From Planctomycetota bacterium (GTDB lineage Bacteria; Planctomycetota; SZUA-567; H5-PLA8): a stretch of 64,000 bases of DNA. The notes below the pieces were generated by a model. The model searched no databases. It was not told where the DNA came from and saw only the letters and a list, made by a program, of their open reading frames with translations. Below, piece by piece: positions 1-64,000 of this stretch. Numbering within the stretch: the first letter of the stretch is position 1; every line of letters starts with the position of its first letter. The translations under genes were made by a program, and so were the position numbers. Where the stretch lies: positions 1-64,000 of the forward strand of contig JACQFI010000021.1 of NCBI GenBank assembly GCA_016200135.1, read 5' to 3'.

Positions 1-3000
1 GCGCCGGCGATGTTCGCGCCATTCTTCTTCCACTGGTAAGTCAGTGGCGCGGTGCCCGACGCGACCACGGTAAACGTGGCCGTCTGGCCGGCGGTGACGG
101 TCTGGTTCGCGGGCTGAGTGGTGATCGCGGGAGCTTGGTTCGGCGCATTTACCGTTACGGTTACGTCGCCGGTTGTGGAGAGGCCGCCGTCATAGACCGT
201 TATGCGCAGGACGTACACCCCCGCTGCGCCGAAAGTGGTCGTGCTGCTGTCGCTCGTCGTGGTTCCGTTCGGAACGAAGGTGACCGTTCCGGGGCCGGAG
301 ACTTTCGACCAGGTGTAGGTTAGAGGATTCGGTCCGTTGTCCGGATCGCTGGCGATAACGCTCGCGACCGTCGTGCTGGGCAAGGTCACGGGGTTGGGCG
401 TGGCCCACGGAGCAGACTGGATGACGGGGGACAGATTCCGGACCGTGAGGGTTACGGGCACCATCACGTTGGGCGTGCCGGAATCGTTGGAGCTTACATT
501 CAACGAGGCGCTGTAGACGCCTTCGCTCAGGCCCGCTGCATTGAAGGTCACTGTCACTGCACTGCTGGAGTCTCCCGCGGTGGTGCCGGCCGCCGGTGCC
601 ACGGTCAGCCAAGCCGGGAGCGGCGTTAACGCTCCGGAAACGAGCACAGCCGTGGTACGCGTAATGGACGTTCCATCACCCAGTTGGCTATTGTTATTGG
701 CGCCCCACGCCCGCACCGTGCCGTCGGACTTGAGGGCCAGACTGTGGCTGGATCCGGTTCCGATCTTCGTAATCCCCGACAGGCCCGACACGACCACCGG
801 CGTGGTTCGATTGGTGGTCGTGCCATCGCCCAGTTGACCGGTGCCGTTGTTGCCCCAAGCGCGCATGGTCGCGTCCGCTTCGAGGGCCAAACAGTGGTTG
901 GCGCAGTTGCCCGAAATGGCCGTGACGCCGGTCAACCCGGAGACCTGCGAAGGCGTCGAACGGTCGGTCGTTGATCCATTCCCGAGCTGGCCGAGGTTGT
1001 TGCGGCCCCAGGCCCACACGGTTCCGTCCGCCTTGAGCGCCAGACTGTGATTCGCGCCACAGGCAACCGCGGCAACGCCGGTCAATCCGGAAACCTGCAC
1101 GGGCGTCGTATGTCCCGTCGTCGTCCCAACTCCCAGTTGGCCGTTGCCATTGGCACCCCAGGCCCACACAGTCCCGTCCGACTTGATGGCGAGACTGTGG
1201 TTAAAGCCGCACGCAATCGAAACGATGCCGCTCAATCCGGAGACTTGTACGGGGGAGGTACGGCTGGTCGTCGTTCCATCGCCCAATTGGCCAGAGCCAT
1301 TGCTGCCCCAGCCCCACACGGTTCCATCCGACTTGAGCGCCAGGCTGTGGCCGATGCCGCACGCGACCGCGGATACTCCGGTAAGTCCGGACACTTGCAC
1401 GGGCGTTGAGCGGTTGGTCGTCGTTCCATCGCCCAATTGGCCGGAGCCATTGGCGCCCCAGGCCCACACCGATCCATCCGCGCTGACCGCCAGGTTGGAG
1501 AAGAAGCCTGCTGCAATCTTGGTGATGCCGGACAGACCCGTGACGGGCACCGCGGTCAGACGGGCAGAAGTGGTTCCGTCCCCCAGTTGGCCGCTGGCGT
1601 TTCCGCCCCATGCCAGGACCGAGCCATCGTCCCTCAGCGCCAAGCTGTAATCTCCGCCGCCGGTCAGGCTCACGACATGGGCTGGCAGCGCCCAGGCCAG
1701 CGGCAGGCCGCCTATGTTCCCGATGTTCAGAGTCTGCGTGGCCGATTGGTTCGGGCTGAGCGTCTGGGAGAGGCTGGTTGGATTTACTGAGATGGTCGCC
1801 GGCGATCCCACCGAGACGATAACCCAATTGCTGGCGGTTCCGCCTTTCATATCCGTGACCGTGCAGCGGACGACATAGTTCCCGATGCCGCTCCAGCTCT
1901 TGGTGACGCTGGGGCTGTTGGTTCCGAAGGTCTTGTCGCCAAAGTCCCAGGAATAGGCCAGGGTGTCGCCGTCGGCGTCCGAGGCGTTCGCCGTGAGGGT
2001 CACGGGCAGGTTGGGATCCACCGCTGTAGGGCTGGCGCTTACCGAAAGCGTGGGCGCATTATTGCCCGCGAAACTTCCCACGTTGACCACCACGTCCAAC
2101 GATTCGGGAGATGTTCCGCCTTTACCGATGGGCGTGATGTGGATGCCCGCGACGAGGTCCGAGAACGTGTGCCCGATCACGATGGCCGAATCGTTCATGC
2201 CGTCCGGAGATCCGGGCGTGGCGTCCAGAAGCGAAGTGCCGCCGTTGCTGCTGGCCCAGGGGTCCCAGTGCAGGTCGGCGCCGTTCATCAGCCACTTATT
2301 GCCGGTGATGGCCTGGCGGAAATCCACCCAATAGTCGCGATCCGCATCTTTGGTGATCTTCAGGGCGTAGCTTGTGCCGGCGGTTAAAACAGGCTGGTCG
2401 AACGCCGTGATTCGATAGGTTCCGCTGGTGGTGACGGTGGTTACGTTCGCACCCGGCAGCCAGCCCAGCCGATTTTTATGACAGGCATTGTATGCGGCGA
2501 GCGGACCCGAGCCCATGGTATCGAATAAGTCGCCATACTCGAAGTTGCTCCCCGCTCCAATGGTGGTGCCATCCGTGGTGCTCCAGGCGTTTGCGTGCCA
2601 TAGGCCGAGGTTGTGTCCGAATTCGTGCGCCGCGGTGCTCGGGGTGGCGCTTTTTAGCAATACGCCACGGCTACCCACACTTGCTATTCCGGCGAATGAA
2701 CCAGGTCCGCCTACATAACAGCCCGCATCTAGGGAGTAATTGGCATAATCGTATCCGGCGTTGGTCGCTACGGTTCGAGCGTCCGCATAGAGTGCATTAT
2801 AACCATTGGCGATGTAGTAGGCTTCGGTCTGCGGCAGAGTCAAAAGCGGCGTTACGGTTGGCGTCATGGAAGTCGTGCCGTACGAATTCTCCAGCATAAA
2901 CGCCGCACATCCATCCGCCATGCTCTGGACTTCAGCCTGGCCAAAATAATTGTTCGTGGAATCCGAGTACTTCACGTTGATGTAGAGCACGGTCTTATTG

Positions 3001-3872
3001 CCCTGGGTCCAAGAAGCGGCTGCGGCCGGGCCGCTTATGCCTTGAGCCACGGAGCCAGAACCGCCTTCGGCCGCGATCAACTGCTGCGACAACGCGTCGG
3101 GGCAGGTTGAACAACAGGTGAAATAGAGGATGTCGCCGGCGTCAACGGTCACCTTCTTCGAGACCACGCCTTTGATCGGGCACTTTCCATCCGGATTGAC
3201 GACAGGTTTTTGCGGGTCGGGACGTTCGCCCGGTTCCAGTACGCGTATCGGACTCTCGTGCAGCGCCATGCGATCGCCGATCGCGATTCCGTGCAGCGGG
3301 ATGCCCATGCGCGTGCCCTGGCCCGAGCGGCGGCCGTAGACATGGGCGTTGTAGGTCTTGCCGTTGACCCGAACCTGGCGATACACGACCGATTGCATAT
3401 CGGGGCCGCTGGCGATGGCGACCGTGTAATCGCCGCGTGCGTCGATGCGTTCTTCCAGTTCCGCCGCCACCGCTGCAGGCAAATTTTCTCGTGCAGCCGC
3501 GGGGACGGTTTTTTCCAGGGCTTGTTTGGGATCGGACTCGATGAGCTGGGCGAGCGCCTCGCGGCGCGCATGCGCGAGCTCGACGCCCTGCTGCTCTTCC
3601 CCCGCGCTCGGCTTTTTGACCGTTGCGCTCTGCACCCATGCCTCGAACGCGGCGAACACCGGATTTGATCCGGTGACAGGGGATTCAGGGGCCTTGCCGG
3701 CGGCCTCCTGCGCGGGCTCCGCACGTTTGATGGGCTGTACCTGGTGTGACGGTTCAGGAGTTCGATAGACCGTACGCTCCGGAATACGTGGTGGCGTCTG
3801 CATGGCGAGGAACGATCCAGCCACCAAAACGGCCAGCGCCAGCGCAGCGTGGAGAATTCGGTTCCGATGCAT
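1..3872 (-). CDS. Secreted gametolysin-like (M11-like) zinc metalloprotease with PKD, BACON-like, RCC1 and Ig-like domains, C-terminus off the window
   Basis: About 1290 codons are visible, reading open through the left edge. The ATG at 3872 follows an AGGAG at good spacing and opens a signal peptide (MHRNRILHAALALAVLVAG). Residues ~260-290 carry a Cys-rich YHS-like patch (CPIKG, later FTCCSTCPD). The metzincin zinc motif HEFGHNLGLWH begins at about residue 416 and is followed by YGDLFDTMGSG, which fits the Met-turn of family M11. A PKD domain (~605-675) follows. Then comes a BACON-like half domain (~690-725), seven ~50-residue RCC1 repeats (SLALKSDGTVWAWG...GQLGDGTTT type, ~730-1075), the second BACON half (PAWLTVAPAAG) and PKD/Ig-like domains. 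It is probably an exported or surface endopeptidase; the substrate is unknown. Domain assignments rest on motif reading by eye. Confidence 0.85.
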   Translation of the reverse strand, partial: MHRNRILHAALALAVLVAGSFLAMQTPPRIPERTVYRTPEPSHQVQPIKRAEPAQEAAGKAPESPVTGSNPVFAAFEAWVQSATVKKPSAGEEQQGVELAHARREALAQLIESDPKQALEKTVPAAARENLPAAVAAELEERIDARGDYTVAIASGPDMQSVVYRQVRVNGKTYNAHVYGRRSGQGTRMGIPLHGIAIGDRMALHESPIRVLEPGERPDPQKPVVNPDGKCPIKGVVSKKVTVDAGDILYFTCCSTCPDALSQQLIAAEGGSGSVAQGISGPAAAASWTQGNKTVLYINVKYSDSTNNYFGQAEVQSMADGCAAFMLENSYGTTSMTPTVTPLLTLPQTEAYYIANGYNALYADARTVATNAGYDYANYSLDAGCYVGGPGSFAGIASVGSRGVLLKSATPSTAAHEFGHNLGLWHANAWSTTDGTTIGAGSNFEYGDLFDTMGSGPLAAYNACHKNRLGWLPGANVTTVTTSGTYRITAFDQPVLTAGTSYALKITKDADRDYWVDFRQAITGNKWLMNGADLHWDPWASSNGGTSLLDATPGSPDGMNDSAIVIGHTFSDLVAGIHITPIGKGGTSPESLDVVVNVGSFAGNNAPTLSVSASPTAVDPNLPVTLTANASDADGDTLAYSWDFGDKTFGTNSPSVTKSWSGIGNYVVRCTVTDMKGGTASNWVIVSVGSPATISVNPTSLSQTLSPNQSATQTLNIGNIGGLPLAWALPAHVVSLTGGGDYSLALRDDGSVLAWGGNASGQLGDGTTSARLTAVPVTGLSGITKIAAGFFSNLAVSADGSVWAWGANGSGQLGDGTTTNRSTPVQVSGLTGVSAVACGIGHSLALKSDGTVWGWGSNGSGQLGDGTTTSRTSPVQVSGLSGIVSIACGFNHSLAIKSDGTVWAWGANGNGQLGVGTTTGHTTPVQVSGLTGVAAVACGANHSLALKADGTVWAWGRNNLGQLGNGSTTDRSTPSQVSGLTGVTAISGNCANHCLALEADATMRAWGNNGTGQLGDGTTTNRTTPVVVSGLSGITKIGTGSSHSLALKSDGTVRAWGANNNSQLGDGTSITRTTAVLVSGALTPLPAWLTVAPAAGTTAGDSSSAVTVTFNAAGLSEGVYSASLNVSSNDSGTPNVMVPVTLTVRNLSPVIQSAPWATPNPVTLPSTTVASVIASDPDNGPNPLTYTWSKVSGPGTVTFVPNGTTTSDSSTTTFGAAGVYVLRITVYDGGLSTTGDVTVTVNAPNQAPAITTQPANQTVTAGQTATFTVVASGTAPLTYQWKKNGANIAG

Positions 3873-4033
3873 GAATGGATCTCCTGTCCCGCTCTTCCTC
3901 GTCGGACGTCTATGCAATAATGCACTTCACATGTGCCGTTCCTGGAACGGAAGGAAACTAACGCGGAATTTGAAGGGATTTTTTGAGCGTTAAATCGATG
4001 TGGGTGAAATGATGGAGGAATCAATAAACGCCG

Positions 4034-4088
4034 CGTCGTGCAGTCAAAGCGAGTGGGGACTTGCCCCAGCAGCTTCGACTGCACGACG
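4034..4088. repeat. 17-bp-arm stem-loop between the protease and FecR genes
   Basis: Arms at 4034-4050 and 4072-4088 pair at 16 of 17 positions (CGTCGTGCAGTC against GACTGCACGACG plus flank). A smaller hairpin, GGGG-ACTTG-CCCC, lies in the loop. A T-rich run follows on the plus strand, so it would terminate plus-strand transcripts, but no plus-strand gene precedes it. On the minus strand it lies between the fecR-like stop and the protease start. It could be a terminator or a 5' leader structure. Confidence 0.5.
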
Positions 4089-4136
4089 TATTTTTCTTCT
4101 AATAGGATCTATAATTCGGCGAGCAGAGACTTTGAG

Positions 4137-5180
4137 CTACCTATCTCCGGTTGGTTGCTTCGTGGATTTCGCCTTGATCACCTTCGTTGCCACGAGCTTA
4201 CCTTCTACTTCTGAGACCATGGCGTAAACCGAGTCCTTCGCCTGGAGTTCGGGCATGTCCTTCACATCTTTGGTCACCACCACGACTTCTTTTTCGTTGA
4301 GGCCTGCTTTGGTAGAAGTCATCTTGAGCACAAAGGAATCCTTATCCACGCTCACCACTTGCCCGTTCACCGTGCCCTTGAAGCCCTTCAAACCTTCCGG
4401 AAGCGCTGCCGTAGTCTCTTTGTCTTCGCCAAAGGCCCGGCTCTGTCCCATGCTTAAAGCATAGTGTGAACCGTCGAATTCCACGCTGACCGTGCCCGTA
4501 AGCACCGTAACCGCCATGATAATCGCCGCACCTTTCATGTCCGTTCCTCCTTTTGTGCTCTGTCCTTTGGGCTGGAGTTCAACCGAGAACTCCGTGCCGA
4601 CCACCGTTACCGAACCCGCCGCCGTATGCACAAAAAACGCTTCATCGCCGGGTTTGACCTTCTGAACCTGGAAGCTGGCCTTCCCGGCGCTCAATTCCAC
4701 GCCCCGCCGATGCATCACGGTTGAACCGGAAGGCGCGAGGTCCATCGTCGAGCCATCGGGAAAACGAATCGTGACTGAGGTGTTGCCCTCGCACACGACG
4801 ACCGACTTTTCGCCAATGGGCCCATTCTTCTTCTGATCCACGAGCGCCGCGCCGGCCACGATCTCGAATCCGCGCGTGGTCTGAGCGGTTGCATAAAGAT
4901 AAACGGCGCCGGCGGCCAGAAGCACCACCGCGGCGGCCGCCCAATAGCCCCACGGCCGTGACGGCAAGCGCGCCGATTTCTTGCGCTGAGAAGCACGCGG
5001 TACCTGCGGCGCTTTCGTATCGACCTTCAGCGCCTCCGCGATCGTCGCCGTCACCAGGAACTCCTCGAACAACCGTTCCCGTGAACCCGGTTCGGCGAGC
5101 AGCCGCTCGAGCTCTTTCAACTCGTCGGGGCCGATGCTTCCATCGCGCCACGCGATTAGGAGTTCGTCGAGGGGCTTCAT
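4137..5180 (-). CDS. FecR-domain membrane protein, probable regulator of the upstream ECF sigma factor
   Basis: The protein has 347 residues from the ATG at 5180, which overlaps the sigma-factor stop as ATGA. The N-terminal ~80 residues are a cytoplasmic, anti-sigma-like segment (MKPLDELLIAWRDGSIGPDE). One transmembrane helix follows (WGYWAAAAVVLLAAGAVYLY, ~85-105). A FecR domain comes next, with the typical FPDGS...APSGSTV, LSAGKASFQV and VVGTEFSVE segments (~130-235). The last ~90 residues form an extra beta-rich domain (FKGTVNGQVVSVDKDSFVLK), possibly OB-like, not typical of FecR. An in-frame start at 5219 lies inside the sigma gene and is unlikely. The topology suggests transfer of an extracytoplasmic signal to the sigma factor; the signal is unknown. 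Confidence 0.85.
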   Translation of the reverse strand: MKPLDELLIAWRDGSIGPDELKELERLLAEPGSRERLFEEFLVTATIAEALKVDTKAPQVPRASQRKKSARLPSRPWGYWAAAAVVLLAAGAVYLYATAQTTRGFEIVAGAALVDQKKNGPIGEKSVVVCEGNTSVTIRFPDGSTMDLAPSGSTVMHRRGVELSAGKASFQVQKVKPGDEAFFVHTAAGSVTVVGTEFSVELQPKGQSTKGGTDMKGAAIIMAVTVLTGTVSVEFDGSHYALSMGQSRAFGEDKETTAALPEGLKGFKGTVNGQVVSVDKDSFVLKMTSTKAGLNEKEVVVVTKDVKDMPELQAKDSVYAMVSEVEGKLVATKVIKAKSTKQPTGDR

Positions 5181-5710
5181 ACCGCGCGCTCCTCGGCTTG
5201 GACCCTGCGCACGACGCACTCCCGCAGGCCTTTGCGCACGCGGCTCAGCAGCATCATCACCGCCGCATACGACTGTCCCGTCTGCTTGGCCACCTCGGCC
5301 AGGGGCAGACCGCTCTCGTAGACGTGCGCAAGGAGCTGGCGCGATTTATCCGGCAGCGTGCGCAGGCACTCCAGCAGCGCGTTCTTGCGCGCCATCCAGA
5401 TGCCCTGCGCGCCCGCCTGTTCGTCGAAGGCGCGTTCGATCAAGTCCAGCATGGAACTGTCCGGAATCACCCGTGCTGTCCGCTTCTCGCGCCAGTGATG
5501 CAGCACAAGATTGCGCGCGGTCCCGCGGCACCAGCGGCCCAGATCGTCGATCGGAACCCCGCTTCGGGACGCCTCGGACAGCCGCATCCAGACTTCCTGC
5601 AGGATGTCCTCAGCCGCATTGGGATCGCGGATCAGTCCGGAGATGAATGCCATCAGCACGTGCCGTTGGGCCAGGAACTGGGCGCCTAGCTGTTCAAGTT
5701 TATCGGGCAT
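5177..5710 (-). CDS. ECF-family RNA polymerase sigma factor
   Basis: The protein has 177 residues. Region 2 shows DPNAAEDILQEVWMRLSEA, the -10 recognition and core-binding helices. Region 4 shows LPDKSRQLLAHVYESGLPLAEVA...SYAAVMMLLSRVRKGLREC, a helix-turn-helix for the -35 element. The length and two-domain arrangement match ECF sigma factors of the Rhodopirellula/Verrucomicrobium type. It is followed by a FecR-domain gene with a 4-bp stop/start overlap, so the two should be translationally coupled and act as a pair. Target promoters cannot be read from this window, although the protease gene immediately downstream is an obvious candidate. Confidence 0.92.
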   Translation of the reverse strand: MPDKLEQLGAQFLAQRHVLMAFISGLIRDPNAAEDILQEVWMRLSEASRSGVPIDDLGRWCRGTARNLVLHHWREKRTARVIPDSSMLDLIERAFDEQAGAQGIWMARKNALLECLRTLPDKSRQLLAHVYESGLPLAEVAKQTGQSYAAVMMLLSRVRKGLRECVVRRVQAEERAV

Positions 5711-5962
5711 GCGCTAACGCTCCACGTTGCTTCATCTTCCCTGTTCCCCACGCGGGTAGAACCTAACAGGAATTGTGGGTAGTTTCACGGAAAGCGAGGC
5801 TGGAAGCCAACTAATGAAGGAGACGGATGGCGAGCGGAGACTATTCGCCTTTGCTCCTTTATCCCGATTGGGAAGGAAAGGCCATAGGGATAGCCTGACT
5901 ACCTTGCCGCATGTGCCATATGCCAGTAAAAGAATGTGAATCCCGAAACTAAGGAGCCTCCC

Positions 5963-8905
5963 ATGCGCCTAGTAGCCCTCTGTCTCCTTTTAGTTGGCGG
6001 CGCCGCGTGGAGCGCCGAAGAGATCCACCTGCCCGTTACCTCCGATAACTCCATCTGCTGCCACGAATCCGAAACCAAGAACAACATGGGCAAGAGTTCG
6101 CGCATCAAGATGAAGGGCATCGAGAACCTGCTCCTCTTTAACTTCGATGCCAAGCCCCTCGCAGGCAAGAAGGTGAGCAAGGCCGTGCTGCGCATTAAGG
6201 CCTGCGATAAAAACGTGATGGTGCGCAAAGTGGGCTTCTCGACGGTGGCCACGCCCTGGAACGAGGGCAGCGTGGCCGGCGACAAGCAGGCGGAGAACGG
6301 CGACTCCTGCTTCCAAGGCCCCGAATTTGGCTCGGACAAGACCTGGGCGGGGCCGAAGTCCAATTTTCTCGACGTCATCTGGGGGCGCGGCGGAACGCTC
6401 TGGACGCAGAGCTACGTCAAAAACGACGAGCAGATGTGGTTCGAGATGGAATTCGACGGCCGCCTGCTCGAGGCCTGCGCCGCCGGGCTCTCGTACGGCC
6501 TCTGCGTAAGTGATGACAACGGCCAGACCAAGAACACGCACAAGGACGTGATCGGCGACGGCAATATGTCCAACAATTTCTTCTTCTCGCGCGAGCAGAA
6601 CAACGCCCAGCCCGAGTTCATCGTCACCGCGGAGCCGGTACCCGTGACCGATCCGCCCGCGGTTCAGCCGGCAGAGGTGAAGCCATGGCCGCACGGCGCG
6701 AATTTCGAGAGCGGCGGCCTGGAACTCTCGTGGCCTGGCCCGAAAGATGAAGCCGCGTTTAAGGATACGCTCGGCTACCGGGTGAAGCTTGCATTGGACG
6801 GCGGCGAGATGAAAGAACTGCCCCGCTGGATGCTGCCTGCGGTCGCGCAACTCGGCGAGCGCGCCCGCGCGCTGCTCATGGCCCTGCCCGCCGGCGCAAA
6901 GGCCAAGGCGCGCGTCGAGGTGGTCGGCCGCGGCGGCAACCTGATGGGCAGTTTTGAAGGCAGCGGCGAAGTCTCCGCGAAGTTCCCGCTCCCGCCCAAA
7001 CTCGAAATCGCCAAGCTCGAACGCGCGGCCGGCGATCCGCCCGGCAACGCCGCGGGCCGCGTCTGGGCCTTGCCCGACGGGACCAAGGCCAATCCCATCA
7101 CCGGCAATGTGCTTGAAGAACCCGGGGTCGGCTACGAAGCCGACGCCGCGGGCAAGTACTCGCAGGCCAACGCCGTCTGGAGCGGCAAGGACCGCTCCAT
7201 TACGCTCACCGCGCTGCGCGGCGAGTGGGCCGCCTTCCAGATCGTGTGCCAGAACGCGGGCAACGCGGCCGTGAATTACAGCGTTACGCCCGGCGACCTC
7301 AAGGGTCCCAACGGCGCGGTGATTCCGGCCGCCGCCATCCAACTCTCGCGACTCTGGTACCAGAAGCTCGACAAGACGGGCGAGCGCGGCTGGTACGCCG
7401 ATCCCATGCTCCCGCTGAAGGCCGGCGACATCTTCGCCGTGCCCGATCCTAAGAACAAAGTGCCCGCCCAGGCCAACCAGAGCGTGTATGTCGAGTTCTT
7501 CGTCCCCAAGGACGCCGCGGCCGGCATGTACGAAGGCTCACTCGCCGTGAAGGCCGGCGACGGCGACGCGCTGCCGGTCGCCATCAAACTGGAGGTCTTT
7601 GGCGCCAAGATTCCCGAAGAAGCGCACTTCGTCTGGTCTATGAACGCGTACAGTTCCCCGGGCTGGGGCGCGGCGGGCTCCGACGATTTCATCGCCACGG
7701 AGCGCAGCTTTTACGTGCTCTCGCACCTCCATCGCGCCCCGCTGGCCGTGCTGCACTACAGCCACGGCGGAAAATACCAGGACGGCGCGGCGCTGCCGCT
7801 TGCGGGCCAGGGCAAGGAGATGAAGGTCGGCGACTGGAGCGCCTGGGACAAACGCTTCGGCCCGCTGCTCGACGGCAGCGCGTTCAAAGGCACGCCGCGC
7901 GAGGGCACCGCGATCGACCATTTCTACCTCACGCTTGCCGAGCACTACCCGACCAAGATGGCCGAGGGCTACAAGTGGAACGAATCGTCGTGGGAAGACC
8001 ATTGGAAAGTCGCCGGGCCCATCGAAGAGGGCTTCAGCCCGCAGTATCAGGAACAGTGGGTGGCCGTGGCCGCCGATTTCATGAAGCATTTTCAGGAGAA
8101 GGGCTACAAGACGCACTTCCAGATCTATTTGAACGATAAGTATTATTACAAGCAGTACGTGAACGATGGAAAGAAGAAAGGTCCGGGCAACGGCGTGAGT
8201 TTCTGGCTGCTCGACGAGCCGCAGCACATCGACGACTTTGTGGCGCTGGCTTTCTTCGGCAAACTGTTTCGCAAAGCCCAGACGCTGGTCGGCGGCGAGG
8301 CCGCCAAGACCATCCTGTATCGCGCGGACGTCTCGCGCCCGCAATGGGGCCGCGATACCCTCGACCGCATCCTGGACCTGAACGTCTCCGGCGGCTTTTC
8401 GGGCTACCGCCCCTGGCTGGAAGACTGGCGCGAGCGCTATGGCCAGCGCGTCTGGACCTACGGCGGCGCGCCCAGTTCCAAGTCCAGCGCGCTCGGCATC
8501 GTGGCGCAGGGCCTCGATCTTTACTCGCGCGGCGTGGACGGCTTCGTGCCTTGGCTCACGCTCGGCGGCGAGAAAAACTGGGAGCGCTTTGAAGACACCT
8601 GCGTCTTCTACACGGGCAAGCCGCACAACATCCAGGGCGCCTGCGCCTCGCTGCGCCTGAAGGCCTACCGGCGCGCCGAGCAGGACATCGAGTACGTGAG
8701 GCTCTTCGCCGAGAAGAACGGGCTGCTTAAGGACGACCCCGACCGCGTGCAGGTCGCCAAGCTCCTCGGCGGCGCGATCCAGTCCACGAAGAAGCTCGGC
8801 ACGCTGGACGCGCAGGGCGCGGTCACCGAGTCCTTCGACGGACTGAAGGCCGAGGATTTCGAGCAACTGCGCCGCGCGCTCGGCAAGGCCCTTCAGGAGA
8901 AGTAA
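5963..8905 (+). CDS. Secreted DUF4091-type (glycoside hydrolase-like) protein with N-terminal DNRLRE-like module
   Basis: The start is the ATG at 5963, with AAGGAG six bases upstream; the GTG at 5936 has no such site. The product has 980 residues. A signal peptide (MRLVALCLLLVGGAAWSA) precedes a beta-sandwich of the DNRLRE type (KAVLRIKAC, TPWNEGS, YGLCVSDDNG; ~20-210), usually a carbohydrate-binding or cell-surface module. The middle contains beta-rich segments (TLTALRGEWAAFQIV, VYVEFFVPKDAAAGMYEG). The C-terminal half resembles DUF4091, a TIM-barrel-like domain found with glycosidases (FWLLDEPQHIDDFVAL, DGFVPWLTLGGEKNWE). FWLLDEP offers acidic catalytic candidates. The exact reaction is unknown. 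It is divergent from the sigma factor and convergent with the next glycosidase. Confidence 0.8.
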   Translation: MRLVALCLLLVGGAAWSAEEIHLPVTSDNSICCHESETKNNMGKSSRIKMKGIENLLLFNFDAKPLAGKKVSKAVLRIKACDKNVMVRKVGFSTVATPWNEGSVAGDKQAENGDSCFQGPEFGSDKTWAGPKSNFLDVIWGRGGTLWTQSYVKNDEQMWFEMEFDGRLLEACAAGLSYGLCVSDDNGQTKNTHKDVIGDGNMSNNFFFSREQNNAQPEFIVTAEPVPVTDPPAVQPAEVKPWPHGANFESGGLELSWPGPKDEAAFKDTLGYRVKLALDGGEMKELPRWMLPAVAQLGERARALLMALPAGAKAKARVEVVGRGGNLMGSFEGSGEVSAKFPLPPKLEIAKLERAAGDPPGNAAGRVWALPDGTKANPITGNVLEEPGVGYEADAAGKYSQANAVWSGKDRSITLTALRGEWAAFQIVCQNAGNAAVNYSVTPGDLKGPNGAVIPAAAIQLSRLWYQKLDKTGERGWYADPMLPLKAGDIFAVPDPKNKVPAQANQSVYVEFFVPKDAAAGMYEGSLAVKAGDGDALPVAIKLEVFGAKIPEEAHFVWSMNAYSSPGWGAAGSDDFIATERSFYVLSHLHRAPLAVLHYSHGGKYQDGAALPLAGQGKEMKVGDWSAWDKRFGPLLDGSAFKGTPREGTAIDHFYLTLAEHYPTKMAEGYKWNESSWEDHWKVAGPIEEGFSPQYQEQWVAVAADFMKHFQEKGYKTHFQIYLNDKYYYKQYVNDGKKKGPGNGVSFWLLDEPQHIDDFVALAFFGKLFRKAQTLVGGEAAKTILYRADVSRPQWGRDTLDRILDLNVSGGFSGYRPWLEDWRERYGQRVWTYGGAPSSKSSALGIVAQGLDLYSRGVDGFVPWLTLGGEKNWERFEDTCVFYTGKPHNIQGACASLRLKAYRRAEQDIEYVRLFAEKNGLLKDDPDRVQVAKLLGGAIQSTKKLGTLDAQGAVTESFDGLKAEDFEQLRRALGKALQEK

Positions 8906-8968
8906 TCGAAACGCTCAATCGGCCTAAGCGAAAAGGAAGAAAGCGGCGAATTTAAGCGCGGCGCGCGC

Positions 8969-11650
8969 TCATTTCAACACGCAGTACAACGCGTCTTCCG
9001 GCAGCGTGACGGTCAGGCCGCCGCCGGCAGTGGAGGTCGCCGCCTTCTTGCCGGTGTCGTAGGCGTTGCCGTCCAGGATCAGCGCTTCCTTAAGCGTGCC
9101 GGGCTTCTTGAACGTCACCTTGGCCTGGATCTTCTTCACGTTCAGCGGGTAGCCGCCCAGCGCGAGGATCTTCTCGCCCTCGCCGTCGGGCTGCGTCTTC
9201 CAGCCGTAGAGCTGGTCCTCGGTGACGGCCTGGATCAGAACCTTCTTAGATTGCGCGAGCGGCTGGTCGTCCAGCGCGACGACGAGGATGCTGCCGTACT
9301 CGTTCTCCGCTTCGATGACCACGTCGCCCAGATCGATCTTGCCCTTCTTGGCCAGGAAGCCGCACGCGCCCTGCGAGCGCGGCGTATTCACCGTGGCCAC
9401 GCCGATGCCGTAGTCCCATTCGAGCTCGCCCGTAACGGACTTGATCGTCTTCTTGGCGTGGTCGATGTACTTGCTCAGGTCGATCAGCTTGTTGCGCTCC
9501 TTCTTGCCTGCGCAGTCGTAGACGACGCGGCCGACGTAAAACGCCAGCGGATCGATGGCGCCGATCTCCTTGCCCTGCATCACGCCGCCCGCGGGAATGT
9601 CCTTCTTGCGCAGCTCGTCGAAGCCCTGCTCTTCCTGCAGTGCCGTGCCCTTGAACGCGTACAGCTCTTTCAGGTCCAGCGACTGGTGCACGACCGTCTC
9701 GGCTTCCTTAACGTCGCCACGGCGGCACATCAGCGCGCAGGCCGGGAACATGCCGAAGAGCGACGGATTCATGATGCTCCAGACGCCGGGCGAAGACTCC
9801 CACTGCGCGTTGCCGGTCGCGAAGAAATTCCATCCGTCCATGCCTTGCAGGGTTCCGTACGTCGCGGCGAGGAAAGGGAACTCGCAGCGGAAGCGGTTCG
9901 GGCGCTCCCAGTTGATCTCCGTGACCATGTGCGGGCGCTGGTCAATCTGGTTGAGTTCGATGGGGATCGCGGAGGGCATGAGCATCCCGCTGCGGCTCTG
10001 GAAAGTCTCGCCCGTGTCCACGGCGTAGAAGCGCGCGCGCTTGGAGAGATACTTGGGCCCGAAGTAATTGTTGGCGCAGACTACGTCGCCGGCCAGGTAG
10101 GTGTAGCGCTCCAGCGGGTCCATCAGCCGGCCGTCGGCGGTCTTCCAGTTGCTGCAGCTTACCATGCACTTCGCGCCCAACTCCTCTTTAATGTACTTCG
10201 CGGTGCGGTCGTAGAACGCGCGCTGGGTTTCGACGAGGAACTGCAACTGGTCGCTCGCGCGCGCCTTGAACTTCGCCTGCTTGGAGAGGCCGTCGGACGT
10301 CAGGTTCCACATGCCGAGGAAGCCCGCGACGCCCGCGCCGAGGTTGTCGTCCTTGTCCTTCGCGTCGCCCCAGGCCTCGAAGGCCTTTTCCAGGCTGCCG
10401 TGCTTTTTGGCCAGCCAGTCGCCGTACTGTTTGCCGAGTTCCTTCAGGGCCTCGGGCGAGAGCGCCTTGGGGAACGTCCAGAACATGAAGCTGTCCTCGT
10501 TCTGGACCTCCATGGTGGCGAGCGTTGGGTCGTCCTTGAGCGGCACGCCCGTGTAGGGATTCTTCGTCGTCAGCAGCGTCTTCACCCAGCCGCGGTACAG
10601 CGCCTCCATCTTCGGATCGAACATGATCAGACAGTGGCCGGCCTTCTTGCCGTCGTAGCCGGGGATGCCCCACGCGCCGTTGGGGCTCCAGTTGCCCCAC
10701 CAGACGTGCCCAAAGTACATGTAGATGCCGGCCTTCTTGAAGGCCGCGATGGCGCGGTGGAGCCGGTCGAGGTGCTTGGCGTTGTAGGCGGCAGAATCGG
10801 AGTTTCCGAACTCGACGATGCTGGCCTCCACGCGCACGTGGTTGACGCCGTTCTTGGCCAGCCGGCGCGCCAGGTACTCCAGCGCCGCGTCGTCCATGTC
10901 CACGCTGGTCTGCACCGACCAGAGCCGCGTGGCCTTGCCGCCGCCGAGCTTGAAGTCCAGTCCGTCGGCCTTGAGGGGGCCGTTGACGCCCGACTCCTTC
11001 TCGTTGAGTTCGCGCAGGTCGAAGACCGCGCTGCTCTCGAACGCATCGTTCGGCGGCTCGAACGCGAAGTAGCCGGGCATCGCCAGCCCCGAAGCCTCAC
11101 CGGGTTTCAGCTTCCCGCGCGGCGTAAAGGCGCCGTCGATCAGCACGAACGCGTCGAAGCAGGCCGCCTTGCCTTCGCCTTCCTTCGCGAGCAGCCGCAA
11201 CTCGAAGGGATGCTCGCCCTTGGTCAGCTTCACGTCGCCCAGAAAGACCCAGTTCGCGCCCAGGAACTTGCGGATATCGGTGCTGTCGGCCAGCGCGCAG
11301 TCCTTGCCGCATTCCTGCCAGGCCTGGTCGTCGAAGTGCCACTTGAACGGCCCGTGTTTCCAGAACTTCCGCGTCCAGAAGTGATACGTGCCGTCGGCCG
11401 GGACGCTGACCTTGTACTTCGCGAACGGCTCCGCCTCGCCCGCCGCGCGGTTGCCCTCGTTGCTCAGCCACTTGCCGCCGGAGAGAACCGCCGGGGCCTT
11501 GTCGGCGAAGGTGTCCTCGCCGAACGAGGTCTTGGAGGGGAAATTCGTCTCCGCCGGGTTCTCGCCTTCCCACCAGACCCAGTTCGGCTCGGCCGCGGCG
11601 GCCGTTCCAGCAAATAGAATCGCCATTGCGGCCAAGTTCATCGTTCTCAT
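8969..11650 (-). CDS. Secreted clan GH-A glycoside hydrolase (GH5-like) with N-terminal carbohydrate-binding region
   Basis: The start is taken as the ATG at 11650, which overlaps the regulator stop as ATGA; the longer reading starts inside the regulator gene. It gives 893 residues with a signal peptide (MRTMNLAAMAILFAGTAAAA). Residues ~25-200 form a beta-sandwich ligand-binding region (WVWWEGENPAETNFP...FAKYKVSVPADGTYHFWTRKF). A large (beta/alpha)8 barrel follows. EVQNED near residue 383 fits the clan GH-A acid/base NE motif, and VTEINWE near 575 fits the nucleophile strand. The C-terminal ~200 residues are beta-rich. Substrate and exact GH family are not assignable by eye. Co-transcription with a GntR/LacI-type regulator suggests induction by a sugar. 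Confidence 0.82.
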   Translation of the reverse strand: MRTMNLAAMAILFAGTAAAAEPNWVWWEGENPAETNFPSKTSFGEDTFADKAPAVLSGGKWLSNEGNRAAGEAEPFAKYKVSVPADGTYHFWTRKFWKHGPFKWHFDDQAWQECGKDCALADSTDIRKFLGANWVFLGDVKLTKGEHPFELRLLAKEGEGKAACFDAFVLIDGAFTPRGKLKPGEASGLAMPGYFAFEPPNDAFESSAVFDLRELNEKESGVNGPLKADGLDFKLGGGKATRLWSVQTSVDMDDAALEYLARRLAKNGVNHVRVEASIVEFGNSDSAAYNAKHLDRLHRAIAAFKKAGIYMYFGHVWWGNWSPNGAWGIPGYDGKKAGHCLIMFDPKMEALYRGWVKTLLTTKNPYTGVPLKDDPTLATMEVQNEDSFMFWTFPKALSPEALKELGKQYGDWLAKKHGSLEKAFEAWGDAKDKDDNLGAGVAGFLGMWNLTSDGLSKQAKFKARASDQLQFLVETQRAFYDRTAKYIKEELGAKCMVSCSNWKTADGRLMDPLERYTYLAGDVVCANNYFGPKYLSKRARFYAVDTGETFQSRSGMLMPSAIPIELNQIDQRPHMVTEINWERPNRFRCEFPFLAATYGTLQGMDGWNFFATGNAQWESSPGVWSIMNPSLFGMFPACALMCRRGDVKEAETVVHQSLDLKELYAFKGTALQEEQGFDELRKKDIPAGGVMQGKEIGAIDPLAFYVGRVVYDCAGKKERNKLIDLSKYIDHAKKTIKSVTGELEWDYGIGVATVNTPRSQGACGFLAKKGKIDLGDVVIEAENEYGSILVVALDDQPLAQSKKVLIQAVTEDQLYGWKTQPDGEGEKILALGGYPLNVKKIQAKVTFKKPGTLKEALILDGNAYDTGKKAATSTAGGGLTVTLPEDALYCVLK

Positions 11651-12774
11651 GCTTTTTCTCCCGTTCCCATTATCTGTGAACCTTTGCATGCGGCGATCGA
11701 CGGCCCTTCGATCCATTTCGGCATCACCAATTCCACCGCAGGCGGACCGTCCGGATTCGCGATGCGTTCCAGCAGCATGCGCGCGCCGCGCCGCCCAACC
11801 TCAAACCCCGGCTGCTCCCATGTGGACAGGATGACTTTGTTTGCATGGGCTTCCCGCACGAGGTGGTCGTAGCCGATCACGCTCACGTCGCCGGGCACGG
11901 CGAGCCCCATGCCTTCGAGTTGGTCGATCAAGCGCATGGCTAGGTCGTCCAACACCACGAAAAACGCAGTCGGCGTCCGCCCGGCCTTGCGCAAGTCTTC
12001 CAGCGAGGCGCGCATCCGGCGCGAGCCGTCCGGATCGTCACGCGTCCATTCCAGGCGCCACAGGGCGGCGACGCTTTCGCGCGCGACGCCGCCTTCCTCG
12101 CAACCGCGCAGAAAGCCTTCGCCCCGCTCCCGAAAGGAACGATCCGGGGTATCCCAACCCAACAGGCCCATGCGCCGATGGCCCAGAGCTAGCAGCTTCC
12201 GCGCCGAACCTATTCCCGCCGCATACCCATCGACGCCCACGCTTGGCGCGCCATTCAAGGATCGTACATTCAATTGCACCACGGGACGCCCGCGGTCCAG
12301 ACGTTCTTCCGCATCGGGAAAATAGATTCCCGAGAGCAGCACACCCTCATGGGTGTCGCCATCGCGCAGAAGTTGCGCTGGATCTTCGCGGCGTTCGCGT
12401 TGAAAGCGCAAATCCCAGCCCCAGCCCGCCGCGCGTAGCGCCTGCACCGCGCCGTCGTGGATGCCGCCGAGAAACGGATCGCCAAAATCGCCCCGTCCGG
12501 GTCCGGCTAGAAACAAGATCGTGCCTTTTGCGACATCAGCACGGGCCTCCTCGGCCTGCGGCCTGCGGCCGATCCGCCGTCCCCTCCCGGGCACCACCTC
12601 AAGCAGGCCTCCTTCTTCAAGCAGCTTGAGGCCCTGCCGCACGGTTGCCCGGCTCACGCGATAGAGCTTGGAGAGTTTCGCTTCACTGGGAAGGGCCCCG
12701 CCAAAGGGCAGTTCACCTGACTGAATCTGGCTCTTTAGGTCGCTGTATATTTCATGGTAACCGTTTTTTAACAT
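11647..12774 (-). CDS. GntR-type winged-helix regulator with LacI-type sugar-sensing domain
   Basis: The product has 375 residues from the ATG at 12774 (MLKNGYHEIYSDLKSQ). The start at 12819 would lie inside the upstream palindrome and is less likely. The N-terminus is a GntR helix-turn-helix (GALPSEAKLSKLYRVSRATV, GLKLLEEGGLLEVVPGRG). The remainder is a periplasmic-binding-protein-like effector domain of the LacI/AraR kind (GTILFLAGPGRG, LGHRRMGLLGWD, PGDVSVIGYDH). The gene overlaps the downstream glycosidase by 4 bp, so the regulator and its likely target form one transcript. A perfect 24-bp palindrome 23 bases upstream of its start is the probable operator and implies autoregulation. Confidence 0.9.
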   Translation of the reverse strand: MLKNGYHEIYSDLKSQIQSGELPFGGALPSEAKLSKLYRVSRATVRQGLKLLEEGGLLEVVPGRGRRIGRRPQAEEARADVAKGTILFLAGPGRGDFGDPFLGGIHDGAVQALRAAGWGWDLRFQRERREDPAQLLRDGDTHEGVLLSGIYFPDAEERLDRGRPVVQLNVRSLNGAPSVGVDGYAAGIGSARKLLALGHRRMGLLGWDTPDRSFRERGEGFLRGCEEGGVARESVAALWRLEWTRDDPDGSRRMRASLEDLRKAGRTPTAFFVVLDDLAMRLIDQLEGMGLAVPGDVSVIGYDHLVREAHANKVILSTWEQPGFEVGRRGARMLLERIANPDGPPAVELVMPKWIEGPSIAACKGSQIMGTGEKA

Positions 12775-12796
12775 ATACTTACACTCACGATGTAAA

Positions 12797-12820
12797 CATG
12801 TATAGGCATGCCTATACATG
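12797..12820. promoter_or_regulatory. Perfect 24-bp palindrome, probable operator of the GntR/LacI-type regulator
   Basis: The core is TATAGGCATGCCTATA, flanked on both sides by CATG, and all 24 bases are self-complementary. It lies 23 bases upstream of the regulator start. Winged-helix dimers bind such symmetric sites. Binding by this regulator is inferred from position. Confidence 0.75.
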
Positions 12821-12908
12821 GATACACCGAAGGACTTAGATTGGTTCTCAAATTTTAGCTAGAGGCAAGGCGAGCGCTAGGTTTGAACAATGGAGGCGGA
12901 CGAACAGA

Positions 12909-14015
12909 TTACCAACCGAGATCCTTCTTGAGCGCTTCGACCAGCTTCGCGGCCATCTTCTGGTGCGTCTTGATGCTCGGGTGCCAGTCCGCTCCACCGC
13001 CGTCGGCGTTGATGTCCTGCGGCGCGAACTCAATGAAGTGGACTTTCTTGTCGCCGGCGTCGGTTAGGTCCTTCACCATCTGCTGGTGCCAGGCGCGGAT
13101 CGTGGAGAGCTGTTTCTTTCCCGGCGGATAACCGTCGCTCATCATCGAACCGATCGCCAGGTAGATGTGCGCGTCCGGGTAGAGCTTGCGGACCTTGCCC
13201 ACGAAGGCCTTGTACGCGTCGGTCCAGGCCTTCTCCTCGGGTCCGTTGCCGCGGAAATCGTTCGTCCCGAGATTGATCAGCACCGCGCTCGGCACGTTCT
13301 GCGTGAAGTCCCACTTGGTCCCGGCGTCGTCGGCCACGATGCGGTCGTAGATTTCGGGCATGGTGTTGTCGGGGAACATCTTCCGGCCTGAATACGCAAT
13401 GCAGGAATACTCCGCGCCTACCTCCCGCGCCGCGATCGCGCCGTAGGCCATGTAGTTGTTCTCGGTCTCGGGGGTGAAGTGCTGGTTCACGTTCGTCGCG
13501 TCGTTGCCGTAGCCGCAGGTGATCGAATCGCCCACCATCTCGATGCCGCGTTTGGGCCGGGGAGGCAACGGCAGGAGCTTCTTGCCGGCTTCGAGCTGGA
13601 AGCCCAGGAACTGCGGCTTGCCGACGTACGTCTCCGTGCGCTTGAAGAGTTCCACCGTGTGCTCGCCGTTGGCCAGACCCTTCGCGAGGCTCACGGTCGC
13701 GGTGCCTTTCTCGGGCTTCACGACGTCCGTGGGCTTGCCGTCGATCACCACTTGGAAATGATCGTTCCCGTTGAACGTGATCTTCGCGCCCAGCGTGGTC
13801 CCCTGGAACTTTGCCTGCACCGCGCAGCCCGCCCAGTTGCAGCGCGGTGCGTTCTTGTCTTTAAAGTCCCAGCGGCCCATGTAGCGGATGTTCGGATCGC
13901 TCGCGGGCACGCTCACCGGCAGCGCGGCGTCTTCGGCCAGCGCGGATACGGCAAGGCCGGACGCGCAGAATACCAACGCGGCAGCCAGGATCTGGAATCG
14001 CGCGGCGATCTTCAA
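12909..14015 (-). CDS. Secreted SGNH-type carbohydrate esterase (CE2-like acetylxylan esterase)
   Basis: The protein has 368 residues with a signal peptide (FQILAAALVFCASGLAVSALA). Residues ~40-140 form the small beta-sandwich jelly roll characteristic of CE2 enzymes (RYMGRWDF, CAVQAKFQGTTLGAKITFNG, EHTVELFKRTE). The SGNH hydrolase core follows: block I GDSITCGYG with the nucleophile Ser near 162, block III NLGTNDF, and block V GGADWHPS with the catalytic His near 344. Such enzymes remove O-acetyl groups from xylan or other plant and algal polysaccharides after export. It lies in a run of minus-strand glycan-degradation genes. Its substrate within the CE2 group is not readable from sequence. 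Confidence 0.85.
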   Translation of the reverse strand: MKIAARFQILAAALVFCASGLAVSALAEDAALPVSVPASDPNIRYMGRWDFKDKNAPRCNWAGCAVQAKFQGTTLGAKITFNGNDHFQVVIDGKPTDVVKPEKGTATVSLAKGLANGEHTVELFKRTETYVGKPQFLGFQLEAGKKLLPLPPRPKRGIEMVGDSITCGYGNDATNVNQHFTPETENNYMAYGAIAAREVGAEYSCIAYSGRKMFPDNTMPEIYDRIVADDAGTKWDFTQNVPSAVLINLGTNDFRGNGPEEKAWTDAYKAFVGKVRKLYPDAHIYLAIGSMMSDGYPPGKKQLSTIRAWHQQMVKDLTDAGDKKVHFIEFAPQDINADGGGADWHPSIKTHQKMAAKLVEALKKDLGW

Positions 14016-14051
14016 GGCATGCTCCTTCTATAATGACTGAACGTGTGGATG

Positions 14052-15752
14052 CTACGGCGTAAGCGCGGCCTTCAGCTTTTCCGCTTCCTTCGCGTCCAGC
14101 AACGCGGCGCGGGCGAGGAAATCGTCCGCCTGGTCGGCGACGCCTGCCCCGTAGAGCATTGCGGCCACGATCAGCAGGCTCTCGGCGTTGTCGTCCGCGG
14201 CCAGCGACTTCGCCAGCGAGACGCGGTCCTCCTGCGGGATCTTCTCCCACTTCACCGGCATCGCGTTGCCCTGGACGTCGATGGAGAGTTCCTTCGCGTT
14301 CGCGGCGGAGACCGGATAGTTCTGCGCGCCGCCGAAGAGCTTCAACCCGATCGTGGGCTTCTTGCCGCTCTTGATGCGCTCGGCCGCGCGCGCCACCAGC
14401 TTGTCTTGCCACGCGGCCAGCGCGGTGGCATCGAGCTTCGGCGCGGGCGGAGGCGCCTCCGCCTTCTTAGGCGCCGCCGGCGTTCCGGTTGGACCGAGCT
14501 TCGCGGTCTCGGCCGGCTTTGGCGCGGCCTGCGGCTTAAGCGGGTAGGGGCCCTTGGTGTAGTATTTGATCCCGCGCGTGCGCATGAACCCGCCGTCGTC
14601 GTCGGCGTACTCGGCCTTCTCTCCTTTATTGTTCGGAATCGGGTCGGGGTTGGTGATGCCGTCCTTGCGTCCGTCACGGCAATCCGTGCAGCCGCCCGCG
14701 CCGCCGCCGAAGAGCAGCCCGATGTAGCCGGCCTCCACCCATTCGGCGATGTGCTTGTTGTCTGGATAGTTCTCGAGGAAGTACTCCGGCCGGTTGTCCA
14801 TGTAGTGGCCGTCGGTGTTGTTGCAGGTGGCCATGATCGTGTTGCCCATGGGAATCTGCCAGGCCATCAGCGGCAGGCCCGTGAGTTTGTGCAGATCGCG
14901 GCTCCAGTCGCGGAACGAGGCGAAGTCCTTGTCGGTCCACCACGCGCCGCCGACGTGATAGCCCTTGGCTACGCGCCAGGCCGAGTCCCGGTCGCTCGGG
15001 TCGGTGAAGATCAGGTCCCAGTTGCCGCACTTCTTGATCGCGTCGGCGAAGAACTTCGGGTCGGGCTTGCCCCACATCGAGGCATGCCAGGCCAGCAGCG
15101 TGTTCGGCGCGTGCTTGTCGCGCAGCGCGACTAGCGCTTTGCCGAAGCCGGCCACCGTATCCTCGAAATCCTTCACCTCGTCCAGGCCGCTCGACTTTAC
15201 CTGCACCGCCGTCTTGTCCGGATCGTTGGGCGCGAACTCCTTCGCCATCAGGAAATAGCCCCACAAGTCCGGCTCGACGTGCAGGATCACGGGCTTCTTG
15301 TACTTCGCGCACATCTCGAGCAGGACCTTGAAGTCCTCGAAGTACGACTTCATCGTCGCCGCGTTGTCGCAGTTGATCTTGTTCCCCATCGGCTCGCCCT
15401 TGCCCGCGCCGGGGTTCGATTGCAGCATCTGGTAGTAATCGAAGACGGGGATGCAGCCGATCTTGTCGGAACCTTCCATATAACCGAGCGCGAACGCGCC
15501 CGCGGGCTGGTTCCAGGTCTTCCAGTTGCTGGACGTGTTCACGCCGCCGCAGATGTACTGGTAGCGCATGTCCCATTTGCAGCCCTGCTTGTTTGTCTCT
15601 TCGATCCACTTGTCGCCGGGGCCGCAGGTGAGCCCGAGCATGAAATGCGGGCGGAGTTCGACGGTCTTCTTGGCGGGCTCTTCGGTGGCCCGTGCGCCGG
15701 CAATAAGCGCCAGCGCGAGGACCGGCCAAAGCATGCGGCGTCGCGCGACCAC
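14052..15752 (-). CDS. Exported TIM-barrel protein, putative glycoside hydrolase of unassigned family
   Basis: The protein has 566 residues. The GTG at 15752 is preceded by AGAAGG at suitable spacing, and a signal peptide follows (MLWPVLALALIAGARA). The body looks like an alpha/beta barrel rich in aromatic residues: HFMLGLTCGPGDKWIEE, CKWDMRYQYICGGV, PVILHVEPDLWGYFL (acid near residue 159), LLAWHASMWGKPD, GLPLMAWQIPMGN and GYIGLLFGGGAGGC. The HVEPDLWGYF strand end is a plausible catalytic carboxylate. A Pro/Ala-rich linker (~430-460) separates a helical C-terminal domain. No family is confidently recognised. The neighbouring CE2 esterase and LacI regulator support a role in glycan breakdown. 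Confidence 0.7.
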   Translation of the reverse strand: MVARRRMLWPVLALALIAGARATEEPAKKTVELRPHFMLGLTCGPGDKWIEETNKQGCKWDMRYQYICGGVNTSSNWKTWNQPAGAFALGYMEGSDKIGCIPVFDYYQMLQSNPGAGKGEPMGNKINCDNAATMKSYFEDFKVLLEMCAKYKKPVILHVEPDLWGYFLMAKEFAPNDPDKTAVQVKSSGLDEVKDFEDTVAGFGKALVALRDKHAPNTLLAWHASMWGKPDPKFFADAIKKCGNWDLIFTDPSDRDSAWRVAKGYHVGGAWWTDKDFASFRDWSRDLHKLTGLPLMAWQIPMGNTIMATCNNTDGHYMDNRPEYFLENYPDNKHIAEWVEAGYIGLLFGGGAGGCTDCRDGRKDGITNPDPIPNNKGEKAEYADDDGGFMRTRGIKYYTKGPYPLKPQAAPKPAETAKLGPTGTPAAPKKAEAPPPAPKLDATALAAWQDKLVARAAERIKSGKKPTIGLKLFGGAQNYPVSAANAKELSIDVQGNAMPVKWEKIPQEDRVSLAKSLAADDNAESLLIVAAMLYGAGVADQADDFLARAALLDAKEAEKLKAALTP

Positions 15753-15778
15753 GAGGCACCTTCTTTCGGCCAGCGGAC

Positions 15779-16777
15779 CTAAAGGCTGAACGGCACGGCC
15801 TGCGCCGGGAGCGGGACGTCCGGCCGCAGCACTTTCTTCAGCAGCATCTGCGCGGCGATCTTACCGAGTTCGTAAAAGGGCACCACGGAAATCGAGAGGC
15901 CCAGGCACTCGTCCACTAACGGATACTCACCGAAGGTCTCGATCTCCAGGTCCTTGCCCATGGTCATCCCAAGGCTCATCGCCGCCGCCGCCACCGGCCT
16001 CGCCGACGAGACCCGGTACACCAGCGCCGCCGTGGGCCGCTCGGGCACGCTCAGCCACGAGCGGCAATGCGCCAGCCACTCCTTATGCGGGAGTGGTTCC
16101 GCGGGCTGGACCAGGCGCGGCATGAGCCCCGCCGAGGCCATCGCGTCCATGTACCCGGCCATGCGGTCGAATTCGCTGTAATGCCGGTCGTCCTCGCGCT
16201 CGCCGGTGCCCGAGCCGTAATTCGTCCAGGCGATGCGCGTATGTCCGCGTTCGATGAGCCGGCGCGTCAGCGCGCGCGCCGCCGCGCGGTCGTCGGGGTA
16301 GACGCAGTCGCTCGACATGCGCGTGTTCATCCAGATCGCGGGAATGCGCGAGGCCGTCACCGCGTCGGAGATGTGCGGCGGCAGGTGGTGCGTCAGGTTC
16401 ACCAGCATCCCGTCCACCAGGCGCTCGCGCAGACTCTTGGGCAGACTCGCCTCGGTGCCGTCGAAATCTCCCGAGAGCCGCGCCAGCGCCAGATGGTTGC
16501 CGGTCTCTTCCAAGGCCGAGTCGATGCCCCACAGCAGCGCGTCGGGCGTGTACGAGTACTGCTTGTCGCTGCTGACCAGCAGGCCGATGCAGCCAAATCG
16601 CCCCGTGCGCGTGGCCCGCGCCGAAGCGTTCGGCCGGTAGCCTAACTCTTGGGCAACTTGCAGGATGCGCTCGCGTGTACCGATGCCGACGCGCCCCCTT
16701 CCGGTCAGCGCGGAAGAGACCGTCATCGGGGTAACGCCCACCTTCTCGGCGATCTGCTTGAGCGTAATCGTAGCCAT
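15779..16777 (-). CDS. LacI-family transcriptional regulator
   Basis: The product has 332 residues from the ATG at 16777 (MATITLKQIAEKVGVTPMTV). The in-frame upstream start at 16798 would add seven residues encoded over a TATCGATA palindrome (16785-16792) that could be part of its operator. The N-terminal LacI helix-turn-helix is followed by the hinge (LGYRPNASARATRTGRFGCI) and a sugar-binding core (VDGMLVNLTHHL, LIERGHTRIAW). The C-terminal part is less conserved. The 26-base gap to the downstream TIM-barrel gene suggests co-transcription. The divergent DNRLRE gene shares its promoter region and may also be controlled by it. The ligand is presumably an oligosaccharide. Confidence 0.9.
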   Translation of the reverse strand: MATITLKQIAEKVGVTPMTVSSALTGRGRVGIGTRERILQVAQELGYRPNASARATRTGRFGCIGLLVSSDKQYSYTPDALLWGIDSALEETGNHLALARLSGDFDGTEASLPKSLRERLVDGMLVNLTHHLPPHISDAVTASRIPAIWMNTRMSSDCVYPDDRAAARALTRRLIERGHTRIAWTNYGSGTGEREDDRHYSEFDRMAGYMDAMASAGLMPRLVQPAEPLPHKEWLAHCRSWLSVPERPTAALVYRVSSARPVAAAAMSLGMTMGKDLEIETFGEYPLVDECLGLSISVVPFYELGKIAAQMLLKKVLRPDVPLPAQAVPFSL

Positions 16778-16928
16778 GCTGAAATATCGATACACCATCT
16801 ACTACTAAATGCTATGAAAATATCGTTAATTCTTGATTCCAGCCTCGGTATCGGGTAGGAATACGCACCGTACACCTTGTATCGCAGGGCCCGAAACTCT
16901 TTAAAGCCAAGGCAGAGGAGGTATAGAA

Positions 16929-17990
16929 ATGGCACGCATCGGCGTGAAAAGAGGCGGCTTGCTCGCGGTGCTGCTTTACGCGGGCGCGCTCAACATCAGC
17001 CTGGCCGGCGAACCCGTGGAACTCGCGCCGGAGAAGGACGTCACCATCTACTCCGCAAACGCCGCCGAACAATGGAAAGGCGAAGGCGCGAAAAACTCGA
17101 TTCAGTTGGGCTCCAACAAAGACGGCAAGATGCGCGTCCTCATGGCCTGGGACTTTAAAGGCGATGCCGCCAAGCCTTGCGGCGCGGCAGTGCTGAAACT
17201 CCAGACGGACGAATGTTGGCCCAACAAGGACGCGCTCACGATCCAGGTCCACCGGTTGCTGCGGCCGTTCGACGAGCCCGCGGCGTCGTGGGGCCGTTCG
17301 GTGGAAGGCGACGACTGGGTGAACGCGGGCGGCGACTTCGATCCGCTGCCCATCTGCGGCCGCCACCTGACCAAGAAGGACGAAGGCAAGGGCGGCAAGA
17401 GCATCGAGATTGACGTCACGCCGCTGGTGCAAGGCTGGCAGGCCAAGCGCATCCCCAATTACGGCCTTGCCCTCACCTTCGCGGCAGACGGCGACAGTTA
17501 CGCGCGCTTCTTCTCGAAGGACTCCGCCAACGCGCCACAGTTGCAGCTCTACTACGCGTCCGCACCGCCCAAGAACCCCGATATGGCCGCCGCCGCGACG
17601 CTCAAGCCCGTCGGCGCGGCGCCCAAACTCAAGTTCGAGGTCTACGTCGCGAACCTGAATCGCGGCCTCGTCGGCACGGCGTACAAGGCGTCGCTCCGCG
17701 CGCGCGGCGGCGTGGGTCCATACAAGTGGAAGGCCGAGGGCCTCGCCGAAGGACTGGCGCTCGGTGAAGACGGCGTGCTCTCCGGCACACCGGCGAAAGC
17801 CGGCAGCTACGCCCTGACCGTGACGGTCACCGGCGCCGACGGCAAGATGGCCACTGGAAAACTCGCCCTCGAGATCGACGCACCCGGCGCGAAGCCCGGC
17901 GTGGACCTCGCCAAGGCCGATCCCGGCGCGAAGAAGCCCGATGCGACCGCGAAGGCCGCAAAGAAGTCAGGCGCGGTGGATGACGAATAG
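16929..17990 (+). CDS. Secreted DNRLRE-domain protein with C-terminal putative-Ig (He_PIG-like) domain
   Basis: The protein has 353 residues. The ATG at 16929 follows GAGGAGG and opens a signal peptide (GGLLAVLLYAGALNISLAG). The DNRLRE beta-sandwich spans ~30-200 (KDVTIYSANA, GAAVLKLQTDECW, VTPLVQGWQAKRIPNYGLAL). A He_PIG Ig-like repeat follows (PYKWKAEGLAEGLALGEDGV, LSGTPAKAGSYALTVTVTG; ~250-320). A Lys/Ala-rich tail ends in GAVDDE. No catalytic motif is visible, so it is probably a structural or carbohydrate-binding surface protein. It is divergently transcribed from the LacI gene. Confidence 0.8.
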   Translation: MARIGVKRGGLLAVLLYAGALNISLAGEPVELAPEKDVTIYSANAAEQWKGEGAKNSIQLGSNKDGKMRVLMAWDFKGDAAKPCGAAVLKLQTDECWPNKDALTIQVHRLLRPFDEPAASWGRSVEGDDWVNAGGDFDPLPICGRHLTKKDEGKGGKSIEIDVTPLVQGWQAKRIPNYGLALTFAADGDSYARFFSKDSANAPQLQLYYASAPPKNPDMAAAATLKPVGAAPKLKFEVYVANLNRGLVGTAYKASLRARGGVGPYKWKAEGLAEGLALGEDGVLSGTPAKAGSYALTVTVTGADGKMATGKLALEIDAPGAKPGVDLAKADPGAKKPDATAKAAKKSGAVDDE

Positions 17991-18152
17991 GCTGGCGTTT
18001 TTTTCAGTAACAACAGTGAATAGTAACGGCAACAGATTGTGTACCTATTTTCATTCTGTCTGTGAGTGGAAATAATTGGGTAGTCAGTCACCTTAACTCT
18101 GTGGAATTAAAGTGACAGACTACGTAACTATTTCCCCAGCAGCCTGTGCTGC

Positions 18153-19151
18153 TCACTTCCGTTCCAAGCTCTTCAAAAATTCCGCCAACCTCTCCAGCCC
18201 TTCTTTCGTGGTCACTTCCGGCGCGTAGCCCAGGTCGCGGCGCGCGGCGGTCAGGTCGAACCAGTGCGCGGTCGCGAGTTGCTTCGCGACGAAGCGCGTC
18301 AGCGGCGGCTCCTCGCCGGATTTGAAGAGTCCGTGCCAGCCCTCCAGCAGCAGTCCCGCCGCGTAGGCCATCGTCGGCGAAACCTTCTTCGTGACCGGCG
18401 GGAGGCCCGCGGCGGCAAGGATCCCGTTGACGATCTCGTCCATCGTCGCGGGCTCGCCGTTCGAGATGAAGTACGCCTTGCCCGCGCACGCCGCGCCCGG
18501 TGCCAGCCTGTCCGCCGCGAGCAGATGCGCGAGCGCCGCATTGTCAATGTAGGTCGTATCGACTTTCTTGCCGCTGTTCTCGATCAGGCGCAGTTTACCG
18601 GTCTTGGCGCGTTCGAGGATGCGCGGCACGAGCTGCGTGTCGCCGGGCCCCCAGATCAGGTGCGGGCGCAGCGCGACGGTGGCCAGGTCCGGGCCGTTCG
18701 CGGCGAGCACCAGGCGCTCGGCGGCGGCCTTGGTCAGCGGGTACGGCGCGAGAAAGCGGGTGGGGTAGGGCGCCGACTCGTTCACGCCCTCCTGATCGGT
18801 CCCGTCGAATGTGACGCTGGGCGAACTGGTGAAGACGAGCCGTGCGATCTTGTGTGTGCGGCACGCCGCGATCGCATGCTCGGTGCCCAGCACGTTCACG
18901 CGCGCGTACTCCTCATTGGAGCCGCTCACGCCCGCCTTCGCGGCCACATGAAAGAACACGTCGCAGCCCGCCGCCGCCTTTGTGAGCGCATCCTTATCTG
19001 TCAGGTCGCCGCGAATCTGTTCGACGCCGATCTGCGCGAGTCCCGGGTGGTCTCCGCGCGAGTACGACCGCACCGCATCCTCGCGCGCGCGCAGCCGCCG
19101 CACGATCGCGCCGCCCAAAAAACCGCCGCCGCCGGTGACCAAGGCTTTCAT
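18153..19151 (-). CDS. oleD: NAD(P)-dependent 2-alkyl-3-ketoalkanoate reductase (OleD-like, extended SDR)
   Basis: The start is the ATG at 19151 (MKALVTGGGGFLGG); upstream in-frame starts would overlap the divergent GH16 leader. The product has 332 residues, the usual length for extended short-chain dehydrogenases. The Rossmann motif GGGGFLG lies near the N-terminus. The catalytic pair is Tyr137 and Lys141 in YPLTK, with the Ser in TSSPSV. OleD reduces the OleA product, a 2-alkyl-3-ketoacid, to the 3-hydroxyacid that OleC converts to a beta-lactone. OleD is close to 3-beta-hydroxysteroid dehydrogenases, and the assignment relies partly on proximity to oleABC. It is separated from oleC by a GH16 gene on the other strand. 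Confidence 0.78.
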   Translation of the reverse strand: MKALVTGGGGFLGGAIVRRLRAREDAVRSYSRGDHPGLAQIGVEQIRGDLTDKDALTKAAAGCDVFFHVAAKAGVSGSNEEYARVNVLGTEHAIAACRTHKIARLVFTSSPSVTFDGTDQEGVNESAPYPTRFLAPYPLTKAAAERLVLAANGPDLATVALRPHLIWGPGDTQLVPRILERAKTGKLRLIENSGKKVDTTYIDNAALAHLLAADRLAPGAACAGKAYFISNGEPATMDEIVNGILAAAGLPPVTKKVSPTMAYAAGLLLEGWHGLFKSGEEPPLTRFVAKQLATAHWFDLTAARRDLGYAPEVTTKEGLERLAEFLKSLERK

Positions 19152-19312
19152 GATGGAGAAAGGATAATTCGTCGCGCCCGGATTTCGCGCTGCAATTGGG
19201 TAATTGTGGCCGCTGTTTGCCATGTTCCGGCGGTGGTGATCGCCTTCTATTTTGACTTTCCCCGCACCGCCATCCACAATGGTTCCGCCTGCGGTTTCCT
19301 GGAGAGCCTTCG

Positions 19313-20239
19313 ATGCGCGTCCTCATCCTGATGCTCGTTGCATGCACCGTGGTGCAGGCTGAAGACCAGCCCGCGCCGGCAATACCCACAGCTCCCGCGC
19401 CCGAGAAGGTCAAGGGATCATACGTGCCAGACGGCTACGAACTCACGTTCTCCGACGACTTTGACGGCGATAAGCTCGACCCGAAGAAGTGGAAGACGCG
19501 TTACATCTACGCCAACGAGACCCAGGACCGGCTCAACGACGAGCAGCAGCGTTTCCGCGACAATGGCAACCATGTGGTTGAAGGCGGCACGCTGAAACTG
19601 CTCGCGAAGAAGGTTGGCAAAGAGGAAAAGACCGAGAAGACCCCGTACCCGATCAATTACGAATCGGGGATGATCCGTTCGACGCATACGCAGAAGTACG
19701 GCTATTTCGAGGCGCGCGTCAAATTCTGCGACGCCATCGGCATCTGGCCGGCGTTCTGGCTGAACTCGGATTACGGACCGGACAAGAAACTCTCCTGGCC
19801 GCCGGAGATCGATATATTTGAGTACGTGATCAACGGCAAGGAAGACACGGAGGACATGATTCATTGCGGCGTCGTCAGCAAACCGTCCACCGCCGCGGAC
19901 AAGAAAGGCGAACAGGCGCAGGGCAGGAAAATCACGTATTCCGATCCGGCTTACAACAAAAAATGGACCTTCTACAAAGCGCCGGAGTCGCTCGCGAACA
20001 AATGGATCACCGCCGGCCTGGAGTGGACCGAGACCTCGGCCACGATCTTCATCGACGGCAAGAAGATTGTGAGCTACGCCACGAAATGGGTCTACAACGA
20101 CGGCACCGATGCGCCGCCCGCGCACATCCTGCTCAACCTCGCTGTAGGTGGACAGTGGCCCGGGCGTCATGGAATAGACGATTCGAAACTGCCGTTCGTC
20201 TACGAGATCGACTGGGTCCGTGCGTATAAGAAGAAGTGA
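19313..20239 (+). CDS. Secreted glycoside hydrolase family 16 endo-glycanase
   Basis: The protein has 308 residues. The signal peptide MRVLILMLVACTVVQA is preceded by GGAG. The jelly-roll core carries EIDIFE at residues 165-170, the GH16 ExDxxE motif with nucleophile and acid/base glutamates. YELTFSDDFDGDKLDPKKW at the N-terminus, GYFEARVKF, GIWPAFWL and LNLAVGGQWPG near the C-terminus are all family landmarks. GH16 enzymes cleave beta-1,3/1,4-glucans, agar, carrageenan or related galactans; the specificity is not readable here. It sits on the plus strand inside the ole locus, splitting oleC from oleD, and looks more like part of the glycan island. Confidence 0.92.
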   Translation: MRVLILMLVACTVVQAEDQPAPAIPTAPAPEKVKGSYVPDGYELTFSDDFDGDKLDPKKWKTRYIYANETQDRLNDEQQRFRDNGNHVVEGGTLKLLAKKVGKEEKTEKTPYPINYESGMIRSTHTQKYGYFEARVKFCDAIGIWPAFWLNSDYGPDKKLSWPPEIDIFEYVINGKEDTEDMIHCGVVSKPSTAADKKGEQAQGRKITYSDPAYNKKWTFYKAPESLANKWITAGLEWTETSATIFIDGKKIVSYATKWVYNDGTDAPPAHILLNLAVGGQWPGRHGIDDSKLPFVYEIDWVRAYKKK

Positions 20240-20381
20240 CCGCGCGCCGGAACGTGAAGAATTTCGCGAATGTTTTAGATGGTCCCTTTCGCTTCCAAAC
20301 AATAGGTCGCCCGGTAGTGGGTGCGTCGATAGACCTGTGCGCTGGACTATGTCTCTCCTTGAATCAACCAAGCGCAGGTTA

Positions 20382-20424
20382 AAATTCCACTCATGGATTA
20401 TCATGGGTGGAATTACAACTTTTT
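20382..20424 (+). terminator. Stem-loop with T-tract between convergent GH16 and oleC genes
   Basis: Arms at 20382-20394 (AATTCCACTCATG) and 20402-20414 pair at 12 of 13 positions. TTTTT follows at 20420-20424 on the plus strand. It lies between two converging genes, so it may stop transcription after the GH16 gene. The T-tract is offset by several bases, so strength is uncertain. Confidence 0.5.
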
Positions 20425-20479
20425 GATTGGATGCGCCGCGGAATCCATAGATTGAAGTTCTTTGGATGATCTGAATTTT

Positions 20480-22126
20480 TCACGTCAGCCGCTTCTCCGC
20501 CCACGCCGCCAGCTTCTCACGAAAAATCTTCGCGTTGTGCCGGATGTCCACCGGGAACGACGGGTGGAAGAGCACGTCCTTGAGCGCGCGCGTGTGTTCG
20601 TGGCGCGTGGCCATGTCCAGCAGTTCGCGGCGCAGCAGCTCCTCCGCGGCGCTTCCGCAGCACGCGGTCGGCTCGGCCTCGACGCAGAGCACCGGACGCT
20701 GACGGCCACGCGGACCCACGCCCACCAACGCGGAACGCTTTACGCCGGGGTGCGTGTTAAAGATGGCCTCGCACGGAATGGTAAAGAGCGTGCTCGACGC
20801 GGTAACGACGCGGTGGCTCTTGCGCCCGCACATCCACAGCCGGCCGCGTGCGTCGAGGTACCCCACGTCGCCCATGCGGTGCCAGAAGCCCGCGCCGTCC
20901 GCGATCTTCGCGAGCGCAGTGGCCGCGGGCTTGTTGAAGTATTCACGCGTCGCCACCGGGCCTTGCACGCAGATCTCGCCGATCTCGCCTTCTGGCAGCA
21001 GAAATTCACGGGACCAAGCGGGAATCGGCTCGTCGCCGATCTTGATGATCGCAACCTTCATCCCTGCAACAGGCCGGCCCACGCACACGCCTTTTCCCTG
21101 TTCGGTCAGCGCGCGCGTCTCGCGCAGAATCTCTGCGCTGCCGATGCTCGCGACCGGCAATGCTTCCGTAGCCCCGTAGGGCGTGAAGACTTGGGCGCCC
21201 GGCGCGAGCAGCTTCTGCATGCGTTCGAGCACCGCCGGAGCCACCGGCGCGCCCGCCGAGAGCACGCGCTTCAGGCCCGGCAGCTTAAGGCCCTTCGCTT
21301 CGCCGTAGCGCCCGAGCACGTTCACCAGCGCGGGCGAACCGAACATGCTGGTCGCCTTGCAATCGGTGATCGCCGCGACAAGCTGCGCCGGATCGGCGCT
21401 GGCAGGCCGCGATGCATCCATCTCGGGCACGATCGCGGTCATGCCCAGCGCGGGACCGAAGAGCGCGAAGAGCGGGAACGTCGCGAGGTCGCGCTCGCCG
21501 AGTTCGATCTGGTAAAGCTCGCGCAGCATCTCCACCTGCGCCGCGAAGATGCCGTGCGTATTCACAGCGCCCTTCGGCGCTCCGGTGCTGCCGCTGGTGA
21601 AGAGAATCGCGGCGGTCTCATCCGCCATGGCGTCTTCAAACATGATCGGCTTTGCGTTCGCGCCCGCCGCGCGCAGGTCTTCGAACGAGCGGCCGCCCCA
21701 GAGCAGCCGCGGGCCGACGGTGACGAGCGTCTTGAGCGTGCGCTTGCCCCAGCCGAGCAGTACGCGCGCCGCGTGCGCCTTGGGGATGCCGATGAACGCC
21801 TGGGCTTCAGCCTCGTCAATGCAGCCGCCAAGGTTGCGTATCCCAAGCCCTGGGTCGATGAGCACCGGCACGGTGCGCGCCTTGAACAGCGCGAAGACCA
21901 GCGCGAAGAAATCCAGTCCCGGCTTGACCATCAGCACGGTGCGCGTGCCTCGAACGATGCCCAGCGCATGCAGGCCGCGCGCGAGCATCTCGCTCTCCTC
22001 ATTGAGTTGCTTGAACGTGCGCTGCTCGTACGCGCCGCCGCGCTGCACGATCACCGCGGGCGCGTCAGGCGAGCGGTGCGCCATCGCGCCAAGATGCAGG
22101 GCGACGTTGACGATCTGCGGAGTCAT
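20480..22126 (-). CDS. oleC: OleC-like AMP-dependent ligase (beta-lactone synthetase)
   Basis: The start is the ATG at 22126 (MTPQIVNVALHLG), overlapping the oleB stop as ATGA. The product has 548 residues. The adenylate-forming signature FTSGSTGAPKGA is at roughly residues 180-190, with PYGATEALPV and MGDVGYLDARGRLW further on. OleC activates the 2-alkyl-3-hydroxyacid with ATP and closes it to a cis-beta-lactone. The alternative, a fatty-acyl-CoA or AMP ligase of other function, is made unlikely by the oleA-oleB-oleC order and the overlap with oleB. Enzymes of the ole pathway are described as assembling into a soluble OleBCD complex. Confidence 0.9.
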   Translation of the reverse strand: MTPQIVNVALHLGAMAHRSPDAPAVIVQRGGAYEQRTFKQLNEESEMLARGLHALGIVRGTRTVLMVKPGLDFFALVFALFKARTVPVLIDPGLGIRNLGGCIDEAEAQAFIGIPKAHAARVLLGWGKRTLKTLVTVGPRLLWGGRSFEDLRAAGANAKPIMFEDAMADETAAILFTSGSTGAPKGAVNTHGIFAAQVEMLRELYQIELGERDLATFPLFALFGPALGMTAIVPEMDASRPASADPAQLVAAITDCKATSMFGSPALVNVLGRYGEAKGLKLPGLKRVLSAGAPVAPAVLERMQKLLAPGAQVFTPYGATEALPVASIGSAEILRETRALTEQGKGVCVGRPVAGMKVAIIKIGDEPIPAWSREFLLPEGEIGEICVQGPVATREYFNKPAATALAKIADGAGFWHRMGDVGYLDARGRLWMCGRKSHRVVTASSTLFTIPCEAIFNTHPGVKRSALVGVGPRGRQRPVLCVEAEPTACCGSAAEELLRRELLDMATRHEHTRALKDVLFHPSFPVDIRHNAKIFREKLAAWAEKRLT

Positions 22127-23028
22127 GGCGCGGCGGATTGTAACGGATGCGCCTTGAGGAACGCTTGGATTTTCGCGATCACCTCGGCGCTCGCGTCTTC
22201 CAGAATGTAATGCCCGCAGTCTTCGAAGCGGTGGACTTCGGCCTTGGGAAAGCGCCGCGTCCACTCGTCGAGGAAGTGCTTATCGAAGACGAAGTCTTTC
22301 AATCCCCAGCAGAGCAGCAGCGGCGTGTTCGTAAAGTTCGGGAGCGTGGCCTGCACGCCGCTCACCACTTCGTAGGCGCGGTCGCCGCGTTTGAGCGGGA
22401 TGTCCTGTACAAACCGCAGCGTCGCGATGCGGTTCGCCCACGAATCGTACGGCCACGTGTACGCCGCGCGCAGTTCCGGGCTCATCGGCGTGCGCTTGCA
22501 GCCTTCGCGCGCGGCCATCCACGCGAACATGTTGAAGCCGCGCACCAGCAGCGCGCCTAGCGGCGTGCGCGTGAGCCACAGCGGCCATGGAAAAGGCTTG
22601 CTCGCGGGCAGGTGGAACGCGCCGGTGTTCAGGATTACGAGCCGCTTGATGCGCTCCGGATGCCGCGCGGCGTACGCCATGCCGATCATCCCGCCCCAGT
22701 CGTGCAGCACGAGCGTCACGTTCTCGCGAATGCCGAGGTATTCGAGGAGCGCATCCAGATCGTCCACGCGGCTCTGGAGCGTGTACGGATAGCGCCGGTC
22801 GCCGGGTTTATCGGAGCGACCCATGCCGATGTGGTCGGGCGCGACGCAACGGAACTCGCCGCGCAGCGCTTTGATGAGTTCGCGAAAGTAGATCGACCAG
22901 GAAGGATTCCCGTGCACCATCACGACGGGATCGCCGCGGCCTTCGTCGAGGTAATGCAGTTTCAAGCCGCTACGCTCGAAGTACCGGCTCTCGAAAGGAT
23001 AGAAGTGGCGGAAGCGTTCGGGCAGCAC
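22123..23028 (-). CDS. oleB: OleB-like beta-lactone decarboxylase (alpha/beta-hydrolase, haloalkane-dehalogenase-like)
   Basis: The protein has 301 residues, starting at a GTG without an obvious Shine-Dalgarno. The oxyanion segment MVHGNPSWSIYFRE and the nucleophile elbow LHDWGGMIG, with Asp110, are those of haloalkane-dehalogenase-like hydrolases. The catalytic His is probably in FEDCGHYILED near the C-terminus. OleB uses the Asp nucleophile to open the beta-lactone made by OleC and expel CO2, leaving a cis-alkene. The gene lies between oleA and oleC and shares a 4-bp overlap with oleC, which supports the specific assignment over a true dehalogenase. Confidence 0.92.
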   Translation of the reverse strand: MLPERFRHFYPFESRYFERSGLKLHYLDEGRGDPVVMVHGNPSWSIYFRELIKALRGEFRCVAPDHIGMGRSDKPGDRRYPYTLQSRVDDLDALLEYLGIRENVTLVLHDWGGMIGMAYAARHPERIKRLVILNTGAFHLPASKPFPWPLWLTRTPLGALLVRGFNMFAWMAAREGCKRTPMSPELRAAYTWPYDSWANRIATLRFVQDIPLKRGDRAYEVVSGVQATLPNFTNTPLLLCWGLKDFVFDKHFLDEWTRRFPKAEVHRFEDCGHYILEDASAEVIAKIQAFLKAHPLQSAAP

Positions 23029-23067
23029 GATGGTTAACCGGACGCGATGAGAGCGGATAGGGAGGTT

Positions 23068-23154
23068 CGTGGAGCGTGGAGCGTAGAGCGTGGAGCGATT
23101 ATCGGAGAGCAGTCGCTATTTGTTCGCTCTACGCTCAACGCTCTACGCTTCACG
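23068..23154. repeat. Long imperfect inverted repeat between oleA and oleB
   Basis: Two 31-base arms, 23068-23098 and 23124-23154, match at 27 positions. They are built from repeats of GAGCGT / ACGCTC around a 25-base loop. Three mismatches would be G-U pairs in plus-strand RNA. The unit resembles dispersed palindromic elements of such genomes. It occupies most of the 130-base gap and could affect relative expression of oleA and oleB. Confidence 0.7.
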
Positions 23155-23158
23155 AGCG

Positions 23159-24211
23159 TCACCACTCCCAGCCGAGCATCAGGCAATTCAGTCCGCTGCC
23201 GATGCCGAGGAAGCCGACGCGGTCGCCGCGGCGCAGGAACTCGCGTTCCTCCGCCAGCGCGGCCGTCAGCGGCAGCGAGACCGTGCCGATATTGCCGAGA
23301 TACTCGAAGGTCGAGAAGTCCTTCTCAACGGCCAGGCCCAGCGCCTTCAGGATCGTCTCGCGGTGCATGCCGCCGACCTGGTGGCAGATTACCTTGTTGA
23401 TCTGTTCGGGCGAGAGGCCGAGCGTCTGCAGGAACGTGTACCACGTCCGGCGGCCCAGATCGACGCCGTGCTTCAGCACCGAGACCGAGTCCGTTACCAT
23501 CATCTGGATCAGCGCCGCGGGGTCGCCGGCCAGGCTCGGTGAGAGGCCCCAGCGGCAGAGGCCGTGGTGCTGCGGGGCCGTTTGCGTCACGCCGCCCAGC
23601 AACCGGCGGCTGCGCGGACTCTTGAACGAGCCATCGGTGAGCACCAGCGCCACCGCGCCCGAGCCGCCCGTGAGCGTCGCCAGCGAGTCCTTAAAGGAGT
23701 CCATCGTCGGATTGGCGAGCATCTTGTCGATGGTCAGGTCCACGATCTCACGCGCGGTCTCGCAGGAGACCACCACGCCCGCGCGGATCTGCCCGAGTTC
23801 GATGCGGTTGGCGACGTCGATGATGCCGTTGAGCACGCCCAGGCACGCGTTGCTCACGTCGTACACGTTGCAGTTCTGCGCCACGCTCAGGCCCGAGGCC
23901 ACGGAGCACGCCGTCGCGGGCTCGAAGTTCTCGCGGCAGACGCCCGCGTAGATCAGCGTTTCCACCCGGTCCGCCGGCACGCCGCTCTTGGCGAGCGCCT
24001 TGCGCGCGGCCGTGGTCGCGCCCTGCGAGAGCGGCGTTCCCGGCGCCCACCAGCGCCGTTCGGTGATGCCGGTAAGGGTCTCGAGTTGCCCGTGCGGAAT
24101 GTGGAGTTTCTGGTAGAGCGGCCGGAGTCGCTCCTCAATTTCGGACGAAGTCACCACCACCGGCGCAAGCTCGTAGCCGATGGCGTCCATGAACACCTTC
24201 GTATATTTCAT
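23159..24211 (-). CDS. oleA: OleA-like thiolase-superfamily enzyme for head-to-head acyl condensation
   Basis: The protein has 350 residues, preceded by AGGGA at suitable spacing. The fold is that of KASIII/thiolases: nucleophile Cys123 in NACLG, His in ICHQVGG, Asn in YLGNIGTVSLP. Glu97 in NFEPATA is 26 residues before the Cys, the same spacing as the catalytic Glu117-Cys143 pair known in Xanthomonas OleA, and separates it from FabH. OleA joins two fatty acyl thioesters to a 2-alkyl-3-ketoacid. It is the first ole gene after the two PUFA-synthase-like genes and is likely in the same transcript. That order suggests their product is its acyl donor. Confidence 0.93.
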   Translation of the reverse strand: MKYTKVFMDAIGYELAPVVVTSSEIEERLRPLYQKLHIPHGQLETLTGITERRWWAPGTPLSQGATTAARKALAKSGVPADRVETLIYAGVCRENFEPATACSVASGLSVAQNCNVYDVSNACLGVLNGIIDVANRIELGQIRAGVVVSCETAREIVDLTIDKMLANPTMDSFKDSLATLTGGSGAVALVLTDGSFKSPRSRRLLGGVTQTAPQHHGLCRWGLSPSLAGDPAALIQMMVTDSVSVLKHGVDLGRRTWYTFLQTLGLSPEQINKVICHQVGGMHRETILKALGLAVEKDFSTFEYLGNIGTVSLPLTAALAEEREFLRRGDRVGFLGIGSGLNCLMLGWEW

Positions 24212-24322
24212 CGTGGTTCCCTAAGAGGTCTACGAGGGAGCGAATTCTATAGAAGTTTGGCGCGTCTACAATGATTGAATTGGGCCCCATAGGGAGCCCG
24301 GCGGGCGCTAACTTGGTGCCTG

Positions 24323-27300
24323 TTAGGGCATGCGCAAGGTGAAATCGTTCATCTGATAGATCACGCGCCCGTCGACGCTTAAGAAACCGTCGGCGCGGAT
24401 GGTGCGCGACTTGTCGTCGATCTCTGAGATCACGGCTTGCACGGTCACCCGTTTGTCCGCGGGAATCACCTGCCCGCGATAAACCCAGCGGTGCGGCGAA
24501 CCGAGCATCTGCAGTTTCGCCACGCGCCCGCCCCAGCGCGCCATCGCGGCGTGCTTGACCAGTTGCAGGAACGATTCGAGGCCCAGCGAGCCCGGGATCA
24601 CCGGGTCCTGGTAGAAGTGCGCCTTGAAGAACCACGCGCTCGGATCCACCGGCAGCGTGCCCTCGATAAAGCCGAGGCCCTTCGGCCCGCCGTCCGGAAC
24701 GAAGCACGTGATCCGGTCGAGCATGCGCAATTGCTCGGATGGATACGGCGACTCGCCAGGGAACAGCGCCGCCGGCAGCGACCGCGCGCGCTCGGCCTCG
24801 GGCGCGGCGTACACCTTCGCGTCGCGGATGCCGACTTGCTGCGAGAGCGCCTTCTTCGAGAAGAACCCGAAGTACGTGTCGCCCTTGTAGACCAAGCCCG
24901 CCGCGGCGTGGACCTCGTAGTCGAACGTCTGGATGATCATCCCGCTGCTGCTTGCGATCTTCTGAACTTTCACGCGCACCGTCAGCGTGCCGGAGTCCGG
25001 CCGCACGGGCAAAAACTGCGTCGCGCTCCCGCCGAGGTTGCGGAAGCTCAGGTCGTTCTCGCTGGTCAGCGCCGAACCGATGTACGCCGCAAACCAGCCG
25101 CAAGGCTGCAGCGCGACCTCCAGCAAAATAGAGAACGGCATCCCGTTGCCGCGGTTGGCCATGAAGTACCAGGCGTCCGGCGGCACGTCGTACTGCGCTT
25201 CGATCTCGCCGCCGGGGATGAGCTTCCACGGTTCGGCATGCACTGCGGTGATGCGGTCGAGGAACTGATACGGTGGCCCAGGCAACCGCGCGATCACGCG
25301 CTCGGCATCGAACACTTTGTACGGCTCACCGAAGGCCTCCGACGGCTTGCCCACCGCAAACGCGAGGATGCGTTCGTACGGATAGACCGCGCGCTTCTTC
25401 TCCGCCGAGGGCGGCGGCAAGCGGAGGAAGACGGCCTCCGCGTTCGCTGTAGCGGACGCATCCTTCTTCCACAGCGCCTCGATCTGCGCGCGCGTCACGC
25501 CGCTCATGCGCAGTGACATGTTGGTCATCTCGACGATCGGCTTGCCGTCGGCGTACATCAGCGCGTCGGCGATTACGTACGGCTCCGGGCCGTAGCCGAT
25601 CTCCTTGAGCGTGATCTCGTAGAGCGCCTTCTTCGTCGTCTCGATCACCTGCCCGCGGCACTTCAGCCCGCTCGAGACGCCCGGCACGGGCTCGATGGCG
25701 ACACCCGCGCGCTCGCAGACCCAGCCCATACGCAAAAGGTAGATACGCAACGTGTGCATGCAGCACTCGTACATCAGCGTGCCCGGCATCACCTTATCGT
25801 CGACGAAGTGGCACGTCAGGAACCAGTCGTCCGGATGGATGTCGGCCTCGCCGCGAATCTGCCCGAGCCCGAAGCGCCCGCCCTTGGGGTCGAGATGGGT
25901 CACGCGGTCCACGAGTTTCATGCGCCCGCCGGGGATGCGTAGCGGGTCTTGCAGGCCGAGTTTCGCGAAGGCCGCGCCGAAGCACGCGCCCAGATCGCCC
26001 GCGCGCAGCGCGGCCAGTTGCGCCTCCGAGTACGCCTCGACGGCCATCGGCGTGAGTTCGCGCCAATCGGCGGGGCGCTTGCCCGGAATCTCGCGCTTAT
26101 CCAGCGCCGTGTGGACGATGCCCTGCCCTGCGGCGAGTTCGGCCGTGGTGAAGAATCCCGCGCAGCCGTTCTGCATGCTCAGCAGCGGCCGTCCGTTCAC
26201 GGTCGCTTCAAAGCTGAACCGGAAGAGCCAGATATTGCCCTGGCGGAAGAAGCGCTCGATGCGGATGTCGTAGCGGATCGTTTCGCCAGGTCCAGGCAAC
26301 GCACGATGGAACGTCACCACCGCGTCCAGCAGCCGGTAGCAGGCCAAACCTTTGGTTTCGAAGTCGATGCCCAGGAATCCGGAGAGGAACAGGTCCGCCT
26401 GGCCGGACTCGACCGCGATGCAGGTCGGGATGCGGCCCTGGTCGAGGTACCAGTCGCCCGGGAGAATGTCGTGCTCGGTGACGACGCGCCCATGCGTCAT
26501 CGACTTCGGCTCGCCCTCGACTAAGAGGATGCGGTCCACCAGCATGAGCGGCTCGTCCGGCAGCCGCACGCGCGTGGGATGCGCGTCGATCGCCGCGAAC
26601 GCCGCGCCCAGCACCTCGCCGATCTTTCCCCGCGCAAACGCCAGGCATTGCGCACGATCCAGCGCCCGCGGAATGCCTCCGGCTGCGCGCACCCGTACGT
26701 CAACGTGCGCGCCTCCGCCCGCGAGCAGTTCTCCGCTCGCGCCCTCGCCTCTGTCCGAGAGCATGTCTCCGCCCGCGCCGCTCTCCTTTATAGGAGCCAT
26801 GCGCGGTTCCACAGCAGGCATGCGCGGCTCCACAGCAGGCATGCGCGCCGCCTGGGAAATCCCCCCCTTATGTAAGGGGGGGTAAGGGGGGGTCGCCGTT
26901 GCGCTCTCGCCGCGCAGCCGCTCGATGATCGCGATCTGCAGCGCAAGGTTCTCCGTCATGGATCGCGTCATGTCTTCAGAGAAGCGCAGGTACTTCCGAT
27001 GCGCCTCGATCCGCGCCGCTTCCGCCGCCGTGATCTGCTGCGCGAGCTCCAGCATGGCCACGACGGCCGGCGAAGGCGTCTGTGCCGGTGCTTCCGCGAC
27101 CGCCACCGCAACGTCCGGTTCCTCAAGCTGAGTGGCCGGCGCGGCCTCGCGCCGGACCACGGTGGCCGTGGCAACGCGAATAGCCGCCGGCTCCGGTTCG
27201 GGCGCCATGAGCGGTTCGGGAGGAACCGGCTTCGGTGCGCTCGGCGGCGGCGCGGGCTCGAACGCCTTCCCGCCCACCGGCACCACGATGCCCGCGCCAT

Positions 27301-30300
27301 CGTCCAAGGGGATCTCGCGGTGGCCCACGCAAAGCGTCTCGATGCTGTACAGTGCGGCCAGGTCCACGGCCGCGCGTTCGGCGACCAGCGCCGCAAGCAC
27401 GCGCAGCACGGTGGACTCTTCCGGCAGACCCGCGATGCACGCGGACCGCGCCGCATGCGGCCGGTCCGCAAGGATGCGCGCGATCATGCGCGTGCAGGAT
27501 GCGCCGGGGCCCAGTTCGATAAAGATCCGCGCGCCGTCGCGGTACGCGGCCTCGATCACGTTCGGGAAGTCGATGCCCTGCTGCGCATGCGCCAGGATCG
27601 TGTCCGCGGCGTTGTCCCGCGTGAGCGCGAACGCCTTGGCCCATGCGCCGCTGTAGAACGTCAGGTTCGGCGGCGGCACGGTCTCGAAGAGGTGCAGCTC
27701 GCGGTACTCGCCCGCCACTTCGTTGACGAGGTCGCAGTGCGCGATGGTCACGCCGGGAATCTCGAGCAGCGGGATGCCCAGCGCCTTCGCGGCGGCCTCC
27801 ACCTCGCGCCGCTGCCCGCCGATCACGCACTCCTGCGGCGTGTTCACGATCAGCAGGTAGACGCGGTTGCGCCCGGAGAGCGCCTCGCGCACGAACGCGG
27901 CGGGCTTCATTACGATGCCCACGGTCCAGTCGGGCGAACCGTGCACGGTCATGTTCCAGACCTTGCGCGCGGCGTTGCACGGGCCGGCCAGGTCCATGGT
28001 AAAGAGCGTCGAAGCGCGCATGCGCCGGAACATCTCGTCGCGCGCCTTCCACGCGCGCAGCCCAAAGAACCCCGCCGACTCGCCCAGGCTGTAGCCGATG
28101 CAGGCTTGCGGCGTGACGCCGAAGCTCCGCAAGAGATCGGTGAAGAGGCTCCCCGCCGCGACCTGCCCGAAGATCAGCGCGCGCGCATCGTCGAGCAGTT
28201 CCTCTTCGTCGTCGCCGTTCCAAAATAGGCTCGGGACGATCTGCCCGCGCAGGTGCTCGTTCTCCGCGTCCTGCCGCCGCGGAATCTCCGGCCATTGCGC
28301 CGTAAGCCCGCGCCCCATGCCGATGAAGTGGTTCCCCGAGCCCGGGTAGACGAACGCAACCTTTCCACCCAGCGGCTCCGGCGCGAAGAAGCAGCGCTCT
28401 CCTTTAAGGCGCTGCGGCCCCGCAGGGCCGTTGCTGCCCGCGCCGGTGCTCAGGCGTCCTTCCAGCGCGGCCTCCGCGAGCGCGATCTGTTCGAGCAGTT
28501 CCGCCGCGTGGCGCGCGACGATCGCAAGCCCCAGCTTCTTGCGCGGGTCGCCGTGGTGTTCGCGCCACCATTTCCGCGCGAGCGCCTCGATCGGCCGCGC
28601 GCCGTGCGCTGCGGCGAACTTCCGCAGCAGGCGCAGGCCGGCGCCGAGCGCTTCGGCATTCTCGGCCTCGAGCGCGAAGAGTCCTTCGCCGCGCGAACCC
28701 AGGGGCTGGCGGCGTTCCGCTTCGTGCGAAACCGGCGGCTTTAACGGGGCGGCCGACTCCTCTTGTGTCTTCGGCGCGCTTTCGTGCGCTTCGAGGATGA
28801 CGTGCGCGCAATTGCCATCGACGCTGAACGACGCCACGCCCGCGCGGCGCGGACCATCGGCGCGGTCGCGCAGCCAATACTGCGGCGCGGCGGGCACGAA
28901 GAAAAGCCCTTCCGTGTCCCAGTCCTCGTGCGGCTTGCGGTGCCCGCGCAGCGGCGGCAGCACTTCCTGATACAGGCACAGGCTGGCTTTGACGAACGAC
29001 GCCAGTCCTGCTGCCGCTCCCGCGTGGCCGATGTCTGCTTTTGCGCTGCCGAGCGCGCACGACTTCTTGCGCAGCGCGATCTCGGCGCTCTGCGCCAGCG
29101 CCCGCGCCTCCATCCGGTCTTCGTCCGGAATGCCGCTGCCGTGCGTCTCGAGATACCCCAGCGTGTGCAGCATCGTGCCGGACTCGCGCAACGCCCGGTC
29201 GAGCGATTCGCGGTACGCGCGTTCGTCGGGCACTGGCGACTCCGGACGCCCGCCTGTCGCCGCGCCGAGGCCGCGGATCACCGCGTAGATGCGGTCGCCG
29301 TCGCGCACGGCATCGTCGAGCCGCTTGAGCACCACCGCCGCCGCGCCTTCGCCCGCGATGCAGCCGTCGGCTCCCGCGTCGAACGGCCGCGCTTCGCCCA
29401 TCTTCGAGAACGGCCGCCGCGCGTGCATGCCCAGCACGGCCCGGGGGTCGCCGGCCAGATCCACCGCGCCCGCCAGCGCCCGGTCGATCTCGCCGCGCTG
29501 CAACGCGCGCGCCGCAAGCTCCAGCGCGCGCAGCCCTGAACTCTCCTCGCTCGAGAGCGTGAAGCTCGGGCCCCCGCAGCGGAACTCCCGCGCAATGCGG
29601 CTCGCCGCGATACCGCCGAGCGCGCCCATGGTCCTATTCGCCGAGAGCGCGGGCGGCAGCGCCTCGCGCAGCCGCCGCGTCCATTCGCGCAGTTCGTCCG
29701 CGCCCAGGCCGAGTCCGTAGCGTTCGTTCCATGTCCGGCAGAGTTCCGGCAGCGCCCAGCGGAGCTGGAAGTTCGTCGTGTTCAGGTCGAGCCCCAGGCC
29801 GATGAAGATGCCCGTCCGCGTGCCCAGGTTCTCGTGGATGCCCGCGTCCTCCAGCGCCGCCGCCGCCGCGAGCAGCATCAGCGCCTGCTGCGGGAGCATC
29901 TCCTGAAGTTCCTTCGGCGGGATGCGGAAGCGCCGCGGCTGGTTCGCGGGCGCGCGCACATCGCCCGCGTAATGCCCCGCGAACGGAATCTCGCGTAAGC
30001 CCGCCGCCTCGAACCAGCGCGAAGCCTCGATGCCCCACCAATGCGCCGGTGCTTCCGGCTTGATGAACTCGCCGCCGCCCAGCACGCGCTCTTGAAACGC
30101 GCGCAACCCCTGCCACGGCCCAAACCGCGCATCCATGCCCACGACCGCAATCGGCACGGCCGGAGCCTCGCGCTTTACCGCCGCCGTCGCCGTCCGCTCC
30201 GCGTCCCCCGTCCCGCCGTCCCCAGCAGTCCCCGCGTCCCCCGTCCCTCGCCCCCCGTCCCGAGCCGTTCCGTCCCATTCTTCTATAAGGAGGTGCGCGT

Positions 30301-31645
30301 TGATGCCGCCGAAGCCGAACGCGCTCACCGCCGCGCGGCGCATCCGGCCGGGCGCGCGCGCGTCCCACGGCGCGCTCTTGGCAAGCACGCGGAAAGCGCT
30401 GCCCTCAAGCGCAATCTTGCCCAGCGGCTGCTCGAAGTTCGCCGTCGGCGGCAGTGTCTTCTCGCGCAGCGCCAGCAGCGTCTTCGCCAGCCCCGCCGCG
30501 CCCGCTCCCGTAAGCAGGTGCCCGACGTTGCTCTTCACCGAGCCGAGCGTGCACGGCCGCGCGGGTACAGGCCGGCCTTCCCAGAGCGCGCGCAAGCTCT
30601 CAAACTCCACGGCGTCGCCCACGGGCGTGCCCGTCGCGTGGCACTCGATCAGGTCCACCTCGTCCGGCGCCCAGCCCGCCTGCGCGTACGCCGCACGCAT
30701 CGCGCGCAACTGCCCTTCGCTGCTCGGCGCGAGCAGACTGCCTTCGAGGTCGTTGCTCAGGCCCGCGCCATGGATGACGCCGAGGATGCGGTCGCCCGCG
30801 GCCAGCGCGTCGTCGAGCCGCTTGAGCACGAAGAAGCACGCGCCTTCGCCCACCACTAGCCCGTCGGCCTTGGCGTCGAACGGCGCGCAGCGCCCGCTCG
30901 GCGAGAGCGCCCGGAGCTGCGCGAACCCCATCTGCGTGTAGAGGCAGTCGGGCCGCGAGGCCCCGCCCGCGAGCATCGCGTCGGCGCGGCCGGCGAGCAG
31001 TTCGTCCGCCGCGAGCTTGACCGCGTAGAGCGAGGACGCGCAGGCCGCGTCGAGCGTCACGCTGCCGCCGCCCAGACCCAGCGCCTTCGCCAGCATGCCG
31101 CCCGGCAGCCCGGTCGCGTAGCGGTTCAAGGAGTCGAACGCGTCCGCGGAATCTTTTTCTTCGGTGCGCGCATGCCCCGCCGCCGCGAGCGCCTTCTCTT
31201 CGAACGCGCGCCCGAGCCACTGCCGCGCGAGCGCGGAACTCGCTTCGGTCGGCAGCGCGATGTTGCCGATGATCAGCCCCGAGCGGCGCTTGTTGAGTTT
31301 CTCCGTCTTTGCCCCGCGCCATGCCGCGTGCCCCGCGCGCAGCACGATGCGGAAGAGCGGGTCGAGCCGCGCGAGCAACTCCGGCGGCAGTCCGAGTTCC
31401 TTATCTTTCTCGGGATCGGCTTGGAAACTCTCGTCTTCCAGGAAGCAGGCGCGCTTGGAGTACACCGTGTCGGGCGCGCCAGGCGCGGCGTTGGGATCGT
31501 ACGCCTCGTCGGGCCGCAGCGTCCAGCGCCCCGGCGGAACCTCGCGCGCCGCGCTCCGCCCGTCGCGGACGAGTTCCCAGAAGCGCTCGATATCCGGCGC
31601 GCCGGGAAACACCCCGCCCATCGCGACGATGGCGACGCGGCTCAC
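24323..31645 (-). CDS. Pfa3/PfaC-like polyunsaturated fatty acid synthase subunit: KS-CLF-AT-DH-DH
   Basis: GTG at 31645 is preferred (SRVAIVAMGGVFPG is the usual KS N-terminus); the reading from 31672 begins inside a repeat. The product has 2440 residues. KS1 has DAACASS with Cys near 200, ECHATGT and SVKSNVGH, so it looks active. The second KS has SSEESSG in place of the Cys motif, making it a chain-length-factor-like domain (~490-900). An acyltransferase has GYSLGESAG near 1180. A repeat-bearing linker (~1450-1640) leads to two FabA-like double-hotdog dehydratases. Each has a degenerate first half and an active second half (CHFVDDKVMPG near 1944; AHFYQDPVIPG near 2341). The order matches myxobacterial Pfa3 without the terminal acyltransferase; no enoyl reductase is present. 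Confidence 0.9.
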   Translation of the reverse strand: MSRVAIVAMGGVFPGAPDIERFWELVRDGRSAAREVPPGRWTLRPDEAYDPNAAPGAPDTVYSKRACFLEDESFQADPEKDKELGLPPELLARLDPLFRIVLRAGHAAWRGAKTEKLNKRRSGLIIGNIALPTEASSALARQWLGRAFEEKALAAAGHARTEEKDSADAFDSLNRYATGLPGGMLAKALGLGGGSVTLDAACASSLYAVKLAADELLAGRADAMLAGGASRPDCLYTQMGFAQLRALSPSGRCAPFDAKADGLVVGEGACFFVLKRLDDALAAGDRILGVIHGAGLSNDLEGSLLAPSSEGQLRAMRAAYAQAGWAPDEVDLIECHATGTPVGDAVEFESLRALWEGRPVPARPCTLGSVKSNVGHLLTGAGAAGLAKTLLALREKTLPPTANFEQPLGKIALEGSAFRVLAKSAPWDARAPGRMRRAAVSAFGFGGINAHLLIEEWDGTARDGGRGTGDAGTAGDGGTGDAERTATAAVKREAPAVPIAVVGMDARFGPWQGLRAFQERVLGGGEFIKPEAPAHWWGIEASRWFEAAGLREIPFAGHYAGDVRAPANQPRRFRIPPKELQEMLPQQALMLLAAAAALEDAGIHENLGTRTGIFIGLGLDLNTTNFQLRWALPELCRTWNERYGLGLGADELREWTRRLREALPPALSANRTMGALGGIAASRIAREFRCGGPSFTLSSEESSGLRALELAARALQRGEIDRALAGAVDLAGDPRAVLGMHARRPFSKMGEARPFDAGADGCIAGEGAAAVVLKRLDDAVRDGDRIYAVIRGLGAATGGRPESPVPDERAYRESLDRALRESGTMLHTLGYLETHGSGIPDEDRMEARALAQSAEIALRKKSCALGSAKADIGHAGAAAGLASFVKASLCLYQEVLPPLRGHRKPHEDWDTEGLFFVPAAPQYWLRDRADGPRRAGVASFSVDGNCAHVILEAHESAPKTQEESAAPLKPPVSHEAERRQPLGSRGEGLFALEAENAEALGAGLRLLRKFAAAHGARPIEALARKWWREHHGDPRKKLGLAIVARHAAELLEQIALAEAALEGRLSTGAGSNGPAGPQRLKGERCFFAPEPLGGKVAFVYPGSGNHFIGMGRGLTAQWPEIPRRQDAENEHLRGQIVPSLFWNGDDEEELLDDARALIFGQVAAGSLFTDLLRSFGVTPQACIGYSLGESAGFFGLRAWKARDEMFRRMRASTLFTMDLAGPCNAARKVWNMTVHGSPDWTVGIVMKPAAFVREALSGRNRVYLLIVNTPQECVIGGQRREVEAAAKALGIPLLEIPGVTIAHCDLVNEVAGEYRELHLFETVPPPNLTFYSGAWAKAFALTRDNAADTILAHAQQGIDFPNVIEAAYRDGARIFIELGPGASCTRMIARILADRPHAARSACIAGLPEESTVLRVLAALVAERAAVDLAALYSIETLCVGHREIPLDDGAGIVVPVGGKAFEPAPPPSAPKPVPPEPLMAPEPEPAAIRVATATVVRREAAPATQLEEPDVAVAVAEAPAQTPSPAVVAMLELAQQITAAEAARIEAHRKYLRFSEDMTRSMTENLALQIAIIERLRGESATATPPYPPLHKGGISQAARMPAVEPRMPAVEPRMAPIKESGAGGDMLSDRGEGASGELLAGGGAHVDVRVRAAGGIPRALDRAQCLAFARGKIGEVLGAAFAAIDAHPTRVRLPDEPLMLVDRILLVEGEPKSMTHGRVVTEHDILPGDWYLDQGRIPTCIAVESGQADLFLSGFLGIDFETKGLACYRLLDAVVTFHRALPGPGETIRYDIRIERFFRQGNIWLFRFSFEATVNGRPLLSMQNGCAGFFTTAELAAGQGIVHTALDKREIPGKRPADWRELTPMAVEAYSEAQLAALRAGDLGACFGAAFAKLGLQDPLRIPGGRMKLVDRVTHLDPKGGRFGLGQIRGEADIHPDDWFLTCHFVDDKVMPGTLMYECCMHTLRIYLLRMGWVCERAGVAIEPVPGVSSGLKCRGQVIETTKKALYEITLKEIGYGPEPYVIADALMYADGKPIVEMTNMSLRMSGVTRAQIEALWKKDASATANAEAVFLRLPPPSAEKKRAVYPYERILAFAVGKPSEAFGEPYKVFDAERVIARLPGPPYQFLDRITAVHAEPWKLIPGGEIEAQYDVPPDAWYFMANRGNGMPFSILLEVALQPCGWFAAYIGSALTSENDLSFRNLGGSATQFLPVRPDSGTLTVRVKVQKIASSSGMIIQTFDYEVHAAAGLVYKGDTYFGFFSKKALSQQVGIRDAKVYAAPEAERARSLPAALFPGESPYPSEQLRMLDRITCFVPDGGPKGLGFIEGTLPVDPSAWFFKAHFYQDPVIPGSLGLESFLQLVKHAAMARWGGRVAKLQMLGSPHRWVYRGQVIPADKRVTVQAVISEIDDKSRTIRADGFLSVDGRVIYQMNDFTLRMP
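26861..26893. repeat. Short palindromic repeat inside the Pfa3-like linker (C/G-run family, copy 1)
   Basis: A run of CCCCCCTTATGTAAGGGGGG followed by a second G-run encodes the YPPLHKGGI stretch of the linker between the AT and the first dehydratase. A near-identical copy occurs at 36892-36923 in the partner protein. The element keeps the reading frame open. Confidence 0.8.
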
Positions 31646-31664
31646 GGTGAGAGGCCCAGGACCT

Positions 31665-31819
31665 GCAACCACGGATGAACACGGATGAACTCAGATACGT
31701 CGAAACATTCGAGAATATCAAAACCTGTGGCAATGCCCGCGCGGCGGACATCGCATCGAACAGAGTGGCTGCGGAGCTTCATTTCATATCCGTGTGTATC
31801 TGTGTTAATCCGTGGTTGC
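31665..31819. repeat. Inverted-repeat element filling the gap between the two synthase genes
   Basis: Terminal GCAACCACGGAT (31665-31676) and ATCCGTGGTTGC (31808-31819) are perfectly complementary over 12 bases. The inner arms ACGGATGAACACGGATGAAC and TATCCGTGTGTATCTGTGTT continue the symmetry imperfectly. It resembles the dispersed CCACGGATGAACACGGATGA-type repeats seen in many environmental genomes. It covers nearly all of the intergenic space. Confidence 0.75.
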
Positions 31820-31821
31820 CG

Positions 31822-34800
31822 TTACGCGCCGAGCAGGTTCTTCTTGAACGCCTGACGCAGCGACGAATCGATCGTGCATTCGTGTCCTTCCATCAGCGCG
31901 ACCAAGCGTCCGTCGTGGTCGAGGAACTCGATCTCCGCCCCCGCCATGTGGCTGCGGTCCTTGCTGATGTGGATCACGATCCGCGTGCCGTCCTTCGGGA
32001 AGACGCGCCGGTACTGCCGGTAGCGTTTCACGTAGTTCGGCAGCGAGCCCGCGTCGTGCCGTTCGAGGCTCCACAGGATCATCATCTGGAACGCGCAATC
32101 GAGCACCAGCGGGTCGGTGACCCATGTCCCGCGCAGGGGTTCTTTCATCCATTCGCCGGGCGGCGGCGCGCCGCGCACTTCGGCGGCGATGCCCACTTCG
32201 GAGCAGCCGGTGATCTTCTGGATGCCGCGCAGCGCCGGGCCGTGGAAGAGGAATTCCGAGTACACCGCCTCGATGCTGTGCTCGTACGGCCGCGTCGGCG
32301 GATCGCCGTACAGGCGCTGGCTCTCCGGCAGCTTCGGCGCGAGCACCGCCTCGCCGCGCGCGTGCAGGCGTTCGGCGCCGCCGGCGGCCGACCCCCAGAT
32401 CTCCACGGGCGTCGTAAGGAAATCGCCGTCCATCGAAGCATCGCCCGCAAGCACGCGGATGCGGTACCCTGCGCCGCCGCTCCCGCTCAGGATGATGCCC
32501 TTCATGATCCGCAGGCCGTTGAAGCCGTGGAAGAGCATGCCCGGATGCTGGTGCAGCGCGCCCTGCGCGAGCCACTCCGCGGCCATCGACATCGGCAGCA
32601 CCGAGCGGCCGTCAATCACGTGCGACGTGAGGAACGGGTGCCGGTCGAGGTCCAACTCGCGCTCGAACGCCACATGCATCGAAGGCTCGGGCACGGCCGG
32701 CATCACGGCCGAGCCGCGGTTCGAGATCGTCGCCAGCCGCGACGAACTGGCGGATAACTCCGGCGCTTTCGCCGCCGGAGGTGCGGTAGGCGCGGGCAGC
32801 GCAGCCGCTTCCGGCCGCGCACCTGAGCGCGCCAGCACCGCGACCTCGACGGGCCGCTCGCCGTTGGAACAGATCTCGCGCACGAGGTACTCCGCGCCGG
32901 CCTTCAGCCCGATCAGGCCCACGCCTTCCTTCTCGAAGACCTTGCGCAGGCCCGGCGTCACCATCCCGCCTTCCCACGGACCCCAGTTGATCGCGACCAC
33001 GCGGCATCCAGGGCGGGCTTTCGCTTCGGCCTGGGCGGTCTTGTTCAGCACCTCGTTGGCCGCGGCGTAATCCGCCTGGCCCTTGCGCCCGTAACGGCCG
33101 GTCGTGCTCGAGAAGAGCACCAGCAGCTTCAATTCGTTTGGCTGAAGCGCCGCCAGCAGGTTGCGCAGTCCTTCCACCTTCGTGCCGTACACCGCGTCGA
33201 ACTGCTCGTCGGTCTTGTCCTCGATCAGCCGGTCGGCCAGCACGCCCGCGGCATGGATGAGGCCCTTGATCCCGCCCAGTTCCTCGCGCAGAGCCGCCAG
33301 CACCGCGCGCACGGCCTTCGCGTCGCGCACGTCCACCGACTTGTAAATCGCGCTCCCGCCCGCGACCTCGATGCGCCGCAGGTTGTAGCGGATCTCGCGG
33401 TTCGCCGCGATCTTGCGGAACTCGGCTTCGATCAGCTTCGGCGTCGCGCCGCCGTTCGCGCGCGTGGCCAGCGCCTGCTTCACCGCCGCCTCGGTCTCCG
33501 CGCCGCGCAGCCAGTCCGGTTCCTCCGCGGGCTCGGGGCTGCGCCCCAGCAGCACCAGCACGGGCTTGAACGCCTTCGCCAGCGCCAGCGAGACCTCCGC
33601 CGTCACGCCGCGCGCGCCGCCAGAGATCACCACCACGTCGCCTGCGCGGATCGGCTGTTCGGGGTCGTGCGAGCCGAACGGCGCCGGCGCGAGTTCCACC
33701 GTCCAGCGGCCTGTCGGCGAGAGCCCAATTTCGACCGGTCCCGACGAGAGCAGTTCGTTGGCGATGCCTTCCGCCGCCGCCGCCGCGTCGGTGAACTCCG
33801 GCGCGAGGTCCAGCGCCTTCACGCGCACTTCGGGCCACTCGTGCCGCGCGGTCTTCGCCAGGCCCGAGAGCCCGCCCGATTCCGGCAGCGCGCCGCCATT
33901 GAGCCCGTGCATCCCAAACCCGCCGTCCAGCCGCGCGACCGTCAGCAGCGCCGCGCCGGTCCGCGTGCCGGTCCTGCGCAAAGCCGGGCCGGCCATGCGC
34001 AGCAGCCGGAACGCCAGTTTCAGGCACGCGTCGCCTGCGTCGCCTGCGCCGCTTGCGCTCTGGCGCGGCGAGAGAATCACCAGGCCCGCGAGGTCCTCGG
34101 GGATCGCTCCCGCTTCCAGCGACCGTGCCGAGACCAGCTTGGCCGCGTAGTCGAGCTCGCGCAGGCGTTCCAGCAGCGCCGCCCCCAGTTCCGGATCGTC
34201 GTCGGTGACCCACACCTTCGCGCCCTTCGGCAGCGGCGCGGCATCGCGCGACGGACTGGCCGCGAGCGGAACTTTAGAAAGCACGAGCCGTTCCACCGCC
34301 CGCACGATCTCCTTCGTCTCGAACTCCTGCGGCCCGAGCGTGACGTGCGTCTCCAGCAACTCCGCCGGCGTCCGCGCGACCATGAGGGCCGCGGGCGCAG
34401 ACCGCGCTTCCGGAGCCTTGGCCTCGACGGCCGCGACTTCTGTCGCGATGGGCCGGGAATCTGGAGAAGTGGGGCGGGCCTCGGCTCGGCCGAGCTCGCC
34501 GCGGGCCGTGCCCGCCACGGTGCTTGCCGGAGGCAGTGCCGCCGCTACGCCATGCTGCGACGCATACGCGATGATCTGCTGCAGCGTGCGCAGCGCGCCG
34601 AGCTCGTCCGACTGGAACTGCTTGGCCTGCGGGAAGCGTTCCTGCAGCGCGGAGAGGATCTCGACGCGCTTGATGGAGTCGATGCCGAGGTCGGCCTCGA
34701 GGTCCATCGTGAGGTTGAGCGTCTCCTTCGGATAGCCGGTCTTGTCCGCCACGATCTCGAGCAGCGCCGCTTCGAGCGCACCCGCAGTCGTTCCCCTCTC

Positions 34801-37800
34801 CCCTTGAGGGAGAGGGGTCAGGGGTGAGGGGGGCACGCGACCCTGCGCTCCAGCCGCTATCGGAGCGCTTCGCGTGCCTTCATGGACAGGCGCGACGCCT
34901 GTGCCACGAACTTCCGCATACGCCACGATCTGTTGCAGCGTGCGCAGCGCGCCGAGCTCGTCCGACTGGAACTGCTTGGCCTGCGGGAAGCGTTCCTGCA
35001 GCGCGGAGAGAATCTCGACGCGCTTGATGGAGTCGATGCCCAAATCGGCCTCGAGGTCCATCGTGAGGTTCAACGTCTCTTTCGGATAGCCCGTCTTGTC
35101 GGAGACGATCTCGAGCAGCGCGGCTTCCAGCGCACCCGCAGCCGTTCCCCGCTCCCCTTGAGGGAGAGACGTGTCGGCGAGCTCACGTCGAGCCGTGGTC
35201 AGGGGTGAGGGGGGCACGCGACCCTGCGCTCCAACTGCTCCAGGCGCGCTTCGCGTACCTTCCTGGACCGGCGCGACGCCTGTGCCACGGATGGGCAGCG
35301 CGAGCGCCTCCAGCGGCAGCCCCGCCGCCATGCGCTGCTGCTGGCCGAGCAGAAGCTGCAGCGACTGCTGCGCGTCGGTCTGGCTGTCGAGGAACTGCTG
35401 ATGCAGCCGCGCGGTCTGTTCCTGCAGCAGCATCATCGCCTTCATGTTCTCTTGCGTCGCGAGCAACAGGCCCGCGAGGTCGCCGCTCGCTGCCGGCGCG
35501 AACGCGGGCAGCGAGGGGAACACGGTTCCCCTCTCCCCTTGAGGGAGAGACGTGTCGGCGAGCTCACGTCGAGCCGGGGTTAGGGGTGAGGGGCGCGGCC
35601 GCAAAGCAGGCTTGCTCTTCTCGCGCGGCTTGCGGTAATTCGCGCCGCAGATGGGAATGGTGAGCGCCGGGGCGGCCTTCGCGTCGCGCGGCGAGTGCCC
35701 TTCGTCCCACTTGCTCAGGTCGAGCGCATGCCCGCGCGCGGCCAGCACGGCCAGCACGCGCGCGAGGTCGGCCTCGCCCGAGCCCTTGCCGTTCGAACCA
35801 TTCAGGTAGAGCGCGAGATAATCCGCGTCGCCGAGAATCGCCTTCACGAGACCCGTCAGCCGCGCGCCCGCGCCCACTTCCACAAAGGTCCGCATGCCCG
35901 CCGCGTGCAGCGCCTGGATGCTCGCGAGGAACTCCACCGGATTCGTGAGGTGCGTCGCGAGCAGCTCGCGCGCTTGGGCGGCGTCGGCCGGGTACGGCTG
36001 GCCCGTGCGGTTCGCATAGACGGGAATCTTCGGAGCTTCAAAGTTCGTCGCATTCAGCGCCGCGCGGAACGGCCCTTCGGCGGCGCTCATGAGCGGGCTA
36101 TGGAACGCCGCCGAGACCGGCAGGCGCGTCGCGCGGAGGTTGCGCCGCCCGAACGCCGCCGCGGCCTTCTCGATCTCCGCCGTCGCGCCGCTCAACACCC
36201 ACTGCTGCGGTGCGTTCTTGTTCGCCAGCACCGCGTCGATCTTTTCTTCGGCCAGCGCCTGCTGCACGGCTTCGAGCGGCGCCTGCACCGCCAGCATCGC
36301 GCCGTGGTCGCCCGCGCCCTCGCCGGCCTCGGCCATCAAGCGGCCGCGCAGGCACGCCAGCGCGTGCAGCGCCGCCTCATCAATCGCTCCCGCCGCGTGC
36401 AGCGCCATGATCTCGCCGAAACTGTGGCCCGCCAACGCCTCCGCCGCGACGCCGAAGCGCCGCAGGATCCGGTACGCGCCCAGGCTCGTCGCGCCCAGTG
36501 CCGGCTGCGCGTAACGCGTGTCGCGCAGGCGCAGCTCGTGCGCCGCGCGCGCCGCCTCGTCGAACGCCGGCAGCGGATAGATCGCGTCGCTCAGCCGGAA
36601 CGGATGCGCGCCCTGCGCGCCGTTCGCTTTCTCAAACGCGGTGTCCGCCGCGCCGAGCACGTCCACGAACTCCGGGAACTGGCACGCGAGGTCGCGCAGC
36701 ATGTTCGCGTACTGCGCCCCCTGGCCCGGGAAGAGCAACGCCAGCTTGCCCGCCGCCGCGCCCGCGCCCACGTACACCCCGTCCGGCGTGGACCAGAACC
36801 CTTGCGCCACGGATGCAGGTGCGGACACCGCCGAGGCCGTTCCTCCCTGCGCTTCGGAAGCCGTCGCCGCTACTCCAGGCGCCTGGGCCATCCCCCCCTT
36901 ATGTAAGGAGGGGTAAGGGGAGGTCTTCCCCGCGCCTTCGACCAGCTTCGCGGCCTGCTCCAGCGCCTTCGCGAGCCCGTTCTTCTCCCGCTGCACTACG
37001 ATCAGCGCGCGCCACGCATCATTTATCTTGAAGGCCGCGCGCGCACGCGCCGCCTCGTCGCGCAGGTCGTTCCACGCCAGATCCGGCTTCACCGCCGCGA
37101 GCTGCGCCTGCAGCGCCGCGGGGGACTCCGCCGAGTACCCCAGCAATTGCGTCTCGCCATCCCACGCCACGCCGGGTCGCGCGGGGGCGTACTCTTCGAG
37201 CACGCAGTGGAAGTTCGTCCCGCCGAACCCGAAGGCGCTCACGCCCGCGCGCCGCGGATGGTTCCCGCGCGGCGCCCACGGCCGCTTCTCGACGTTGAGA
37301 TAGAACGGAGAATGTCCGGGGATCGCGGCTTCAAGCGGAGTCCCGGCCTTGATCGACGGCGGCAGGACCCGGTGATGCAGCGCCAGCGCCGCCTTGATCA
37401 GCCCCGCCGCGCCCGCCGCCGCCTTCGTGTGCCCGATCTGCGACTTCACCGAGCCCACCGCACACCAGGACTGCGGCACCTGCCCCGAGGGGCTGGTGGG
37501 GCGGGCCTCCGTGCCCGCCATCCTTAAATCTGTTCCCTCGAAGACCTTCTCCAGCGCCCCCAGCTCCGTCGCGTCGCCGACTTTCGTCCCGGTGCCGTGG
37601 CCCTCGATCAGTTCCACCGTCGCCGGCGCGACCCCCGCGACGCGGTAGGCCTCCTGCAGCGCGCGCGCCTGCCCGTCGCCCTTCGGCGCGTAGATCGCGT
37701 TGCCGCGCCCGTCGCTGCTCGAACCGACGCCCTTGATCACCGCGTAGATCTTGTTCCCGTCGCGCTCCGCGTCGGCCAGGCGCTTGATCACCACGATGCC

Positions 37801-38637
37801 GACGCCTTCGCCCAGGATCGTGCCGTCGCCCTGCGCGTCGAACGGCCGCGCGTCGCCCGTGGGGCTCAGCGCCGGCGTCTTGCTGAAGCACATGAACATG
37901 AAGATGTCGTTGAAGGTGTCCACGCCGCCGGTGATCACCATGTCGCTGCGCCCGGCGGAAAGTTCCAGCGCAGCCAGATGCAGCGCGCTCAGGCTGCTCG
38001 CGCAGGCCGCGTCCACCACGCAGTTGGTGCCGCCGAGGTCGAAGCGGTTCGCGATGCGCCCGGCCACCACGTTGCCCAGCAGGCCCGGAAAACTGTTCTC
38101 CTGCCACGGCACGTAGCCGTCGGCGATGCGCTGTACCACGTCCTCGGCCTGGTCCTGCGGCACGCCGGCCTCTTGCAACGCGCGCCGCCAGAGCGGGTGG
38201 CCCAATCGCGCGCCCAGCGGGATCACCAGTTCCAGAGTACCCGTCACGCCCAGGATCACGCTCGCGCGCGTCCGGTCCCAACTCTTGTCGTCGGGATCGT
38301 AGCCCGCGTCGCGCAACGCCTGCGCCGTGGCGTACAGGCCCAGCAACTGCGACGTGTCCGTGGCTTCGAGGTTGTTCGGAGAGATGCCGAATTCGAGCGG
38401 GTTGAAGGCGACCGGTTCGAGGAACCCGCCGCGGCGGCTGTAGGTCAGGTCGGGCGCTTTGGGATCGGCATTGAAATAGTCTTCCGCGCGCCAGTGCGTC
38501 GGCGGCACTTCGGTGATGCAGTCCCTGCCTTTGACGATGTTGGCCCAGTACGCGCCGGCTCGGTCGGCCTTGGGGAACAGCGCCCCCAGGCCGACAATGG
38601 CGAGTGGGACAAAAGACGGTCGCGCTTCGGGGTTCAA
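31822..38637 (-). CDS. PfaA-like polyunsaturated fatty acid synthase subunit: KS-AT-ACP-ACP-KR-DH
   Basis: The protein has 2271 residues from a TTG start at 38637 with AGGAG six bases upstream. KS: DAACASS with Cys near 210, EGHGTGT, SVKSQIGH. AT: LAGHSFGEIM with Ser near 739. Two nearly identical acyl carrier proteins carry LGIDSIKRVEIL with phosphopantetheine serines near 1200 and 1318. KR: ISGGARGVTAEV near 1672 and YAAANE near 1855. The C-terminal polyketide-type dehydratase has LTSHVIDGRSVLP near 2004 and LVLDCAFQ. The architecture matches PfaA/Pfa2. Two ACPs is few for this family. Linkers and one KS loop contain in-frame palindromic repeats. It heads the putative transcript to oleC and needs a phosphopantetheinyl transferase from elsewhere. 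Confidence 0.92.
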   Translation of the reverse strand: MNPEARPSFVPLAIVGLGALFPKADRAGAYWANIVKGRDCITEVPPTHWRAEDYFNADPKAPDLTYSRRGGFLEPVAFNPLEFGISPNNLEATDTSQLLGLYATAQALRDAGYDPDDKSWDRTRASVILGVTGTLELVIPLGARLGHPLWRRALQEAGVPQDQAEDVVQRIADGYVPWQENSFPGLLGNVVAGRIANRFDLGGTNCVVDAACASSLSALHLAALELSAGRSDMVITGGVDTFNDIFMFMCFSKTPALSPTGDARPFDAQGDGTILGEGVGIVVIKRLADAERDGNKIYAVIKGVGSSSDGRGNAIYAPKGDGQARALQEAYRVAGVAPATVELIEGHGTGTKVGDATELGALEKVFEGTDLRMAGTEARPTSPSGQVPQSWCAVGSVKSQIGHTKAAAGAAGLIKAALALHHRVLPPSIKAGTPLEAAIPGHSPFYLNVEKRPWAPRGNHPRRAGVSAFGFGGTNFHCVLEEYAPARPGVAWDGETQLLGYSAESPAALQAQLAAVKPDLAWNDLRDEAARARAAFKINDAWRALIVVQREKNGLAKALEQAAKLVEGAGKTSPYPSLHKGGMAQAPGVAATASEAQGGTASAVSAPASVAQGFWSTPDGVYVGAGAAAGKLALLFPGQGAQYANMLRDLACQFPEFVDVLGAADTAFEKANGAQGAHPFRLSDAIYPLPAFDEAARAAHELRLRDTRYAQPALGATSLGAYRILRRFGVAAEALAGHSFGEIMALHAAGAIDEAALHALACLRGRLMAEAGEGAGDHGAMLAVQAPLEAVQQALAEEKIDAVLANKNAPQQWVLSGATAEIEKAAAAFGRRNLRATRLPVSAAFHSPLMSAAEGPFRAALNATNFEAPKIPVYANRTGQPYPADAAQARELLATHLTNPVEFLASIQALHAAGMRTFVEVGAGARLTGLVKAILGDADYLALYLNGSNGKGSGEADLARVLAVLAARGHALDLSKWDEGHSPRDAKAAPALTIPICGANYRKPREKSKPALRPRPSPLTPARRELADTSLPQGERGTVFPSLPAFAPAASGDLAGLLLATQENMKAMMLLQEQTARLHQQFLDSQTDAQQSLQLLLGQQQRMAAGLPLEALALPIRGTGVAPVQEGTRSAPGAVGAQGRVPPSPLTTARRELADTSLPQGERGTAAGALEAALLEIVSDKTGYPKETLNLTMDLEADLGIDSIKRVEILSALQERFPQAKQFQSDELGALRTLQQIVAYAEVRGTGVAPVHEGTRSAPIAAGAQGRVPPSPLTPLPQGERGTTAGALEAALLEIVADKTGYPKETLNLTMDLEADLGIDSIKRVEILSALQERFPQAKQFQSDELGALRTLQQIIAYASQHGVAAALPPASTVAGTARGELGRAEARPTSPDSRPIATEVAAVEAKAPEARSAPAALMVARTPAELLETHVTLGPQEFETKEIVRAVERLVLSKVPLAASPSRDAAPLPKGAKVWVTDDDPELGAALLERLRELDYAAKLVSARSLEAGAIPEDLAGLVILSPRQSASGAGDAGDACLKLAFRLLRMAGPALRRTGTRTGAALLTVARLDGGFGMHGLNGGALPESGGLSGLAKTARHEWPEVRVKALDLAPEFTDAAAAAEGIANELLSSGPVEIGLSPTGRWTVELAPAPFGSHDPEQPIRAGDVVVISGGARGVTAEVSLALAKAFKPVLVLLGRSPEPAEEPDWLRGAETEAAVKQALATRANGGATPKLIEAEFRKIAANREIRYNLRRIEVAGGSAIYKSVDVRDAKAVRAVLAALREELGGIKGLIHAAGVLADRLIEDKTDEQFDAVYGTKVEGLRNLLAALQPNELKLLVLFSSTTGRYGRKGQADYAAANEVLNKTAQAEAKARPGCRVVAINWGPWEGGMVTPGLRKVFEKEGVGLIGLKAGAEYLVREICSNGERPVEVAVLARSGARPEAAALPAPTAPPAAKAPELSASSSRLATISNRGSAVMPAVPEPSMHVAFERELDLDRHPFLTSHVIDGRSVLPMSMAAEWLAQGALHQHPGMLFHGFNGLRIMKGIILSGSGGAGYRIRVLAGDASMDGDFLTTPVEIWGSAAGGAERLHARGEAVLAPKLPESQRLYGDPPTRPYEHSIEAVYSEFLFHGPALRGIQKITGCSEVGIAAEVRGAPPPGEWMKEPLRGTWVTDPLVLDCAFQMMILWSLERHDAGSLPNYVKRYRQYRRVFPKDGTRIVIHISKDRSHMAGAEIEFLDHDGRLVALMEGHECTIDSSLRQAFKKNLLGA
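34469..34518. repeat. GC-rich palindromic repeat in coding DNA (EARPTSP family, copy 1, expanded)
   Basis: GTGGGGCGGGCCTCGG...CGTGCCCGCCAC forms a hairpin with an expanded GC-rich centre. It encodes part of the linker between ACP2 and the KR region. Related copies lie at 37490-37520 and 39989-40014. Confidence 0.75.
34793..34832. repeat. Palindromic repeat in coding DNA (LPQGERG family, copy 1)
   Basis: CCCCTCTCCC (34793-34802) and GGGAGAGGGG (34808-34817) form a 10-bp stem with a 5-base loop, followed by TCAGGGGTGAGGGGG. It encodes SPLTPLPQGERG between ACP1 and ACP2. Two further copies lie at 35145 and 35527. Confidence 0.85.
34865..34908. repeat. Short repeat in coding DNA (GTGVAPVHEGT family, copy 1)
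   Basis: The segment contains GGACAGGCGCGACGCCTGTGC with an AGGCG/CGCCT stem. It encodes RGTGVAPVHEGTRSAP just after ACP1. The sister copy at 35246-35290 differs by a few bases and encodes GTGVAPVQEGTRSAP. Confidence 0.8.
35145..35214. repeat. Palindromic repeat in coding DNA (LPQGERG family, copy 2, longer form)
   Basis: The C-run/G-run stem is as in copy 1, but an insertion containing GTGTCGGCGAGCTCACGTCG lengthens it. It encodes SPLTTARRELADTSLPQGERG immediately before ACP1. Confidence 0.85.
35246..35290. repeat. Short repeat in coding DNA (GTGVAPVQEGT family, copy 2)
   Basis: The segment has the same GGCGCGACGCCTGTGCCACG core as the copy at 34865. It encodes GTGVAPVQEGTRSAP in the linker before the ACP region. 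Confidence 0.8.
35527..35594. repeat. Palindromic repeat in coding DNA (LPQGERG family, copy 3, longer form)
   Basis: It is almost identical to copy 2, including the GTGTCGGCGAGCTCACGTCG insertion. It encodes SPLTPARRELADTSLPQGERG in the linker after the AT domain. Confidence 0.85.
36892..36923. repeat. Short palindromic repeat inside the PfaA-like linker (C/G-run family, copy 2)
   Basis: CCCCCCCTTATGTAAGGAGGGG and a following G-run encode SPYPSLHKGGMAQ between the KS and AT domains. It is the sister of the copy at 26861-26893 in the other synthase gene. Confidence 0.8.
37490..37520. repeat. Palindromic repeat inserted within the ketosynthase coding region (EARPTSP family, copy 2)
   Basis: GGTGGGGCGGGCCTCCGTGCCCGCC encodes AGTEARPTSPSG within the first KS, between the EGHGTGT and GSVKSQIGH motifs. 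The reading frame is intact. Copy 3 of the same element is intergenic at 39989-40014. Confidence 0.85.
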
Positions 38638-38843
38638 TCCCGGCTCCTGGAAGGTCAGCCTTGGTTGTGTGAAATCAGTCTAGAAGGGCCGCGCCGGTCC
38701 TCAAGGCGCAATGCCGGCCCTCCCCCCGAAATCCCTTTGATCCACCTCGGAATCTATACAAACTTGAGCCCACGCCAAGCTTGTTTTGAACGGATTGCAC
38801 GATGTGGCGATTTTGTGGATAAGCGTGTGCAGGAAGAACTCAA

Positions 38844-39251
38844 ATGAGTGCGATGGGTATTGCCATCCTCGTCTTTTTCACCTTTCCTTATACGGTTCCC
38901 TTATTGTTACTGATGTTCGGCGTCGCTGGGTGCCGCCGCTTCTCGCTCAAAGCCAAACTGCCGCTCAATATCCTCGTTGGGTACTCGCTGAATGTCGGCC
39001 TGTGCATGGGAACCATACTCGCGGTGCGGACCTCGTTGAATCTACCGTTCGAGATCTTCATATACATGATTGTGGCGGTTCTGTGGAACCTGGGATTGCA
39101 TTGCGCGGTCAAGTTCTTCATGGTGATGGTACATCCGGAAAGTTCGGTCGATCCGCAGGGTTTCCTCAAATTCCGGGTAGCTCTTATCTCTTACGTGCTC
39201 AGTTGGATCGGTTGTCTGGTTAGCGCCTTCCTCATTTTCACACCCGAGTAG
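38844..39251 (+). CDS. Small integral membrane protein, function unknown
   Basis: The protein has 135 residues, preceded by AGGAAGA. It contains about four hydrophobic helices: IAILVFFTFPYTVPLLLLMF, LNILVGYSLNVGLCMGTILA, FEIFIYMIVAVLWNLGLHCA and LISYVLSWIGCLVSAFLIF. Short charged loops lie between them. The codon use is less GC-rich than that of the neighbouring synthase genes. No family is recognised. It is divergent from the PfaA-like gene and lies 77 bases before a YbjQ-family gene on the same strand. Confidence 0.7.
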   Translation: MSAMGIAILVFFTFPYTVPLLLLMFGVAGCRRFSLKAKLPLNILVGYSLNVGLCMGTILAVRTSLNLPFEIFIYMIVAVLWNLGLHCAVKFFMVMVHPESSVDPQGFLKFRVALISYVLSWIGCLVSAFLIFTPE

Positions 39252-39328
39252 CAAAAGAATCCGGCGCATATCCGTAAATACGGTTCGTTCTAGGGATGCA
39301 TCTGCTCTCATAAGAGGAGGTACCCGCC

Positions 39329-39658
39329 ATGATCGTCACCACTACCTTCACGCTCGAAGGCTACCACATCCGCGAATACCGCGGGCTCGTGCGCGGCATC
39401 ATCGTCCGCGCTCCGACGATCTCGCAGGGCTTTCTGGGCGGCCTCAAGAGCATCATCGGCGGGCAGATCGGCGCCTACACCGAAATGTGCGAACAGGCCC
39501 GCCAGCAGGCCTTCGATCTGCTCGTGCAGCACGCCCGCGAGATCGGCGCGAACGCGATCCTCGGCATGCGCTACGACGCCGCCGAAGTCGCCGCCCAGCA
39601 CTCGGCCACGGAAGTCCTCTGCTACGGCACGGCGGTGGTGGTGGAACCGCTGGCGTAA
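39329..39658 (+). CDS. YbjQ / UPF0145 family protein
   Basis: The protein has 109 residues, preceded by GAGGAGGT. The sequence follows the YbjQ pattern: MIVTTTFTLEGYHI at the start, a central GLVRGIIVRAP, then LGGLKSIIGGQIGAYTEM, ARQQAFDLLVQHAREIGANA and ILGMRYDAAEV, ending in a beta strand (LCYGTAVVVEPL). This family forms pentameric beta-rich rings and is often called heavy-metal-binding, without a proven reaction. The length is typical. It is a cytosolic protein with no visible signal peptide. Confidence 0.92.
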   Translation: MIVTTTFTLEGYHIREYRGLVRGIIVRAPTISQGFLGGLKSIIGGQIGAYTEMCEQARQQAFDLLVQHAREIGANAILGMRYDAAEVAAQHSATEVLCYGTAVVVEPLA

Positions 39659-40865
39659 CAACCAGTTGGCTGGTTATCTGGTTCACTGGTTTTCTAGTTC
39701 GCTAGTTCGCTAGTTCGCTAGTTCACTAGTTACCGGTGCCTCCCAATCTCCCAAGCAGTTAACCAACCAACCAGATAACCAGCCAACCGAAGTCCTGCCG
39801 TTCAATCCAAAATCCAAAATCCAAAAGAGGTTCCCCCTTGACGCCCGCCTCCTTATAGGTTACTGTCCCTTCAGCGTCCGCGTGATTCCCTATGGGCGAT
39901 CCTAACCACGCCGCCGCAACCTGAGGCAAATCCCAACCCAATACCAAAGCAAATTAACCCGGCGATGCCGTGTCGTGGCTATACCACGGTGGGGCGGGCC
40001 TCTGTGCCCGCTCATAGTTGTCCGGCAAAGCCGCACCAATTAAGCCGTGAGTCCCGATGCAATCGGGACTTCACCGAGTCCCGCCTGAGCGGGACGAGCA
40101 TAGCCCCCACCTTCAGGTGGGGGAGCGGTGGCGCATTGTGTTTGTGAATTTGACCCTCGTTTACGAGGGTTAATACACAGGAGTGAACTCCTTGAGTGCC
40201 GAAATAATCCCGATAAATCGGGATCAAATTCTTTGGAGCGCGCTGGCCCACCCCCGGCTGAAAACCGGGGGCTATGCTCGGCCCGATTCATCGGGCCTCG
40301 ACGAAGCTCCGTTTCACGGGGCTATCCACAAGAACTCGTGCGTATCAAGTGAACTTTTTTACGATATTCGTTGTCTCCTGCCGTTTGTTTCGGATTTTGT
40401 GCTTCGGATTTCGGATTTGCAGTTCACCCCGTGCATCTTCCGCAGCGAAGAACCAGTCAAACAGCGAACCAGAAAACCGTCCAACCTAAGTTCATCACGT
40501 GCATCTTTTTTTCGAAAATGCCTGTCATCAGTCCCTTTGTTTTTGTTTTCGAGCTTCGAATTTCGGACTTGAAGTTCACAAAGTGCTTATTTTTACGCGA
40601 AGAATGCCATCGAAATTCGCGTGCGCTTGGCGAGCGCCCGCGCTTCATGCAGGACCTCCGGCGGCCCCGGACTTGGACCCAGGGCACAGGAGCTACCGTT
40701 CGTCGTGAACATAACGTGCAATGTTTTTTCGGTTTTCGAGGCGCTGCGTGCCGTTCCTCGGAGCTTAGCACTCAGAACTCAGCACTATAAAGGAGAACGT
40801 CAACCCAGGAATTAACCCGCAAATCCCCAACTGAATATCGCTCGTTCAACCGCGCCTGACCGCGT
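39659..40865. repeat. 1.2-kb gene-free field of short repeats and hairpins
   Basis: No supportable gene is seen here. A 19-bp perfect inverted repeat (GTTGGCTGGTTATCTGGTT at 39665-39683, complement at 39769-39787) encloses four to five CTAGTTCG units (39694-39732). AATCCAAAATCCAAAATCC follows near 39804. A copy of the EARPTSP-family element lies at 39989-40014. Between 40051 and 40296 there are about seven consecutive small hairpins, including GTCCCGATGCAATCGGGAC, GTCCCGCCTGAGCGGGAC, CCCCCACCTTCAGGTGGGGG and CCCCCGG...CCGGGGG. The rest (40370-40610) holds two diverged copies of a CGGATTTCGGATTTG-like segment. Confidence 0.8.
39989..40014. repeat. Palindromic repeat (EARPTSP family, copy 3, intergenic)
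   Basis: GGTGGGGCGGGCCTCTGTGC followed by CCGCTC matches the copy embedded in the ketosynthase at 37490-37520. Its presence outside genes shows that the element is dispersed and not part of KS evolution. Confidence 0.8.
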
Positions 40866-40899
40866 GCAAAAAAGAACCGCCCGCGTTTTGCGCGGGCGG
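40866..40899 (-). terminator. Rho-independent terminator of the formaldehyde dehydrogenase gene
   Basis: On the minus strand CCGCCCGCG-TTTTG-CGCGGGCGG (arms 40877-40885 and 40891-40899) is followed by TTCTTTTTTGC. The 9-bp GC stem and T-run lie 30 bases after the gene's final stop. Confidence 0.9.
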
Positions 40900-40928
40900 C
40901 TCCGGACTGCGTGTACGACTGCTCGTGC

Positions 40929-42152
40929 TTAGGCGACCGTCTTGTGCGGGTCGATGACGTACTTCTTCGCCGCGCCCTTGTCGAAATCGACGTAACCCTT
41001 GGGCGCGTCGTCGAGGCCGATCACCTGCACGTTAACGTTCTTGGCGACCTGGACCTTGTTGTGGATGATCGCCTGCATGAGCGCGCGGTTGTACTTCATC
41101 ACCGGACACTGGCCGGTGGTGAAGCAGCAGCTCTTGGCCCAGCCCAGGCCGATGCGGATGGACAGGCTGCCGACCTTCGCCGGCTCGTCCACCGCGCCGG
41201 GGTCGCCGGTGACGTACAGGCCGGGAATGCCGATGTTGCCGCCGGCGCGGACCACGGTCATCACCGTGTTCAGCACCGTGGCCGGCGCTTCCTTGCCCGA
41301 TTCCTTGCCGTGCCCGCGCGCTTAGAAGCCGACGCAATCGACCGCCGCGTCCACTTCCGGAGCGCCCAGGATCTGTTCGATCTGGTCGCCGACCGAGGCG
41401 CTCTTGGAGACGTCCACGACTTCGCAGCCGAACTTCTTGGCCTGCGCGAGGCGCTCCTTATTGAGGTCGCCGACGATGACGACGGCCGCGCCGAGCAGCA
41501 TCGCGCCGGTCGCGCATGCCAGGCCCACCGGGCCCGCGCCCGCGATGTAAACGGTGCTTCCGGGGCCGACGCCCGCGGTGTACGCGCCGTGGAAGCCCGT
41601 GGGGAAGATGTCGGAGAGGAGCGTCAGGTCCTTGATCTTCTCCATCACCACGTCCTTGCTGGGCAGGCCCTTGTCGGCCTTGCTGGACGCGGCGAGCTTG
41701 AGCAGGTTGAAGTCGGCGTAGGGCACCATGACGTACTCGGCCTGCCCGCCGACCCAGCCGCCCATGTCCACGTAGCCGTAGGCCGCGCCGGGGCGGGCCG
41801 GATTGACGCTGAGGCAGATGCCGGTCTTGCCTTCCTTGCAGTTGCGGCAGCGCCCGCAGGCGATGTTAAAGGGCACGCTGACGATGTCGCCCTTCTTGAT
41901 GTACTCGCAGTCGCGTCCGGCCTCGATCACCTCGCCGGTGATCTCATGGCCCAGGATCAGGCCCTTCTCGGCCGTCGTCCGGCCGCGGACCATGTGCTGG
42001 TCGGAGCCGCAGATGTTGGTGCAGACGACCTTAAGGATCACGCCGTGCTCGCATTTGCGCTTCTGTTCTTTCAGTTCGAGCTTCGGAAAGTCGATGGACT
42101 GGATCTCGACCTTCCCCGGTCCCATGTACGCAACGCCACGATTCGAAGGCAT
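40929..42152 (-). pseudogene. fdhA: Glutathione-independent formaldehyde dehydrogenase-like zinc ADH, interrupted by one in-frame TAA
   Basis: The two open parts are in the same frame. Residues 1-276 end at TAA (41322-41324), and the continuation runs to 40929, about 407 codons in total, the full family length. Zinc motifs include CTNICGSDQHMV and ILGHEITGEVIE, and the structural zinc cluster is CGRCRNCKEGKTGIC. The NAD site is AGAGPVGL. The stop falls in DCVGF*ARGHG, where the family usually has Glu (GFEARGHG), so a GAA to TAA change explains it. The C-terminal half (GIPGLYVTGDPGAVD, LGWAKSCC, KYNRALMQAI) looks undamaged. GGGAGGG precedes the start. It may be a recent pseudogene or a sequencing error. 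The intact enzyme oxidises formaldehyde with NAD. Confidence 0.85.
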
Positions 42153-42313
42153 GGCTCACCCTCCCCTGGTTGGTGGAATGTGGATAACGCTCAAATAATC
42201 CCGAAGGCCCGCGCGGAGTATCCCGCTGCACTATCGTGTGTCAATTCATTTCAGGAGGGACGGCCAGGGGAAGGCAGGGGAAGGAAGGCTTCACCCAAAA
42301 CCTGCGCCGAAGG

Positions 42314-42567
42314 AGCCTGCTTCAGCAGGCTTCGTGAAGTTGCTTGCCACCACCTTTAGGTGGTGGGTTAGGCACACCCCAGGTTGAAGAAGCCGGACTT
42401 CAGCCGGCTTCCCAGTTTGCAAGGGGCTTAAGCCCAAGTGTTTTTCGGTAAGCTGGCTCGAAGCCGGCTGAGCAGGGGAGGGAGGGTGCTTTTACCCACC
42501 AGCTAAAGCTGGTGGCAAACAACATCTAAAATCCGGCTGAAGCCGGATAAGCGGGAGGAAGCCCGCT
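42314..42567. repeat. Array of small hairpins in the 600-bp gap upstream of katG
   Basis: The intergenic stretch 42153-42751 has no supportable gene. Within it lie AGCCTGCTTCAGCAGGCT, CCACCACCTTTAGGTGGTGG, GAAGCCGGACTTCAGCCGGC (plus TTC), CCACCAGCTAAAGCTGGTGG, ATCCGGCTGAAGCCGGAT and AGCGGGAGGAAGCCCGCT. All have short TTCA/TAAA-type loops. They resemble the set at 40051-40296. Confidence 0.75.
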
Positions 42568-42694
42568 GCGCCGTTTTCCACTCGTTTAGGTCCCGCGAAA
42601 GTCACTTGAGGACGTGCGACCCCTTCTTACGATGCTGGCGCCTAAAGATATTTTCAGGCCCGCAGACGCAGGAACGAAGAGCATGGCGCCATGA

Positions 42695-44947
<2,253 letters not shown>

Positions 44948-45129
44948 TCGCAGCAGATGGACCCGCTCCGGCCGTGGTGCGTCGGACCGGCCCAGGGCGG
45001 AAATATCGGTTGGGTACTGTACAAGGTCGTCTGCGCGGATTAATGTAACCCCGCTTGCACCACTTTTGCTTCGCGCTCCGGTTGCGCGAAGACGTTAACC
45101 ATCAGGCTTTCAGCCAGGAGGATGCACTC

Positions 45130-45651
45130 ATGCCCCAGGAACGCGCCGGCGCCACCACGCTCAAGGGTGGCCCGCTCACGCTGGTCGGCCCGGAGCTCAA
45201 GGCCGGCGACAGCGCCCCCGACTTCAAGGTCTCGAAGGGCCTCACCGAGGCCGTCTCGCTCTCCAACTTCAAGGGCAAGGTCAAGCTGCTCGTCGCGGTG
45301 CCGTCACTCGATACGCCCGTCTGCGACCAGGAGACGCGCCGCTTCAACGAGGAGGCCGCCAAGCTCGGCGACAAGGTCAAGACGATCCTCGTCAGCGTCG
45401 ATCTGCCGCCCGCGCAGGGCCGCTTCTGCACGACGGCCGGCATCAAGAACCTCGAGGTCCTCTCGGACCACAAGGAAGCCAGCTTCGGCGCGAACTACGG
45501 CTGCCTGATCAAGGAGCTGCGCCTGCTCTCCCGCGCCATCTTCGTGGTCGGGACCGACGACAAGATCAAGTACGTCCAGTACGTGAAGGAAGTCGCCGAT
45601 CATCCGGACTACGAGAAGGCCCTGAACGCCGCCAAGACCGCCGCGGCCTGA
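45130..45651 (+). CDS. tpx: Thiol peroxidase (Tpx, atypical 2-Cys peroxiredoxin)
   Basis: The ATG at 45130 follows AGGAGG by eight bases; the upstream in-frame start at 45055 has no such site. The product has 173 residues. The peroxidatic Cys is in SLDTPVCDQETRRF (about residue 65) and the resolving Cys in GRFCTTAG (about residue 100), the arrangement of Tpx. GDSAPDF at the N-terminus is the peroxiredoxin start strand. It reduces hydrogen and organic peroxides using thioredoxin. With katG upstream it forms an oxidative-defence pair, though 180 bases separate them. A terminator follows. Confidence 0.95.
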   Translation: MPQERAGATTLKGGPLTLVGPELKAGDSAPDFKVSKGLTEAVSLSNFKGKVKLLVAVPSLDTPVCDQETRRFNEEAAKLGDKVKTILVSVDLPPAQGRFCTTAGIKNLEVLSDHKEASFGANYGCLIKELRLLSRAIFVVGTDDKIKYVQYVKEVADHPDYEKALNAAKTAAA

Positions 45652-45679
45652 CGCTCGAAGTACATAGGACTAATAATTG

Positions 45680-45717
45680 GAGCGGGGCGGACCCAGCGGT
45701 CGGCCCCGCTCTTTCTT
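45680..45717 (+). terminator. Rho-independent terminator after tpx
   Basis: AGCGGGGC (45681-45688) pairs with GCCCCGCT (45703-45710), and CTTTCTTT follows on the plus strand. It lies about 30 bases downstream of the tpx stop. Confidence 0.85.
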
Positions 45718-45965
45718 TGGATCATGCGTGCGCAACCGAGTGAGCAGCCTATTCTACGGGCGTGCGCTCCGCCACTGCCGTGCCGGTATTCCTCCGGCTT
45801 GCCCCTGTTAAGGCGCAGTTAGGATTTCACAAACCACGTCGTATATAAGAGGGAACAGGCACACGTGCGGACTTTCTGAAGTACAATTGTGTGTGGGACT
45901 TGATACGCGTTGCCGGCAAAGGATATAGTCATTATAGGAACCTAACCAACTGGGAGCAGGCAGAC

Positions 45966-47033
45966 GTGGTGAACCCGGAAGAGATCGTGCGCGCAGAGAC
46001 CGAGCTCGTCGTCCTCGACGACGCGCCGGCCTGGCGGGAGTTCCACGAACGCGTGCTGCGGCGCGCGGGCTTCGGGCAGGTGAACTCGTACCCCGCGCAG
46101 CCCTCGCTTCTCTACGATCATATCAACCACGGCCGCGGCCGGCGCGCGGACCTCGTGGTCTTCGCCATCCAACCGCAGTCGGAGTTCTCCTGGGAGAACC
46201 TGCGGCTCGTGCGCGGGTTCTTCCAAGGGCCGGTGCTGGCCACGAGCGAACGCTTCGACCCGGCCATCCGTGAACGCGCGCACGGGCTGGGCGTGCCGGA
46301 TTACATCTCCGTGGGCGACTGCGGCGAAGAAGGGCTGGAACTCAAGGTCGAGACCGCGCTCACGGCCTTCCGCATCAACTCGCTTATCGACGACAACGAC
46401 CAGCGCACGCAGCGGATCTTCCTCAACATCATGACCGTGATGGTCAAGCTCCTCGAGAACAAGGACCCGTACACGCGCTTCCACAGCCACTCGGTGGCGA
46501 TCTGGTCGCGCATGATCGGGCGGCGGCGGGGGCTCAGCGAAGAGGACCTCATCCGCCTGGGCTTGGCGGCGGTCTTCCACGACTTCGGCAAAATCGGCAT
46601 CCCCGAGGAGATCCTCAACAAGCCCGCGAAGCTGACCGACGAAGAGTTCACGATCATGAAGCAGCATCCGACCATCGCGCGCGACCTGCTCTCGTCGCTG
46701 GACCTGATGCACGACCTGCTGCCCGCGATCACGCACCACCACGAACGCTGGGACGGCCGCGGCTATCCCGCGGGCCTGAAGACCGACCAGATCCCGCTCT
46801 GGGGGCGCATCATCTGCATCGCCGACGCCTACGACACCATGGCCAGCCGCCGCACCTATAAGGAACCCATGCCGGAGGAGAAGGTCCTGGCCGAACTGCA
46901 CCGCGGCCGCGCGACGCAGTTCGATCCGGAGCTCGTCGATATCCTCGTCCAGATCCTCGCCGAGAAAGCCGCCGAAAAAGCCCATGAGAAGGGCAACGGC
47001 AACGGTAACGGCCTCAACCACACCGCGCTGTAA
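45966..47033 (+). CDS. HD-GYP domain protein with degenerate receiver-like N-terminus
   Basis: The GTG at 45966 follows GGGAGCAGG. The frame is open to a GTG at 45891, which lacks a ribosome site and overlaps a TATAGT-like -10. The product has 355 residues. Residues ~15-130 look like a response-regulator fold (ETELVVLDDAPAW, RADLVVFAIQP) but lack the phospho-acceptor Asp. The HD-GYP domain has HDFGKIGIPEEIL and HHERWDGRGYP, all metal and signature residues being present. Such domains hydrolyse cyclic di-GMP or sense it. The C-terminal tail is Lys/Asn/Gly rich. It may respond to a partner interaction rather than phosphorylation. Confidence 0.92.
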   Translation: MVNPEEIVRAETELVVLDDAPAWREFHERVLRRAGFGQVNSYPAQPSLLYDHINHGRGRRADLVVFAIQPQSEFSWENLRLVRGFFQGPVLATSERFDPAIRERAHGLGVPDYISVGDCGEEGLELKVETALTAFRINSLIDDNDQRTQRIFLNIMTVMVKLLENKDPYTRFHSHSVAIWSRMIGRRRGLSEEDLIRLGLAAVFHDFGKIGIPEEILNKPAKLTDEEFTIMKQHPTIARDLLSSLDLMHDLLPAITHHHERWDGRGYPAGLKTDQIPLWGRIICIADAYDTMASRRTYKEPMPEEKVLAELHRGRATQFDPELVDILVQILAEKAAEKAHEKGNGNGNGLNHTAL

Positions 47034-47057
47034 TTTTCGGTCGCTTTTGTGGTGCGA

Positions 47058-47507
47058 TTAGGATGTCGTCTGCCAACCGGTCAGATGGCAGGCTTTAATA
47101 GGCAGTCCAGCGATCTTTCTGAGGAGCGCCTCGTCCGCTGTAATGAAAGGCGCGTTTATGCATTCGGCCAATGCGACGTAACGTCCGTCGTACACACTTG
47201 ACCCAGTTTGAAGGGCGATCTCCAAACTGCGCGGAACCAGATCGCGCAGCGGCATGTCGCATAACGGCAGGTCGCGCAGGAAGCCGGAATGCTTGAGGGC
47301 CACGTCCGCCGTCGTCTCGCCGCGCCTCACGCGTTTCCAAAGAATGTTCGAGCATTCGGCGTAGAAGAGATCGGGTACCCAGAATAAGGCCGCGGGATTG
47401 TCGGCCAGCCTTTGAAAGAGCCTGCGGGCCTGATCGGAATGAGTCTCTTCGACGACGCATTTGATGGCAACACTGGCATCGACCACATACGCGGCGGGTG
47501 CGGTCAT
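47058..47507 (-). CDS. vapC: VapC-family PIN-domain toxin
   Basis: The protein has 149 residues. The PIN-domain acidic residues are visible: Asp in YVVDASVAIK, Glu in YAECSNIL, Asp in SSVYDGRYVALAE and Asp in FITADEALL. PIN toxins are magnesium-dependent ribonucleases that cut tRNA or rRNA when unneutralised. The start overlaps the stop of the antitoxin gene as ATGA, the classical operon order (antitoxin first). Confidence 0.93.
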   Translation of the reverse strand: MTAPAAYVVDASVAIKCVVEETHSDQARRLFQRLADNPAALFWVPDLFYAECSNILWKRVRRGETTADVALKHSGFLRDLPLCDMPLRDLVPRSLEIALQTGSSVYDGRYVALAECINAPFITADEALLRKIAGLPIKACHLTGWQTTS

Positions 47508-47746
47508 CGGTCTCGGTCCGCCCGGAGCAACTCCACCGAATCAGGCGATCCGGGTGGCAGCTTGATGCGATGGCGGTCGATGCTGGAAAGAACGGAGCTA
47601 ACATCCTCGCGGCGGCGCATCTCGTCCAACGCGCGCTGCAGGAGCAGCACGACCTCCTCTTCCAGCGTGCGGCGCTCGGTCCGTGCGCGAAGCCGGATAC
47701 GTTCCAGCAATTCGTCGGGGACATTGTTGACTTGCAGCACGGACAT
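47504..47746 (-). CDS. FitA/VapB-like antitoxin
   Basis: The ATG at 47746 (MSVLQVNNVPDELLERI) follows GGGAG. The product has 80 residues. The N-terminal half is a ribbon-helix-helix DNA-binding segment (VNNVPDELLERIRLRARTER and RTLEEEVVLLLQRAL). The C-terminal tail (IKLPPGSPDSVELLRADR) would wrap the PIN toxin. It overlaps the toxin gene by four bases and should repress its own operon through the ribbon-helix-helix domain. Confidence 0.9.
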   Translation of the reverse strand: MSVLQVNNVPDELLERIRLRARTERRTLEEEVVLLLQRALDEMRRREDVSSVLSSIDRHRIKLPPGSPDSVELLRADRDR

Positions 47747-47856
47747 GGGTTTTACTCCCTTGTAATTCCGAACCAAGTATAACCTGGGTTTCAGGAAAAA
47801 TCGACGGCTTCCCGTAACCACTTGCGCTTCCGCCAAGCCGCGCCATCTTGAAGGCC

Positions 47857-48930
47857 ATGCAAGGAACCGCCGAACGCCCGCTGCCCGAACCGCCGCCAGC
47901 CGAAGCCCTCGAGGTGGCCGGACGGCTGATCCTGGCGCTCGCGTTCATCGCGCTCGCCTTCGGACTGCTTGCCCCGCACTGGATCCCCAGCGACGCCGCC
48001 GCGGGCCCGGAGCTCTCCATTCTCCCCCGGCTCTCCGCCTTCCTGCTCACCGCGTTCGTTGCGGGGCTCGTGCAAGGCGCACGGACACGGGGAAAACTGC
48101 TCTTTATCGGCGCGGCCCTCGCGACGCTTGCCGGCCTGCTGCTCCTGCCCGACCACGAGGCGCCCTGGCGCGCGGCCAAGCCCCCCGACCACGCGCCGCC
48201 GTGGATCGGCGCAACGCAGGACCTCGGCCTGCTGCAGGCCTCGATCCTCTCCGCCGTGCTCTGGGGCACGCTGCTCGCACGCGGGCTGAAGAAGCCGAGC
48301 CATCTCCTGATGGTGGTGCTCTGCGCTTCGGCCGGCGACGCGTGGCTGAACCTGCTGCGCGTCCCCGAGACCGTCGCGGACGGCCACCCGCTCAAGCTGC
48401 TGCGCCTGGCCTGGCCGCCGGCGATGGCCCGCGCCGCCTACGCGCCGTCCTTCACCGACCTCCTGTTTCTGGCGCTCTATCTCGAGACCGGCCGGCGCTT
48501 CCGTTTCCACGGCCCGTCGATCCTCTTCGGCGCCGTGGCCGGGTACGCGGTCGCGACGCTGCTCTCGCTGGCGACGATGCGGGTGATGCTCGCGCTGCCG
48601 CTGGTCAGCCTCGGCGTGCTAATGGGCGCATGGCCGGACTTCCGCTGCACTGGCCGTGAAGTGATCGGCGCCTTTGCCGCCGCGCTGCTGCTCTTCGCCG
48701 TGCTCCTGGGCCTGCACTCGCTGCGGACCTCCCTGCACCCGCTCCCACAACCGAAACCGGAGACGCAGCAGCTAAGACGAGTGGCAAGGACTGCATTTCC
48801 GATTTTGGATTTTGGATTTTCGATTGACCATGGCCGCCAGGCGCAAGGTCTTGGGCGGCGGATCTTGTATAAGCCCGTTGACCCTCAGCGGGCAGGCAAG
48901 ACGTCCTTGCCTACCCAATCGATCGTCTGA
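47857..48930 (+). CDS. Polytopic membrane protein with repeat-derived C-terminal tail
   Basis: The product has 357 residues from the ATG at 47857, with a TTG at 47848 as an alternative; neither has a strong ribosome site. About eight hydrophobic segments are visible, such as LILALAFIALAFGLLAPHW, LSAFLLTAFVAGLVQ, LFIGAALATLAGLLLLP, FLALYLETGRRF and AAALLLFAVLLGLHSL. No family is recognised. The last ~55 residues (from PFILDFGF-like FPILDFGFSIDH onward) are translated from a GATTTTGGATTTTGGATTTT repeat and the low-complexity DNA after it. The original stop has therefore probably been lost. It is convergent with the PQQ-like gene. Confidence 0.65.
   Translation: MQGTAERPLPEPPPAEALEVAGRLILALAFIALAFGLLAPHWIPSDAAAGPELSILPRLSAFLLTAFVAGLVQGARTRGKLLFIGAALATLAGLLLLPDHEAPWRAAKPPDHAPPWIGATQDLGLLQASILSAVLWGTLLARGLKKPSHLLMVVLCASAGDAWLNLLRVPETVADGHPLKLLRLAWPPAMARAAYAPSFTDLLFLALYLETGRRFRFHGPSILFGAVAGYAVATLLSLATMRVMLALPLVSLGVLMGAWPDFRCTGREVIGAFAAALLLFAVLLGLHSLRTSLHPLPQPKPETQQLRRVARTAFPILDFGFSIDHGRQAQGLGRRILYKPVDPQRAGKTSLPTQSIV
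48798..48825. repeat. GATTTTGG short tandem repeat at the 3' end of the membrane-protein gene
   Basis: CCGATTTTGGATTTTGGATT continues into TTCGATT. Related tracts, in the other orientation, lie near 39804 and 50830. It supplies coding sequence for the tail of the upstream protein. Confidence 0.75.
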
Positions 48931-48938
48931 CAACAAAA

Positions 48939-48963
48939 GAGCCGATGACAGCGTCATCGGCTC
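48939..48963. terminator. 11-bp perfect hairpin, copy 1 of 2
   Basis: GAGCCGATGAC and GTCATCGGCTC are separated by AGC. On the minus strand a TTTTGTTG run follows, so it can end transcription of the PQQ-like gene (which stops at 49022). An identical hairpin with similar flanks (CCAATCGAAAA) occurs at 50803-50827. Confidence 0.75.
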
Positions 48964-49021
48964 CAATCGAAAATCCCAAATGAGGTGTACGCCTATCCGA
49001 CCTAAAGGTCGGCAGGGCGAT

Positions 49022-50665
49022 TCAAGGTTTCTGGATGACCGCGGCTCTTGCTCCGGCTTGAATGGCGTACAAGCGGTTCTCGAGTTCCACATACATAACG
49101 CCATGGGCGACTACGGGAGTGGAGCGAATTTTTGCAGGGAAGTTGATCACCTTCGGCTCGTTGAGCTCTTTCTGCGCCTTGAAAATCAGCATCTCGCCTG
49201 CGTCGTTCCCGACGAAAACCTTGCCATCCACGGCGAACGTTCCGCCCCAGATCGGCGCTCGACCGGCGTAATTCCAGTATTCCTTACCGGTCGCGGCGTC
49301 CAGGCAATGGACGTTGCCCGAAAGATCCGCGGCCAAGACCAGATCGTTGTAAATGGAGACCGTCGAGAGCGTGCGCAGCATGCCCTTCTCGCCATCGTTG
49401 GGCGCCTTAACGCCGTCGAACGACCAGACCTTGCCGCTTGCGGTGACGTCGCCCTTCTTCGTCGCATCGATGCAATGCAGCATTCCAAGGCCGGTGCCGT
49501 GATCGGGAGCCTGCCCCACGGCGATGTAGACCTTGTTCTTGTAGAAGACTGGCGTGGCAAGAATCTCGCTGGGCCCTTCACGCGAAGGGTAGCTGCGCTT
49601 GCGGCCGTCGGCGGAGAATTTCCGCTCCTTCGGATTGCAATCGTACCACCAGATTTTCTTGAGCACGGTCTCGTTCCCGACTTTGGCCGGAGTGGGATCG
49701 AAGGCATACACGACGCCGTTGCCCGCGCCGTAGACGACTTGCTGCTGGCCATTCACCGCGAGCAGCGTCGGCGAGGACCACTGGCCTTGGAATATCGTCT
49801 CTCCGACCTTCGCGTCGTCCGTCGCCACCAGCTTGCCCGTGTTCTTATCCACAGCGATCAGGCAGGGGGCGTTCGGCGACGGGACGTTGCGGTGGGTCCA
49901 GTCATTGCCGTTCGATGTTCCCGTATAGACCAGATCGCCCAGAACAAGCACGCTGCAACTCGTGGCGGTGTGTGGATAGACGCCCAGTTCCTCCTTCATG
50001 TCGTAGATCCAGACGATATCGGCGTCGAGCGGTCCCGGAGTCATCGCCGGGTTGTCTGCGCCGGCCATGTATTGGCCTTCTTCCTTGAAAGGCCCTTCGT
50101 TCTTACCGCCGGCAAGACCCTTGGTCGTCATGCACACCAGTTCGCAGCGGTTGGTCACGACGTAAACGCGATCCCCGACAACGGTGGGCGAAGAGCAGAT
50201 GCCGACCTCTTCCCAATCGTTGGCCTTGCCCGACGCCAGCTTGGGGCAAACCAGTTGCCACAGAAGCTTTCCGGTGGCCTCGTCCAGGCACATCATGACG
50301 CCGCGGTCGCCCACATGCTTCGGATCGCACACGGCTTTGTTGTTGGTTCCGAGGAAAACCATGCCACCCGCAATCGTAGGATTGCCGAAGCTCTGCGAAC
50401 CCAGGCTCACGGACCACTTGATGTTCTTCATCGTGGTCGGGTCGAAATCGTCCGTGACATTCTTCTCTGCGCTGGCCATGTTTCGGTCGCTGCGCCCGCC
50501 CCACTGGCTCCAGTCGCCGGTAGCCGCACCTTTCGTCGCCTCCTGCACGGGCTCCAGCGGGTTTTCTTCGGCCTGAGCGCGTGTGGCCGGAAGCAAACCC
50601 GCGCCAAACCCAAGCAGCGCTGTCACTATGAATGCCGGCAGATGCCTCGTGATCTCGAACATGGC
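49022..50665 (-). CDS. Secreted PQQ-like beta-propeller repeat protein
   Basis: The start is the ATG at 50665 (MFEITRHLPAFIVTALLGF); a longer reading from 50770 has no signal peptide. The product has 547 residues with a cleavable signal (ALLGFGAGLLPATRAQA). The rest consists of propeller blades with tryptophan-docking motifs: MMCLDEATGKLLWQLV, VDKNTGKLVATD, YAFDPTPAKVGN, HCIDATKKGDVTASGKVWSF and HCLDAATGKEYWNYAG. PQQ cofactor residues are not obvious, so it may be a BamB- or scaffold-like propeller, or a dehydrogenase relative, in the periplasm. Identical hairpins lie just beyond its 3' end and about 140 bases upstream. Confidence 0.85.
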   Translation of the reverse strand, partial: AMFEITRHLPAFIVTALLGFGAGLLPATRAQAEENPLEPVQEATKGAATGDWSQWGGRSDRNMASAEKNVTDDFDPTTMKNIKWSVSLGSQSFGNPTIAGGMVFLGTNNKAVCDPKHVGDRGVMMCLDEATGKLLWQLVCPKLASGKANDWEEVGICSSPTVVGDRVYVVTNRCELVCMTTKGLAGGKNEGPFKEEGQYMAGADNPAMTPGPLDADIVWIYDMKEELGVYPHTATSCSVLVLGDLVYTGTSNGNDWTHRNVPSPNAPCLIAVDKNTGKLVATDDAKVGETIFQGQWSSPTLLAVNGQQQVVYGAGNGVVYAFDPTPAKVGNETVLKKIWWYDCNPKERKFSADGRKRSYPSREGPSEILATPVFYKNKVYIAVGQAPDHGTGLGMLHCIDATKKGDVTASGKVWSFDGVKAPNDGEKGMLRTLSTVSIYNDLVLAADLSGNVHCLDAATGKEYWNYAGRAPIWGGTFAVDGKVFVGNDAGEMLIFKAQKELNEPKVINFPAKIRSTPVVAHGVMYVELENRLYAIQAGARAAVIQKP

Positions 50666-50802
50666 TTTGTCTCTCGTATCCACTGGAGCCGACAGTATAT
50701 AGTACCTGTACGTATGAATCACCTTGGGCTTATACACCGCGAGGGAATGAATGGCAGGAAAATCTTTCATCGAGTTGGAATAGAGCGCCCGGCAACATAA
50801 AG

Positions 50803-50827
50803 AGCCGATGACAGCGTCATCGGCTCC
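50803..50827. terminator. 11-bp perfect hairpin, copy 2 of 2
   Basis: The same GAGCCGATGAC / GTCATCGGCTC stem as at 48939-48963. It lies between the amidase stop (50862) and the start region of the PQQ-like gene. On the minus strand it is followed by TTTATGTTG, a weak T-run. It probably ends the amidase transcript. Confidence 0.65.
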
Positions 50828-50861
50828 AATCGAAAACCCAAAATCGGAAATCGAAAATGCC

Positions 50862-51752
50862 TTACGGCATGACCTGCTTGCCGCATTTGGCTGTCGCGGC
50901 GGGGTGCGTCGTGCTGGCCGGCGCGGGGCGCGGGGCGTCTTGCGCGACCAGCGTGGACGAACCCTTGCCGCCCATGCTCACGCGGAACGAGGCCATGTCG
51001 AAGAGCTTGCCCGGGCAGCGAGTGTCTTTACCGGGGACGTCGCCGTGGCCGATGATGTTCGCGGCCGGGATGCCCGTCTTCGCCATCAGGAACTTCACCA
51101 GCGCGTGCAGGCTCTCCAGCTGCTTCGCGGTGGGGCGGGTGTCCTCGAAGTTGCCCACCAGGCAGATGCCGATGCCGTGCTCGTTGTAGTCCATGTTGCC
51201 GGCATGCGCGCCGCGCGCCTGCTGCACCCAGCGATAGCCGACTTCCACCTGGCCGTCGCCCGAACCCTCGCCGTTGCCGATTACGAAGTCGTAGCCCAGG
51301 CCGTCCCAGCCGCGGGCCTTGTGCGCGCGGTCGAAGATCGACGCCGAACCGATGGCGCTCGCCGAGTGGTGGATCACGATGTACTTCCAGTCGCGGGCGA
51401 GCTTCACGTCCCAGCCCGCGCCGGCGGTGACCGGGCCGGAAGGCGCGTAGTTCGAGGTCCCCGACGCCGCTCCGCTATGCGCCGCGGAGTTAAAGGTCAC
51501 GTTCTTGGGGAGGGCGAAGCATTCCGCCAGGTCTTCCTGCGAGCGCGGGCCGACGAGCGTCAGCGGCGCGACCGTAGGCTTGGTGGATTCCGCGACCGGC
51601 GGGGCCACGGGAGCGACCGGCTCCTGCTTGGGGATCTCCGCACCCTCGCGATTGCCCGAATGGCAGCCGCTGGCCAGGAGAAAGAGCGCCGCGCCGGCCG
51701 TAAAGCCGATTCCGCGCGCCCAACCCGTGAAATGTGCGTGTGCAGCCGCCAT
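50862..51752 (-). CDS. N-acetylmuramoyl-L-alanine amidase (Amidase_2/PGRP fold), predicted lipoprotein
   Basis: The protein has 296 residues. The signal ends in a lipobox (FLLASGCHSG), so it is probably attached to a membrane by Cys. A Pro/Val-rich linker precedes the amidase domain (~115-260). Zinc ligands fit the family: His in YIVIHHSAS, His in ARGAHAGN and Cys in GKDTRCPG. GHGDVPGKDT and GIGICLVGNF are further landmarks. Such enzymes cut the bond between N-acetylmuramate and L-alanine in peptidoglycan and serve in wall turnover or recycling. The FAH-like gene lies 66 bases upstream on the same strand. Confidence 0.93.
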   Translation of the reverse strand: MAAAHAHFTGWARGIGFTAGAALFLLASGCHSGNREGAEIPKQEPVAPVAPPVAESTKPTVAPLTLVGPRSQEDLAECFALPKNVTFNSAAHSGAASGTSNYAPSGPVTAGAGWDVKLARDWKYIVIHHSASAIGSASIFDRAHKARGWDGLGYDFVIGNGEGSGDGQVEVGYRWVQQARGAHAGNMDYNEHGIGICLVGNFEDTRPTAKQLESLHALVKFLMAKTGIPAANIIGHGDVPGKDTRCPGKLFDMASFRVSMGGKGSSTLVAQDAPRPAPASTTHPAATAKCGKQVMP

Positions 51753-51818
51753 GTCCGCCCCCTTTTCAGGCTGCCCGCGCGGTCGCGCCGGGCGCGGGGG
51801 CGGTGCGGGCCTCCGCGC

Positions 51819-52682
51819 TCAGACGATCCGGTTGACGAGCTTGCCCAGTCCCTGGACCTCGAGTTCCACCGTGTCGCCGCGCTTGAGCAGCTTCGGCGGT
51901 TTGAAGAAGACGCCCACGCCCGAGGGCGTGCCCGTCGCGATCACGTCGCCCGGCTGGAGCGTGATGCCGCGGGTGATGTATTCCACGAGCTTCGGGATGC
52001 CGTGGATCAATTTGCTCGTGCTCGAATTCTGCCGCGTCTCGCCGTTCACCTTGCAGGTGATGTTCAGGTTGCCGGCATCGCCCGCCTCGTCGGGGGTGAC
52101 CAGCGCCGGGCCGAAGGGCGCGAAGGTGTCGAAGGACTTTCCGCGGAACCATTGCTTGTCGCCGAACTGGGCGCAGCGGGCCGAGACGTCGTGGAAGACG
52201 CAGTACCCGGCGATGAATTTCCCGGCGTCCTCGGCCTGCACCTTCTTGGCCGTCTTGCCGATGATCACGCCGAGCTCGACCTCGTAGTCCAGTTGCTCAA
52301 CGCCCTCCGGGTACACCACGTCGTCCTCGGGTCCGCAGGCGGCCATTGGCCCTTTCGAGAAGAGCAGCGGCGCCGGCGGGTACGGATGGCCCTGTTCGTC
52401 GGCATGGTCTTTGTAGTTCAGGCCGATGCAGACGATCAGGCCGGGTCGCGGGACCGGCGCGCCGAGGCGCACTCCGGCCCTCTTCACCACGGCCTGCGGG
52501 GCTAACTTGGAGGTATCGGCCAGGAGGGCCTGCGTTCTTGCCCAAAAATCGCCGCGCAGGAAGGGCAGCATCTCGGCCGGAATCGAGGCGTCAGCGCGGT
52601 TCAGGTCCACGATCCGGGCGCCGTTTTCGATCAGCGCGCCGAGGCGTTCCTGGCCCAAAGGTCCGAAACTGACCAGTCGCAT
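51819..52682 (-). CDS. Fumarylacetoacetate hydrolase (FAH) family protein
   Basis: The ATG at 52682 (MRLVSFGPLGQERLG) follows AAGGAG. The product has 287 residues, typical for short FAH-family hydrolases or isomerases. The metal-binding acids are in LDYEVELGVIIGK and FHDVSARCAQF. CIGLNYKDHADE opens the domain, and the typical GDVIATGTPSGVG lies near the C-terminus. Members act on 2-keto acids and beta-diketones in aromatic or sugar-acid catabolism, for example fumarylpyruvate hydrolase or 2-keto-3-deoxy-L-fuconate hydrolase. The exact substrate cannot be read here. Confidence 0.93.
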   Translation of the reverse strand: MRLVSFGPLGQERLGALIENGARIVDLNRADASIPAEMLPFLRGDFWARTQALLADTSKLAPQAVVKRAGVRLGAPVPRPGLIVCIGLNYKDHADEQGHPYPPAPLLFSKGPMAACGPEDDVVYPEGVEQLDYEVELGVIIGKTAKKVQAEDAGKFIAGYCVFHDVSARCAQFGDKQWFRGKSFDTFAPFGPALVTPDEAGDAGNLNITCKVNGETRQNSSTSKLIHGIPKLVEYITRGITLQPGDVIATGTPSGVGVFFKPPKLLKRGDTVELEVQGLGKLVNRIV

Positions 52683-52854
52683 GGAAGGCTCCTTCGTGTA
52701 GGTTGGAGTGGCCGTAAAACGTGCATATCCTAGTCCCTGCTGCCTTTGGGTCGAGTAGTAAACCGTCCCGCTTGCACTGGTGCCCATAATAATACCAATT
52801 TAGTTGGAAAATCGACCCGCTCCCAAGCGACGATAGGGGTGGAGACCGGGAACT

Positions 52855-53469
52855 ATGCCTGCGACCACGTCCGCGCATCAGATCATCCATAAGGCGCGCA
52901 TGTCCCCAACCCCCGACCTGCCGGACGAGCTCTGGGAAGTCATCGAGCAGTACCGCGGCGAACTGGTCAACCAGGCCCTGGCGATTCTGGGCAGCCTCGA
53001 AGACGCCGAAGACGTGGCCCAGGACACCTTCTGCGAGGCCTTCCGCAGCAGCGAACGCATCGCTGAAGCGCGCTCGCTGGGCGCGTGGCTGCGCACGATC
53101 AACCGCACCAACGCGCTCGACCGCCTGCGCAACCGGCGCCGCGGGCGCAAGGAGAGCAAGCGGCTGGGCGAGGGCGCCAAGCAGTCCACGACCGGCGGCT
53201 TCAGTTTGATCGAACTGCGCGAGAGCCTGGCCAAGGCGATCGAGTCGCTCCCCGACGACCTGCGCGCCGTGGTGATCCTGCGCTACTGGGAACACCTTTC
53301 GTACGAAGAGATCGCCGCGCGGCTCAAACTGCCCACCACGACCGTCTGGCGGCGCTTCTACGACGCCTCGATGCTGCTCTTCGGCAAGATGAAGGACAAC
53401 CTGGAAGGACCCGCCGGCCCGGGAACCGGTCCGGCCGAACCACCTGCAGAAGGGAACCCACAGCCATGA
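52855..53469 (+). CDS. ECF sigma factor, module 1 of a triplicated sigma/anti-sigma-toroid set
   Basis: The protein has 204 residues. An internal ATG at 52900 (MSPTPDLPDELW) is a possible alternative start. Region 2 has GSLEDAEDVAQDTFCEAFR and LRTINRTNALDRLRNRRRGR. Region 4 has SLPDDLRAVVILRYWEHLSY, followed by the helix-turn-helix IAARLKLPTTTVWRRF. The TTGGFSLIELRES segment between them is shared with the other two copies. The stop overlaps the start of the anti-sigma-toroid gene (ATGATGA), indicating coupled translation. Its target genes are unknown; autoregulation is likely by analogy with other ECF/anti-sigma pairs. Confidence 0.93.
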   Translation: MPATTSAHQIIHKARMSPTPDLPDELWEVIEQYRGELVNQALAILGSLEDAEDVAQDTFCEAFRSSERIAEARSLGAWLRTINRTNALDRLRNRRRGRKESKRLGEGAKQSTTGGFSLIELRESLAKAIESLPDDLRAVVILRYWEHLSYEEIAARLKLPTTTVWRRFYDASMLLFGKMKDNLEGPAGPGTGPAEPPAEGNPQP

Positions 53470-55442
53470 TGGCCATACTGGATTGCAACGAGACGGCGGC
53501 CCGTTTCCCGCCGTACGCCGAGAACACGCTGGCCGCGGGCGAGAAGGACGCGGTGAACGCGCATCTGCGCACCTGCCCGCACTGCCAGGTCGCGCTCAAG
53601 CGTTTCAACCGCCTGCAGGACTTCGCGCGCACGGCGCTCGGGCCCGGCGTCATCCCGCCCGAGTTCGGCGCGGACACCGGCCGGCGGCTCAAACAGATCA
53701 CGTCGTCAAGGAGCCCGGTAATGGTGGAAGAAGAAGAACTGGAACCCGTGCCGGTCTCGGGGCTGGACCGCTTCCTGACCAACGCGGGCGGGTTGCCGTG
53801 GTGGGGCATCTCGGTCGCGATGCACGTGCTCCTGATCGCGCTGCTCGGGCTGATCACCATGGCCATCGGGCAGGTGAACGATAACGATACGGTTGTGGTC
53901 GTCGCCAACTTGGAGCGCGCGGTCCAGGTGCGTCCCGAAGAACCGAAGTCCAAAGACCAGATCCGCGACGCGCTGGCCTCGAACCACGATACGCCTGCGA
54001 CCGACCCGGACTCCACGGTTGAATCCAACATCGTCGTTCCTCCGGACATCCTGGCTAAGGCGGAACTGGGCGACCACTTCGAGACCGTCAATCCCGACCG
54101 GCCCGATACGCACAGCGCCTTCGGCAACCCGGACGCGCATATGTTCCACAGCGTCACCGGCAACGACGAGCCCGAAGGAGGCGGCGGCACCGAGGGCGTG
54201 AGCCTCTCCGACGAGATGATTGGCATCGGCGGCAGCGGCAGCCCCGGCACCGGCGGCGGCTGGGGTGGCGGCACCGGAACCGGCACGGGCGTTGGCACGG
54301 GCTCGGGCCACGGCAGCTTCGGGGCGCGCACCGGCGGCGGGCGCAAACTGATGGTCCTGCGCCACGGCGGCAGCAAGGCCACCGAAGGCGCGGTCGATAA
54401 GGCGCTGGAATGGCTCGCGCGGCACCAGGAAGTGGACGGCCACTGGGATTGCTGGAAGTACGAAGGCCGCCAGGAAGGCCGCACGCAGGGCATCAACGGC
54501 GACGCCGCGGTAACCGGCTTCGCGGTGCTGGCCTTCCTCGGCGCGGGCCACACGGAGAAAGTCGGCAAGTACCACGACAACGTGAAGCGCGGCGTCTACT
54601 GGCTCATCAAGACCATGGAAGAGAACGAGAAGACCTGCGGCGAAGGCCGCTGGTGCAAGAACCACGGCAGCAACTACACGCAGGGCGTCGCGTCCCTGGC
54701 GCTGGCCGAGGCCGCCGGCATGAGCCGCAACGCCGAATGGAAGGCCGCCGCGCAGAAGGCGATCAACGGCGTCGTCTCCGGCCAGATCAAGAAGGGCAAC
54801 AGCGACTACGAAGGCTGGGACTACGCGCCCGGCGGCACCACGAACGACACCTCCGTCACCGGCTGGAACGTGATGGCGCTCAAGTCCGCCAAGGTTGCGG
54901 GCATCAAGGTCGATCCCGCCTCCCTCATGGGCGCGATGAACTGGATCAACTCCGGCCAGGACCTGAAGGGCGCCCCCAAAGACGGTGACGCCGACTACTG
55001 GGAAGGCGGGATGATGACGTACCGCGGCCAGGTGGGCGCGCCGCCGAATCCTAAAAACATGGCCATGACCGCCGCGGCGGCGCTTACGCGGCTCTTCATC
55101 GGCGGCGAGAAACCCACCTCGCCGGGCGTGGCCGGACCGTGCAACCTGATGAAGAAAGAAGCGAACTTGCCCACCGAAGACAAGGCTCGCTTCAACCTCT
55201 ACTACTGGTATTACGGCACGCTGGTCATGTTCCAGAAGGGCGGTGATTACTGGAAGCTCTGGAACGAGTCCATGCGCAAGTCCATCCCCAACGCGCAGCG
55301 CAAAGACGGCGATTTCGACGGCTCGTGGGACCCGTACTTCACCGAAGGCACCGGCTACATCTACGGCGGGCGCGTGATGTCCACGTCGCTCGGCGCGCTG
55401 GTCCTGGAGGTCTACTACCGCTACCTGCCGCTTTACCGCTAA
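53466..55442 (+). CDS. Zinc anti-sigma domain fused through one TM helix to an alpha/alpha-toroid (prenyltransferase/squalene-oxidase-repeat-like) domain, module 1
   Basis: The product has 658 residues from the ATG at 53466. The N-terminus is a zinc anti-sigma domain with Cys in AILDCNE and HLRTCPHC (H-x3-C-x2-C). PWWGISVAMHVLLIALLGLI is a single TM helix (~99-118). An acidic linker (NPDRPDTHSAFGNPDAHMFH) and a glycine-rich tract (GSGSPGTGGGWGGGTGTG) follow. The C-terminal ~360 residues are helical repeats with QW-like motifs (QEVDGHWD, DGSWDP), as in squalene-cyclase/prenyltransferase toroids, ending in LEVYYRYLPLYR. The helix would put the toroid outside the cytoplasm as a sensor and the zinc domain on the sigma factor. 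A catalytic role is not evident. The ORF reading from 53085 lies inside the sigma gene. Confidence 0.85.
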   Translation: MMAILDCNETAARFPPYAENTLAAGEKDAVNAHLRTCPHCQVALKRFNRLQDFARTALGPGVIPPEFGADTGRRLKQITSSRSPVMVEEEELEPVPVSGLDRFLTNAGGLPWWGISVAMHVLLIALLGLITMAIGQVNDNDTVVVVANLERAVQVRPEEPKSKDQIRDALASNHDTPATDPDSTVESNIVVPPDILAKAELGDHFETVNPDRPDTHSAFGNPDAHMFHSVTGNDEPEGGGGTEGVSLSDEMIGIGGSGSPGTGGGWGGGTGTGTGVGTGSGHGSFGARTGGGRKLMVLRHGGSKATEGAVDKALEWLARHQEVDGHWDCWKYEGRQEGRTQGINGDAAVTGFAVLAFLGAGHTEKVGKYHDNVKRGVYWLIKTMEENEKTCGEGRWCKNHGSNYTQGVASLALAEAAGMSRNAEWKAAAQKAINGVVSGQIKKGNSDYEGWDYAPGGTTNDTSVTGWNVMALKSAKVAGIKVDPASLMGAMNWINSGQDLKGAPKDGDADYWEGGMMTYRGQVGAPPNPKNMAMTAAAALTRLFIGGEKPTSPGVAGPCNLMKKEANLPTEDKARFNLYYWYYGTLVMFQKGGDYWKLWNESMRKSIPNAQRKDGDFDGSWDPYFTEGTGYIYGGRVMSTSLGALVLEVYYRYLPLYR

Positions 55443-55474
55443 TCCGCTTCACGCCGCTTTATGGGTGCATAGAC

Positions 55475-55505
55475 AAGCGGGCCGCAAGGCCCGCTTCTCT
55501 GTTTT
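55475..55505 (+). terminator. Rho-independent terminator after module 1
   Basis: AAGCGGGCC (55475-55483) and GGCCCGCTT (55488-55496) form a 9-bp stem with a GCAA loop. CTCTGTTTT follows. It separates module 1 from module 2, so the modules have separate promoters or partial read-through. Confidence 0.88.
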
Positions 55506-55627
55506 AAATTCACCCCTTATGGTCCCCTTTAAAGAGGGCGAGAACACCGGCGCGCCTGTGCAGCGGCGTTCGCACGTGTGATTTTCAGATTCCAAAAACT
55601 TTCGCGAAGAAACTCCGGGCGCGCGGG

Positions 55628-55641
55628 GACAGTATAGTAGG
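55628..55641 (+). promoter_or_regulatory. Shared promoter-like motif upstream of sigma factor 2
   Basis: GACAGTATAGTAGG lies 30 bases before the start codon at 55658. The third sigma gene has GACACTATAACAGG at the corresponding place (58392-58405). Ten or more of the 14 bases agree and TATAGT/TATAAC resembles a -10. No clear -35 was identified. Confidence 0.45.
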
Positions 55642-55657
55642 AAGCGCGAGGAATCCG

Positions 55658-56284
55658 ATGTCCACGACCGCAGCCGTTCAAGTCCTGATGAGGAACGCTC
55701 CGATGGATCCACGGGGCGAAGTCCCCGAAAAGTATTGGGAGTTGATCGAGCGCTACCGCGGCGAGCTCGTCAACCAGGCGCTGGCGATCTGCGGCAAACT
55801 CGAAGACGCCGAAGACGTCGTTCAGGAGACGCTCTGCGAGGCGTTCCGCGATCCCGCGAAACTCGCGCAGGCCCGTTCGCTCGGCGCGTTTCTGCGCAGC
55901 ATCAACCGCGCCAACGCGCTGAACCGCACCCGCGACCGCAAGCGCGACGCGGCGAAGTCCGGCCGCAAGCAGCTCGAAGCGCCCGCACGCTTGGTTACTA
56001 CCGGCGGCTTCAGCCTGCTCGAACTCCGCGACTCGGTGGCGAAGGCGATCGAGACGCTCCCGCCGCATCTGCGCACGGTCGTGGTGCTGCGCTACTGGCA
56101 GCATCTCTCGTACGAAGAGATGGCCGCGCGGCTGAACGTGCCGTCGGGCACCGTCGGCCGCCTCCTTTATGAAGCCACGCTGGCGCTCTACGACAAACTC
56201 AAGATTCACCTCGAGACTCCGGCCGCGCCGCCCGCCCAACCGAATCCGTCCGCCCCGGACGCATCCAAGGAGCCCTGTTCATGA
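55658..56284 (+). CDS. ECF sigma factor, module 2
   Basis: The protein has 208 residues, preceded by GAGGA. It is closely similar to the module 1 sigma: KYWELIERYRGELVNQALAI, GKLEDAEDVVQETLCEAFRD, TTGGFSLLELRDSVAKAIE and YWQHLSYEEMAARLNVPSGT. The C-terminal tail is Pro/Ala rich. The stop overlaps the start of the next gene by four bases. The sequence divergence from its paralogues in the C-terminal half of region 4 could give separate promoter choice. Paralogous duplication is clear from order, length and sequence. Confidence 0.93.
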   Translation: MSTTAAVQVLMRNAPMDPRGEVPEKYWELIERYRGELVNQALAICGKLEDAEDVVQETLCEAFRDPAKLAQARSLGAFLRSINRANALNRTRDRKRDAAKSGRKQLEAPARLVTTGGFSLLELRDSVAKAIETLPPHLRTVVVLRYWQHLSYEEMAARLNVPSGTVGRLLYEATLALYDKLKIHLETPAAPPAQPNPSAPDASKEPCS

Positions 56285-58269
56285 TGCTGGTCAGCGACTG
56301 CCCCAAGGCCGCCGAGCGCCTCAGCGCCTATGTGGACGGAAGCCTTCCGTCCGAAGAACGCGCCGCGATCGAGCTGCACCTGAACACCTGCGCGTCCTGC
56401 CGCGACGGCGTGAAGCGCTATCGCGCGGTCCAGAGCCTGCTCGACGGCGCGCTGGGCCCCAAGGCCCTGCGCCCGGACTTCGCCACCGAGACCGGCAAGC
56501 GCATGCACGCGGTCACTTCGGGGATGCTACCCGCGATCCTGCCGCAGGACGGCTTCGACGCCGGTCCCGAGCCACACGCGGCCACGCTGGGCGAACGCGT
56601 CCTCGCGCGCCTGGGCGGCGTGCCGTGGTGGGGCATCTCGATCAGCCTGCATCTGCTCGTGCTCGTCTTCTTCAGCCTGATCACGATGGCCATCGGCACG
56701 AAACCCGGCGACAGCGTTGTCGTGCTGACCAACCTCGAACGCGCGCCCAAGTTCGAACTGAACCTGGACGTGAAGAAGGAGCAGGAGGCGCTCCGCGATA
56801 TTCTCGAATCCAAGCACGAGACCGCGGCGACCGAACTCGGCTCCGATGTGAAGTCCAAGGTCGTGGTGCCGCCGGAGGTCCTCGCCGAGGCGCAACTGAG
56901 CGACCACTTCGAGACGATCAACCCCGACCGGCCGGACACGCAGAGCGCGTTCGGCAATCCCGACGCCGAGATGTTCCATAGCGCGACGGGCAACGACGGC
57001 CCGGCGGGCGGCGGCGGACCCGGCAGCGGTGAGGGCGCGATGCTCTCCGATGAGATGATCGGCCTCGGTGGTGCGGGCGCGGCCGGCACCGGCGGCGGCT
57101 GGGGCGGCGGCAACGGGAACGGCGTCGGCATCGGGACCGGTGCGGGCCACGGCAGCTTCGGCCAGCGCACCGGCGGCGGGCGCAAGCTCCTCGTGATGAA
57201 GCACGGCGGCAGCGCGGTGACGGAGTCGGCCGTGGACAAGGCCCTGGCGTGGCTCGCGCGCAACCAGGAAGTGGACGGCCACTGGGACAGCAAAAAGCAC
57301 GGCGGCGCGAACGGCTTGTATGAAGCCAAGCCCGGCGACGGCGCGAAACAGGTGGACGTGGCCATGACCGGCATGGCCCTGCTGGCCTTCCTCGGCGCGG
57401 GCCACACGGAGAAGGTCGGCAAGTACCGCGACAACGTCAAGCGCGGCATCTACTGGCTGATCCAGCAGCAGGCCGACAGCGGCTTCCTTTCCACACCCCA
57501 GTCCAATTATGCGCACGCCATCGCGGGCATGGCGCTCTCCGAGGCCGCCGGCATGGGCAAGATCGCCGAGACCGTCGTGGCGGCGCAGAAGGCCATCGAC
57601 GCCACCACCGGCAAGGGCACCAAGGTCGAGAACCTGAGCGAGCGCGGCGGCTGGGCGTACGGCATTCCGGAGCACGACACCATCAGCGGCGATTTGAGCA
57701 ACACCGGCTGGACGATCATGTTCCTCAAATCGGCCCGGACTGCGGGCCTGAAGGTCGATACGCAAGCCATCGCGGGCGCGATTCGCTTCCTGGATGCGTG
57801 CGAGAATAAGGACGGGAAGAACGCCAACGATCCGTACTCCCGCCACCGCTACAGCTACGCGGCCGACCCCGCCAATAAGACCACCTGGGAGACGAGCCGC
57901 GTGCAAATCAGCCTCGTCGGCATCCTCAACCGCCAGTTCCTCGGCACGCCGCGCGAAGAACTCCAGAAGGCCGTCGAATGGGCCGTCGAGAAAGGCAAGG
58001 TCCCGCAGAACGGCAAATGGAACTTTCAGGGCCTCTATCACATCTATTACGGCACGCTGGTGACGTTCCAGCAGGGCGGCGATCTCTGGAAAGACTGGAA
58101 CAAGGCCCTCAAAGAGGTGCTCGTGCCGAGCCAGGTCGTGGGCGGTGCGAATGATGGCTCGTGGGAGCCCAACGGAACCTACTGCGAAAAGTGGGGCCGC
58201 GTGGGCCAGACCGCGCTCTCCGCGATGTGCCTGGAGGTCTACTACCGCTACCTGCCGCTCTATCGCTAG
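56281..58269 (+). CDS. Zinc anti-sigma / TM / alpha-alpha-toroid fusion, module 2
   Basis: The protein has 662 residues. The zinc domain has VSDCPKAAER and HLNTCASC. The TM helix PWWGISISLHLLVLVFFSLI is nearly identical in position to the other copies. The invariant segment HFETINPDRPDTQSAFGNPD precedes a Gly-rich tract (GGWGGGNGNGVGIGTGAGHG). The toroid has QEVDGHWD, AVTESAVDKALAWLARN and GHTEKVGKYRDNVKRGIYWL. It ends in LEVYYRYLPLYR. It carries several differences in the toroid concavity and extra loops (such as DANKDG-like CENKDGKNANDP). The conserved frame with variable toroid suits a family of sensors recognising different ligands. No squalene-cyclase or prenyltransferase active-site motif was seen. 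Confidence 0.85.
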   Translation: MMLVSDCPKAAERLSAYVDGSLPSEERAAIELHLNTCASCRDGVKRYRAVQSLLDGALGPKALRPDFATETGKRMHAVTSGMLPAILPQDGFDAGPEPHAATLGERVLARLGGVPWWGISISLHLLVLVFFSLITMAIGTKPGDSVVVLTNLERAPKFELNLDVKKEQEALRDILESKHETAATELGSDVKSKVVVPPEVLAEAQLSDHFETINPDRPDTQSAFGNPDAEMFHSATGNDGPAGGGGPGSGEGAMLSDEMIGLGGAGAAGTGGGWGGGNGNGVGIGTGAGHGSFGQRTGGGRKLLVMKHGGSAVTESAVDKALAWLARNQEVDGHWDSKKHGGANGLYEAKPGDGAKQVDVAMTGMALLAFLGAGHTEKVGKYRDNVKRGIYWLIQQQADSGFLSTPQSNYAHAIAGMALSEAAGMGKIAETVVAAQKAIDATTGKGTKVENLSERGGWAYGIPEHDTISGDLSNTGWTIMFLKSARTAGLKVDTQAIAGAIRFLDACENKDGKNANDPYSRHRYSYAADPANKTTWETSRVQISLVGILNRQFLGTPREELQKAVEWAVEKGKVPQNGKWNFQGLYHIYYGTLVTFQQGGDLWKDWNKALKEVLVPSQVVGGANDGSWEPNGTYCEKWGRVGQTALSAMCLEVYYRYLPLYR

Positions 58270-58294
58270 ACTTCCTTATCTTTTCGTCATTTCG

Positions 58295-58324
58295 AATGCC
58301 CGGGAGCGCTGGCTCCAGGGCATT
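58295..58324 (+). terminator. Stem-loop after module 2
   Basis: AATGCCCGGGAGC (58295-58307) pairs at 12 of 13 positions with 58312-58324 around a GCTG loop. TTGTGC follows, a weak T-run, so the terminator is probable but not certain. Confidence 0.6.
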
Positions 58325-58391
58325 TGTGCTATTGGCCCACTCGTGCAATCTTTTTTCCCAGATTCCGCCAGCTTTTTGCCCCTCTCAAACG

Positions 58392-58405
58392 GACACTATA
58401 ACAGG
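58392..58405 (+). promoter_or_regulatory. Shared promoter-like motif upstream of sigma factor 3
   Basis: GACACTATAACAGG lies 27 bases before the sigma 3 start and overlaps its AGGAGG ribosome site. It matches the motif before sigma 2. Transcription from it would give an almost leaderless message. Confidence 0.45.
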
Positions 58406-58418
58406 AGGCGCGTGCGCC

Positions 58419-59027
58419 ATGGCAGGTTCCACCACCGCGGCACTGGTTCTCATGGGCGATTCAAGCCAAAAGACCGGCCAGGATCTTCCCGAGGCCTACT
58501 GGGAACTGGTCGCCCGCTACCGCGAGAAACTGCACCTCCAGGCCATGCATATCCTCGGCCGCCAGGAAGACGCCGAAGACGTGGTCCAGGAGACCTTCGT
58601 CGAAGTTCTTCGCGACACCGCCAAACTCAATCAGGTCCGTTCCATCGGCGCCTGGCTGCATACAGTCAACCGGGCCCACGCGCTCAACCGGCTGCAGGCG
58701 CGGCGCCGCGAGGCCCAGAACATCGACACGGGCCGCAAGGCCGTGACGACCGGCGGCTTCAGCGTCCTTGAACTCAGGGACTCCATCTCGAAAGCAGTGG
58801 AAGAACTCCCGGACAAGCAGCGCGACGTGATCCGCCTGCGTTTCTACGAGCACCTGCCGTTCGACCAGATCGCCCAGCGCCTGGCCATGCCGGAAGGCAC
58901 GGCCAAGTGGCTGGCCTGCGAGGCCATGGTCAAGCTGCACGCGAGTCTACGGGCGTACCTGCCGGACATGGAAGGGCACGGCCCCGCGGCCGGCGCCGAA
59001 TCCGCACCAGAAGGGAAGCAAGCATGA
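58419..59027 (+). CDS. ECF sigma factor, module 3
   Basis: The ATG at 58419 (MAGSTTAALVLMGDS) follows AGGAGG. A longer open frame from 58161 overlaps the previous gene and is not the real start. The product has 202 residues. Regions match the other two sigma factors: LGRQEDAEDVVQETFVEVLR, LHTVNRAHALNRLQARRREA, TTGGFSVLELRDSISKAVEE and FYEHLPFDQIAQRLAMPEGT. It is the most diverged copy of the three. Its stop overlaps the start of the anti-sigma-toroid gene as ATGA. Confidence 0.93.
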   Translation: MAGSTTAALVLMGDSSQKTGQDLPEAYWELVARYREKLHLQAMHILGRQEDAEDVVQETFVEVLRDTAKLNQVRSIGAWLHTVNRAHALNRLQARRREAQNIDTGRKAVTTGGFSVLELRDSISKAVEELPDKQRDVIRLRFYEHLPFDQIAQRLAMPEGTAKWLACEAMVKLHASLRAYLPDMEGHGPAAGAESAPEGKQA

Positions 59028-60949
59028 CCCTGATCGAGACCTGCCGCGCCGCGGCTGAACGCCTGCCCGAGTACGCCGAGAAACGGCTCGGCACCGACGA
59101 GGCGCTTGCGCTGGAAGACCACCTGCGCGGTTGCCCCGACTGCCGCCTGCGCCTGGCGCTCTACCGCGATGTCCAAAACCTCTTTACGGGCGCGTTCGGC
59201 TCCGCTGAAAACGGAGCGGCATCACCGCGCAAGAGTTCCGCGCGCTTCCACCAGATCACCACCGGCCCGCAACTGCGGGTTTCCGCAGAGTCCGAACCGG
59301 CGCTCGAAGAAAAGGTCCCGGCCGCGGAAGGACTCCTGCTGCGCTTAGGCGGAACGCCGTGGTGGGGTATCTCGGTCGCGCTGCACCTGCTGCTGATTAC
59401 GCTGCTCGGGCTGGTCACGATGGCCATCGGAAACCCTAGAGGCAACGACGACGTGGTGACCGTCGCCAATCTCGAGCGCGTGCCGCAATTGAAGGCTGCC
59501 GAGGAACCGAAGCGCCCGGAGCAGTTGCGCGAGGTCCTGGAGAACGCGAAGGATGTCCCCGCCACCGCTCCGGATTCAAAGAACACATCGAATGTGATCG
59601 TGCCGCCGGAGATCCTGGCACAGGCCGAACTGGGCGACCACTTCGAGACCGTCAACCCCGACCGGCCCGACACGCAGAGCGCCTTCGGCAATCCCGACGC
59701 GCGCATGTTCCATAGCGAATCGGGCAACGACGAATCCGAAGGCGGCGGCGGGGCGGGGGGCATTAGCCTCTCGGACGACTTGATCGGCGTGGGCGGCTCG
59801 AACAGCCCAGGCTTCGGCGGCGGCTGGGGCGGCGGAAACGGCACGGGCACTGGAATCGGGAACGGCTCGGGGCATGGCAGCTTTGGTGCCCGCAACGGCG
59901 GAGGCCGCAAACTGATGGTTATGCGGCATGGCGGCGGCAAGGCCACGGAATCGGCGGTGGACAAGGCGCTGGAATGGCTGGCGAAACATCAGGAAGCCGA
60001 CGGGCACTGGGACACTAAGAAGTACGAAGCCACCCACTCCGAAGATACGCCTATAACCGGGCTGGCGCTTCTGGCGTTCCTGGGCGCGGGACACACCGAC
60101 AAGGTAGGTAAGTACAAAGACAATGTCGTGCGTGCCACCAAGTGGCTGGTTTCCCAGCAGCAACCCAATGGCATGATTCAAGGCGGCCACAACCCCGGCT
60201 ATGGGCATTCCATTGCGGGCTTGGCGCTGGCGGAGGCTGCCGGCATGGGCCGCGACCCGCAGGTCAAGGAAGCCGCGCAGAAGGCCGTCAAGTGGTCCAT
60301 CGAGGTAATGCAGCAGGGCGAAGGCTCCGACAAACTCGGCTGGCGCTACGGCCCCAAGCACTTGGGCGACATCTCGGTTTCGGGTTGGTACACGATGCAG
60401 CTCAAGAGCGCCAAGGTTGCGGGACTGCAAGTGGAAATGGCCGGCTTCGAGGGCGCTTCCAGGTTCCTCGACACCGTCATGGTCGAAGCGCCCAAGCCCG
60501 GCGATCCCTATTCGGGGCACAAGTATGGCTACATCAAAGACGGCAATGGTCCCAATGGCATCCGCACCAAGAGTACGCATTGCAACACGGCTATCGGCTG
60601 CCTCATGCGGCAGTTCCTGGGCATGAAGCGCGACGAACTGCAGGGCGGCGTGGAGTATTTCATCAAGGAAGGCGGAGTGCCGCGCGCCGAGCACCCCGAA
60701 TTCTACTATTGGTACTACGCGACGCTGTGCTGCTTTCAGCAAGGCGGAGACATCTGGAAGAAGTGGAACGAGGGCCTCAAGGCCGCGCTGGTGCCCACGC
60801 AGCGCAAAGACGGCGACCACGACGGCTCCTGGGATCCCAAGGGCTTCTCCGTGGAAGGCGCGGAGCAATGGGGTGGACGCGTCTTCACAACGGCCATGGG
60901 CGCGCTGTGTCTTGAAGTGTACTACCGCTATTTGCCACTGTACCGCTGA
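59024..60949 (+). CDS. Zinc anti-sigma / TM / alpha-alpha-toroid fusion, module 3
   Basis: The protein has 641 residues from the ATG at 59024. The zinc domain has IETCRAAAERLPEY and HLRGCPDCRLRL. The TM helix PWWGISVALHLLLITLLGLV again precedes an acidic linker with the segment HFETVNPDRPDTQSAFGNPD and a Gly-rich tract. The toroid has QEADGHWD, GHTDKVGKYKDNVVRATKWL and DGSWDPKG, ending in LEVYYRYLPLYR. This copy is shorter than the others by about 20 residues in the toroid. The upstream sigma gene and this gene are coupled by a 4-bp overlap. A sialate O-acetylesterase-like gene starts 44 bases downstream and may be co-expressed. Confidence 0.85.
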   Translation: MTLIETCRAAAERLPEYAEKRLGTDEALALEDHLRGCPDCRLRLALYRDVQNLFTGAFGSAENGAASPRKSSARFHQITTGPQLRVSAESEPALEEKVPAAEGLLLRLGGTPWWGISVALHLLLITLLGLVTMAIGNPRGNDDVVTVANLERVPQLKAAEEPKRPEQLREVLENAKDVPATAPDSKNTSNVIVPPEILAQAELGDHFETVNPDRPDTQSAFGNPDARMFHSESGNDESEGGGGAGGISLSDDLIGVGGSNSPGFGGGWGGGNGTGTGIGNGSGHGSFGARNGGGRKLMVMRHGGGKATESAVDKALEWLAKHQEADGHWDTKKYEATHSEDTPITGLALLAFLGAGHTDKVGKYKDNVVRATKWLVSQQQPNGMIQGGHNPGYGHSIAGLALAEAAGMGRDPQVKEAAQKAVKWSIEVMQQGEGSDKLGWRYGPKHLGDISVSGWYTMQLKSAKVAGLQVEMAGFEGASRFLDTVMVEAPKPGDPYSGHKYGYIKDGNGPNGIRTKSTHCNTAIGCLMRQFLGMKRDELQGGVEYFIKEGGVPRAEHPEFYYWYYATLCCFQQGGDIWKKWNEGLKAALVPTQRKDGDHDGSWDPKGFSVEGAEQWGGRVFTTAMGALCLEVYYRYLPLYR

Positions 60950-60993
60950 TAGCCACGTCACGTTTGAAACCGCTTCGGGAAAGGACGAACGCC

Positions 60994-62109
60994 ATGCGAG
61001 CATGGTTTATATTGGGCGTATTACTTACCGGTTCGTTCCTGCCTGTGATTGGGCAGGCGGCTGAATCTCCATCGGATATATGGGTCGTCTCGGGACAGTC
61101 CAACGCCTGTGGCCGCGCCGAGCTTCCGGGCTACGAAGAACATCCGCTCGTGCAGATGTTCGACGGGCGCAAGTGGATTGCGGCCAAAGAACCGCTGCCG
61201 CTGGGCGGCACCGTCGGCCCATGGATGGCGGCGGCCACGGAGACGGCCAAGGGCGGCGTGGGTGTAAAGATATGCGGTTGGGCGAGCGGCGGACAACCCA
61301 TCAGCCTTTGGGAAGAAGCCGGCGGCGGCTGGAAATCTCTCAGCGGGCAGATTCGCGCCGCAGGGAAGAATGCCGGCGTTTTCCTCTGGTACCAAGGCGA
61401 ATCCGACGCGGTGAACGGCTACGGGCCGGACAAGTACCTGGAAGTCCTCCAGGATCTCGCTTCGCGCGTGCGCAAGGAGGCCGGCAATCCGCAGATGCTC
61501 ACCGTCATTGTCCAACTGGCTACCTTCGGCAGTGGCAGCAGTCAGCGCAAGACGATGGACATCCGCGAGGCGCAGCGTCAGTTCGTGCTCAAAGACCCGC
61601 ACGCCATTCTCGTAACGGCCATGGGCCGCGAATGCGACGGCACGCATTTGAAGAAAGACGGTTACTTCGAATTGGGCCGAGAGATTTCCCGCGCGCTGCT
61701 CAAGACCCGCTACGGCAAGAAAGATGTGGACTGGCCCGGCCCGGTGCTCGATGCGGCCGTCTACGGCGCCGACGGCAAATCGGTGCTTGCGCATTTTGCC
61801 GAGGCAAAAAAACTCACGGGGCTCGACGCGGCCGATTTCGCGGTGCTGGACAGCCAGGGCGTGGTGAATTGCACCAAGGTTCTTGGCGAAAACACGCGCA
61901 TAGCCCTGACGTTGGAACGGGCGGTGACGCCTCCGGCTAAATTGGTCTATGGATACGGTAACGGACCTAAAGCCACGCTGGTCGACGAGGCCGGCAACCG
62001 CGCCCCGGCGGTGCATCTTGAAATCGCCAAGGGTCCTCCGCCTCCCGACATGGAAACAAAAGCGCCCAACGGCGCGGGAGCACCCGCAAGCAAGGTGGCA
62101 GGCAAATAG
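60994..62109 (+). CDS. Secreted sialate O-acetylesterase-like (SASA/DUF303) SGNH protein
   Basis: The ATG at 60994 (MRAWFILGVLLTGSFLPVIG) opens a signal peptide; AAAGGA precedes it, while the frame from 60964 starts without one. The product has 371 residues. The SASA-domain motifs are WVVSGQSNACG with the nucleophile Ser, FLWYQGESDAVN and GTHLKKDGY with the catalytic Asp/His. Residues ~250-345 form a second beta-rich domain. Enzymes of this kind remove acetyl groups from sialic acid or polysaccharides. The C-terminal ~25 residues are Pro/Gly rich. It is 44 bases from module 3 and is possibly part of its transcript. Confidence 0.9.
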   Translation: MRAWFILGVLLTGSFLPVIGQAAESPSDIWVVSGQSNACGRAELPGYEEHPLVQMFDGRKWIAAKEPLPLGGTVGPWMAAATETAKGGVGVKICGWASGGQPISLWEEAGGGWKSLSGQIRAAGKNAGVFLWYQGESDAVNGYGPDKYLEVLQDLASRVRKEAGNPQMLTVIVQLATFGSGSSQRKTMDIREAQRQFVLKDPHAILVTAMGRECDGTHLKKDGYFELGREISRALLKTRYGKKDVDWPGPVLDAAVYGADGKSVLAHFAEAKKLTGLDAADFAVLDSQGVVNCTKVLGENTRIALTLERAVTPPAKLVYGYGNGPKATLVDEAGNRAPAVHLEIAKGPPPPDMETKAPNGAGAPASKVAGK

Positions 62110-62216
62110 CGCTCACCGCGGCATCCAAAGATTGATCGTTGTCGAAGCAGGCTGATGGTGTTCAGACTCATTGAGCGCTACGTGACGAACTATAAGTAGA
62201 GGTTAGCAAGCAATGC

Positions 62217-63473
62217 CTACGGCTTCGCCTTCTCCGCCGCCGGAACCCCGATCTCGAAGTCGTCGATGCAGAAGATGCTGCCCGCGGCCGGACCGAAACC
62301 CCAGACGTTGGCGTCGCCGATGAGCCCCGACTCAGGGGCCTTGCCGTTCACGACCTCGGCGCCTTTCACCAGGGAGAAGTTGCCGAAGGCCAGATCGACC
62401 TCCGTCCAGGCGTTCAGTTTGGGCTCTCGAATCTTGTAGGAGAAACTTCCTTCGATGCCCACCACGCGGAAGCCGATATCGATGATCGTCACGCCGGTGG
62501 TGTAATACTTCAGCTTCACGCGTGCGCCGGGCTTGATCTGCAGCACCGCGCCGTGGTTCAACTGCGGAGTCTGCCCCGGAAAGTCTCCGGCCATAAAGCG
62601 TCCCCGGAGATCGCCCGAGAGCAGTTTCAGCTTCAACACGTGTCCTTGCGCCCGGTTGGTCGGATCGGCCACGGGCTCGGCGAAGACGGTGCTCCAACCG
62701 GCAATCTCGGCGCCTTCGAAATCTTCCTTATAGGTGCTGGGCAGTTCGGCGGCGGCCCCGGCCGGCACCTGCGGGGCAGGCGCGGGACCCGCGGGCTGCG
62801 CGGCGGCAGCCACTGGCTTTTCCGCGGGAGGATTCTTCAATTCGTTGAGCAGCGCGCGCGCCCGCCGGGCGACGATGGCTTCGCCGTACTTCCTGAGATA
62901 CGCCTCGATGCGCGCCATGCGCCCGGCTTTGTCGTCCGCGGCGAGGCCCTCGAAGCGCCGCAGCCGGTCGAACTCGTCCGAGGCTTCGGCTTCCGGATCT
63001 TTCTCGGTCTTTGCTGCGCCCGTGGGCGGTGCGGCGGGTGGGCCGGGTGTCGCGCCCGGCTGCGCAACCGGATTACCGGAGCTCGATGGGCGCGGCTCAT
63101 CGTGTGCGGAAGTTGGCGGTTTGGAAGCAGTGGTCTTGGTTGTGCCGGAAGGTCCGGAAGTCAAGAAATAGATCAGTCCGAGCAGCAGCACGCCCGCGCC
63201 GATGCCGCCGTAGAGCATCAGCGGCTGTGGAGGCGCGCTGGGCGGGGACTCTGGACGGCCGGTCGTTCGGCCCGCGGGCGCGGAAGTGGGCGCGCGTCGC
63301 GCCGTGCCCTTTTGAGCCGCCAGGACGCTGGTGGATTGCGGCTGCGGCAGCGGTGCCGCCGCGGCACGGCAGCGTTCGCAGAAAAGGTTCTCGCCCTGTG
63401 CCACGGCCTTGCCGGATTGCAGGTCCTGCTCGGAGACGCGCACGCCGCACTTTTGGCAATATTGAATGATCAT
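62217..63473 (-). CDS. Zinc-ribbon / TM / Pro-rich / beta-sandwich protein of unknown function
   Basis: The protein has 418 residues. It begins with a small zinc-ribbon-like module (YCQKCGVRV and LFCERCRAAA, two CxxC pairs) and a Pro/Ala-rich stretch. A TM helix follows (LMLYGGIGAGVLLLGLIYFL, ~85-105). Residues ~105-250 are low-complexity Pro/Ala/Glu with a helical part (FDRLRRFEGLAADDKAG, YLRKYGEAIVARRARALL). The C-terminal ~170 residues are a beta-sandwich (YKEDFEGAEIAGWSTVFA, GRFMAGDFPGQTPQLNHG, IFCIDDFEIGV) like carbohydrate-binding or LamG-like folds. The C-terminal domain would be extracytoplasmic. It is convergent with the esterase gene. Confidence 0.75.
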   Translation of the reverse strand: MIIQYCQKCGVRVSEQDLQSGKAVAQGENLFCERCRAAAAPLPQPQSTSVLAAQKGTARRAPTSAPAGRTTGRPESPPSAPPQPLMLYGGIGAGVLLLGLIYFLTSGPSGTTKTTASKPPTSAHDEPRPSSSGNPVAQPGATPGPPAAPPTGAAKTEKDPEAEASDEFDRLRRFEGLAADDKAGRMARIEAYLRKYGEAIVARRARALLNELKNPPAEKPVAAAAQPAGPAPAPQVPAGAAAELPSTYKEDFEGAEIAGWSTVFAEPVADPTNRAQGHVLKLKLLSGDLRGRFMAGDFPGQTPQLNHGAVLQIKPGARVKLKYYTTGVTIIDIGFRVVGIEGSFSYKIREPKLNAWTEVDLAFGNFSLVKGAEVVNGKAPESGLIGDANVWGFGPAAGSIFCIDDFEIGVPAAEKAKP

Positions 63474-63625
63474 AGGGTTCCGACTCTACGGCCGCACAAC
63501 ACAGGCCCGCGAAACTCCAATCTATCCGGAATTTCGCCGTTGTAACCCTACTCACGTTTGAATCTTGCAACGAAGAACTCCAAACCCTGAAAAAGAGGAC
63601 TTCCAATCCGTATGTTCTGGTGTAT

Positions 63626-63645
63626 GGTACATAAAGGTACATAAA
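63626..63645. promoter_or_regulatory. Two perfect tandem GGTACATAAA repeats upstream of the GntR gene
   Basis: GGTACATAAA occurs at 63626-63635 and again at 63636-63645, about 25 bases before the GntR-family start. The 10-bp period puts both half-sites on one DNA face, as for a regulator dimer. Autoregulation is inferred. Confidence 0.6.
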
Positions 63646-63668
63646 AGAAATGACAGGATACCAATACC

Positions 63669-64000
63669 ATGACTACCTCCGTTAACCTAAGCTTTGATAA
63701 GCCCTTACCATCCTATGCGCAACTGCAGCAGGCGCTCCGTGAGGCCATCGTCTCGCGAAAGCTGGCGCCGGGCGCCCGGCTACCGGAAGAGCGCGTCCTC
63801 GCCAAGCAGTTCTCCTTATCTAGGGGCACGGTTCGCCGAGCGCTCGCGCGGCTTGAAGAAGAGGGCCTGCTCCTGCGGCATCAAGGGCGCGGGACGTTCG
63901 TCTCGGCGCCGGACACGCTTCCGGCGGTGCCGCTGGCGGTGGTCATCGAAGGCGACGCGGCGCGCGCGCGGCTCGGGTTTCCGGGCGATCTCTTCCGCGC
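63669..64000 (+). CDS. GntR-family transcriptional regulator, C-terminus off the window
   Basis: The ATG at 63669 opens a frame that runs through the right edge (110 codons visible). The winged helix-turn-helix is clear: YAQLQQALREAIVSRKLAPG, ARLPEERVLAKQFSLSRGTV and RRALARLEEEGLLLRHQGRG. The start of a ligand domain (VPLAVVIEGDAARARLGF) suggests a LacI-like sensor domain similar to the regulator at 11647-12774. Upstream tandem GGTACATAAA copies may be its operator. Confidence 0.9.
   Translation, partial: MTTSVNLSFDKPLPSYAQLQQALREAIVSRKLAPGARLPEERVLAKQFSLSRGTVRRALARLEEEGLLLRHQGRGTFVSAPDTLPAVPLAVVIEGDAARARLGFPGDLFR

Follow-up and report, generated by a model that had tools for sequence, protein, structure and literature searches.

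Predicted ECF anti-sigma factors with a TonB-type motor helix and exchangeable toroid domains in a Planctomycetota genome

Within a 64,000-nucleotide stretch of a Planctomycetota genome, referred to here as the window, three consecutive gene pairs each encode an ECF sigma factor and a membrane protein in which a putative anti-sigma domain, a transmembrane (TM) helix, a long linker and an alpha/alpha toroid follow one another. We favour, with moderate confidence, the reading that these proteins are anti-sigma factors coupled to a motor driven by the proton-motive force and equipped with exchangeable toroid sensors, the anti-sigma domain having been grafted onto a TonB/TolA-like transducer. Because a motif of the kind that docks on the TonB/TolA motor lies on a predicted anti-sigma protein, gene control may be wired to the envelope motor.

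Results

Gene pairs in the window

The three units share a gene order, the sigma gene being followed by the gene for the membrane anti-sigma/toroid protein with a 4-bp ATGA overlap in each case, as the first-pass annotation had described, and the sequence hallmarks that it had listed (H-x3-C-x2-C, PWWGIS...LH, NPDRPDT and LEVYYRYLPLYR) were all found in the window units (Table 1). Pfam places a zf-HC2 domain at residues 7-41 of all three partner proteins, above the cut-off (E 1e-7 to 7e-11), and the family profile of this anti-sigma domain matches RsrA (5frf) and RsiW (5wuq). SQHop_cyclase_C covers part of the toroid, scoring above its curated cut-off in two units and just below it in the third, and by Pfam and profile comparison the toroid is related in sequence to the C-terminal half of squalene-hopene cyclase. 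In the AlphaFold model of the unit 1 protein (53 rows, mean pLDDT 75, with the toroid at about 95), residues 1-80 are ordered, the TM helix spans about 112-134, residues 136-301 are essentially disordered and residues 302-650 form an ordered toroid, so that a linker of approximately 165 residues separates helix from toroid. This domain layout supports the earlier proposal of a sigma factor paired with a membrane anti-sigma protein that bears a periplasmic toroid. Two of the hallmarks are not general: the zinc motif is present in all three window units but is not essential, its ligands being absent from two of the eight copies in the genome (L032 and L036), and NPDRPDT marks the helix-linker type of the window's genome rather than the module, the linker in the units of a congener being shorter and different.

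Table 1. Features of the three sigma/anti-sigma-toroid units, in window coordinates.
Feature	Position	Strand	Basis
ECF sigma factor 1, 204 aa	52855..53469	+	Pfam Sigma70_r2 6e-13, r4_2 2.5e-13
Unit 1 anti-sigma / TonB-type helix / linker / toroid protein, 658 aa	53466..55442	+	ATGA overlap with sigma 1; zf-HC2, SQHop_cyclase_C; AlphaFold
Unit 1 predicted cytoplasmic anti-sigma domain, residues 1-80, zinc motif HLRTCPHC	53466..53705	+	zf-HC2 1.5e-7; mostly high pLDDT
Unit 1 TM helix, residues 111-134, SHLS-like S116, H120, L127, T131	53796..53867	+	Alignment; AlphaFold; motif per PMC12215075
Unit 1 D-box-like hydrophobic segment DTVVVVANLERAV, residues 141-153	53886..53924	+	Analogy with TonB D-box, by position and pattern only
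Unit 1 disordered linker, residues 136-301, including DHFETVNPDRPDT and a Gly-rich stretch	53871..54368	+	pLDDT < 50 over most
Unit 1 alpha/alpha toroid, residues 302-658	54369..55439	+	pLDDT about 95; Foldseek
ECF sigma factor 2, 208 aa	55658..56284	+	Pfam Sigma70_r2 4e-10, r4_2 1.5e-13
Unit 2 anti-sigma / TonB-type helix / linker / toroid protein, 662 aa	56281..58269	+	ATGA overlap; zf-HC2 7e-11, SQHop_cyclase_C 2e-9
Unit 2 TM helix PWWGISISLHLLVLVFFSLITMAIG, S-x3-H, T at +15	56623..56694	+	Alignment
Unit 2 toroid	57208..58266	+	Alignment to unit 1
ECF sigma factor 3, 202 aa	58419..59027	+	Pfam Sigma70_r2 4e-12, r4_2 2e-11
Unit 3 anti-sigma / TonB-type helix / linker / toroid protein, 641 aa	59024..60949	+	ATGA overlap; zf-HC2 9e-8
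Unit 3 TM helix PWWGISVALHLLLITLLGLVTMAIG, S-x3-H, T at +15	59357..59428	+	Alignment
Unit 3 toroid	59933..60946	+	Alignment; closest own toroid to that of congener unit L210 (74%)

Copy number and pairing

The window's genome (6.1 Mb assembly, 140 contigs, 91% complete) contains eight sigma/anti-sigma-toroid units, namely the three in the window and those at L031, L032, L033, L035 and L036. Together with 29 pairs from other Planctomycetota loci they make up the 37 that we compared, and the recurrence of the pair across the phylum shows that the module is not a chance arrangement. The description of the window units as a triplication could not be upheld, since the tree and the identities make them three of eight old paralogous pairs; a recent tandem triplication is rejected because their toroids are no more than 45-52% identical to one another and the tree splits them. 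That tree, built from the helix to the end of the protein, places unit 1 with the units of other genera, and units 2 and 3 with motor-linked paralogues.

Distances among the sigma factors follow those among the anti-sigma domains (r 0.57, compared with a maximum of 0.36 in 1000 within-genome permutations of the 37 pairs), a co-variation which suggests that each sigma factor and its anti-sigma partner probably form a cognate pair. The features of class I ECF anti-sigma factors that are open to sequence testing are all present, making these proteins putative members of that class, and from family and co-variation we infer that the N-terminal domain would hold the sigma factor. Upstream of the eight sigma operons of this genome no common bipartite motif, indicative of a shared auto-regulatory promoter, was found. 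A role in anti-phage defence was also considered and rejected, there being no PADLOC match.

The transmembrane helix

The TM helix of TonB and TolA carries the SHLS motif, S-x3-H-x6-L-x3-S, which contacts ExbB/TolQ (PMC12215075), and the D-box of TonB, 25-31 residues past the His of its motif, binds ExbD (PMC12215075, PMC10907165). In the alignment of 53 homologues of the window proteins, P111, W112, S116 and H120 are invariant; in the copies of the window's own genome T131 (+15) is invariant too, and the +11 position is occupied by L, F, V or A. The resulting spacing, S-x3-H-x6-hydrophobic-x3-T, equals that of SHLS in TonB/TolA, and PW lies 5-6 residues ahead of the Ser, as it does in TonB; outside the window's genome the Leu and the final Ser of SHLS are matched only loosely. 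All 30 toroid proteins with an anti-sigma domain have PW-x3-SxxxH. In a control set of 23 further zf-HC2 anti-sigma proteins from related genomes, each with a TM helix, S-x3-H occurs near the helix in only three and at its N-terminal half in one. A hydrophobic strand, which in unit 1 reads DTVVVVANLERAV, is found 22-30 residues past the motif His and can be called D-box-like by its position and pattern. The Trp by which E. coli ExbB contacts the Ser and His of TonB was not evident, by eye, in the ExbB proteins studied here. Judged by sequence, the PWWxxSxxxH helix is a TonB/TolA-type motor-binding motif, which the first-pass annotation overlooked, and not a generic TM helix. On the zf-HC2 control comparison alone, a single S-x3-H motif that arose by chance and was inherited by all members may explain the pattern, but the motor-linked paralogues, the conservation that points to a shared partner and the motor-loss comparison, all presented below, stand independently of the motif.

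Motor-linked paralogues

Paralogues that lack the anti-sigma domain but share the helix, linker and toroid of the window proteins are encoded in ExbB/ExbD operons (L034 and L037 in the window's genome; L061, L064 and L066). The L034 operon runs TPR protein, toroid protein, ExbB, ExbD, ExbD, and L037 runs toroid protein, ExbD, ExbD; toroid genes adjoin all but one of the five ExbD genes in this genome. L061, L064 and L066 are motor-linked loci of other assemblies. The genes of toroid proteins come after those of ExbB, and frequently of ExbD, across the Planctomycetota and also in two assemblies from the Sumerlaeota, and S-x3-H is common in the final helix ahead of the toroid.

The two kinds of toroid protein keep different company. 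A sigma gene lies upstream of 29 of the 30 with an anti-sigma domain, the remaining one being at a contig edge, and none of the 30 has ExbB or ExbD adjacent, whereas the 59 without an anti-sigma domain have no sigma gene upstream and ExbB adjacent in 23 instances. Any motor coupling of the sigma-linked copies would therefore act in trans. The anti-sigma label changes at least six times on the tree, indicating that these proteins easily acquire or lose the domain. This ease of gain and loss, together with the helix, linker and toroid shared with the motor-operon paralogues, would suit proteins that are primarily L034-like motor-driven transducers engaged in envelope work, the anti-sigma domain giving feedback on their number or occupancy. 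We consider this reading improbable, because in several genomes the sigma-linked copies far outnumber the motor-linked ones and their toroids are diverse, as would be expected of sensors.

Conservation of the helix-linker within genomes

Over the 37 pairs, the mean identity of the helix plus linker was 0.72 within genomes and 0.43 between genomes, compared with 0.46 and 0.44 for the sigma factors, 0.30 and 0.28 for the anti-sigma domains and 0.50 and 0.49 for the toroids. Recent gene conversion was rejected as the cause of the alike linkers, since codons at identical residues are about equally alike in linker and toroid; codon identity was no higher in the linker, apart from a small difference (0.77 versus 0.73) in one genome. 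Likeness within a genome that is not due to gene conversion points to a shared partner, and the simplest reading of these alignments is that all the helix-linkers of a cell face one partner while each toroid and each sigma factor faces its own.

Loss of a motor and the type of helix-linker

In the congener G001 the motor genes form two operons, one (L207) orthologous to L034 of the window's genome and the other (L221) composed of TPR2, ExbB, ExbD, ExbD, FHA and kinase genes and lacking a transducer. Operons of the L221 type occur also in G004 (L225) and G003 (L238), and its ExbB in G006 and G008. The window's own contig preserves the kinase, FHA and TPR2 genes in synteny (L234) and lacks ExbB and both ExbD genes; the retained synteny, with 164 bp between FHA and TPR2, marks a true loss rather than an assembly gap. 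On this gene-order evidence, the ExbB-ExbD-ExbD cassette is cleanly lost in the window's genome and kept by the congener.

All eight anti-sigma proteins of the window's genome have a helix-linker close to the motor-adjacent type of L034 and L061 (0.59-0.69) and distant from the ancestral type (0.32-0.36), while the three readable units of G001 show the reverse (0.51-0.57 to the ancestral type and 0.33-0.34 to the motor-adjacent type). In the orthologous pair formed by L214 of the congener and L031 of the window's genome, identity is 0.86 for the sigma factor and 0.78 for the toroid, but 0.30 for the linker, and the linker lengths differ. The only other anti-sigma protein with a helix-linker of the L034 type is L063, which is on a short contig. 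In G007 (80% complete) the linkers are of the ancestral type and an ancestral-type ExbB was not detected, a mismatch that is either a consequence of the incomplete genome or a counter-example to the linker following the motor. The type of helix-linker co-varies with the type of motor, the match between motor loss and linker switch resting on one clear event. With one motor gone and the helix-linkers of eight proteins changed to match, the motor-coupling hypothesis can be tested by sequence alone in further genomes.

This comparison bears also on ordinary regulated proteolysis of the RseA/RsiW kind, in which the toroid would bind a ligand or damaged envelope, a periplasmic protease would cut the linker and a membrane protease would then free the sigma factor, the helix being a relic of the ancestral transducer that makes no contact with a motor. 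The class I anti-sigma domain is related to those of RsrA and RsiW, a single TM helix with a long disordered linker suits cleavage, and motor genes are not found beside the sigma-linked copies. A relic, however, should neither keep its Ser and His invariant in 53 proteins, nor stay alike within each genome, nor switch en bloc to the transducer type of the remaining motor; a shared protease would explain the within-genome likeness, but not the match of the linkers to the motor-adjacent transducer. We therefore hold proteolysis without a motor to be unlikely, although it is the alternative that we take most seriously.

The toroid

Foldseek searches with the unit 1 toroid returned only generic (alpha/alpha)6 folds, among them GH76 mannanases, cyclases and sugar epimerases, with TM scores (by target) of 0.57-0.64. 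The cyclase motif DxDD is absent from seven of the eight copies in the window's genome, and the DPDD of the eighth (L036) is not conserved; moreover, no Asp, Cys or His of the toroid is invariant across the 53 aligned homologues. A catalytic toroid was rejected on these grounds, there being no conserved cyclase motif and nothing beyond a generic fold. The fuller version of that idea, a terpene-cyclase-like or glycosidase-like enzyme whose expression the sigma pair controls, could draw on the likeness of the toroid sequence to the C-terminal half of squalene-hopene cyclase and on the fold matches to GH76 alpha-mannanases, but the same lack of conserved residues counts against it and a covalent fusion to an anti-sigma domain would be odd for a catabolic enzyme; we regard it as very improbable indeed.

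One unit of the congener (L210) is a mosaic, combining the sigma factor (0.87) and anti-sigma domain (0.64) of L036 with the toroid of unit 3 (0.74). It follows that toroids move between sigma/anti-sigma pairs, as expected of exchangeable sensors, and the suggestion in the first-pass annotation that the copies could sense different ligands fits both this swap and the divergence of the toroids. Its view of the toroid as a sensor stands in so far as the AlphaFold layout supports a periplasmic position, but a passive sensor is less likely than a motor-coupled transducer of which the toroid is the business end, given the motor-binding motif, the paralogues in motor operons and a helix-linker type that tracks the type of motor.

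Discussion

Proposed mechanism

In the motor-coupled mechanism that we favour, the N-terminal domain would hold the sigma factor in the cytoplasm, the SxxxH helix would dock on the outside of the ExbB pentamer and the strand just beyond the membrane on the ExbD dimer, both as in TonB, and the long disordered linker would allow the toroid to contact a target in the periplasm or the outer membrane. Once the toroid was engaged, or the motor put the linker under tension, the helix would move or the linker would be exposed to proteases, and the sigma factor would be freed, either directly or by proteolysis. A single motor would be common to all such proteins of a cell, which on this proposal is why they have a common helix-linker, and specificity would come from each toroid and its sigma factor. 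The sequences establish the gene pairs, the order of the domains, the helix motif, the paralogues in motor operons and the co-variation with the type of motor, whereas docking, force and sigma release are the steps that we infer. The wider claim, that anti-sigma factors serve as clients of ExbB/ExbD in a mode of transmembrane signalling in which motor engagement or envelope force, sorted by the exchangeable toroids, sets the activity of many sigma factors through one shared motor, we judge to be evenly balanced. A motor helix inside an anti-sigma factor would, if true, connect proton-motive force, contact with the envelope and transcription through a single protein. It would also offer a clean system for studying the signals that pass in either direction between TonB-type helices and ExbB, and would assign a role to the toroids and sigma factors that are so greatly expanded in the Planctomycetota.

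Relation to known systems

The class I (ZAS/zf-HC2) anti-sigma factors RsrA, RsiW and ChrR resemble the window proteins in having an N-terminal zinc-type domain and a gene that overlaps that of an ECF sigma factor, and RsiW also in its single TM helix. They differ in that the window-type proteins have an outside toroid and an SxxxH helix of the TonB type that recurs in their paralogues from motor operons, and have lost the zinc ligands in two of eight copies. To TonB and TolA, which work with ExbB-ExbD and TolQ-TolR, the likeness lies in an SHLS-type helix, a hydrophobic strand, a long disordered linker and a distal globular domain, as well as in the existence of motor-linked toroid paralogues. 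Here, however, the distal domain is a toroid, the helix comes after a cytoplasmic anti-sigma domain and the motor is encoded elsewhere; no TonB family, such as would represent the TonB/TolA C-terminal domain, appears among the Pfam or NCBIfam matches of the window proteins, which are not TonB or TolA but may work like them. Squalene-hopene cyclase and other alpha/alpha toroid proteins share the toroid fold and a sequence relation, whereas the window-type toroids are without a conserved DxDD, tethered to the membrane and fused to an anti-sigma domain.

FecIR-type cell-surface signalling likewise combines an ECF sigma factor with a membrane anti-sigma factor and requires the Ton motor, which there acts on an outer-membrane receptor (PMC9249621). 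In contrast, the motor helix of the window-type proteins sits on the anti-sigma factor itself. Pfam gave no match to a FecR domain in the window proteins, and no TonB-dependent receptor was recognised among the gene calls next to the units. To our knowledge, an outer-membrane receptor is needed between motor and anti-sigma factor in the known cases of Ton-dependent gene control. We found no report of a toroid anti-sigma factor, or of a fusion of anti-sigma and TonB-type elements, in open-access full text, a search that excludes subscription-only papers and preprints, and the novelty of a toroid anti-sigma factor with a TonB-type helix is therefore provisional.

A precedent for the transducer part is the family of von Willebrand A (vWA) force transducers of the PVC group, encoded with TPR, tolQ-like and paired tolR-like genes and possessing an SHLS helix, a motor box, a disordered linker and a foreign distal domain (PMC12204202, Mol Biol Evol 2025). 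The idea and the gene neighbourhood are the same, with the toroid replacing the vWA domain in the proteins described here; the words 'toroid' and 'sigma' are absent from the main text of that paper. One protein of the window's genome, L039, seems by its sequence to fuse the two, a vWA-like tail, found only there, following the toroid.

Exchange of the toroid and loss of a motor cassette

Comparison of the congener unit L210 with L036, a unit of the window's own genome, and with unit 3 of the window showed that in the congener a toroid domain has been swapped between sigma/anti-sigma pairs. The ExbB-ExbD-ExbD cassette has been cleanly lost from between the FHA and TPR2 genes in L234, a stretch (104000-123000) of the same contig as the window, and is still whole in L221, the matching motor operon of the congener, and also in L225 (genome G004) and L238 (genome G003).

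Neighbouring genes and other toroid architectures

The SASA-family acetylesterase gene lying immediately downstream of unit 3, which has a similar-looking counterpart downstream of the L036 unit, is a candidate member of the regulon. Judged on sequence alone, the two very large genes elsewhere in the window resemble synthases of the ketosynthase type that make polyketides or polyunsaturated fatty acids.

Among other toroid loci, the single open frame at L039 encodes a protein that, given its vWA-like tail, looks like a combination of two transducer end domains. The anti-sigma of L179, from a different family of the same class, has a helix with SxxxH and no toroid, and is possibly an independent motor-type anti-sigma; a toroid-like gene adjoins it in divergent orientation. 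The split toroid gene at L040 is either a pseudogene or an assembly error.

Positions of the features discussed
Position	Strand	Feature
L234:9238-9401		site of cassette loss
Window 4137-5710	minus	separate ECF sigma gene, overlapping possible FecR-like partner; unrelated to toroid units
Window 24323-38637	minus	two putative synthase genes
Window 60991-62109		SASA-family acetylesterase
L036:6997-8052		similar-looking protein
L037:7395-9582		additional sigma gene overlapping toroid-protein gene (N-terminus of another kind, without zinc motif or SxxxH), adjoining toroid-ExbD-ExbD operon
L039:2650-5900	minus	1082 aa: TM helix with SxxxH, NPDRPDT linker, toroid, putative vWA domain
L040:5348-6882		motor-type toroid gene over two overlapping frames
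L179:763-2192 and 2293-3105		sigma and small zf-HC2 anti-sigma
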